The position numbers and the translations under genes are program-made. From Scatophagus argus (lineage: Eukaryota; Chordata; Actinopteri; Scatophagidae), in contig NC_058513.1 in assembly GCF_020382885.2 (NCBI RefSeq), positions 12,549,641 through 12,613,640 on the forward strand: a stretch of 64,000 nucleotides of DNA, given 5' to 3'. The notes below the pieces were generated by a model that was not told the DNA's origin, did no database searches, and saw only the letters and a list, made by a program, of their open reading frames with translations. This document shows, piece by piece, positions 1-64,000 of the stretch. The first letter of the stretch is position 1. Each line of letters begins with the position of its first letter.

Positions 1-1648
1 AAACCCAAAGATATTCAATTTACAATGATAGTAAGATAGAGAAATCATCAAATTTGAGAACAGCAGCGGTAGCTAATTGTAGCTAAACAATAAATCAGTT
101 CTCAAAATTGTTGCTACACTTTGTTGTGTTTCCACACCAGTTATCTGAATTGCTGAGTGTTGCGCTAGTTACATGCATTTAAATCATAAAGAATAAAGAA
201 TACATGTCACCAAGCCTGTTCAACAAGATTGTTTGCAGTAGCAGACCTGGTCAGTTTTTATTTTTCTTCCATAACGAGACAATATGAAAAAACTGATTAC
301 CTCTGAGCCACAGCGTTAGATCCTACAGGTGCAGCCTCATCACACACTAGCATTTCAGTATTTTCATGCCTGTAATAACAGCTATGTGAGCAGCAGTCGG
401 CTCCTAATGCCAGTGCCTGCTTTCAAATATTGACCTGGCGGGTTTGAAAATAGAGTAATCATTGATGTGGCGGTAAACTGCTTCCCCCTCACCGTAACAA
501 CTAATTGTTACAACAGCCAGGAACAATGACCAAATCCCCACTGCATTTCCCCCTGGGGTTTATTTGGATGGTGTGGCAGGTGGAAAGGATGCTCCTGATG
601 ACATATGTCTGTGTTTGATGACGTATGAAAACAACAATAAAAACAAGATCTCCTTAGGTCATTAGGAGGTCGCAAATTTCGTTGAGATCAGGGTGCTGAT
701 GTGCGTCATAGAAACCAGTAACTAATTATGGGCATCCCTAGAGTGCCCTTCAAAGCTCCAGTCAGTTGACAAGGCCTTGGTGTGTAAAGTGATGATCAGG
801 TGGGTTATTTATGGTCGCACCCTGTGAGTGTTATTTTCCGTTAAGAACTTCCTCCCAGGCAGGGACGAAGGCAGCAGTTTGTTTGATGTTCCTCCAGAGG
901 CTTGTGTATATGATCTCATATTTTAAGGGGCACCTTGTGTAAGCCACATTACGTCAGTCTCAGTTTAGTCTGGTCATGATTTTTTGCCAGAGATTGGTTG
1001 AGTTTTGACTGGCTGGTTTATGAAGAAGTGACACTAAGTTTTCCTTTGTGAAGTCAGCCTCCCTTGCTTGTGAATGATCAATGGGTAAATCCTCTTAAAC
1101 CTTGAGCTGATATTTTACTTCTTCTGAACTTAACCGTAAGCCCTTAAATGAGTGTTTGTTCTGAGACTTGCAACATTTACAGTGGATCATGGCTGTAACA
1201 ATGAGAGCATGTTTTATTATTGAGGTAATTTGATTACATGCTGGTTAATCCTTTCAGGCTGGAGTGTAAGCTTTAAGAATTGGATTAAGCCCTTAAACTA
1301 TGATTACTAAGATCACTTACCCATTTAGATGTAATGGATAAAGGAGGTGGATCTCAAAACGCAGCATATCTCTGAGGATGAGACTCATTTATTATTCATT
1401 TCTAGTCTGTGAGAAGTCAACTCTCTTTTTTCTCATTCTCTGAGCTTATGCTTCTAGTTAATATTTTTCTGGCCGTTTCATTAAATCACATACTGGTTTT
1501 AATCATCCTGCTTTAACCAACAATATGTCTACAGTCATCCTGACAGGATAAAATGTCCAAAACCAAACAGGCTTTCAGGCCCTTCATACACAGCCTGTGC
1601 CCATTTCTGTTTTTTAAACAGTTTGTCTCTGTTTGTGTTCCCACCCAG
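1..1648 (+). other. kat6b: kat6b intron, 5' part outside the window
   Basis: This stretch precedes the first recognisable kat6b exon in the window and ends at its acceptor (polypyrimidine tract and CCCAG at 1644-1648). I see no coding exon, RNA gene or well-formed repeat in it. The exons for the start codon and the N-terminal NEMM/H15-like domain must lie to the left of the window. Confidence 0.7.
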
Positions 1649-15589
<13,941 letters not shown>

Positions 15590-16880
15590 CCCACCGCAGG
15601 ACTGAGCTGTTTTTTCTCATGTGCATTTTGCTGTTTGAAGATGCACTGATCTGGCCTTTTTTTTTCTTCTTTTTTTTGGTGTCTTTTTGTTATTGTTTAT
15701 TACTTAAAAACCAGCAGCAGCACTTGGAAAGAATGCAAAAATTTTCATCGAGTAAACTTTGAAGCTAATGTTTAAAAGTATTTTTGTTTCTCCAAATGGG
15801 AAGCCTTACATCGTCATGATGAAAATCTATTTAATTAGTGTTAGTGTCTCTGATGTGTCTTTTAGAGCAGGCGGGTTCAGAGCTCAAAGGTAGAGATTTC
15901 ATCAGTGGTCTTGCAGTCATGTAGCAGCCTCAAATGAAGCCATTTAATGTGCCTGCTACAAGTGGAGTTAGTGGCTGTTTGAACCTGTTCAGTGTACCTG
16001 TCTAACAGTGCTGACAATTAGTTTGTACCATACTCATGCCTTTGTATATTTAAATTATTGTACTTATTTTGTAAAGTGACAACTAGCATGCTTCAGTCTC
16101 TGTTAGTGACAGTGCATTGAGTAGTACTGTACAAGTGTTGTGCTTAATAGCAAGCCATTTTAAAGATATCTGGCCTTTATTAGGTTTCCCTCCACAGGGA
16201 GAAAGATGAAACTATATTTTGTTAATTCTAATAATGTAAAAAAATGTAAACTTAGTCCTGTTTTCTGTTTGGTTTGAGAGGTTTTATTGCTATGTATGTA
16301 TAATTCTGAAGTCTTTTGTAACAGATCTCCTCGAGGCAGCTTTCTGTTTAATAAAGCAGACTGACTTCTGTCAAAATAACAAAGCATATCTCAGTGTTTG
16401 TACCCTGAAAATTCTAAAACATTTCAAAATGTCCAGAAGTGTGGCAGAATTTAAAAGAACTAAATGATTATAACGATGAATAACAATAAAGAAAATATAA
16501 ATTTAGTCCAAAGTTGATATTTTACATAATGCCTTTAAAGCTACGTTTTCATTCCATCTGTAGATTTGTTTTCTATCTTTATAAAATGTTGGATTTATAT
16601 TTTACCGAAGTGTAGAAGAATAGAGCCTGTGAATAGACCAAACTAAGCTAATGGATTGCATGTAAAACGCAACTTGTACTTGTGTTTTTGTTTATATTGC
16701 TCTTTTGTAGCCTTTGTACCTGTACAGAGTTGCTGGTAAGAACAGGGGGGAAATACCTGGCTATGTGCACAAAAATCGGACAGAATGACAGTCTTGTATT
16801 TATGACTTTTCTCCTTTTGTCAGTTACTTTAAAATGCTGTACATTTTAGCATAAGAATAAATTATGATTGACCATGTACT
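15590..16880 (+). terminator. kat6b: kat6b 3' UTR with three poly(A) signals
   Basis: AT-rich untranslated region after the kat6b stop. AATAAA hexamers lie at 16350-16355, 16485-16490 and 16856-16861. The last is followed by a T/GT-rich stretch (TTGATTGTTCTTCTTTTG) typical of a cleavage downstream element, so the longest 3' UTR is about 1.3 kb. Alternative shorter ends are likely. Confidence 0.7.
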
Positions 16881-17246
16881 TGATTGTTCTTCTTTTGATT
16901 TGAAACATTTACAAGCTTGAGGCGTGTCTCAGAATGAGATTGTAATGATAGGTTTTGAGTTTCTGGTGATCCAGGCAGCTGTTTGCCCTGAAGAAAAAAA
17001 GTAAAAAAAAAAAAAAAAATATAACTTGGTCTTTGCTGCTTTGAGATTTCACCCCTTCAAACTTGATTTAAAACTTAAGAACTTTCTTGTCTCAAGGTTT
17101 TACCTGGTAAAACCCTGGCAAACTACAAAGAAAAACAGGCAGGGTTTGCTTGGTCACACACTTTGAATATTTAATTATTAGGCCTCTGCAACAAAATTCG
17201 ACAGTTTTTATGGGAAAACAACTTTAAACTTTGTTATTTTCATGGA

Positions 17247-17590
17247 CAGCATTCAAAGACTTTCACATTGCCTTGCAACTTGCATATTGTCACAAATTAC
17301 TTGGGACTTGACTTGGACTCGTATCGAATGACCAGCTGTGAAAGATCTGGTACTTGTCTAGGATTTGCTACTTGTGTCGAGTTCCCTGGGATTTGACTTG
17401 GTCCAGTCTCGTACTGTGTACTGGACATACAGTGAAAGATCTGAGACTTTATTAGAACTTCCCATGTATCGGACTTGTCCTGAATTACTTTTGATAGGAC
17501 TTGTGTCAAATGACGGCACCAAAGACTTTTATTTGTCCCTGATGCCTTGATACGTGGCTTTGACTTGGACTTCTTGAAACCCAATTTGAA
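17247..17590 (+). repeat. GACTTG-rich dispersed repeat, left copy
   Basis: The stretch from 17297 is built of degenerate ACTTGGGACTTGACTTGGACT units. It is preceded by a unique-looking flank, GACAGCATTCAAA...TTTCACATTGC, at 17247-17275. A related copy in inverted orientation lies at 20545-20750. This is a repeat type seen all over teleost genomes. Any open frame through it is incidental. Confidence 0.7.
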
Positions 17591-17611
17591 CTTGCCCGAT
17601 GAGTCCTAAAT

Positions 17612-18988
17612 TCAGCTCTGCTCTCTTTTCTCAAGAAGGTGCATGTCCAGCTCCCTTAGCTGTTTCAGGAAGCCCCAGTTAGGGATGATCCGCCTGCGTT
17701 TTTTCACATGTTCGATAGCGTCGACCACCGTCATGTTCTGACAGATCATGAGGTAGGCGAGGAAGAGTGTGGCGGACCGACTCCTTCCCATCACGCAGTG
17801 TACCAGCAGTTTATCTGGAGAACCACAAAACCCAGGAAGAACTTCATTACACTTTTACCCAAATCACAAAAAAAAACATTTTAACTTCATTACAAGTATC
17901 AGGATTACACTATATGAACAAATGTATTGGGACACCTGACCATGACACAAACAGGGACTGAATTCTAAGTGCACAGACATTATTGGTCCTCCTTTTGTGG
18001 CTTGGGCAGCTTCTGCTCTTCTGGGAAAGCTTTCTGCAAGAAGGGTGTTTTGTGGGGGTTTTTTGCCTGTCCATGCAGTGGAGCATTTGTGGGGTCGGAC
18101 ACTCATGTTGGATGGGAGGGTTGGCTTGTGGTCTTCGATCCAGTTTGTCCTTGGGGTGTTTGATTGGGTTGGGGTCAGAGCTCTGTACAGGCCAGTTGGG
18201 TTCTTATGCACCGGACTCATCTGGCCATGTCTTTGTGGACCTTGTTTTGTGTGCTGGGGACTTTGTGGAGGAGGGCCTTCCCCAGGCTGTTGCCATGGAG
18301 TTTGGAGACATAGCATTGTCCAAAATGTCTTGGTATGCTGAAGCATTAAGATTTCCCTTCACTGGAAGTAAGGGGCTGAGTCGAACTCCTGAAAATCAGC
18401 TCCATGCCACACCTGATTTCATTAATAAAGGTATGTCCCAATACCTTTGTCTATATAGTGCTTTATGGGATATGGTTGACGCTTTAACTCTGTGTTATCT
18501 TACTCTGAGGATTGCTGAGTGTTTTGTCTATAAACTGGGCAACGGAGAAGAAATACTGGCTGAGGTCAAAAGTTGCGACGTCTTCTGCCACCACACCATA
18601 GTAGACAATGTCCATGTCACTGTAGTAACCAGCTCCCGTGTCCACGTTGTTCCACGTCCCCTCCGCTGCATTCAAGATGTGTGTAATCCCCAACCCCTTC
18701 AGCTTGTACTTGTCCTTTGCAGTCTCTCTGCAAGAAGCCAGTGAGAATATTATTTTAATCCTCTATTATTTTATTCAGTTTGGTCATTTAATACTTCTTT
18801 ACTTACTCGTCTCCGATGTAGACATTAGGCCAGACCTCGTTGACATGAGTATAAGCCACACTTCCTCGGTTGAGGATTTTCTCCAGCTCATAGCCCCCAG
18901 GTGTGACATATTCATCTGCTGGACTGGATTCCTCTGCTGCCTTTGTAGCATTAATCTTGGTGCCAGATTTTGACTTGTGAGAAGCCAT
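17612..18988 (-). CDS. dusp29: Dual specificity phosphatase 29 (DUPD1-like)
   Basis: Small atypical dual-specificity phosphatase; in mammals a muscle-expressed enzyme that removes phosphate from Tyr/Thr of MAPK/AMPK-type substrates (family knowledge). Exons on the - strand: 18807-18988, 18504-18727, 17612-17814, giving 202 residues plus TGA. The start is the ATG at 18988 (context [15 protein letters not shown]); the frame stays open upstream but without another ATG in good context. Landmarks: [14 protein letters not shown] and [14 protein letters not shown] in exon 1, [12 protein letters not shown] and the general-acid loop [11 protein letters not shown] in exon 2, active site [18 protein letters not shown] in exon 3. 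Intron 1 is 79 bp; intron 2 (689 bp) carries a MITE. The N-terminal [10 protein letters not shown] motif and gene order next to kat6b separate it from the DUSP13-type copies. Confidence 0.94.
17908..18460. mobile_element. Non-autonomous DNA transposon (MITE) with about 30 bp TIRs
   Basis: A 553 bp element in dusp29 intron 2. The left end reads CACTATATGAACAAATGTAT and the right end, reverse-complemented, CACTATATAGACAAAGGTAT; the match continues to about 30 bp with few differences. The interior is the kind of sequence found in many teleost introns and codes for nothing recognisable. I see no clear target duplication, so I leave the superfamily open (Tc1/mariner-like or piggyBac-like are candidates). 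Long open frames across it (17983-18744 on +, 17864-18346 on -) are not genes. Confidence 0.85.
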
Positions 18989-19984
18989 TTTCTCACTGTG
19001 GCTTCCTTTCACACATGATTTATTAGCTTAAGGGGAAAAAGAAATACCGCACTCGCTTTTTTTTTTCCTTCCACTTTTCTCCCTCTGTGATCATGAAAAA
19101 GTACAGTTTTGCTTTTTGTTTTTCACATGCATTTCCAGCACCACTCACCAAGAGATTGAGGTCCTTCGTCTTCCCGCTTGAAAATTTTGTTTTTGTCATT
19201 CTGGCAGCTTGTTGTGAAGCAGTCCTTAAAGGCAGAACGCGGTAAGGTTTAATTCTGGCAGGCTCAAGTCAGGGCACAGATTGTATAACCACTCTGTGAC
19301 GGGCATCAAATGCGGAGGATATTTTTAGGGCTGTGATGTGGCGGGCCCCTGACCTTAGCTGCCATGTTCCCTGCCTGTGGGGAGAACTTCCACCCAGCCA
19401 GTCCCTGCCATCCACATCTAAACACACAACTTTAATCTCCACTGCTGGCAGGAAGCCGTGCTTATCCAAACTTTGCACTTGCCAATGCGTACCCAGATTC
19501 AGTGGAGTGAACAGGACACTCTGAGCTTTTTCTCAGTCATATGAACAACTCCTTGAAATTGTGTCAGTCTCTCTTAGCCTTTCTGCATGTCTTCAGACGC
19601 TGGGAGAATCAGTGTAAGCGGTGCCTCACAACACCCGTTAAGGATGTTCTTCATTTTCTGGAGCCTCTCGGGGTCCAAAAGAGAACCGAAATGTGTCAGA
19701 CTGTTAGACAGATGAGGTTTTTCACAGGATGGCAGATGTCTTTGATTCCCCGTTATATGATATGCATGGTCCATTCAGTGATCTAAATGCAAGCCCCCAA
19801 AGTGAGAGTGTGATGATGACTGTATTGCAGAATGGCTGGATGAAGCTGCTAACATGTCAGACAGAGTTTTCACACCATCAGACTCCTTTATTTTTCCCTT
19901 ATATCTTCATACTCTGCCATCATTCATTCTGACAGTGAAATCATTAAACCTGTGATATCCAATTCCTTTTATTTTGACAGCATC

Positions 19985-19985
<1 letters not shown>

Positions 19986-20010
<25 letters not shown>
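19986..20010. repeat. (CT)n microsatellite
   Basis: An uninterrupted run of about twelve CT dinucleotides upstream of dusp29. Confidence 0.95.
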
Positions 20011-20016
<6 letters not shown>

Positions 20017-20544
20017 CCAGTGTGCTCTGGAGAGCATCTCTTATTAAGATGGCGTCTGCTTTTCATCTCTTTTCAAAGTCTGACCTGAATCTGTATACAC
20101 ACTCAGAACCATGCTGGCATATTTTTATCATCTTGTATCAAGCCTCTTTAGACATCACAGTTTTAACTGTACGACACTGGATTGCAGCAGTTAAAACAGT
20201 ATTTTGAGACATGTGAATATATAAGCGGAGCATTGTTTATTTATAGGACTACGCTGTCTGCGTGTTGTTCAACTACAGCAGCCTTTTCGCCGGTTGTGCT
20301 ACATTTGTTTTAATGGCCCCTGTGATACTGATTGTGCTGTCTATTAGACATAAGTTTAAAGGACCCTGTCAGTGTTTCTGTATGTCTCAGCTCCTTCACT
20401 ACAAATCATGTCTACTTTACATTTTTTGTTGACTGTTTTCAAATACTACCTACTTTTAGATATTTTTTCCATACATGCACGCAGACAGCCACTGGTTTCA
20501 GGTCATTTGAACATGGAAGCTGAGTCTTAGCTCTGTCACAGCAA

Positions 20545-20750
20545 GTCTCAAGTCTCATGTCATCTCAGTCAAATCCAAGTCCAAGTCAAGTCAAGTCAAA
20601 TGAAAAGCAAGTCAAAACTTGTTCAGGTAAAGTAACTTTGACACAAGTCCAAGCAAAGTCTTTCAGGGTGAGACGTAGTTGTAGTCAAGTCCTGAGTTTT
20701 CATAAGCAAATTGCATATCAGTGTGAAAATCTTTAAAATATTTGAATGCT
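20545..20750 (-). repeat. AAGTC-rich dispersed repeat, right copy (inverted)
   Basis: Degenerate CAAGTCAAGTCCAAGTC units, the complement of the GACTTG repeat at 17297-17590. It is followed by a flank whose reverse complement (GTCAGCATTCAAA...TTTCACACTG) resembles the flank of the left copy. A weaker piece (AAAGTCCAAATCAGGTCTCAAG) is at about 20855-20880. The two copies bracket dusp29 in opposite orientations. Confidence 0.7.
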
Positions 20751-21303
20751 GACAACACACACACACAACACACCTGAACGTTGTCCTGCTCTAAGCTGGT
20801 GTTATAACATATCTGTGATGTATTATTTCCAGGGACAGCCAGAGACAGCCAGCAAAGTCCAAATCAGGTCTCAAGCCTTATTTTCTGTTTTCTGCTTTTT
20901 TCTCTTTCTTAAACCTTACTTGAATGTCAAGTCAGCATTTATTTTGTCAGTTATATTATTATTATTATTATTAATAGTACAGCGCAGACTTTAGTATTAA
21001 TCTGAACTTCGACTGCTTTGTAATGCGATGAAAACGTAAGTGTGTTATGTGATGGATTAAATAACTCCAGTCAGTTTAAACGGTGTGTTAAATGATTTTT
21101 ATTCTGTACATAAATTAAACCAGTGGCTGCCAGAAAGGTAGATAACTTGCAGCCGACAGCCATGTTTTCAAAACGGTTAATGTAAAGAATATGTTATTTG
21201 TATTCAGCACAAAACTCCTGCAGTAGGCCCTTTGGATGAAAAAAAATCCAATTCATATTAAAGGAAATTCTGTCTCAGTGCTCTCTTTCTCCGTTCCTTG
21301 ATG

Positions 21304-22748
21304 TCATGTTGTCTTTCTCTGCAGGGCCAAGCAAGAGTCCAAGTGACAGAGTTGATTCAGAAATCCAGCATTTGGAAGAACATTTCTGTGCCTGCGAACA
21401 GCCTGCACAGCCTCTACCAGGGTAAGTCTTTCTTTGATCATGAGGAAGGCCAGTGCCAGAGTCGCTGAGCGGCTGATCCCTCGAGCGCAGTGTATGAGGA
21501 CTTTACCTACACACACCAGAGACAGAATAACTCAAAATGTCAGCTGAGTCTATAACACACATCTGTGCCTCATATTGTTAAATAACTATCAGAATGTGAC
21601 TAATTGTAAAGGACTCCGAATGTAGGCAGTCTGCTCATGGTTTAATATACTCGGTAAGTTAGGATGAAAACATACTAACAGCAGTGTACAATAGCCTTTA
21701 TTTATTTATCTGTGAAAATCTAAAAGTTTCAAGGTGCTCCATTCATGCATTTTTGAAATTGTTTTTCTTAAAGTTTTTGATGCAAAATGAAAAAAAAAAA
21801 ATCAATTCTCTTAAATTGAAAAGCAGATTTTTATGTACATAGAACTAAGTTAAGAATTTTTATTTAAATGCCTGAAGCACAAATGTCTTAACTCTGGAGT
21901 CTCCAAAGACTTCAGTTTGCCACAAGCCCCAATTTAAACATCTTACAAACTTCTTTTCGATCCTTTTCAAGGCAGCAGCTGAACCAAGTTTTAATGGATG
22001 ATATTTGTTTACTCCCTCTGCAGTTTAATATCTGCAAAATGAACAAGTTTGCATGTTTAGGTCATAATTTTTCAGACTTAGATTTCAGCTGCGCCATGCA
22101 TCTCAACTCATTTTATATCATGATATGATGTATTATGATATATGCTATTATTTCACCCCTAACCCAAAGGACTCGTACCTTTCTGAGCCAGAGCACCATG
22201 AACAAAATCAGCCGTCTCAGTGAAGAATGCGCTCAAGTCAAAATCTTTGCAGTCTGGTGCTTCGACTCCGTGATACCGTATGTTGGTGTCTTTGTAGAAA
22301 TGTGGCCCAGTGTCAATGTGTTGGGAGCCATGTGCAGCATTCACCACATGTGTTATTCCCAGATTCACTAACAGGGGTATCTGCTGAGCTGTGGCCCTGT
22401 AAACCATACAAGAGACCATCCAACAAATGCAGCCTTTAACGATTTCTCTCGACTGTGGCCAGCTCTGTCAACATATGTCTGCAAACGCATCGCTGGTGAC
22501 TCAAATGTACAGATTTTAAATTTATCCAATCAGCTGGCCAAATACTGGACTTGTTTGCAGCAACAGTTTCTCAAACATATCAGCATATTGCAGCGGGGCC
22601 CTGAAGTGAATGTCACTTACGCATCTCCAACGTAGAGGTTGGGCCAAACCTCGTTGACAGCTCCGGTGGGACGTCTGTTCTTCAGCAGAAGGCTGAGCAG
22701 ATCGCAGGTGGGTGGTGTTTGATACTCTGGCTCCTCCTCTGGCCTCAT
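21304..22748 (-). CDS. DUSP13-like dual specificity phosphatase, copy 2 of the array
   Basis: Three exons on the - strand: 22621-22748, 22179-22396, 21304-21506; 182 residues plus TGA with the same intron phases (2, then 1) as its neighbours. The start chosen is the first in-frame ATG at 22748 ([10 protein letters not shown]); the frame is open further upstream, so a 5' exon cannot be excluded. Landmarks: [47 protein letters not shown] with the general-acid Asp, and active site [18 protein letters not shown]. The catalytic Cys, the Arg and the P-loop glycine are present, so it should be active; the Arg right after Cys-Ala is unlike the other four copies. I could not match it one-to-one with a mammalian gene, so no symbol is given. 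Confidence 0.87.
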
Positions 22749-23941
22749 ATCTGCATCTTTGTTGTGTAATTCATCAATAATATTCAACTCAGTTAGCTGA
22801 TAACACTTGGATAATCTTCCCAAACACTTGATGTTACTGGATGGAAAATTTGAGAAGTTAGTGCTGCTTGTGCTGCTAGTTTTTTCTTCCTGTGGGCATT
22901 TGGAAAGGAACTACAGTCAACTCTCTAACCTTATTGGTGCAGCTCGCTCTGTTTTCCATCTGAGCAGAGTATCAGTGTTTAGAGGCTGAGCCCCCCTGGT
23001 ATGAGACAGCTGAAGATGCCAGAGTCTGGGTGGACTATTTATTCCTCAGACGAGTGTGACAGAATCCAGGCTGCTCCTGTGGTGACTTCGACTACACAAC
23101 CACAGCAGTGTTTACAGTTGTAAAAGTGTAACAGATTCAAACATGGTGAGGAATTATTGTCAGACTGCCACACTGAGTCAGTTCAAACCACTTCACCAAT
23201 AAATTTGTAGCTAACATAGAGAATTTAAAGGATAATGCTGGTGTTGTTTTATGTTTTCATAAAATCAAATATGGACGATTTAGCTTATTCAGAATCCACT
23301 CAGAGACATTTTTCACTCCTGGAGATCAACCCCTAGTCAAGCAAACATGACAAGCAAACATCACACTGTTCAGAGAAGTGAACTACATTGGTTGTTACAG
23401 TACAGTCTCACCTCAAGGTTCATTTAGTAGCTGTTTTTGACCTTTCTGTTATATTACTTCACCACTTTTCCCATGTGTTACGGAATCATAGATGTTTCAT
23501 TTTTCATTTTTTCTGACCACTTTTTAAGGAATAGCAGTTTTTTAAATTAATTGCGTTCTTACTGAGACGTAATGAGAAGAGCGACACCATTCTTATGTCT
23601 GTGTTTTGACTACAGGAGCCAGAGGCGGGAGGTGATAAGCTTTGCATGAAAACCAAAAGTAGGGCAAAACAGCTTGTCCTGACTCCACTAACAAGTGTAG
23701 CGTGTTTTCTGCAAAATCACACACATTTAAGTAAGTCTTAATACATGTGTGGAATTAAATAATACTTGTTCATTCCAATAAAAAGCCTTTAATGTTATGT
23801 CAGCAACTTTAATTTCTTCACAAAAAAGACAATCATGTTTCTACACTCGTATCTTCATCTTGGCTTCATCTTTACCTTCAAACTCTGACACTGATAGAAG
23901 GCAACGATATAATCCAAATTTATGGACTGATGTGTTTTAAT
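22749..23941. other. Spacer between DUSP copies 2 and 3
   Basis: Lies upstream of copy 2 and downstream of copy 3, so it should contain the promoter of copy 2. I see no exon, RNA gene or well-defined repeat. The sequence is AT-rich with scattered short poly-A and poly-T. Confidence 0.5.
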
Positions 23942-26556
23942 TCAAGTCCGCCCGTTTACACTCCAGCTCCTCGATGATCCGTGGCAGTGCAGCTCTCTGT
24001 CCAGCTCTCGGAGCTGCTCCAGGAAACCAGCGTTTGGTGAGATGTTCCTGTTGGCGCTGACAGCTTTGATCGCGTCCACCAGCGTCATGTTCTCGTGGAT
24101 CATCAGGTAGGCCAGGACCAAGGTGGACGAGCGGCTGAGGCCCATCGCGCAATGGACAAACACTTTACCTGCCAATCGGTGGAAAACAAAAACTCAACAC
24201 TGCGTCACGTGGATCAATCCAGAGCTCAGCCATCCTCTGCCAGCTCCATTGCTATATTTGCAACTATGCAATGACTGGATTATTGTGGTGGACTTTATTC
24301 TGATGTCTAATTTGTTACTCCTGTGGATTAAAAACCATGCACATCACAGAGAGTAGTACTTCTAACTCCTGACTAAAAGTTTTCAACAATGTTGCAACAA
24401 ATGTTTCTACACACGGTAATCCCTGGTTCCTTATCGGCCCTGAGGATTAGGGGGCATAGGAGCGCGTAATTGAACTGTCTTGGCGTCTGTGTATTTCTGC
24501 CAGGGATTACTGTAGGCCCCGCCACACACTGGAGCCCCTGATCAGCCAGCATGTGAATGAGGAGGCCTCATCTTATTACTGTCATGTCAGATACCGACTT
24601 CACTTTGCATAACAGGCCAGGCAGGCACAGGCCACAAACATAATTGTGTAATTTCCATGTCCAATAAAAGTGTTGCTTACAAATTACCAGGGCAATCCAT
24701 TTAAAACCAATTTTCCTGGCCAAGGTCTGAGCTTATGAGAAGATTACCGTGGGGGAAAGATATTAGCTTGATATTATGTTTAGTGTTTGATTTGCATTTT
24801 AATGACTAATACAACTGGGGGCTGCTCTAAGGGGAATTGACTGACAAATGTTTCTGTTTCTTTGCCTTGCAGAAGAAAATGTCTTTCCCAGAGATGAAGA
24901 ATGATGAGAAATACCTCCTCACCTGTGGGCGAGCTCAAAGCGCTCTTGATAAAATTGGCCGCTGGGTAAAAGAAGGGACTCAAGTTAAAGGATGGCATGT
25001 CAAAAGCCTCCACCCCATGATAAGTGATTTTGGTGTCTCGGTAGAAGCTGGGTCCCGTGTTCACGTTGAACTTCCCATCAGCAGCATTAAGCACATGAGT
25101 GATGTGGTGAGCTTGAAGTGTCCTCTTGTCTTTGGCTGCATACCTAAAAGGAAAAAAAGCACAATTATCCGTTCAGTGCTGCTAAGTGAAAGAAGGAGCA
25201 CACTTAATGATAGTAAACAATATATATGGTAACTGTAAAATATGGGAATGCTCATAAATTATTTAGAAGTTGTCATATTTATGATTAATAAAACATTTAC
25301 TAATGCTTCATAAATAATTAACAAGCTGTATAATGCATAAATTAGATGACTGTGTTGTTAAGTTGTGGACCCACATTTAAGTTATGAACCACCTAAAAGA
25401 CCTACATTTTTTCTGCCCTTTAAACGTGCAGTATGTAGTTTCTGCTCCATAAAAATAGAACAAAAAGCACTGTCGTGAGGGGCCATGGAAGTTGTTTCAT
25501 TGTTAAACAACCACCAATGCTGATTAAAATCTGTCAGGCATGAGTTCATAGGCAGAAATGTTCACAGATGAGGTAATGTTTATAAAGTTTTATTCACTTT
25601 TCGTTTAGACGCGTTAAGACTTCCCTCCTCAATCCCTGACTCTGCTTGATTATCGTAACTCGACAAAATATGTAACATAGGGCTGTTTCTTTAAGTTAAT
25701 TTTCAGAACTGCTACCTGCATATATCATACTTTGACAGTTTAAACATTAACTGTTGTCTTCTATGGAGGTGCACCAATTGAAACCTCCTGAAAACATTTT
25801 TTTAACATGTTAGCTTTTTAGCATGTTGATATGCTAATGCTACATGCTACATCGACACGAGCATTTGTGTTGGTCTGAGATTCTTCTGGAGCTGCAGTGT
25901 GACATCCGGCGGTTATATCGCATTTTATTTATCCAACAGCAACATAATCATATATCTGGAGTCTTGTTTTTGGTCCAGCATTCACACTCTCTTTTCTGTT
26001 TTTGGTGTCCACCCATCTCCTGAGGCAAATGTCTGTCTCTCCAGCTGATAAATGCTCCACCATGTTCAACCAGCTAATTAGTCCCAAACTCTGCTCTTTG
26101 ATGCTGGGAAGGTAGCATCCAGGTGGCTTAGGTCTGCTGTGTCTGTGTGAAAACAACGCTGAGAGTGGAGCAACACTGAAATTGTTGCACTGAGCTCAAA
26201 GACCCCAAAATGCTCCTGAGAACTGAGGTTAACTTAAACGGTTATGCACAAACAGCTGTGATCCACTGTTAATCCAAAACCGTTGAAAAGAGCTGCTTTT
26301 ACCTTTAATGAATTGTCTTAAGTGGTGACACTTTCTATATTCTTTATTAGTATCCTTTATTATAAAGCATGGAGTTCGATTTTTTACTCTTCCAGTCTCA
26401 CATGTCTCCAATATAGATCCTGGGCTGAACCTCGTCCAGATGGTTGCTGGTCCCTTTCTTCGTCCACATCAGCCTCTGGAGATCTGAGGCTGGGGGGGTC
26501 TCATACCTGCCGTCTGCCCCCTCAGGGCTCGCCAAGCAGCTGAGGCCTCTGGGCAT
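23942..26556 (-). CDS. dusp13b: DUSP13B-like dual specificity phosphatase, copy 3
   Basis: Exons on the - strand: 26402-26556, 24923-25143, 23942-24168; 200 residues plus TGA. The start is ATG 26556 ([13 protein letters not shown]). An acceptor-like TATATAACAG lies just upstream on the - strand (about 26588), so an extra 5' exon is possible. Landmarks: [49 protein letters not shown], the general-acid loop [10 protein letters not shown], and active site [18 protein letters not shown]. Closest in my recall to mammalian DUSP13B (TMDP, testis and muscle) by NHxDEV, YAAxDK and the ENMTLVxAI segment. The usual EVWP tryptophan is Gln here. Intron 1 (1258 bp) holds an old dispersed repeat. Confidence 0.88.
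24413..24513. repeat. Short inverted repeat in dusp13b intron 2
   Basis: GTAATCCCTGG at 24416-24426 is matched by its exact reverse complement CCAGGGATTAC at 24500-24510. The arms extend to 14 bp with one mismatch and are separated by about 73 bp. It could be a weak hairpin or the end remnant of an old element. Confidence 0.6.
25417..26190. repeat. Degenerate teleost dispersed repeat in dusp13b intron 1
   Basis: The start (about AAACGTGCAGTATGTAGTTT) and the interior segments near 25965-26110 (TGTCCACCCATCTCCTGAGG, TGATAAATGCTCCACCATGT) resemble a repeat I have seen in many fish introns. The boundaries are approximate and the copy is old. No coding capacity. Confidence 0.4.
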
Positions 26557-29500
26557 GTCTGGATGCTCCACTTCTGCTTTCACAACCTGTTATATAAAAG
26601 TACAGTGATATTCTAACAGAGTGTAACTGGAAGTATGAGCAGCGGGCTCGTTGAACCAACAAAACTTGTCGCTGCTATGAAGTCACCGAGAAGTCACCAA
26701 AGGGTTAGATATGTTTTTCCTTTGATCTACGGTTTAAGAGAGGAAATGCAGATACAGTTTCAGGTATCATTTAATGCTATCCACTTATGACTTCTAATCA
26801 GCTAGCTGTAGGTGAGAGCCTCGTTTTAGATAAAACCGAAAGAGAAATTGTGAGGATCATTAATGAGAACAGGCCTATAGCTGTTAAATATATACTATAA
26901 ATAAATGCACTCCACAGCAGCAAAGGACCACAAGAGCACATAATTGTAAGATGACCTTATGATGCTCTCATTATTTTATCTGCAGCTCAGTAGTGCTTGG
27001 TGGGTTTATTTATCTCCAAAGATACAGAAAATTGGTATTCAAGGCCTGTAAACATCAGCTTTTCATTTCCTGCAGGCAAGTCTAACCTGTGCATTCACAA
27101 TTTACACACTAGGCTGTAGAGAGACTTATACAATGCATACTGTATACATTAGCATCCATTTAGGTAGCTGTGTGATTCCGCTCCAGGCTGAGGACATACA
27201 AACGATGTGTATGCGTTGCTGTAGTAAAGAAACCATTGGCACCTCGGCTTCTTATTTGCATTCTGCTGGTGTTATGGAGGCATAATGTGACACACGAGGT
27301 TCAGAGACTTATTGTCGTGTCCACAGGGATGAGTCATTGAGACCAAATCTGTTTCAGTGACCTTTTGTTAAGCTGCCGAGGCATATGGAGGTGCAGTCAA
27401 ACATCATGATGGCTTTATCCATCACTGCATGTGCATGGTTGCATGTCATGTGCTCGAAAGAAAAGCTGCATTTGACCCAGCATATGCTGCATGCATATGA
27501 GTGTGTGAGTCTTGATGGCAGAGTAAAGTGTGTCTTTGCTCAAGTACAACATGTGCCCAAAGTACCTTGAGGCTCTTCTTTCTCCTCATTGATCTATAAG
27601 TACAACCCTTCCCTCCCTCCCACTGTCAGGGCAGAGAACTGATTTCCCTGGTGCACATGTTGAGCTGCAGCGCTGCTTTCATTGCTTCCCCCCCTTAGGC
27701 TAACCTGTCCTTCCTGCTCTACTTCTGTGTAATTAAAGATGCTATGTATGGGAAAGTGCCCACGGTTAACATGGAGGGCAAATAAAAATGGCTTTTTACC
27801 TCCTCCGGGCCTCTTCTCGGTGGTTTTATGAATTACACTTCCCTCTTTAGCCTTTTGGATGTGGTTCGTCTGGATTTGTGAGCAAATTAATAAAATGAGA
27901 AAGTGTGGTAATCCATCAGCAATGCAGTATCATCGGTATACTCATTTATAAACATGCCTTATAAACATGTTTAGCATGTTTGCAAACAGAACAATAAAGC
28001 CATACACTGTTTATAGATACTGTACGTACTAATACATATTTTCCAACATGAATTTCTACCTGCGTTCTGTTCGTAAAAATGCATTGTTAGTAGACACTTG
28101 CCTTGGCTGGAAACGTTGCTTTTCAAAGTCTCTCTGTAAGAGCTACATGTAGGTCGACAGCACAACTGTCTGCGTTCTCCTTGGTAATCTACCCTGCAAC
28201 CTTTTTTGCTATTTTAACATCTGAATCTCAGCCCAAAATAATTCTGGCATCATCTTCTGCATTCCTTAAAGGTTACCCGAGCTACCAGCACAGGAGGGAG
28301 GATAGGACACGGCTTTTTCAGTAGCAAGAGAATTAGATCAGTGCTGCTGTACTTGATCTTAAATCTGACACTGTCTTAACTGGGATTCTGCAGTACAGCG
28401 AAATGTGTTTAATACCAGTTCCTGTTAAAGTCAGGACTTTCTGATCTTTGCTGCTTTATGTGTGTAACATTTAGTGAATTCAAGCAGTGCATCATAACAG
28501 ATTTCAACATGATATCAGAAAAAAATTCCAATATGGAACATGTAGAAACAATACAACCATTTCGTTTTGAACACATAAAGTTCATTCAATATTTGGAAAT
28601 TGAAGTTTTAGAGATGATTAAGAACAATCATTATGTTTCTGTAGATGACAATGAGAAGACCTGAAAAGCTTTTAATGTACAGTCTTGATCAACTCACACT
28701 GGTTTGACAAATACACCAAAGATGTTTCACACTGTGAACACAGACACAGAGAGCAATGCTGTACATTGATTCCCATTTTGAGCTTGAATGTTGACTTGAA
28801 GAAACATCTTATATCTTTTCTGAGCCCTCCACAGAGTTTACACAAAAAAAAAATCAACATTTTCAGTAAGACATTTGGTCCATTCTGCTGTAACACAAAG
28901 TGAAGTTGAAGCTGAAGAAAAGTCAGATCTTACAACCATGAGAGGTAAAGACAAAGACATGGACTCAAAGACATAAAACCTCCACATCATTAGCATTCAT
29001 GATTCAGTCTTGTCTAAGTTTTCATGTCACATCAGGTTTTAATTTGTTCTGCAACCAAATGGTCTTTTTTTTTTAATTGTTAAGACGTTCTTTGTTTTGA
29101 ACAATGCGGTCTCCAAAAACCCATAGAGAGTCTATAACCATGGTAGCAATGCAATTCAGTGTAATCCAACTGTTAAGATATAACCATGTAAAGCTTGGCC
29201 TGTGGGTGGCTCCAGAGGAAAAGTTTTGTTATTATGTTATTCTCGCCACACCTCAGACTCAGCTTGTCATGTGCTTGCCTGTGCTTAGGCTCAGCTGGGC
29301 AGTAAGCTGAGTGCTAACATAAAAAATAATTTTACTCCAGTTGTTTTAACATCCTTACAAACACCATGCATGTTAACAACATACGGTCAACTCATCCCGG
29401 AAGTTAACATGATGTTAGCATGTAACATTTACTATATTGTGCTAGCATGCTAGCATTAGCAAGTTTATTTGTTAATGTTTAGCATGTGATGTTTATTATA

Positions 29501-29852
29501 TTAATATGCCAACACATGTATACTTAGCATGTTAACATTAACATGTTTAACATGCTGATGTAACATGCTAATACATAACCTAAAGAAAATACCTTCTTAG
29601 TATTAAACATTGATTCTTAGCATAAAAAAGAAGAGGATATATTAACAAGTTAATGTTAATGTTGTCATGTTACCATGTTGATATTTAACATGCTAATAAA
29701 AAAAATATAAGAGCTGGGTAGGTGAAGCAAACTCATGTTATGTGTTCAAGATCTGTTAGTGTTAATCTCAATGTATAGCTCAAGTTTAACAAAAACAAAT
29801 CTGACATAAATTCAACCAAATTTTATGACTGTGTGGTTAAGAAGTCTCTTGA
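26557..29852. other. Spacer between DUSP copies 3 and 4
   Basis: A 3.3 kb intergenic stretch. It should hold the dusp13b promoter just right of 26556. I found no exon, RNA gene or transposon with recognisable ends; the only repeat I can name is the TTAGCATG-rich stretch at 29385-29700. Confidence 0.5.
29385..29700. repeat. TTAGCATG/TTAACATG degenerate short-period repeat
   Basis: A run of quasi-palindromic units such as GCTAGCATGCTAGCATTAGC, CATGTTAACATTAACATG and TAACATGCTAATA. A small related patch is at 25797-25850. This is a common AT-rich dispersed pattern in teleosts and can form local hairpins. Confidence 0.7.
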
Positions 29853-31101
29853 TTACAAAATCTGACATGTTTTCTTTTTTCTCGTCAGCTGAAGATCCAG
29901 ATCCAACAGCAAAGCCAGAAAATTCCTGTTGGGGTAGATGGCTCTCTTCTGGATCAATTTCCGCAAAGCCTGTTTGAGGGGGAGGTGACAGTAGATCATG
30001 AGGTACGCTAACACCAAAGTCGATGACCGGCTCATTCCCATGATGCAGTGCACCAGAACTTTCCCTGAAGAACAGACAAGATGAAGGGGAAAGAGGGATG
30101 TGAAGGAAGGATTAGCGAGAGGCCTCAGTCTTATTAATATCATACATGGCTGCCTGTCTCATGCTGTGGCCTTTCTTTTTTCCTGCTGTGAGCTAAAAAT
30201 AGTTCCCACAATTCATCGCCTTTGTTCATTTAAGGTCCCTTTGCAGACGGGGCCGACTGTCTCTTTAATCCCAACTCGTCCTCTGCTTGATAGCTTCTTT
30301 GAAAAGAGCCATGGTCATATTATAGACTTAAATTCTGCAAGGTAAGACCCTTATTATTACCGCTGGCTGGAAATACACTTACATATTTCAAGCTGTGTTA
30401 CATTGTGGTGACATTGAAAGGACAGCATGAAGAGAGAATTTGAGTAGATGGGTTTATTAAGGATTTAAGAAGGGAAATAAAAGATGTGCAGGAATGTCAA
30501 AAACTACCACATTTCTGCAGCAAGTTACTCAGTCCATGTAGCTGCTGAAACAACTGAATTGTATAATTAACAATCACTATGCGGAAATATTACAGTGTGA
30601 AAAAGAAGCCTTGAGGAGTCTTACCATCAGGTGACTTCAGCGCTTTATGAATGAAATCAGCTGCCAGTTGGAAGTAAACATCCAGATCAAAGTGTGTCGA
30701 GTCATCTGCTGGAATGCCACAATACACAAAGCTGTTGCCATAAAAGCTTTGGTTCCCTATGCTGCCTTGCTTCGAGTGTGCAGCGTTTAATACATGAGTT
30801 ATACCTAATTTCTGCAAGGCAGCCTTGTTTTGTGCTACTGCCCTAGCAAAACAAAGAGACAGAAAGAGATTCAAGACTTGCGTGAACCCTAAGCATCACA
30901 GGACAAGGTTTTATACCAGAATAACACAATCACTTTTAATATATAATAGCTGTTTGACAAAATGTATACTTACACATTCCCTATGTATATTTTTGGCCAG
31001 ACCTCATCAACTTCATTAAGATGTAGTTTGCATGAGTCCAAAACCTTCTGCAGATCCTTCACAGTCAGATATTCTTTTCTCTTGTCTTTCAGGGCTGACA
31101 T
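29853..31101 (-). CDS. DUSP13A-like dual specificity phosphatase, copy 4
   Basis: Exons on the - strand: 30974-31101, 30625-30842, 29853-30064; 185 residues plus TAA. The start is ATG 31101 (MSALKDKRKEY). Landmarks: [49 protein letters not shown] with the general-acid Asp, and active site [18 protein letters not shown]. The FYGxS and GxPAxD signatures put it in the DUSP13A (MDSP) group, together with copy 5. It has a short N-terminus and a Lys-rich C-terminus (LTRKKKTCQIL). Intron 1 is 131 bp and intron 2 is 560 bp. It may be a fish-specific duplicate of dusp13a or a more diverged paralogue, so I give no symbol. Confidence 0.88.
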
Positions 31102-32584
31102 TCTCAGTCCAAAAAAACTCCCGTCCTGGATCAATTACCAGTCCAAATGTTTGTTGTATTAAAGCAGTTCCCGTCAACTCCGGCTCAGGATGATCTGTAC
31201 GAGCAGGTGTTTATCTGCTGTCACTGGACAGTTACCCAATTTAGTGCTTAACCTAGCGTGTAGTCTTACTCATGCAGAGGGCAGAACAACAAACAGTGCA
31301 GCCCAGGCTCTGCTTTTCACACCGCTGTGGGACTCTAATTTAATAAGGCTCAAACAGAGATTAATCATTCCATAAAGCACTGATAATTGGATGTAATTAA
31401 GAACAAAATGTTTAAGCGTGTTGCTTGTAGTGGATGGCAGAAAGTCCAGCTTAATGTAACATTTATGAAATGGAAATACTGTAACAGCTCCATGCAGCTA
31501 GTCAGCTGTGCTGACATAAATATCTTGTGAAAAACAAATTGGCTGAAGAGGGGGGAAAAAATTAAGCTTTGCCGTTGGCTGCACATAACATCAAACAGCC
31601 CTCACTCTGCTGCAGAATATTTTTTACCCTCCTGTTATGTTGCAGGTCATTTTCACCCATTTCAGCTTTTGAATGAAAGAAAAACATAATTAACCCTCCC
31701 TTTTAAGGCATGAAATGTAATGGCTTCTTTCCATTCGGGGTCATGAATGTGTATGTAAAATGTGGATGAAGTGGTGTGCTGTGAAAAGTCGGTGCTGATG
31801 TTGTACACAAAATAGTCAATAAAGGTCTCCAGGTCATTTTGACCTGGAGACAGTTATTGACTGATTATTTAAAGTGCTGCTTCTGCTTATTGATCAATCT
31901 ACGGTGGTGTAATGTGGTGGGAACAAATCCCAGCTGATGTGCACATAATACCTAGAAAATAAGATCCATACCTGCTGCTGAATGTGAGATTCAGATGTGT
32001 AGGATGACAAAATCCAGTTGTATGTGTTTCTGTGTGGGAAGAGGATTTCTAAGCATTTTAAGCACTGAGAGAGACACTTAACAGTCCACCAGGCAATAAG
32101 ATTATTATTTTTTTACTCTGAAGAGCACGAGTCATGTAGAGGAAGATTTCTGAGCTGTTAATGATCCAGGTTTTTGCTGAAGAAGATTGAAAATGTTAAA
32201 TGTGTTCCCACATCATCTTCTTCCTCTGCTGTGGAAGACTGTGGAAGTCCAAGCTTCATCTTCAGCACGTTTCAAAGACCTGAGAAAGGAAGGCTTTTCA
32301 GCATTTCACCACAACGTGTGTTGGCAAGAAATGCAAAAGCTGGAAAGACAATGAAACTGACACGAGATGTATAAAATGCATAAAATGAGACTTTTGAACA
32401 CTTACAGATAAGTTTAGTTTATGTTTTTTAATGAAGGCAGCCCAAAAAAATTTTATAACTGTTAATACACATGTTGCCTACGTTTATCACCATTGTGTTT
32501 AAAACTTAATAGATTAAAACTCACTGAGGCGTGTTGTTATATATGGTTAGAAACTGTTATATTGTCAAGAATTCATTATCTGTA
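31102..32584. other. Spacer between DUSP copy 4 and the transposon
   Basis: Promoter side of copy 4. From about 31627 (ACCCTCCTGTTATGTTGCAG) to 31870 it resembles a teleost dispersed repeat and includes the palindrome at 31814-31862. No exon or RNA gene seen. It ends at the TA (32583-32584) flanking the transposon. Confidence 0.5.
31814..31862. promoter_or_regulatory. 49 bp near-perfect palindrome with consensus oestrogen response element
   Basis: The arms AGTCAATAA-AG-GTCTCCAGGTCA and TGACCTGGAGAC-AG-TTATTGACT pair over 21 of 23 positions around a TTT loop. The core at 31831-31845 is AGGTCA-TTT-TGACCT, which is the full consensus oestrogen receptor element (inverted half-sites, 3 bp spacer). 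It lies within sequence that looks repeat-derived, so function is uncertain. Confidence 0.6.
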
Positions 32585-32613
32585 CACAGCAAATGTGCCA
32601 GTGTTAATTTTCC
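32585..32613 (+). repeat. Left terminal inverted repeat of the transposon
   Basis: CACAGCAAATGTGCCAGTGT followed by TAATTTTCC. It matches the right terminus with a 1-2 bp gap. The preceding TA is shared with the right flank. Confidence 0.85.
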
Positions 32614-32689
32614 AGTGTTCTTTATATTTAACAACGTTTAGAGTTATTATAACACGTAACTCTGCAAAACTAACACCCACAGAGTTAGT

Positions 32690-33159
32690 GTTGTTGTAAA
32701 TTTTGGTCGTTTCTCGCGGAGTAACGCTGTTGAGTGTTCAACTTGACCACGCCTTTCAGTTCCTGTGAAGAAGCGCCTTAAAGTGTGCGGTCGCCATTTT
32801 TCCATGTCGCATGGGTAAGTTTTACTCGGTCAAATTTTCTAGTTTTAGGTTGATATTAACATAAATGTTGGCAGAAAGTGTTAAGTGACTTGCATTTGCT
32901 GCAGGTGTTTTGCAATTAAGTCTACTGAATAAATTCATTTCGGAAAGTATTTTTGTAGAAGTGACCGGTTGCTAGCAAGAACTTAAGTATCTAGCTAATT
33001 TAATGCTTTACTGCTAAATAAAAACCGCGACTCGTTTTAAAGACGTTCTTTTATTCTTTTCAATTGCAACTTTTATAACCCATATAACAACTGCAGGGTG
33101 AACTGGCCTGCAACAGGGAGCATACGAGCGATAACAGCAGATGAGAGAGGGAGAGAAAG
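32690..33159 (+). promoter_or_regulatory. Transposon promoter and 5' leader exons
   Basis: CpG-containing sequence with a YY1-like CGCCATTTT at 32792-32800 just ahead of a strong donor (ATGG/GTAAGT, exon end 32814). A second leader exon is 33097-33159, acceptor ACTGCAG, donor AAAG/GTAAGT. That exon holds an ATG at 33141 which runs in frame into the next exon. The transcription start itself is not visible. Confidence 0.5.
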
Positions 33160-36100
33160 GTAAGTTGTTTTCTATGACTGCTTTTTAATGGCTGGCTGTC
33201 ACTTTATGAGCCGTTAGCGACATAACTATTCACAAAATATTTGTTGACGCGTAGCTTTACTCTAACAGCAGCAATTAGCAGCAGTAATTAGCTCTCCATT
33301 GACCCTGCATAGCGACGTAAGCTAACCGCGGTGCATCCCGCCTGTGAGGACGGTCGGCTTCGTTTACTCTTCGAACCTCCGGTAGCATAAGTTGGTTTTG
33401 CATTTTCCTCATTAAATACTCTAAAAATGCTGGTGTGTAAACCGTGTTATGTGGCGTATTTTAGTACAGCATATTTTCACGTAGCTACTCGGATGACGTT
33501 TCAAATATGGATCGCAGCTAATGTTTACAGATAAAATTACTACAGTGCAAAGGGCTACGGTTGTGAAAACTGCACAGACCGGACTCTGCTTTCTTCACAG
33601 TCACCGCATACGTTGAGAACTGTGTGCGTCCCTCGCGTTAATTCTTATAATACACGGTTTACACACAGTTTATGCTTCAAAATTGCAAGGCTACCAATGC
33701 TGTCTGCTGCATTATATGCTTATAAGTGTATAATATAAAGTCATAAAATGCCGCACATTTAACGTGGCAACTGGTCTGACATGGTGGAAGTAAGCAAAAT
33801 CTGATTTTATTTTTTATTCACCTCTGATAGGTAGTGGTGCTGAGCAGTAGCAAGTTTTGTCACATTACTGTTATTTTCTGCTCCCGTATTTAGCAGGAAA
33901 ATAACATCAATAACAATGAATATGCTTATAACTTCATTATTTACTTTGTTTAGTGATATATAATTTTTATTCTTGTCATTGAAGGCTGTGATATGCTGGT
34001 TCCTGTAGAGTATAAGGGAGTGAGTAAATGGGTGAGGGTGCCAAAGACAGAAGATGTCTACAGTTACCAAGAATTTGTAGAAGGAGGTAATGTGACAGCA
34101 GTGGTAAAAAATAATTAAGCATTTTAGCATGGTTGTAATTTGTGGTTTCTATTCTAAGTATAATTTGATACTAATACAGGTATTTATATATTAAGTTATT
34201 GGTACTTGTAAGAACAATATAACTTGTTTTTTTTTGTATGCTTACTAACATTTGAGCATACAGGAAGGATATCTGTGTGTATTTTGACTTGATTTCATGT
34301 CATAACCTTTCATGATGTAATGTATATTTTCTTTGTTAGTGCTGGTGAAATTCAATTTGCCAGATTTTACATCTTTGATGCTGAAGGATTCTGCAGGAGT
34401 GGAAGTGGATGAGGACATATTTGATGAACTTTTGAAGTCATCGGGGGTGTCTTTTAAAGCCTTCACTGAAGGATGTCATGGTAAGAAATTAATTGGATGA
34501 TGTAATTATGTATTGACCCTTAGTTCTTTAAACTTATTTTTACAACACATGGCTGTTTTTGTGTTCTTAGATGACAGTGTTGAGGATTCTTCTTCAGAGG
34601 CGTCATTCTCAGAGTGGTCCCCATCACGTGCATCTGGGGCGTCATCATCATCGGGTTCAGATGTAACAATAATATTGGAATCCACCAAAGCACGCAAAAG
34701 ACAGCTGATTGAAGGGCCCCCTGACAGCATTATAGCAAAAGATGTAAGCTGTATTTTTCTGTTCTTGTGTTAACTAAGCCAGTCTGTTTTATACAACTAT
34801 TATTTAATGAACAGAGCAAATATTTACTGTTATGTATCTCTGAATGTGCCTTATATGGAAATCATGCAATTGTTATTTCAGACTGTTATGGTAGCCCTGC
34901 ATTCAAAGCCAGGTGGTAATCAAATATTCAAAGAATATGAGAAAACAAACCGTCTTTCTGATGGTACAAGAAGAAAGATGGTGAACATACTCGTGGCTGA
35001 CATGGTAGAGACTCATGGGTAAGTGAATATGCACTTGCAAATATTGCAACATTTTTAATTTTATATGTTTACAGTTCAGTACAATTCTAATATTCAGTTT
35101 AAATGGTTTGACTAAAACCACTAAAACAGTTTTAGTCAACATACATAAGTAATTGATGTAAATGTTGTTTTGGGCTAAAATATCTTCTCAGTGATGCATC
35201 TGTCTTTTATTAGGAGGATCCCCCCAGTAAATGTCCGCATAACATATGCACTTGGCATTACAACGTTGTTCCCCAACTTGAAGGACCCAGATTCAAAGAA
35301 TGGTTATGTAAGTATTCACCTATGCTCTTATTTCTTTCTTAACATGGTATTTCTCTCCACAGTATTAATTATGTAATGTCTGTTTGTTAGAGGACTTGTA
35401 GTATTATACAGTACTTGTGTATTTGTATTAAAATGCATTAAAACATGTAGTTTTCCAGACACGCACAAAAGTTCTCTGTGTAATGTAAAAATGTACTGTA
35501 AACTCTCATATTTTATTGTGACAGAATTTTCAAATTACTACATTTTTTACTGTAGCATACCCCAATGGTCGATAATCTTTTTATTTTGTGCTATAAGATA
35601 CAGTTGAGCTGACAGTGTTGAATTGATCATATGTCTGATCTGTACAGGATTAACCTTTTTTTAATTGACAGGAACATTTTTATGACCACCAGAGTGGGTC
35701 TGGCTACCTAGCATGGAGGTTGAAAACCGTCCAGCGCAACTCTACTGGAGAGATAAAGAAATCCAAGTCATGTTTTCAACAAGGTCCCAAGACTTCTCGC
35801 AACATGTGTTCAGTTGTGAAGCAGTTGTCTGGTGATGAATGCAAGGAGGCTATGTCAGTGATGAGGCACTCAGCTGACAAAAAGCTTGTTAAAGAAAAAA
35901 TGATGGCAACATTTCAGCACAGACAAAAGGTGGTTCAAGATCCAGCTACAACCTCCACTGTCCTGGACCATTTCCCAAGATTTCTAGATACCCCTGGCTT
36001 GGTATGATAAAGAATGGTTGTTTTTATCAGTTTAGGCTGTAATATATTTCTTCCAATGCTGATTTTGTTTTTTTTGTTTTTTTTAGATTGATCAAGATTT

Positions 36101-37007
36101 CACAATGCTCTTTGGTGAAGAAGTGTCGGGTAAATTCCTGGCAAGATGGCCAACATTCTTCAAACCGAGGATCATCTCAGATTGCAAAAATCTTCCTGAA
36201 AGTGCTCATGTCAGTGAGCTCCTTTTGTCTGCACAACAAGAGTCTGAAGATTGTGGTAAGTGTAAAACAGATGTCTTACGGGAGCAATTACAACTGTACT
36301 CCCTGTAACTATTTTGTCATAACTACAACATCAACATCAACTCTGGTGGTCTAACAAAAGTAATCACTCTTTTGCCAATTGTCTAGTCTGGGACTCTGAG
36401 GTGGCTGCCATCCTTTTGCTTCTTCATCTGTTACCTCCAACATCCAAGGGTAGGAAAGCTTCAAAGATTAGCACATCTGATGCTGCTGACCGGCTGGTGA
36501 AGTTCATTAAGGTATGTTATCAGTCAAGTTATTTGTTGTTTTTGTTTTTTTTCAAGGGCCTGTGTTGATGTTTCAATGTGCATTTAAGGTGGGAAATCAG
36601 GTATTTTCTCTTAATTCTTGGGTGCTTACTCTACAGCGAATTCCAAATTTCTTTTTGATTGATTTGGTATCTTTATTGCTCAGGTGGGGCGAAGCATGGA
36701 TGCCTTCCTCAAAGAAACTGGGCCTGTTCAACCACTTCTTCTGTGTGTCGGAGAAAGAAAGAACAGCATTCAAAATTTCTACATTGTCCTGGACCAAAAA
36801 GTCATTCCCTGTTCAACGCAGACCGGAGTTGCTGCCTTTGATGAGCTGTTCAAGGCCCATTTTGCTTTTGCTGTGTCCTATGACGAGGCATTGAACAACT
36901 TCTACACATTCATCCAGACCACTGTGTACGGCATCGATGTTGGTGTTATGAAGGAGAGTCCTCGAGTCAAAGAAATCAGAGCAAGACTTCTTCATACTGC
37001 AGTTTGA
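33141..37007 (+). CDS. Transposon ORF1: SAMD3-like protein with CIDE-N/PB1-like N-terminus
   Basis: Ten exons: 33141-33159, 33985-34086, 34340-34480, 34571-34743, 34882-35018, 35214-35307, 35672-36001, 36087-36255, 36387-36511, 36684-37007. Phases join cleanly to 537 residues plus TGA; the alternative start ATG 33993 gives 528. The N-terminal 80 residues (VEYKGVSKWVRVP, VLVKFNLPDF, LKDSAGVEVDEDIFDELL) look like a ubiquitin-fold CIDE-N or PB1 module. Then come an acidic Ser-rich linker and a region like the C-terminal half of the many teleost proteins annotated 'SAM domain-containing protein 3-like' (SGYLAWRLKTVQ, FLARWPTFFKPR, FYIVLDQKVIPC, YDEALNNFYTFIQ). I see no SAM domain itself. The role is unknown; an accessory transposition or host-interaction protein is a guess. 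Confidence 0.8.
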
Positions 37008-37030
37008 AGAACACATCTTTGCCTGGAAAT

Positions 37031-39463
37031 ATGTTCATGTGTTACATTTGCAAGGTACACCACACAAGTTGTTCATTGTTATTTAGACATTTGAAGTTTC
37101 AGCATGGTCTGTACCCAGGAAAGTCTTTGCGTTTGAATTGTGGAGAGCCTGGATGTTCCTTTGTGTTTTTGACATATTCTGGTTACAAGCGGCATTTATC
37201 TCGAGCACATGGAAATGGTGTTGATTCAGATGTTGTCAACAGTTTTGAGCCTGTTGCTAATGTTGGAGCCTCAGTATCCCAGCCAGTAAATGCTGATACT
37301 TCTGTGACTGTCACAACTCACATTCCAATTGAAAAAAGGCAAATACAAGACATGTGCAGCTCTATTGTTGCTCAAGTACAAGCCTCAGGAGTTCCAGAGA
37401 GTACTGTCCAATCTTTAGTTGGCTCAATGGAGGAACTGGTCAATGACATCCATGCACATGCAAAAGAAGCTGTTGTTGAATGTTTGCCATCTGATGCATC
37501 CAGAGAAACATTAGAAAAAGTCCAAGATTGTTTTGATCAACTTCAAAATCCATTCTCATGTCTTAACACAGAGTGTAAAAGGTTGAGACATTTTGAGAAA
37601 AAATGGAAAATAGTTGAGCCTGTAGAGCATATTCTTGGTGTCCGCTTTGACATACGTAGAGACAAAACGACAGGCACATACAGGCAAATTCCTGTCAATG
37701 ACAAGTTCATGTATGTACCCATTATGGGGTCTCTTTCATCCATGTTTAGGAACAGTGAACTGTGCAACAGTTTTAAAAAGGCAAAACCACACCAGGATGG
37801 GGTCTACAGGGATGTTAATGATGGTTCTTACTTCAGCAATCACATTTTATTTTCACAGCAAGAATATGCTCTTCAGATCCAGCTCTACTATGATGATTTT
37901 GAAACTGCCAACCCCTTAGGCTCAAAAAGAGGTGTACACAAACTTGGTTGTATTTATTTTGTTTTGAGAAATTTGCCACCAAAGCTGAATTCTGTGTTGA
38001 TGAACATTCATCTTGTTGCCCTCTTTCACTCAGATGACCTAAAAAAATATGGATTTGATCCTATTCTGAAGCCACTTGTTGATGATCTAAAGATGTTAGA
38101 GACAGAAGGGATGCAGCTGCCGTTTTCAGCTTCAACTGTGAAAGGCTCAATTTTTCAGGTTACTGGTGACAACTTAGCTTTACATGGCCTCTTTGGGTTT
38201 GTTGAATCATTTAATGCTAATTATTCTTGTCGCTTTTGTTTAACTGATAGAATAGAGTTGCAGTCAGTTTTTAGTGAGGATCATCCAGGTTTAACTCTAC
38301 GTTCAAAAGACCTCCATTCACAACATTGCAGTGCCATTCAACAAAATCCTTCTCTGACCTCAGTATTTGGTGTCAAAAGAACCTGTTTGCTCAATTCTCT
38401 TCAGCTGTATCATACTTCAGACAATTTTGCTGTTGATATTATGCATGATCTGTTGGAAGGAGTGGTGCAGTACGAGTTAAAGCTTGTGTGTCAGTATTTG
38501 ATTAAGAACTCCATATCCTTGAATTCATTGTTGGAGAGAATAATGAGTTTTAATTATGGGTTCACCCAGAGAAAAAACAGACCAGGTCTGTTAAAATTAG
38601 ATGACAATAGCAAGGATCTTGGGCTTAATGCTATTCAATCTTGGTGCCTTTTACGAAACACCCCATTAATGTTTGGAGATTTAGTTAGCAGGGATGATAG
38701 CTGCTGGAACTTGCTACTTCTCTTAATACAAATTGTAAACATTGTCTTTGCACCTATTGTTACCCATGGTATGACTTGCTATTTGAAGCATCTGATTTTG
38801 GATCATCACACACTTTTTAAATCTGTCTTTCCAGAGCGAAATTTGATTCCAAAGCATCACCTAATGATCCATTACCCAAGTTGTATTCGGAAAATTGGGC
38901 CACTTATTCACATGTGGTGCATGAGGTTTGAAGGAAAACACAATTTTTTCAAAAAGTGTGTGAAGAACTTCAAAAACATCACAAAAACTCTTGTTAAGAA
39001 ACACCAGAATCAGTTGGCTTTTCATTTTGAAAACTTCTACTTCAAAAGATTACAGTTTGGCTCTATTAGTGAAGTCTTGGCTAGCAGTTTAGAGGGCAGT
39101 GAGGCACTGAATGAAAGGTTTGGTGTGTCTTGTTTTGTTTCTACAACTTCCTGGGTCAAAAGCTATGGTACAGAGTACCAAGTTGGGATGTACGTATGCA
39201 CTGGTGTTGACAATGAGATGCCTTTGTTCAACAGGATCATCAGTATAATTGTTAGAGATGACAATGTTTATCTTCTAACTTGCAAAGTCTCTACATTGTA
39301 TTTTGATGACCACCTAAATGCATTTACTATCGGGGAAAGAACAGATGGTTTCACCCTTGTTTGTATAGATGATCTTGTGTATTACAGATCTTATGATCAG
39401 CAGTTTGCATATGACTCTGAACAAATCTATATTGTGCCATACAGTGTTTTTATTCCATGCTAA
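37031..39463 (+). CDS. Transposon ORF2: C2H2 zinc-finger DDE transposase-like protein
   Basis: A single open frame of 810 residues plus TAA. The start is the first ATG (37031), 23 nt after the ORF1 stop; the frame is open slightly further upstream without an ATG. Two C2H2 fingers lie at about residues 4-25 (CYICKVHHTS...HLKFQH) and 38-62 (CGEPGC...HLSRAH). A long insertless core follows, with DNFAVDIMHDLLEGVVQYEL around D469 and HMWCMRFEGKHNFFKKC around E634, the expected places of the first catalytic Asp and the catalytic Glu of a CMC-type RNase H fold. I could not assign the middle Asp with certainty. AATAAA at 39499-39504 follows the stop. The frame is intact, so the copy may be young. Confidence 0.82.
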   Translation: MFMCYICKVHHTSCSLLFRHLKFQHGLYPGKSLRLNCGEPGCSFVFLTYSGYKRHLSRAHGNGVDSDVVNSFEPVANVGASVSQPVNADTSVTVTTHIPIEKRQIQDMCSSIVAQVQASGVPESTVQSLVGSMEELVNDIHAHAKEAVVECLPSDASRETLEKVQDCFDQLQNPFSCLNTECKRLRHFEKKWKIVEPVEHILGVRFDIRRDKTTGTYRQIPVNDKFMYVPIMGSLSSMFRNSELCNSFKKAKPHQDGVYRDVNDGSYFSNHILFSQQEYALQIQLYYDDFETANPLGSKRGVHKLGCIYFVLRNLPPKLNSVLMNIHLVALFHSDDLKKYGFDPILKPLVDDLKMLETEGMQLPFSASTVKGSIFQVTGDNLALHGLFGFVESFNANYSCRFCLTDRIELQSVFSEDHPGLTLRSKDLHSQHCSAIQQNPSLTSVFGVKRTCLLNSLQLYHTSDNFAVDIMHDLLEGVVQYELKLVCQYLIKNSISLNSLLERIMSFNYGFTQRKNRPGLLKLDDNSKDLGLNAIQSWCLLRNTPLMFGDLVSRDDSCWNLLLLLIQIVNIVFAPIVTHGMTCYLKHLILDHHTLFKSVFPERNLIPKHHLMIHYPSCIRKIGPLIHMWCMRFEGKHNFFKKCVKNFKNITKTLVKKHQNQLAFHFENFYFKRLQFGSISEVLASSLEGSEALNERFGVSCFVSTTSWVKSYGTEYQVGMYVCTGVDNEMPLFNRIISIIVRDDNVYLLTCKVSTLYFDDHLNAFTIGERTDGFTLVCIDDLVYYRSYDQQFAYDSEQIYIVPYSVFIPC

Positions 39464-39498
39464 AATGTTCAGATTTTGTTGGTGTACCTGTATTTTTT

Positions 39499-39504
39499 AA
39501 TAAA
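39499..39504 (+). terminator. Poly(A) signal of the transposase transcript
   Basis: AATAAA 36 bp after the ORF2 stop, in an A-rich context. Confidence 0.65.
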
Positions 39505-39584
39505 AAAAAATATTTTTGTACAACTTACATTGTTTATAGGTTTGTGAAGTAGATGGTGGGTATAGTGGTAAGAGGGGGATTAGT

Positions 39585-39898
39585 TGTCCACAACATTCTA
39601 CACTATCAGAGTTAATTGCATTACACCAGTTAAGTGTAATATTTTGCACTGGAGTATAATTGGGAGTGTTGTTTTTGTAACACTGACACTAGTGTATAGT
39701 TATATCAACACTATTGGGTGTTAGCCAGTGTTAATTTTTAACACCTATCAGAGTTAATATTACTCTAGAAGGGTGTTAAAAAATGTACACTTTTGAAAGT
39801 GTTGATTTAACACTAGAAAGTGTGGACACATATAGACACTTTTGTAGTGTTAAAATTAACACTCTCAGAGTTAATTTGACACTGGCGATTTTGCTGTG
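39585..39898. repeat. Right subterminal repeat array and TIR of the transposon
   Basis: At least ten copies, in both orientations, of AGTGTTAA/TTAACACT and CAGAGTTAA/TTAACTCTG variants over about 310 bp, ending in the right TIR (39870-39898). Such subterminal arrays are transposase binding regions in CACTA-type elements. The left end has fewer copies (32603-32690). Confidence 0.8.
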
Positions 39899-39900
39899 TA

Positions 39901-40469
39901 GCAGTGCAGCAGGAAGGGATGCTTCATATAGTGAAGTACATCTGTTGACAGTTACATTAATAATAATTTAAAATTGTGTTATAAACCATTTGTTTATTGT
40001 CCATATGCTGCTGATAAATTCTAAATGAGCAGGATCAAAACTTACATCTATAGGCCTGAGTGGCTTCATGCAAACAAATAAAGCAATTTGTAATAAATGA
40101 ATTTTAAAAATGAAATACGTTTTATGTTTGTTTTTGCACTCAGACACAAGAAACTTTTAATGGGAATAATGGATGTAAATTTCCTTCAACATAACACAAA
40201 GGTTAAATAAGTAATTTTGTCTTTGTCTTAAAATGGATTCTGCCTAAGCATGAGATGAGTACACTGAACTCTTATTAATGTAAGGGTCAATATCCTGTGA
40301 ACGAGCAGCATGATTCACATCACACACAGGACCAAACAAACTGATTAAAGTTAAAGTACAGCATCTCCCTCCACTGGCAGATGTGGAATCCTTCATTTAT
40401 CGTGAGGAAAATGGGCATTTGATGCTCTGTAAGTCAGAAAATCAATTCGTTTTTGAGGTTCAGAGTTAC
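39901..40469. other. Spacer between transposon and dusp13a
   Basis: About 570 bp downstream of dusp13a, taken to be its 3' flank and UTR. No exon or repeat recognised. Confidence 0.5.
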
Positions 40470-41256
40470 TCATGATGTCTTGCGCAGTTTCGTATCCAAA
40501 GCACAAAGCTGTTTAAGGAATCCTCTGTTTGGGAAGATCCACCTGCGCTCCTTCACTTTATTGATTGCGTCTAGTAGGGTGTAATGGTGGTGGATCATGA
40601 GGTAGGCCAGGACGAGGGAGGCAGACCTGCTCACCCCAACTGCACAGTGGACAAAAACCCGAGCTGGTCAAAAAGAAGAAAAAAGATTTTGATGAGCCTA
40701 AAGCTTGAGCTGATATTTTGGTTTTACTCTGGAAAAGATGAGCGGCATTCAGGGCAGCCTGCACAATCGGAGCTAAAACTGAGTGACAGTAGAGCAACAT
40801 GACGGGTATTTACCACCAGCAGTGTCGAGTGCACTCTGAATATACTCAGCAGAGGGGAAGAAATAGCGAGAGAGGTCAAAGGATGGTGAGTCATCAGCAG
40901 GCACTCCATAATAATCCACAGTGGAGCCGTAGAAGTCATGACTTCCCTGACAGTGCATCCTGCCATGAGCGGCGTTCACAACATGAGTGATTCCCAGCTT
41001 CCATAGACTGTAGCGATCATTTGCCACTGACCTGTGCACGAAGGAGGCAGGGATTACAAGAAACACATTATTAGGAAGTGTTATTTTCATGTTATAAGCT
41101 GTCAAGAGAAAAGACTTACATGTCACCAATGAATAGGTTAGGCCAAACTTCATCCACACGATTACCAAACTTTTTTCCTCCATACAACACTTTCACCAAG
41201 TCTTTAACAGAAGGATTGGCAGGGGAAACTGCATTACTGTCCTGTAGATTGTTCAT
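40470..41256 (-). CDS. dusp13a: Dual specificity phosphatase 13A-like (MDSP), copy 5
   Basis: Exons on the - strand: 41120-41256, 40814-41031, 40470-40663; 182 residues plus TGA. The start is ATG 41256 ([16 protein letters not shown]). Landmarks: [49 protein letters not shown] with DDSPSFDLS after it, and active site [18 protein letters not shown]. The CQGxxDFYGS segment and the LWKLGITHV start of exon 2 match mammalian DUSP13A closely in my recall. It is the most compact copy (introns 88 and 150 bp) and the one next to samd8, the position of DUSP13 in tetrapods. The catalytic Cys, Arg and general-acid Asp are all present. Confidence 0.92.
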
Positions 41257-42786
41257 AGTTGACTGCAGGGATGTTTATAGGTGCCTACATATAAAACAAT
41301 ATTCTAAAACTACCCATATGTATGATTCACATCTCCCAACATTAATTTTCAAACTCTGTTGAGGCTTTACTACAACCATGAAGTAAACTGACAAGGACAG
41401 GTGTTCCTGGTCTAAAATTAAATAGTGACCCATATTCTAAATGTTAATGAACCTCACACCTTATTATACGCCACACCTTCTTAACGATAGTTTACGTGCA
41501 GTCATGATTTTTCATTTTGTGGTCTTAAACTGCACAAAGACTTCCTTGTTTTTCACTATAATCACAACATGCTGCAGAATTAAAGCTGCAGTACCACATT
41601 TTCACCAGTAGGTATCACTGCTGGTCAAGCGGAGCTGAGCACCTCTAGCCGAATTTTTCTTTGCGCAGCTATTGTGGACATTACTACCTTATGTTGTCAA
41701 CAGTAATGCTAACCAGCGCGAAGCCAGGGCGAAATGATTTACAACGAGACCGTGTTATTGCAAGAAATGCTAATAAGATTTCGTCAGATTTATTTGAGAT
41801 GCTATTTAGCTAGCTAGCTAAATAAAAGAGCCTCTGTGTCGTCCTCTGTTACATCTCAGTGCAGGTGAGTGAGCGTAAGGCGCACGCATTGATTAAGCTA
41901 GCAAATGGCTTGGTAGCTAACTTTAGCCAGCACTAAATTAGCCTAGTGGGGCAGGGTTGTTGAGATAGAAGAAAGGATGCTTTCGTTTGGTTTCATGTCT
42001 ACCCCATTAATGCTTGTGGTTACACACACCGTCTTGTACCATGTTGGCTAATTATCTTACAAGATACAAAAAGATGTCAGTAGGATTAGCTCCTGGCCCC
42101 ACCTTACTGACAGCCGGGGATGTCGGTTGATGCAGTTGCATGTTTTTCTTATTGGATAAAGTTAATCTACGGACCGCTTGTAAACCACAAAAGCTATGGT
42201 GCCAAAATATTATGTATTCTCATAACATGAAGTTTTAGATATGTTAACACTGTACCGATGGCTTGATTTTTTTTTTAATTGAGACGATATTAATTCGTTA
42301 AGTGTCTAGGATAAGGTGATTAGTAATAAGATTGGGGAAAACAACCAACTAGTGAACATCCATGACTATCTTTTAAGTCTCAGCGGCAGCCTCTGGCCTG
42401 GGGAATATGTCTGCTCCTTCACCCACATTTTTAGGGTGTGATTTCTATTGTGCAAACTTCTCTTGGCAAACTCTTGTCTCAAATATTTGCTCAAGTTGTG
42501 AATACTCGGCTTGTCTGTGGAGCTCAGCAAATGTCTTGAAGTTATTTATCACTTTTTTTTCTCGCAAAGTGAAGTTATTCTCAGTCTATGTGGCAGTTAT
42601 ATGTAGTTTGTTAGGAATTAGTATTGCTGATTCAGTGGAAATTTTGAGTGTCTACTTCTCCTTAAGATTTTTTTTTGTTGGTGGTGACCGAGTCAACAAG
42701 GAACCCTGTTTGACAGTAAGGGAGAGTCTAGCTGTTTGTGTGACACTCGTATGTTCTTTTCCTTCAGCCCTCAGAGTGAAAAGGAA
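41257..42786. promoter_or_regulatory. Divergent dusp13a/samd8 spacer with probable samd8 5' exon
   Basis: The two genes are transcribed away from each other here. A CpG-bearing stretch at about 41630-41870 ends in a good donor (CAGTGCAG/GTGAGTGAG, exon end about 41865) and is a likely samd8 non-coding first exon. The first coding samd8 exon starts at its acceptor at 42768. The region between shows no other gene. Confidence 0.5.
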
Positions 42787-45586
42787 ATGATACAGCTCAG
42801 TGTCCGTCGCTGGACGCCCAAACACGTCGCCAAATGGCTGAAGGAAGAGGGCTTCTGTGACTACGTGGACCTGCTGTGCAACAAGCACCGACTGGATGGC
42901 ACCAGTCTGCTCGCCCTCAGTGAGTATGACCTCCGATCACCCCCTCTGGAGCTCAAGGTCCTGGGGGACATCAAGCGGCTGATGGTGTCCATCCGGAAAC
43001 TCCAGAAACAGAACATAGACGTGTTAGAAGAGCTGGGCCTTCCCTTTGATGGCCACTCTCCTACAGGCTCCGGAGGCAGTTTGGACTGGCTGTGTAATGG
43101 AGAGTCAGGCAGAGACTGTGATAGCACTGACACTGCTCCAGTGGGAGAGGAGTATCACCAGTACACTAATGGGAAGTACAAGCAACAGACAAGGCGCCTG
43201 GATCCAGAGTACTGGAAGACAGTGCTTAGCTCCATCTATGTGGTGTTTGTGTTTGGATTCACGTCCTTTGTCATGGTCATCGTGCATGAGAGGGTGCCTG
43301 ACATGCGCACATACCCTCCACTGCCAGATATCTTCCTTGACAGGTGGGTACGTGATAGCAAAGACACTCTCAGACCTTGTTTTTCTGACCTGGGGCACTG
43401 GGTGGCCTTCAAAAAACAACAGAAACAGCCAGCTTTGAAATTCCAAAGAGCGAGCGAAACAAAAATATGCATTTTTATCAACTGTCAGAATATCACACCA
43501 GATGGTGGACATTATAATTGCCCTACTTCCTTGTAGCATGTTTCTATTATTGTCCTCACATATTCCTGATGGGCTAGCTTTAGTTCAAAGAGATCTTTGA
43601 GTGTTTTTTAAAGTGACCTACTTTGTAGTGTGACTCATTTATGATCAGCTTTAAGCTTTACGTGGAATATCATAGTTTATTGTGAAAGCTAATTTTAGAG
43701 AAATGCCTGTAAATTATTTTTGTATTTAGGATCCATATTTTGGTATTTAAAATCAGTCAAGTTAGAAACTTTCAACATAGAAATTAGTATCTGTTTGAAG
43801 TATTTAAGCCTTAACTTAGCTAATACTAATGCTGCTTAATTAATGATTTATGTAACAAAATTATTATTGATTCATCCTTTTTTCCAATCAATTTCCTCTT
43901 TCCAACAGTGTGCCCAGAATACCATGGGCCTTTGCTATGGCTGAAGCATGTGGAGTGATCCTCTGTAATATCTGGTTGCTGGTTCTGTTGCTCCACAAAC
44001 ACAGGTAGTCTTTCATATGAGTGTTTTCCCTACAGAGAGTCTACTGTAGGATGTTTGCAGTGTGTTCCTTAGGTCAGCACCATGGACGCTACAGGTTAAC
44101 TGTTTCCCGTGACTTGTAGGTCGATCCTTTTGCGGCGCATGTGCAGCCTCATGGGGACGGTGTTCATGCTGCGCTGTATCACCATGTTTGTCACCTCCCT
44201 GTCTGTGCCAGGACAGCACCTGCAATGCTCAGGAAAGGTAAGACATAATGAAATTTTTTGTGTATTAATTCTTAAACATGATCTTCTTTCTGAGATATCG
44301 CAGTACTGATAGTTTTACATCTGCTCTTCTTCCAGATGTACGGTGACATGTGGGCCAAACTGCAGCGCGCTGTAGCCATCTGGAGCGGTTTTGGGATGAC
44401 CCTGACCGGAGTGCATACGTGTGGTGACTACATGTTCAGTGGCCACACTGTGGTCCTTACCATGCTCAACTTCTTTGTCACAGAGTGTGAGTAGCCTCTC
44501 AGTCTTAGCTCATTTTTGTTTGTTTGTTTTACCTTCTGTGGAGAACAGAACCACTTACGTAACTTAGAAAGGCCCTTTCCTATTAAGACTAAGGTGAAAT
44601 GGCTGCGGAATAAATCATAATATCACTAACTAAATTTAATTTTAAAAAGACCAAACTGAAGCTTTAAACATCACTTACGCCCTTTGGTCTGTTCTATGAT
44701 TAAAGACTTGGTAACTTAATTTAAGGCTTACCTAAATGGTCGTTCTTGATCTAGTTCCAAAAGAGCAAAGCAAAACAATAATCAAAATATACCAAAAATG
44801 ATAAGATACTATTTTTTTGTTTCACATGGGGTTTTAAATTCAAGCCTGATTTTAAGTAAAACACAAGATAATAGCTTTAAATTTACTTTGTGTTAAGACT
44901 TACACATAGTTGCTTTTAAAATGTCACAGTGGTCACGAGTTTTTGTCCATATCCATTCATGAAAATCACAAAAAGTTACTGTTGATGAAAGCTGGGACAT
45001 TAGAGGGTTAAAGTAATGTATCAAGAGGAGGACCCAGGTAGAGCAGGGAACAATGCAACTGTATGAGGCAATATTGCACTTTTGTTGCCATCCAGTGCCG
45101 TTCTCTGGTATTACAACTGGAATAAAAACAAGTTTTCTTCCGTCTGACCTGCGCAGAAGTCGTCTGTCAGCTCAGAGAGTGTGAAAAATCTCTGAATGGT
45201 GTCGTGAAACTGCAGACAACAACAACAGAGTAATACTTTAACGATTGTATCTTCAGCTTTTATTTTTTTCTCATTTCACAGACACTCCACGGAGCTGGAA
45301 TTTCATTCACACGTTGTCCTGGGTCCTGAATCTCTTTGGCATCTTCTTCATCCTGGCTGCACACGAGCACTACTCCATCGACGTGTTCATAGCGTTTTAC
45401 ATCACTACCAGACTCTTCCTGTACTACCACACTCTGGCCAACACCCGGGCCTACCAGCAGAGTCGACGAGCTCGCATCTGGTTCCCCATGTTCTCCTTCT
45501 TTGAGTGCAATGTGAACGGGCCTGTCCCCAATGAGTACTGCTGGCCCTTCTCTAGACCTGCTGTGATGAGGAGGCTGATTGGATAA
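42787..45586 (+). CDS. samd8: Sphingomyelin synthase-related protein 1 (SAMD8/SMSr)
   Basis: ER enzyme that makes ceramide phosphoethanolamine from ceramide and phosphatidylethanolamine and acts in ceramide homeostasis (family knowledge). Coding exons: 42787-43343 (exon begins at acceptor 42768), 43909-44004, 44120-44237, 44336-44486, 45282-45586; 408 residues plus TAA, near the roughly 415 of the human protein. The start is ATG 42787 ([14 protein letters not shown]). Residues about 5-72 form the SAM domain ([36 protein letters not shown]). The membrane part follows from about residue 140, with the conserved HERVPD loop. The PAP2-like catalytic triad is visible: H294 in [14 protein letters not shown], and H337 and D341 in [11 protein letters not shown]. 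The C-terminus [17 protein letters not shown] is conserved. Confidence 0.97.
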
Positions 45587-46976
45587 TGAGCAGCATTAGC
45601 GTTATGCTTCTTAGCCTGTGCTGTTTCTGTGTCTGCTTTGTCAAGTTGCCAACTGAGGTGTGATCATCAACAAAGATAACTGATGTGATCCTGTTAGCAT
45701 CGAGGCCTGATTGGATACATAGAGCCATACATTCTTATAATCTCGATCTCACCTTCTAACCTGCTTCCTTGAAACCGTATTTACCATATTAGGCGGAGTG
45801 GGGATATGTCTCATTTGTTGGTTGCTTGTTTTTCTTCTATAAAGATGTATCATTTTATGTAGCATGGGCTGCATTTTTCAGTAATTTGCAGCTTACTCAT
45901 CTGTCAAAGTATTTTGTTTGCACATGACAGAAAGAAGCCACATCAAAAAATCTCAGACGGAGAGTGTTACCTAAACCTTCTCAGCAGTTTTTTTATTTTC
46001 TGTGCAATCACAGTACCTGATAATTTCAAGGCTTGGATCCATATTCTTGACTGAAAATATGTCTGACCAGCCGCTGTGTAGTTTATGGAAACATAACACT
46101 ACGGACCACTGTTAAAGCAATATTTAAAGATCTACATTTCATATATTATCAGTGATGAAAACCTTTTTCATTCCTGGAGATTGCGACCATTTTAACAGCA
46201 TTACTAAATGTTCTCAGAGTAATTCATTGCTCATTGAAAGAAACGGTAAAGTACAACAGACCTCTGTTGATATTATTCACTTAGCTATGGCCTCTTCCTT
46301 ACCAGACCTAGAAAAGATGCATTCAAGGAAACGTCAGTATAAGCCAAAACAGGGAATAACAAAGATTTTTCCAGCTGTCTTAAATATAATTCCATTTGCC
46401 AATTACCTTGAGTGTCACAATAGGTTTATCTGTGTAAAAATTTCCCAAATCTTTAATGTTTACCGTTGGATAGTTCTATAGTGTTTTTTTTAAAAAATCA
46501 CCATAAGAGTGTAAATGACCAGACTTGCATAGAAAGTGAGCTTTCCCTAATCCGTTAACATTAGTCTATAGTAATAGTTCTTTAAAAGGACCCTTAAATT
46601 TGTATGTATTTGTTTATATTAATTTATTTCATTTTGTAAATGTCGATAGGTATTTTTATATTTCATATACAGTGTTATAGCAACATGCACATGGAGAAAT
46701 ATGTTTACAGTTGCTCTTAACTATGTATTTGTTTGAAACACAATGTGCTTTTTAAGTGTAATATTTATTTCAGATTGGCCTCTACACTTCATATAGTGAA
46801 ACTTGCCAGATGTAATTGATTTGGTCATTACAGCATGTTAAAAACATGATTATTTTAAGTGGAGTTGACATGCTGCAACACGTCCTTTCATTGAAGAATG
46901 ATGCTGTTGCATTCATGTGCTCCTGCAGAGCCACATTACTCGTTTCATGTCTCCTTCAGTCATTTTCATCATTAAA
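45587..46976 (+). terminator. samd8: samd8 3' UTR
   Basis: AT-rich untranslated region of about 1.4 kb. An ATTAAA at 46971-46976 followed by a GTTG/TTTTTTCC stretch is a plausible end. A 109-codon open frame at 46152-46481 is not supported by any motif. Confidence 0.5.
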
Positions 46977-48844
46977 GAACTGACATCAAAGACCAGACAC
47001 GTTGTTTTTTTCCTGCTCTCTGCACAACCACATAATGAACGTCTGTTCTACATAGATAGATACATTTCGTCTTGAGAATGAGAGATAATCACTTTACAAA
47101 CATGTAAAAAACTAATATTTATTGTGTATTTTAACCAATAACCAGCTTTGGATGATGAGTGGACACTCAAGCACTTGTGATAAATAATGTTTTAGTAACA
47201 TAAGTTTCTTTAAGGATCCTACCCTGAATGTACAACCCACTGACAGTATATCGACACCTTCTTAAAATAATCGCATAATTCATTTTTTCAGGTTTTTCAG
47301 GAAACACAAAAAACTCCCCCCAAAATTGAAATTATGGCATAAAATAATAATCTCAGTCAGAAAGTATGTATCAGAGGATGATGCTTGACATATGAGAAAA
47401 CTTGCTGTTTTTCATAATAACTAAGATTAAATAAATGACTTAGGCATTTTTAGATAAGATAATATATGTCAATGGTAGGGACCAGCAATTACAAACATTA
47501 TAATAATACAATGTGTATTAAAGTAGTAATTGTTTAATGCGATATACATGATTTATATGTTTTACTTTAATCTCTTTTTTTATTTTAATTTCCTTGGCAT
47601 TGTGTTCCTTTCTTTTTGGTCGCGGTAATAAAACGTAAGCAAAAAAAAAAAAACACCGTCTGTGGTTACCATGACGATTTAGAGGTCCTCACCTTTGCCG
47701 GTGTGCTGTTTTGCGCACATTTGGCATGTCAAATATTGTCTTTTGATAATGACAAGAACTATGTTTGCGATTTCCAGAAACCGTAGAACACATGCTTGAT
47801 CAAGTAGGAATTACTACATTATCATCTCGCTGCGATTTCAGACGGGCACAGAGTTAAACAGCTATACTTAGGGTCCTGCGGCGCCGAGGTCAGGAAGGTG
47901 TTTGTTTCGGTGTCTCCTCCATATCGTCCTACACCGGTCCCTGCCGCGTTTCCTGTCTCACAACTTGACAACAACATCGTCAGCAACACTAATACTCGGT
48001 AAGTAATTGGCCTTATAATTACTTAGGCTGCTCATGTTGTGTTTTGTTGAAATGTCGGTAAACTGGTTGCCAAACATCCCATTTGCTAGCTAGAAAACGC
48101 CCCCTACTATCCTCATGTGTTCAAACTCCTTCAAAATGCTTAAGCAGGAACCGGTAACAGTGGAATATTTCATATCGGTGCCAGACACTATTATCTATTT
48201 GTTAAATGAAAAAATATATAAATGAGCAATCCTGAACTGCGTATGCATCTGAACAACCGACAGTCCCTTTAATTTCGGTTAACTTATGTCATTATTCCTC
48301 CTTTTTTTTTTTTTTTAACAAAAATGTTATTTTACAAACGGTTGCTTTGATATTTATATTCACGCCTAAAATTATTAGTCGTGGTAGAAAGAAAAAGAAA
48401 CATTAAATGGCGTTTTGCCGGGTTACAGTAAGCAGATCGTTTCAGTCAAGGCACCGGTCTAACCTTGACGTGACGACAGAATCTGAGAGTAATGGAGACC
48501 GTATGACTCAAGTGCTGCAGGTGTCTGACAACAGAAATGTTTTAAGGTCAGGGAAAGCGCTTTATAGCTGTCTAATAGAATAGTTAGAAAGTTTTCTTCA
48601 CCCTGCCTGGAATACAATTCTGCTGAAGTGTTAGTACCACTTAGTATAATAATAATTAGTATAATTATTATTACGTAATTTTGTAAACCCCAAAGTTGTA
48701 CATTTTAAGTAGTAAGAAATGCAGATCCTCTTAACAAATTTCCATCCTTTTAAAGGCTTCATCACTTGACAGATTGATATCTTTCTCACCTAAGTTAACA
48801 TTTACGGTTTCTGAAATGTTCTTTTCCTTTGTTTGACAGGCAAA
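46977..48844 (+). promoter_or_regulatory. vdac2: vdac2 upstream region and non-coding exon 1
   Basis: A CpG-containing stretch at about 47640-48000 (CCTGCGGCGCCGAGGTCAGG) ends at a strong donor, ACTCG/GTAAGT, exon end 47998. This fits a 5' UTR exon spliced to the acceptor at 48838-48839, 5 bp ahead of the vdac2 ATG. The intervening intron (47999-48839) shows nothing else. Confidence 0.6.
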
Positions 48845-50652
48845 ATGGCAGTTCCTCCAACATATGCAGACCTTGGAAAATCAGCAAAGGACATCTTCAA
48901 TAAGGGATATGGTAACTGGAAGCAAGATAAAAGGCAGTTTTATAAGTGTGTATTTATTGCCCCTCAGAGGACAGGCCGGCTCATTGAGATGTGCTACCAA
49001 GCCCAGAATGTAGTCCCTCACTTTCATTGTCCTTGCAGGTTTTGGACTGGTTAAGCTTGATGTGAAGACAAAGTCTTCAAGTGGAGTGGTGAGTTTGGCT
49101 GTTACTGTATATTACACCATATAAAGCCTGTAGTGGGTTGTGGATAAACTCCTTTAACCTGCTGTATTGTTTCCAGGTAGCATTAATTTCCTCTTGTATT
49201 CGCTTCAGGAGTTTAAGACATCTGGCTCATCCAACATAGACACCAGCAAGGTCACCGGAACCCTTGAGACCAAGTACAAGTGGGCGGAGTACGGGCTGAC
49301 TTTCACAGAGAAGTGGACCACGGAAAACACACTTGGAACAGAAATATGTGTTGAGGATCAGGTAAATTGAACACTGCTATCTTGCTGATCATCCTGGGCT
49401 CTAAATGAAGCGTGACTCATTAAATGATCTTCTTTAGATCACCAAAGGACTGAAGCTTACTTTTGACACTACATTTTCACCGAACACTGGGTAAGCCACC
49501 TGTTATATTATTCATTAAATCATAACTTCCAGTTGTTGTACAGAGAACGCCCTTCCAACTTCAGTTTTTCTTTTTGAATTCCACAGCAAGAAGAGCGGCA
49601 AGGTCAAGACAGCTTATAAAAGGGAATACCTTAATGCTGGTGTTGATGTAGATTTAGATTTCGCTGGTCCTACTATCCATGGAGCAGCAGTGGCGGGCTA
49701 CGAAGGTTGGCTGGCTGGATACCAGATGTCCTTTGACACAGCCAAGTCCAAGATGATCCACAGCAACTTTGCAGTTGGTTACAAGACCGGTGACTTCCAG
49801 CTCCACACCAATGTGTAAGTTTTATGATCAGCAAATATTTGAATTTAGCAAGATTAGTAACTTAATTGCTAAGCTACACACATAGCTTTCCAAAGAACTG
49901 GCTGATCCTCTTGATCATGTAGTATCTTTGTTTGAAAATGACTGTCATGCAGGTGATGTTGCACTTTTTTTCTCTCTCTCAGAAATGATGGTTCAGAGTT
50001 TGGTGGCTCCATTTACCAGAAGGTAAATGACAAACTGGAGACTGCTGTGAATCTTGCCTGGACAGCAGGCAGCAATGGCACTCGCTTTGGAATTGCTGCC
50101 AAATACCAGTTAGACTCCAGTGCTTCCATATCAGTAAGTATCTCTTTGTTCATCTTTTTCAAGGAAGTTGTGTTTGCCCACGTTTGTCGTCAGGTATCTA
50201 AAAAATTTTGTTTTGAAACCCGTCATGAACTAAGGAACAAGCAATTGGTGTTTATGACACTTGATAATTTCCACTTTGTTCTCATGGAATATTGTTTGCT
50301 TACTGAGAGATAATTAAAATAAATGTGTTGGTGTGTGTAGCATTGCAGCCAGTACTGTATATACTCTTTGAATGTTAGTGTGTTGATTTCATGCTTTTTC
50401 TCCAGGCTAAGGTAAATAACTCCAGCTTGGTAGGAATTGGATACACCCAGACCCTGCGGCCTGGTAAGAGCTATTTATAGTCCAATATACAATTTGAAAA
50501 GCACCTACAAACACCTCTTTTTCAGCAACTTCAAAATATATGTCTGTTTTTGTATTTTAGGTATGAAACTAGTCCTGTCTGCACTGGTCGATGGGAAGAA
50601 TCTCAATGCCGGTGGACACAAACTTGGTCTGGGCCTGGAGTTGGAGGCATGA
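48845..50652 (+). CDS. vdac2: Voltage-dependent anion channel 2 (mitochondrial porin)
   Basis: Beta-barrel channel of the mitochondrial outer membrane; passes ATP, metabolites and Ca2+ and holds BAK in check (family knowledge). Exons: 48845-48911, 49039-49088, 49209-49361, 49438-49490, 49587-49814, 49983-50133, 50406-50463, 50561-50652; 283 residues plus TGA, the standard VDAC length without the 11-residue extension of human VDAC2. The ATG ([27 protein letters not shown]) begins the N-terminal helix. Visible hallmarks are the membrane-facing Glu in YGLTFTEKW, the GLK motif ([10 protein letters not shown]), the alternating strand pattern throughout, and the final strand [11 protein letters not shown]. 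It is vdac2 rather than vdac1 or vdac3 by position next to samd8 and comtd1. Confidence 0.98.
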
Positions 50653-51400
50653 GGATCTGCTTGAATAGGAATATCAGAGGAATCTGACCCTAAGGGTTCA
50701 ATAAGAAATATTTTAAAGAGATGAAGCCAAAACAAACTAAAAAAAGAACCCCAGTACTCGAGCACTGTTAAGATGGAAACCTTTCCACCAGCTTCCTTTC
50801 ATTGTGATCACAATAACTAGTCATGTTTCAATCACGTGTGTTTATAAATCAGTGAATCCTTCTGCCAATTTATCCTCCACATCGATAGAAAAAGAAAAAT
50901 ACCCTCTTTTGGGTGCACCATGTCCGGGAAGGCTTTCAGAAAACCAGACCTTGTTATTTTGCTGTGATAATGTGATTATGTAGAATGTAAATCTGAGCTG
51001 TTATTTTGCACAGTAGACTATACCTTTATTTAAGCTCTTTCACCTTTGTTTTAATTGCACATCTTATTTATATTTTGGTAGTGATGTTCTTCCTGTTGGA
51101 AGTTACTCCAACAAAATATGCTTACCAAGATTGAAGCCAAATTACTGGCTGGTCTTCACTTATCTTTCTAGAGAGGCTTATTGTGCTGTGTGATGAGTTT
51201 GAGACCTCCACTACCTGAAATACCTGCTTCTAAGCTGCTAGACAATGCTAAATGGATGTTCTTTTCCTCAGTGTGATTTGAGTGAAATAATATGGGAGTG
51301 AATTATCACCATGTTTGAGGACTGTGACACTAATCAGGAAGCAGTTTGTGTGTTGGTGTGTGTCTAACCTTTGCAATAAAGTCCTGAAATCAACCATCAT
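50653..51400 (+). terminator. vdac2: vdac2 3' UTR
   Basis: About 730 bp of untranslated sequence ending in AATAAA at 51375-51380, followed about 20 bp later by a likely cleavage site. The downstream gene, comtd1, converges on it. Confidence 0.75.
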
Positions 51401-51477
51401 CCTCTCCTGTAACTTGACAGTAATACATAATCTGACAGCAGAACGACATGAATTTGGTTAATGATGTGAATGTGTAC

Positions 51478-51840
51478 GGGCAGCACGGTGGTGCAGTGGT
51501 TAGCACTGTCGCCTCATAGCAAGAGGGTTCCAGGTTTGAATCCCGGTCTGGACCCTTCTGTGTGGAGTTTGCATGTTCTCCCTGTGCCTGCGTGGGTTCT
51601 CTCCGGGTTCTCCGGCTTCCTCCCACAATACCAAAAACATGCACATTAGGTTAATTGGCTACTCTAAATTGCCCCTAGGTGTGAGCGTGAGAGTGTGTGG
51701 TTGTCTGTCTTTGTGTGTTGGCCCTGCGATTGACTGGCGACCAGTCCAGGGTGAACCCCGCCTCTCGCCGTAGTCAGCTGGGATAGGCTCCAGCTCCCCC
51801 ACGACCCTGACGGATAAGCGGTATAGAAACTGGATGGATG
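51478..51840 (+). mobile_element. tRNA-headed SINE with perfect 15 bp target duplication
   Basis: A 363 bp element. It has an A box TGGTGCAGTGG at 51489-51499 and a B box GGTTTGAATCC at 51533-51543, followed by a long body and a (GGAT)n tail. The direct repeats GATGTGAATGTGTAC at 51463-51477 and 51841-51855 are identical. This head and tail are very common in teleost genomes; the tail suggests mobilisation by a LINE with the same 3' end, which I cannot name from sequence alone. The open frames on both strands here are not genes. Confidence 0.92.
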
Positions 51841-52103
51841 GATGTGAATGTGTACAAAAACAAACGACACAGACACTTTTTTGTTCAAATGTTCCAGTTT
51901 GTCTTTGAACTGTATGATGATGAGCTACCATTAGATTATTACAGATTCTGATATAAAACAAGTATAGTTAGGCACTGAAAAAAACACATGTTACAGGTAC
52001 AATCACATACCCGCCATAACATTGTTCACCTAATCTGCAAAGGACATACAGTATTTCATGGTTTCCCTTCCTACGAAACTGCTAAAGTTTTCAAATGCTT
52101 GTC

Positions 52104-55100
52104 CTACAGTTTAATTGCCAGCGAGAGCCCATCTCCCACTGTGAGCATGCTCAGGGTGATTCGAGTGTCACGATGCAACTTCTTGTTCAGCTTATCAATG
52201 GCCACAGTGTCTTGGTCATCAGGGGCTGGATTCAGCACATTTCCACCCCACAGGACCTGCAGGAAAAAAAAGAGAAAAGTGTAGAGACTGAGATGCTTGA
52301 GATATCTTACTGCAACATGTAAAACATAAATATTTGACTTGAATGAAACCCTCACATTGTCAACCGCAATGACGCCCCCTTTCCTCAACAGTTGCAGAGA
52401 CTTTTCGTAGTAGTTGTCATAGTTAACTTTGTCTGCATCAATGAAGATAAAATCAAATGTTTCAGCCTGGCCAGAAGACAAGAGATCATCTGAAAAAAAC
52501 AGAAGGAACAAAGAAGTAAATTTAGCTTCAGGTTATATGCAACATCTGTTTATCGGTTTATGTAACATCTCTGACATTTATCACCCTCTGGTCAGTAGTG
52601 TTCCCACTGCTGGGTAAGAAACTCATTTGGACAGACAATTTGAAATAATGAATTTTATTTTATTTTTGATTATAAATACTCATTATTATAATTATATAAT
52701 TGAAATTATTAATCATAGGTGTTGGCAACATGACAGGCATTTCGCTAATGCTGGATACCGTTAGTAAAGTAAAATAAACAAAAGTACGTATATAAAAATT
52801 GAAAAATAAAAGCCAATTAAATATAACAACGCCACGTGAGCTGACTGACGTCAGACGCTGTCACCGTCCGTCCGGCGGTTAGCATTTGTGTTTTGAAACA
52901 ACGGCAATTTGTCAGGAGTTCATACAACGTTTTTATGAAGTGTGGTGAATCAAGGGAAGAGCAGCAACTGGACCTCGTCGGTGGTGCAACTGGAATCCAG
53001 GTACCAAAACTTATGTAGCTGTTAGCTGCCTTTGTCAGTATTCAGGTGAGGTTACACCTTGCTATGTCGTTACCTCAGCTGAACGGGTTTAGCTAAGACG
53101 CATCTGCTGCTCGTGTGGCGCTACCGATTTTAAAACCCAGTCAATCACAAACTGTAGGGAAGATAATGTGGAAACAGCACTGGAACAATGTACGTTATGT
53201 GTTTTGTTGGCCACACTCTGACACTTTCGGGTGGCGCCTTCACGATTTTACGCGATGAAAGATTTCATTTGCATGCAAACTTTTAGAAATTAATTTAACG
53301 ATCCGAGCTTTAGAAATCTGAACCCGAACACATGCTGCGGTAGCGACTTGTCAGCCACAAGGTAGCCATACCGAAAAGCATATCCTGCTTTAATTCAGGT
53401 GATGTGAATTAATGAACGAGAAAAGTTATCTCATGACACTTTCAAAATAAAGCTCGGCTATTATCATCTTATCGTCTGTTTTACCCTAAACGGGACCATA
53501 GTTCACATGCTGTACCTCAAGCTGTACTGCAGTAGCGACTAAAACCACAAGGAATTCATAGGGAAACTGTTTATTGAGGTAATAAATCAAGTAAAAAGTA
53601 GGGTCACTATCTCTTCACCCCTTTGCCAGCCATTAGAAAGACTGCAGGGTGAAAGCATTTTCCCGTTGGCTTCATTTTCCAGACCCAAAAACGCCTCTCT
53701 TCTGCAGTCTGTGGTCTGTTCTCAACCACTGATGCCAGTTAAGGTGATGGACAGAGAAGTTAAAGAGGTTAAAGCAGTCGTGGGGTGAACTTTGTAAGGT
53801 TTGCATCAGGAAACTGTACATCTCCAATTTAGAACAGCGAGATAAGAAAAGAGTTGTGTTACTATACCCAGAGTCTTCAGTGCTGGCTGTATGCGTAGAT
53901 CAATTTTATGTTCAATTCCTGCCTGTAAAATAGAAAAAGAAACAAGAATATCTTTAAAGTAAAAGTGCCGCAGATAAACTGAAAACAGAAGAGAAACGAT
54001 GTATCGCGGTACACCAGGATGTCTTTTTGCGAGGGTATTTGTATGCGTGATGGTATTTATTGTATTTTTGAGTTGATTATAAAAACAGTTGCAAAACCTG
54101 TGTTTGCCATTTTCTGGATTATGATAAAAATAGTATACAGCAGTCTCAGCCTGGATACAGCTGATTGTAAGTTTACATAGTGTATATAAGCTTCGTATTC
54201 AGAATATTCCATTGCTAATGAACACAAGAATGTTTATGAACAAACATATAAACAAAATTTACCCTAAACTGAATTGTTAATCCTCTAATGAGCAGTTATT
54301 CAGACCACTGTGTGAAACACTGAGACTGAACTTGGCATTTATTGACAGCTGCAAATTAGAGTAAACTTCCTAAAGTGATGTGTAATTTTGAAAATGATTA
54401 TTTTTGCAGCAAAGCTTCTTTTCCCTCCCTTTTTTCCTCACAGTATGGCATAATCACGCTTCCATAAGGGAAAACAAAGCCAGTCAAATTTCCTAACTGC
54501 TTGTTTTGTCTGAAGAACAGTCCCAAACCCAAAGCCACTGAACCAGTGAATCATTTTTGCTTGATAAAATACTTAATTGATTAACCAATTATTGCAGAAT
54601 ACTAACAGACGCTCAAGTCTGCTCCATGTGTATCAAACAGAAATATAATTTTCAGTGTATGAAAATCCTCAGTGCTGATCACCACTTTGCATTATAGAAA
54701 CAATACAGCAGCTTTACATATCACTTAATAAACACCATGAGATAATTTCGCAAATAATACATCATGGATGTGAATGGTACCTCTTTCCAGAAGGGTTTGC
54801 CAATGTTGGTGTAGTCTTCACTGATGTCGCATGCCACCACAACTCCATCGTCAGGCAAAGCCAGTGCCATGCTCAGTGTGTTGTAACCTGTGTATACTCC
54901 TGTGGTGAGAAGGTATCAAAATCAGCATGGCAGGACGATGACAGAAAAGGCTAAATGGGCCCTTTAGAGTGTCCATTCAGTATGTCAACATGAACTTGAG
55001 TTACCAGGTTACTCTCAGCTAATCTGAAGTGATCTGAGTTGTTAGAGTTTGGGGTAACAAAGAAACCCCATTTACCCAACCAGACTGATGCATGCACTGT

Positions 55101-57367
55101 CTATACTGGACTTACTGACTTTGCTGCTACTAATCCCACCAATGTCACTGCACTTTTCCTGTCAGTGACGTTTTAAGATTGCATCCAGTTGAATACCCCT
55201 CACCTCACTCTTCTCTTATGCTGGCTGCTCATAATGAAAAAAAGGCCCTCTCTAAGCCAGTGTTGGGTTTGTCTGATCTGGGTTACAGCAGAAACATGGC
55301 AGTGCAGCATCATGGACTCTGCAGAAGACCTTTGGAGGTACAATGGGCTGATTATAAGGTAATGAAAATGATTCATAACTTCAGGTGACCGTACACTAAT
55401 GAAAGCATAAAGATACTGCATTTTTACCAGAAAGATCCCTCCAAATCCCCCACACTGGACCGTAAAATCCAGTTTAATTCTATTTTAATTGGTTTTATTC
55501 TAGCTTTATTTCTTATTGTTTCTGAATGTCATTCTAATGTTTTTCTTAGTACATGGAAAACACTTTGAAGTGACATGTGCTGTCTAAATAAAGCTTATGT
55601 TGCGTCGTAGCCCAAAAACATTCAAATTCCTGCACAGCCGAATTCCTCCTTGTACCCTGGCTTCTTGTGTGCATGTGAAGGTTGCTCTTTGACATGTTTA
55701 AGGACTATCAGATGTGCATGCGTCAGACACAAGATGTGATGATTACTTTGAGGACCTTACCAATCTCTAATGCTTTCTTGGCTTTTATTAGTCTTGCCAG
55801 ATTGGCCATGAACTGTGACTGCTCACTGGCGACCATCATGATGTTCCAGGAGTCTTCCATTGTCCTCTGAAAACAATGTTACATTTTACAGTTACATTTT
55901 ATGGCTCCGAGTGCTTCCTTGTGCCTGAGCACAGCAGTATTTCGGATACCAAGATGTCCTTACCAGTCTGAGTTTTTGCAGGACCGGATGCTCCCTCAAA
56001 GAGTGATTCAGGACATATTTCATCAGTGGGTTGTCTTCGCAGTGACTTTTAGAGATGCTCATTCTGGAAGATTTCTTTTTCCCTGAGGGCAAACATGAAC
56101 CATGAAACAATTATAAGGATGTTAAGAGCATGATAGTGCCATGAGACTTACCATCTAGCCTATACATCCTTCTGGAAATTGAAGTCTGGTCGAGTAAATG
56201 TTCAGTAATTATTAGATTTAGATAAATGACCACAGTAGGGAAATGCGATTATTTCACCAGCAGCAACAGATCGCGATAAAGAAATGAATACTGAAAGTTG
56301 TAAGACATTATAACTTGGCATCCTGGAGAGAATAAATTGAAATCAGTTTGGACTGGTATATTCCCTCATTTGTTTGTCTACATTTGTGGTTCACATGCGC
56401 ACCAACTGGTTTCTAATATTCACCTGGTAGTTGCACTTGTGGAACTTGGACAGGTTCCAATGAAAACCAGAATAACAAATAACAGAAAGGACTTTGTACT
56501 GTGTGGTTCTGTGCTGGGCGCTAATCTGCCTCTGGTAAATCTGGAAATACATTATGTAAGATTGATATGAAGTGAAGAATAAGATTAACATGATTATGCA
56601 TTTATTTCAGCTTCAGCTGTTTTTGTATCCATTTAATACTGTCGTACTGCACTGGATTTAATTTCTAATTTGATCTTAACTGGAGTTTACTTTGACGTAG
56701 CATTATGTAACACTCAAATTCAGATCACTCTGTGCACCATTCGTTTCCCTCTATAAAATTCAATCTTTGTAATTTGTCCAAAATCCCCTTACCATCACTG
56801 GCATTATTACCTGTACTAATTATTATACTAAGCTTTAAAAAACAGTGGAGGTGGGGGGAGAACAAGGGATTTTGTTTCCCCTTTGCGAAGAACAAATAAG
56901 CCCAAACCAACAGTGAAAACTGCAATACTTTTGTAAGTCAAACTGCCAGATTTCCACTCAGTTTTAAACTCGATCTGATTATTGTCACACTTTTATTCTA
57001 CGTCTGAAAAAACGACAGCGTGTTTCAGTTTTTCTCTTTAATAAGTCAGCATTACCCGGATCGCCTCGTCCTGGAGCCTCGGGGTTCTGATTGCAAACAC
57101 CTTCCCCTGTTTACTTTTCACACGTTTTTTTAGTGAAATTTTACTGTATTTAGACGAAACAAATTTTCCGACTGTCCTTTTAATTAAGTCCCGCCCCCCA
57201 CCCACCTTAGGCTGATACAGGCAGGTTACCTTGGTGTCGTAGAGACGTTATAAAGATTTTAAGACCTCAACACCTTAATTCTTACCAAAGAAATAACCGG
57301 TGACAAAAACCACTCCCAATGCGACGGATCCAACCAGTGCCTCTTTGGAAATGTTACGAAAAGACAT
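52104..57367 (-). CDS. comtd1: Catechol O-methyltransferase domain-containing protein 1
   Basis: Membrane-anchored SAM-dependent O-methyltransferase of the COMT/CCoAMT-like family; the substrate is not firmly established. Seven exons on the - strand: 57286-57367, 55964-56082, 55761-55866, 54781-54899, 53868-53922, 52356-52489, 52104-52256; 255 residues plus TAG (human about 262). The start is ATG 57367 ([13 protein letters not shown]). A single N-terminal hydrophobic segment (about residues 10-28) is followed by [13 protein letters not shown]. The SAM-binding region is [20 protein letters not shown], with VVACDIS after it. Metal-binding acidic residues appear in FIFIDADK and in VDNVLWGG, which spans the last splice. 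The C-terminus is [11 protein letters not shown]. It converges with vdac2, as in tetrapods. Intron 6 is only 99 bp and in frame. Confidence 0.97.
52833..52990. promoter_or_regulatory. CRE/E-box promoter-like cluster in comtd1 intron 5
   Basis: A perfect E-box CACGTG (52833-52838) and a perfect cAMP response element TGACGTCA (52846-52853) lie 7 bp apart, followed by CpG-bearing sequence (CACCGTCCGTCCGGCGG). No partner gene is visible on the + strand within the window. Confidence 0.5.
55165..55466. repeat. Degraded teleost MITE-like repeat in comtd1 intron 3
   Basis: The segment from GATTGCATCCAGTTGAATAC to CCCCACACTGGACC, with AGAAACATGGCAGTGCAGCA in the middle, matches a roughly 300 bp repeat seen in many fish genomes. 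The ends are eroded. Open frames across it (55179-55388 on +, 55200-55421 on -) are repeat-derived, not genes. Confidence 0.65.
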
Positions 57368-57900
57368 GGCTTTGACGATTTAAAAGCAACACGCGATTTA
57401 AAACTGATCCTCGTTCGAACACTTCCGCATTGGCTGAACGTTTTACCGTAATGGTGGGATTAGAGGCGAACCGCTGTGACTAAAGCGCCATAGCAAGCCT
57501 GAGAGGAGTCTCTTGCGTTTACATCGGCATATTACACATGTAAGAATCCGATCACGGCTATCCTCTGACTGCCATTGTGTTTGGCAGCGATCCACCGAGG
57601 ACAATGACAAAAAAAATACAAATTTACAGTCAGTCACTGACACGGAAAAGTTGTTAAAATGTCGGATGTGCACTTGACAACACCCAGTGAACCTGGCAGT
57701 ATCCGTCTTCATTAACCGTATGTTACAGAGTCTGTCATGAAACCTGCATGCAGCTGCAAAGCGTTACGCGCGATAAGACAACTCACCGCAAAGTTGCGTC
57801 GACTGTGATGGTCTGTTGCTTCTGAGACAATCACTGGATTCCTGCTTGCTGAACGTTGTAATTCGGTCAGTCATGTGAAATAATAGCGGTCATATGACAC
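57368..57900 (-). promoter_or_regulatory. comtd1: comtd1 promoter region
   Basis: Lies immediately upstream of the comtd1 start codon on the - strand, with more CpG than the surrounding sequence. There is no clear TATA box. An open frame at 57443-57712 has no recognisable product. Confidence 0.45.
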
Positions 57901-60900
57901 ACAACAGCCCTTATGATAGGATCCTAAAACAGACGCCCACTGCAACGGCTCACTGCTTCATGTACGTATTATGTTACACAATCATATTAGCCCATCGGAT
58001 TATTACTGCGGCCTTGATTTGACTGCATGGTCACTCGTAGTAAAGTGGAAAGTAAGAAGTTGTACTCAGACAGAGATGCTTAGTGACCCTTTTAATGAGT
58101 TGGTGAGGTCACTTTAGGTCACTCTGAAAAAATGCTACTTGAAGCTGAGTTTGCAAACAGTCAAGAGTGACAAATTTCTCGTCCAAAAGTTACAGTATAC
58201 AAAGTATTGTATAAAACATTTTCTAAACGATGTTGTGTTTGGATTTTGTGTTTATGTTTGGCATTTTGCCTTGATACTTAACAGTTTATGATTCCTTCCC
58301 AAAGCCACAAGCAGTCATTGATAAGGATGGCTTTATCACCCTGTGTTTGGTCATTAAGAGACATATTTGTTCATTTCAGTGAAAGATGTTAAGGAGATTT
58401 ATACACAGAGATGTAGTCACACAAAAAGTTTATTTTGGACATATTTTTTTACAGTTAATATTGACTCCGTAGAGTTCCAGTTAAAACTTTGAGGGAGTTA
58501 GGAAGACTGAAAGACTGAAGAAAATAGTTTGGGATTTGACTGATAGGCGTGTTTGTTTCTGACGAGAGTATCTAATATATATAGTATCAGATATAGTGAC
58601 ACTAAAACTTGACTGGATTTCTTTACAAAGCTATTCTGTAAGATGCATTATGTTTGTGACTGGAGGTTGCATTCAGGTGCTTCCAACAGTTGTTTTTAAA
58701 GTTTTTTCTAAATGAAAACGTAAAAAGTTTCTGTACAGTACTGTGGGCCTAAGGCGGGAAGGCTGGAGTAGTGAATAACTTTGGTAACTGACCTTTTATA
58801 CAGTCCAGTATTTTCTTGAACCTTTGAAAGCTCTTGCATAACACAGAGCCAATATTTTTATTTTATATCAGTCAACCTACTGAACAGAAATGAAGTGTCA
58901 GTGTGGGCGTCTGTGTAGTATTTTGGTTTAGGGCTGCTATAAAATATTTATAGGACATTTGCGCAATATATTGTAAGTGGGTTGACTGCAGCTTTTATCA
59001 GTGGAGAGTATTGTGCTGTATTCTTGGTATGTAATATTTAGATGTTTATTGAAGTGCATGTGAAACAGTATGTTATAGTTTGAATGTACATGTGTGTTGC
59101 TACGTCGACTGTGTTTTCTGGAATGAGTCATTTCTCCTCAGGCAGACAGCGAAGGCTAATCTAATCTGATATAACAGACAAAGAAAACAGTAGTCAATAG
59201 GATAAACACCAGGCCAATTTGAATTGTTTAAATTCAACTAAATTGAGCAGTTCCTGCATAAATTAAATTTTTCCCAGGTTTTCTTAGTCCTCCGTGACAG
59301 TCATCTGAATATCTGATGATAAACTAATTATTTTCTAACAAAAAACTTACCATAAGTAGACAGATTAATAAGCCACACTATAATGATAAAACTAAAAATG
59401 GGCTCTGTAAATTTAGGACTTTCCAGTCCTGTATGAAATGTGCATAAAATAGACAATAAAAAAATATGATGTCAAAGACATGTAATGTAGGTGTTCATAC
59501 AGAGAGGGGCAGTGTAGTCAAGCTAGAGAAGCTTTTGTAATAATGATACACATGATGGCTTTGTCTCAATGCTGATAATAGGAAGAAAAAAGTTTTTGTG
59601 TTAGACTGTCTACATGCAATTGATTTTTTTCATGGAAAAGTGCCTGATATAACATGACCTTCAACTGAAACGACTCAGAGGAATTAGAGGTATCTGTGTG
59701 CTAGACAAACAACGACCCCACGGGTTAGTGATAAGACTAGTGCCAGTTCTTTTTTTTTTTTAAGGTGACAAAGAAATGACAGATCTTTATGACTAGCATA
59801 AAAACAATCTTTTAAAACATTAAAAAATTCTGCAAATTCCCCAATTTTAGATACAAACTCAGGGTTATATAAATCTCTTTCCCAATCTTGTAAACTTTAA
59901 AATTAGCTAACAAAATCCTTGATTGTTTTGTAAAAGCAGACAGAGGAGTATTGGGAGCTTTTAGTGCTACACTTTGTATTACTCTTTAAACGTATCCTAT
60001 GCACATTCCATTTTAATCCTAACATAAAAAGTTTAAAGGCCTTTAATATGTGCTTTTAATGCTTTTCTGTCCCCCAGTGTATGTAAAGCATTGTGGTAAA
60101 AAGACTTTATACTCTATGGAGGTAATGTAGGTGATACTTTTGTATTTTCTTCATTTTCTTATCTAAATTGGTGGGGGGAGGGGCTAGCCTTCTTTTATGA
60201 GTCGTTCATACCACACCAATAGAACGATAACAACATTAATAAAACACTAATTTTCTGGACGCAGAAACTCTATCAAATGATGACAACAAATCTAGTGTGC
60301 GTAAAGGCAACAGCAGCAGCACGGGTTCCCTCCCGTGTGACAAAGAGGGTATGCGGTTGGTAGTATTCATTCACGTACAGCAAACAAGATTTGGACAAGA
60401 GCTGTTTTCTAAATGACACCTCCTTGTACCTGTTCTACCTGACTGATAGCTTGCTATGTGATGCTCGCTGGTCTCCAGTTCCCAGGCAGCCTTGGCTGCT
60501 GGCCTGCCGTCACTGCTTTCTGACAGAGTCCCGACAGCAGGGGAGGGTAGAGTATTCCTCCGGGGGGGCGGGGGGGCTGGGATGCTTCCAGCTGGGCTGC
60601 TGAGGTGTGGAGCTCGCCTCGGGGTAAGCCCAGTGAGTGAGTAAACACCATAACAATCCAGCAGAGAGACACGCTCCCCGGGTCGGGGAATTTTCTGGTA
60701 TGCCAGAACAATGTCTGACACTGTTGTGATGATTGAATTTTATAGGCCGGCCTGGCTTGAGTCTACTGTCTATGAGATGAAGTGTTTTATGGTGGCTGGC
60801 TGGGATGATTAATGTGCTCTGAAATGTGTGGGCCTTCTTTGTATGCGTGATGAGGCACTATTCTGTTTTTATCACACATTACAGGAAACTTTATGAGTCT

Positions 60901-63900
60901 ATTTCTATACATGACATTTCATAGCAATTTAAGTGACCTTCTGTAGCAACCATTCAAACTGTTACTCTCTACTTCACATTACTACATAGCAAACATGTCC
61001 TACAAATTTTAAATCAGAACCAAACTGTGCTCGTCAGACTTCTCTGCTCTCCCAGACAATGAAATGCCATTTAAGTCCGCTTCTTTCAACTCTCAAATTT
61101 GACTTTGGCAGCAGTCTTTCTGTTCGACTGACAGATGAGCGAGTGATATGACTCCATCAGAATGTGCAGCCTGACAACTTGATTTGACAGCCCTCTTCAA
61201 ACCAAATATACTCCTTGTTCCTGGCACTACATCAACTTGACAGGACGAAAAGTGGCAAAAAAAAAGATATAGATATCTATACTCTGTTATAGATTTCATA
61301 GGAAATCATAATAGAAACAAATGTCCATGTACATAATTCTGTCACCCAGTGTTTATGGTGGTGGGTATCTTATTTTGTTTTCCCCTAACTAATCAGTGGC
61401 TAGTGATGCCAATGCCCTGCTGACGTCCGTCAGTGTTTAGTTGACGGAGAAGCTGCTGTAGGTCACTAGGTGCATGTAGATTTAAGTTTTATCTTTAATT
61501 CAGGTCATTTCTGTATATTGCCTCACAAAAACTTACAGCTGCATATATCTCATCCATGCTTGTCACCATTTTTGCTGCCGTTTTTGATTTCTATTTTTGT
61601 GGCAGCAGCACAGGAACATTCTTGTTTTCAGTTCAGCCTGTAAAATTCTAATTGGTCAATTGCCTTAATGGATAAGTCCATCTGTTCAGATATTCAGTTT
61701 CTAAGCCAAAGTATCTCCATTCCTGCTCCTCAAATGTGATTTTCTTTCTGTTTTTTGAGCCCTCTTTGATAGTAAACTGAATCTGTTTGGGTTTTGGACT
61801 TTTTTGGTCAGACAAAAAAGACATTTGAAGACGTCACTATGAGCTCCAGGAAACTGGTGATAGGTTTTTCACTACTAGCATAGTTCAAATGTTTAATTGA
61901 GCAATCAACAAAATCAGCAATAGATCAGCGAAAATAAAGCCAGAGTTGCAGCCCCTGTTTGAACGTTTGGAATCAGGTTAGTGCAAATGCCCATCACTTG
62001 TTTTGTCCAAAAAAAATTCAATTTACTGTGATATAAAATGGAGAAAGGCAGCAAATCTTGTCAATTTAGAAAAAAGCTAATTAATTTCAAAAATGCTTAT
62101 AAATTAAAATGCTAATAAATGAAACTAAAAACATTCAGCTAAGAAACAAAGCAGCTCCTCTCCTTGCTGCTACTGTATAGAATATGTGATGTGAGCAAAT
62201 GCAAAGCCTTAATGGACACACCAAAGAACTTTTAAAATCCTGAGACCTATGGGTAAACATGACCCTTTAATAACATTTTTGGTTAATTATTCATCATTGT
62301 GAAATGTTGTTTTGCCATTAGCAGGGGACCTACATGAAGTTGTGATCAAGTCACTAAATATTCTTGTACTTGTGCTGTCATCACTCAAGTGTGTAAATCG
62401 TCATCATTGTAATATGCCAACATTATGCTATCCCATTTAGCTAATAAAATGCATAGACCTAAATGATTCATGGCAACCATTTACATAATTCATAATTAAA
62501 TCACAACCCGATGGCTTGGAATTTATTAATAGTGAAAATGCATGTGCTGCCATCGTGATATACTAATTAATATTTTCAGTTATCACTGGAGCATTGCTCG
62601 CTCAGCTGGGGTCTGGTTACGGGGCAGGAATAATGCCATGCAACAACAAATTATCTGTGCGTTTAAGTGGGAATGTCTCAGAGTGATTGCCACAATATGC
62701 ATTTGCCTTAAGAACTTAATGGGGGAATCTGCTTTATTGGAGTTGTCACATGTTCTGGCTAATCATTTTGAACACTGTAAAGATTAGGGTTAATGCATTT
62801 TCATCCTCAAGCTCCAGTGTTGGGCTTCAGGGTGTCTCTAATCACGCTGTACACTTTTCCCACAGTCCACAAAAACAAATGCAACATGCTCTCAGTAGAA
62901 ACAGAGAAAATGAAGCTGAAAACAGTGTTACTAACTGAGATTTTGTTCATTAATGGCTAGATTTGTTGCAGTTTTGTTTATTTGAGTAACTGACAGGAAG
63001 TTATTGGACCACAACTGTGGTGAATAACCAATTGTTTTTCATTTTTCATGATAAAATACAAATATTTCCTGGTGCTAGCTTCTCTGATGTGAGTATTTGC
63101 TGCTTTTATCTACCTTGTATCATAGTAAATTAAATATATTAGGATTTTGGGCTGTTAGACCAAAAAAGTAATTTATGTAGGTCACCGTTGACATCTTTTA
63201 AAAAATTTCTTACATTATATAGACTTTAAAGGGTTGTTTCATCAAACTTTCAGTTGAACTTATTTTCTAACACTGAACACAGCATACTAATAAAACTGAT
63301 TAAAATAAATATAAGTATAAATACATCAAAGTGCAAAGGGTAACAAAGGTCCAATTAAAGAGACAGTTAGCTAAAAACTAATTAAAACATGCAAAATACA
63401 AAAAGTGCCACAGATTCAGTAGGTATTTTTAGGTTTTGAGATTTTCATCTCTAAACTTTTTCTATCCCAACTATAATGAAGTGAGGTGGTGGTGGAAATC
63501 TTCAGGGACAGTTAATTCAGAACTGGACATCCACTGACTCTCCCCACCAGTGGACAAACAAAGGGGTCCTCTTCAGTAATGGTCCCTGAGGCTTCACCAC
63601 TATCTATTGATCTGCTGTCACCCAATTTCTCTCTGACTTATGCCCTGCTTAATTCCCATTACTGTGCACACTGAAGCCTTATCAGGGCGAACAATAGGCT
63701 TGTTGTCACTGAGGGCAAAAATATGAGCTGGCCTGTGACAGTGCGAGTGCAAACTCATGACTTCGACTCCTTAAGCCCTCTGCGTGACCTCTACGCTCCT
63801 CACGTAGGCTAGTTTGATGCCTGGCGTTAGAATACTAAACTCAATCCGAACCGTTTGCAGATGAATCAGAAAATTGGATCTCGCTTGTTTCATCAAAACG

Positions 63901-64000
63901 AGCTCCCCCAAAAACAGAGGGGCAACTCTTTCGCCATAAAACTGTCGCTGTGATATGTCTCTAGCAATGATGATTCCCGGCTCCTGCATGCCCCCTCTCT
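57901..64000. other. Gene-free flank, probably towards znf503
   Basis: I see no splice-consistent exons, RNA genes or intact transposons over 6 kb. By synteny this is the side facing znf503, whose surroundings in vertebrates are rich in conserved non-coding DNA. Candidate regulatory patches with recognisable motif clusters are at about 60540-60830 and 62590-62790. The rest is AT-rich, with poly-T at 59750-59762. Confidence 0.5.
60562..60581 (+). repeat. G-run with quadruplex potential
   Basis: Two runs of seven G separated by one C, then CT and GGG. This gives four G-triplets with short loops on the + strand. It is isolated in otherwise AT-rich sequence. Confidence 0.7.

Follow-up and report, generated by a model that had tools for sequence, protein, structure and literature searches.

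A two-gene DNA transposon of probable CMC (EnSpm/CACTA) type in the genome of the fish Scatophagus argus

Background

The best-known CACTA elements are those of plants. The maize En/Spm element has CAC...GTG ends and subterminal repeats; short repeats occur in both subterminal regions of EnSpm/CACTA elements, and a 3-bp target duplication is the plant form of the group. Transposition of En/Spm requires two proteins, which are derived from one alternatively spliced unit (PMC1636069). The same report, of 2006, describes animal relatives of CACTA that have 2-bp target duplications and matches in Danio rerio; these TRC elements (SmTRC1, DeMarco et al. 2006) are likewise alternatively spliced, and S. 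mansoni, A. aegypti and T. castaneum are the only species in which their terminal inverted repeats (TIRs) were characterised there (PMC1636069). The fungal CMCT lineages EnSpm, Plavaka and ESTA carry CxxC and H(3-4)H motifs between the second D and the E of the transposase, their ends are mostly CA...TG, and their target duplications span 2-5 bp, with ESTA using TA (PMC12730594). In fish, the label CMC-EnSpm is used in two teleost papers (PMC4746887, PMC11753138), so the class is already annotated there. Among the papers listed in our literature searches, none was recognised as a description of an accessory gene paired with such a transposase in a fish; Repbase may hold the family.

Extent and termini of the element

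The window is a stretch of 64,000 nucleotides of the S. argus genome (contig NC_058513.1). A transposon of 7314 bp occupies positions 32585-39898 of the window, from CACAGCAAATGT to GATTTTGCTGTG, with borders that are exact to the base. A complete two-gene DNA transposon had been placed at precisely these coordinates by an initial, sequence-only reading, which had also described matching TIRs, TA at both flanks and subterminal repeats, all of which hold. The left TIR, CACAGCAAATGTGCCAGTGTTAATTTT (32585-32611, plus strand), matches the right end at 21 of 27 bases, and the CAC...GTG inverted ends, which conform to the 5'-CA...TG-3' termini of CMC elements, occur in all four full-length copies of the assembly. 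As in EnSpm/CACTA elements, short subterminal repeats are present at both ends: the left region (32585-32884) contains AGTGTT/AACACT and AGAGTTA motifs, and the right region (39599-39898) includes the right inverted end. AGTGTT/AACACT occurs 13 times in the outer 300 + 300 bp, whereas none of 123 interior windows of 600 bp contains it more than once.

The element is flanked by TA on the left (32583-32584) and on the right (39899-39900). All four full copies show TA, whereas an older copy (C1) has CA on both sides; the dinucleotide is therefore a true target duplication, and its length of 2 bp lies inside the 2-5 bp CMC range.

The two genes and their putative expression

Both genes are encoded on the plus strand. 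The accessory gene (33993-37007) is modelled with nine coding exons and GT-AG introns (33993-34086, 34340-34480, 34571-34743, 34882-35018, 35214-35307, 35672-36001, 36087-36255, 36387-36511 and 36684-37007) and codes for 528 residues; the frame is open in all four full copies, with no coding indel. The upstream gene had first been read as a ten-exon, SAMD3-like gene. It is intact, but in the present model the coding exons number nine, with two possible leaders in addition, and the likeness to SAMD3 was not upheld here, as a Pfam search of the protein returned no family at E up to 10 and no SAM domain. The transposase ORF (37031-39463) begins 23 bp beyond the accessory stop and, as first described, codes for 810 residues of C2H2/DDE type without an inner stop, comprising two C2H2-type fingers, a DDE core and a DUF4218-like C-terminal part.

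Upstream of the accessory gene, two possible leader exons may be drawn. The first (ATGTCGCATGG, 32804-32814, plus strand), with a provisional 5' end, is followed by a GTAAGT donor that is kept in all four full copies and in the broken copy L010 and reads GTAAAT in L011. The second (33097-33159, plus strand) has an ACTGCAG acceptor and a GTAAGT donor, both kept in all four full copies and absent from the decayed L011. A candidate 3' splice site (GACTTCTTCATACTGCAG, 36985-37002, plus strand) overlaps the accessory stop, 28 nt upstream of the transposase ATG. It is conserved in the four full copies, and a comparable site lies 27 nt before the ATG in the broken copy L038, although there the candidate join would fall in a different phase. 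The pyrimidine richness of the candidate acceptor is moderate (0.67, compared to 0.73 for a site 113 nt upstream), and acceptor-like sites show a weak excess around the ATG of the transposase (4 of 8 loci, P 0.04, with a cut-off chosen post hoc). Joined to position 37003, the leader exons are open and in frame with the transposase, whether leader exon 2 is included or not. When the leaders are instead spliced into the accessory gene, translation from their ATG meets an early stop; should they be used in this form, the accessory ATG would thus be a later start. Within the element, only one AATAAA lies 3' of the accessory stop (39499-39504, plus strand), a likely shared poly(A) signal, and neither AATAAA nor ATTAAA occurs between that stop and 39499.

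These features may be assembled into a single putative transcription unit for both proteins, as in maize En/Spm; the candidate acceptor is consistent with such a unit. Both genes would be served by a single promoter close to the left end and a single poly(A) signal close to the right end. Complete splicing would yield the accessory protein, and a skip to the acceptor overlapping its stop would give an mRNA with the transposase as the first long ORF. Either the accessory protein or the transposase fingers might then bind the subterminal AGTGTT repeats and pair the ends, upon which the transposase would cut and insert at a dinucleotide, most often TA.

A substantial alternative, to which we assign somewhat less than an even chance, is that the two proteins are made without alternative splicing, on a dicistronic mRNA or with the help of two promoters: the genes lie close together and are followed by a single poly(A) signal, and the evidence for splicing is weak. 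Against it stand the usable acceptor in all four full copies and the alternative splicing of the animal and plant relatives (PMC1636069).

Copies in the genome and recency of transposition

The sequence-only reading had set beforehand a genome search with the ends and both proteins as its test, and had named as contrary outcomes ends that do not recur and lone single-copy genes in conserved synteny. Neither occurred. The left-end query (601 bp) recurs in at least six places in the genome, including its own, and three of the remaining places hold full-length copies, in unrelated surroundings within the same assembly, that blastn finds 99.0-99.7% identical to that of the window. Two of the full copies, L007 and L008, lie on different contigs and show no difference over 7313 bp; transposition was therefore very recent, in accord with the activity first surmised from the intact ORFs.

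Since the copies come from one assembly and two are identical, and since some other families are clustered on one contig (C16), segmental duplication was considered as their origin. This is highly improbable: the alignment among copies ends at the inverted ends, the 900-bp flanks of the four full copies are mutually dissimilar at E 1e-3, and each copy is flanked by 2-bp duplications. When the flanks of the window element were fused at one TA and compared with the window only, no match spanned the join, and hence no paralogous empty site was seen there.

Variation among the four full copies is concentrated outside the genes. All 10 indel events are non-coding (P 3.4e-4), and substitutions amount to 17 in 4020 coding bp versus 36 in 3294 non-coding bp (P 0.0012). 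The codon changes in the transposase ORF comprise 6 replacing and 3 silent ones and so do not demonstrate selection on the transposase taken by itself. Intact frames and less variable coding DNA would also be expected of domesticated host genes located by chance between inverted repeats, but there is very little prospect that this is the case, as the whole 7.3-kb unit occurs with its ends at four unrelated sites at 99.0-99.7% identity, two copies being identical. Taken from its sequence, the element is very probably a full-length, recently mobile and autonomous-looking EnSpm/CACTA (CMC) DNA transposon. A complete copy of vertebrate type with sisters, two of them mutually identical, is a good candidate for a transposition test in cells.

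Transposase signature and class assignment

The transposase was aligned with relatives (alignment A1: 9 of 61 matches, 30 of the 61 having loci; scores were obtained for 56 of 205 candidates). The remaining three full-length copies were set aside, as were near-identical mates, frames that were broken or incomplete, and matches that lacked a locus. The residues D288, D380, C400/C403, H610/H614 and E634 are invariant in all nine proteins, and the spacings C400-x2-C403 and H610-x3-H614 agree with the CMC/CMCT definition (PMC12730594). By our own reading, D288, D380 and E634 form the predicted DDE triad, with C(2)C and H(3-4)H between the second D and the E. Pfam matches are to tnp2 and DUF4218, and to Plavaka in one relative. 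For the window protein, Transposase_21 (E 0.016) and DUF4218 (E 0.017) are both weaker than the curated cut-offs; the class is assigned from the catalytic signature and the relatives. Among the nine aligned proteins at E up to 1, Transposase_21 is matched in five (best 7.7e-4) and DUF4218 in two (best 0.017). Structure prediction from the single transposase sequence gave a mean pLDDT of 35.7 and was set aside. In the PDB, C2H2 zinc-finger matches alone were noteworthy for the transposase profile (among the best 60 of 115 matches), and neither the single transposase sequence nor the accessory profile gave a convincing match. A scan of viral contigs with six transposase peptide patterns gave no match.

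PIF/Harbinger elements are also two-gene elements, and TA flanks together with two genes might suggest another TA-target superfamily, e.g., PIF/Harbinger or Tc1/mariner; the CA/CA target of the older copy, the CMC signature with CxxC and HxxxH, and the tnp2, DUF4218 and Plavaka matches make such an origin most unlikely. Unlike plant elements, with a CACTA core and a 3-bp duplication, the element has the terminal core CACAG and a 2-bp duplication and is therefore not filed as plant-type CACTA. Its gene order also differs from that of En/Spm, and kinship of the accessory protein to TNPA is not demonstrated. The division of labour between TNPA and TNPD is the model proposed here for the two proteins. 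With TRC elements the element has in common a putative Transposase_21-type transposase and the 2-bp duplication; TRC ends begin with CCC, whereas the tips here are CAC and thus not of SmTRC1 type, and no such accessory gene is described in the sections of the TRC account that were compared (PMC1636069). With the CMCT elements of fungal hosts, some of which have TET/JBP genes, it has in common CxxC/H(3-4)H, the CA...TG ends and the 2-5 bp range of duplications (PMC12730594). The suggestion that the pairing represents an undescribed kind of element is thus not supported; its transposase fits the CMC (EnSpm/CACTA) definition, and animal CACTA relatives were published in 2006 (PMC1636069).

Accessory genes in other families

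An accessory ORF adjoins the transposase in other families of the same genome, where relatives were found by tblastn and profile; these ORFs are probably related to that of the window. The alignment (A2) covers five accessory ORFs, at least two of which are truncated where their locus ends, and the shuffle control in the search for relatives preserves composition only (300 of 501 sequences listed). A SAM-like stretch suspected in L029 was dropped, as a Pfam match is absent. In this element the accessory gene lies upstream of the transposase, as it does in the nearest relatives, L033 and L038 and perhaps L034. It lies downstream, as a long open frame, in L019/20, L021/22 (with L036 and L039), L023/24, L025/26 and L027; L036 and L039 are 94-98% identical in DNA to the L021 family in their main pieces (92% in one) and belong to it, which gives five such families rather than seven. 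The transposases of L019, L021, L023, L025 and L027 are of the same type and 28-31% identical to that of the window. An accessory gene ahead of the transposase had first been called uncommon; that order marks this element together with its closest kin, and the pairing itself recurs.

We offer tentatively, and consider rather unlikely in its entirety, a broader scheme for a fish CMC lineage with the accessory gene in front. Its two proteins would arise through a switch in the use of a single 3' splice site that overlaps the accessory stop: full splicing would give the accessory protein, and skipping would give a transposase that starts with a short N-terminus encoded by the leader. The accessory protein, whose N-terminus is PB1-like in other families, would be a second protein of transposition, conserved in many EnSpm families of animals, and an independently arisen animal counterpart of TNPA. 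The element names a concrete accessory protein whose need in transposition is testable. Fish gene models named after SAMD3 or as uncharacterised zinc-finger proteins exist, and the recurrent pairing suggests that some of them may be transposon genes.

Genomic setting

The element was first thought to split an array of phosphatase genes. It does lie between the fourth and fifth of the five minus-strand phosphatase copies found in the window, but no host gene is broken by it; the flanking phosphatase open frames are located at 29856-30895 and 40473-41192 on the minus strand.

Element structure and copies

The element occupies window positions 32585 to 39898 (7314 bp) and is bounded by inverted ends, CACAGCAAATGTGCCAGTGTTAATTTT and CACAGCAAAATCGCCAGTGTCAAATTA, that are identical at 21 of 27 bases. 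The motif AGTGTT/AACACT occurs 13 times in the outer 300 bp of the two ends combined, and at most once per 600-bp window in the interior (123 windows). As expected from the sequence-only reading, the ends recur at other loci: a 601-bp left-end query matched at least six places in the 570-Mb assembly, the window locus included. Three of the further copies are full-length, namely L007 (contig C15, 99.7%), L008 (C11, 99.7%) and L009 (C6, 99.0%), whereas the fifth copy (C1) is broken and was pieced together from L010 and L032, and the sixth, L011, is decayed. All four full copies have TA on either flank, and pairwise comparison of their 900-bp flanks revealed no mutual similarity. The C1 copy has CA on either flank, and the flanking dinucleotide is thus a 2-bp target duplication, outside the element proper.

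The element is both repeated and recent. L007 and L008 do not differ at any of 7313 positions, and both genes are uninterrupted in all four full copies, which upholds the recent activity proposed from the sequence alone. The window copy differs from each of L007 and L008 at 21 of 7313 positions, and from L009 at 41 of 7293. Substitutions affect 53 positions among the four copies, 17 of them over 4020 bp of coding sequence versus 36 over 3294 bp of non-coding sequence (Fisher P 0.0012). None of the 10 indel events lies in coding sequence (P 3.4e-4). Codon changes in the accessory gene comprise 6 silent and 2 replacing, and those in the transposase 3 silent and 6 replacing; taken alone, the latter show no sign of constraint.

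The transposase

The transposase ORF (37031 to 39463) codes for 810 residues, and its N-terminus, by our own reading, appears to form two C2H2-type fingers. Pfam matches of the protein to Transposase_21 (E 0.016) and DUF4218 (E 0.017) were both under the curated cut-offs. A search of the same genome yielded at least 61 transposase matches, consisting of the four full copies, the pieces of the C1 copy and others that are 28 to 66% identical. In an alignment of nine proteins, residues D288, D380, C400, C403, H610, H614 and E634 are invariant; the putative catalytic triad residues were assigned by our inspection of this alignment. At E values up to 1, Transposase_21 was matched by five of the nine proteins (best 7.7e-4), DUF4218 by two and Plavaka by one (6.4e-4).

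Five other CMC families in this genome are represented by copy pairs (L019/L020, L021/L022, L023/L024, L025/L026 and L016/L017), which are 99.4 to 99.98% identical over the main aligned piece; several related transposons may therefore have moved recently. The L016/L017 pair, about 70 kb apart, may be a duplication. In L025/L026, near identity starts at the left end at or just ahead of TA, followed by CACTGTAAACCCAG, and the pair probably represents a further family whose CAC ends are preceded by TA.

The accessory gene and its relatives

The accessory gene (33993 to 37007) comprises nine coding exons for a 528-residue protein, in which a Pfam search found no family. Accessory relatives lie upstream of transposase pieces at L033 and L038. 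A weaker match (profile E 6.6e-4) was found upstream of the transposase relative at L034, possibly another member sharing the gene order of the window. At L019, L021, L023, L025 and L027, a different-looking ORF is located downstream of the transposase. These five ORFs are mutually alignable, and three of them match PB1 at E up to 5 (best 9.4e-4). The accessory profile was also matched by the near-identical mates L020, L022, L024 and L026, as well as by L036 and L039; since L036 and L039 belong to the L021 family, the families with a downstream accessory gene were counted as five.

Over 135 columns, the window accessory protein is collinear with the downstream group (hhalign E 4.1e-4, probability 35%), and it scores 12.0 bits against the group profile, compared with 7.2 for the best of its 500 shuffles; in a database profile search, its E value was 0.014 for the whole sequence and 0.06 for the best stretch. 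With moderate confidence, we consider the two to be homologous. No confident accessory match was detected in the roughly 1.5 kb flanking the transposase match on each side at L016, L017, L018, L029, L031, L035, L037, L040 or L041. By these comparisons, accessory gene and transposase are commonly paired among members of this clade in the genome, and only in the subgroup of the window element was the accessory gene seen ahead of the transposase.

Possible expression from a shared leader

The accessory stop codon (37005 to 37007) lies 23 bp upstream of the transposase ATG. The sole AATAAA after this stop is at 39499, and no ATTAAA was found downstream of it. A possible 3' splice site, ...CTTCTTCATACTGCAG, runs up to 37002, and two candidate leader exons (32804 to 32814 and 33097 to 33159) have splice signals intact in all four full copies. 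Spliced to 37003, the leader would be in frame with the transposase whether the second leader exon is present or absent; the leader ATG spliced onto the accessory exons would meet an early stop. In the broken copy L038, an acceptor occurs 27 nt upstream of the transposase ATG, past the accessory stop and in a different phase. At four of eight loci, a fair acceptor sits no more than 30 nt from the transposase ATG, versus 18% expected for each (P 0.04, with a cut-off picked post hoc). These splice signals are no more than suggestive of a shared leader joined to the transposase at 37003. Alternative splicing is reported for SmTRC1, and cited for Spm, in PMC1636069.

Relation to known elements

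EnSpm/CACTA is listed among the Repbase superfamilies in PMC5753468. According to PMC1636069, animal CACTA relatives produce 2-bp duplications and have whole-protein matches in Danio rerio, and ends could be characterised only in S. mansoni, A. aegypti and T. castaneum. The samd3 gene mentioned in PMC11258905 is irrelevant to the element. Searches of one literature collection gave no recognised account of this pairing of accessory gene and transposase, and we therefore take the window element as new and its type as already known.

Genomic neighbourhood

The element was originally described as splitting a phosphatase gene array. A tandem array of five dual-specificity phosphatase copies with HCxxGxxR frames, all on the minus strand, indeed extends over window positions 17615 to 41192 (17615-18762, 21307-22467, 23945-25172, 29856-30895 and 40473-41192; one frame of the last matches DSPc at E 4.7e-5, under the cut-off). 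The element is situated between the fourth and fifth copies, about 1.7 kb from the former and 0.57 kb from the latter, but enters neither gene. A long ORF at 12272 to 15589 presumably resembles the C-terminal region of a KAT6-type acetyltransferase, a reading for which Pfam gave no support. The ORF at 42688 to 43536, which we take to resemble SAMD8, contains a SAM domain (SAM_1, E 4.2e-9) and is probably a host gene adjoining the element.
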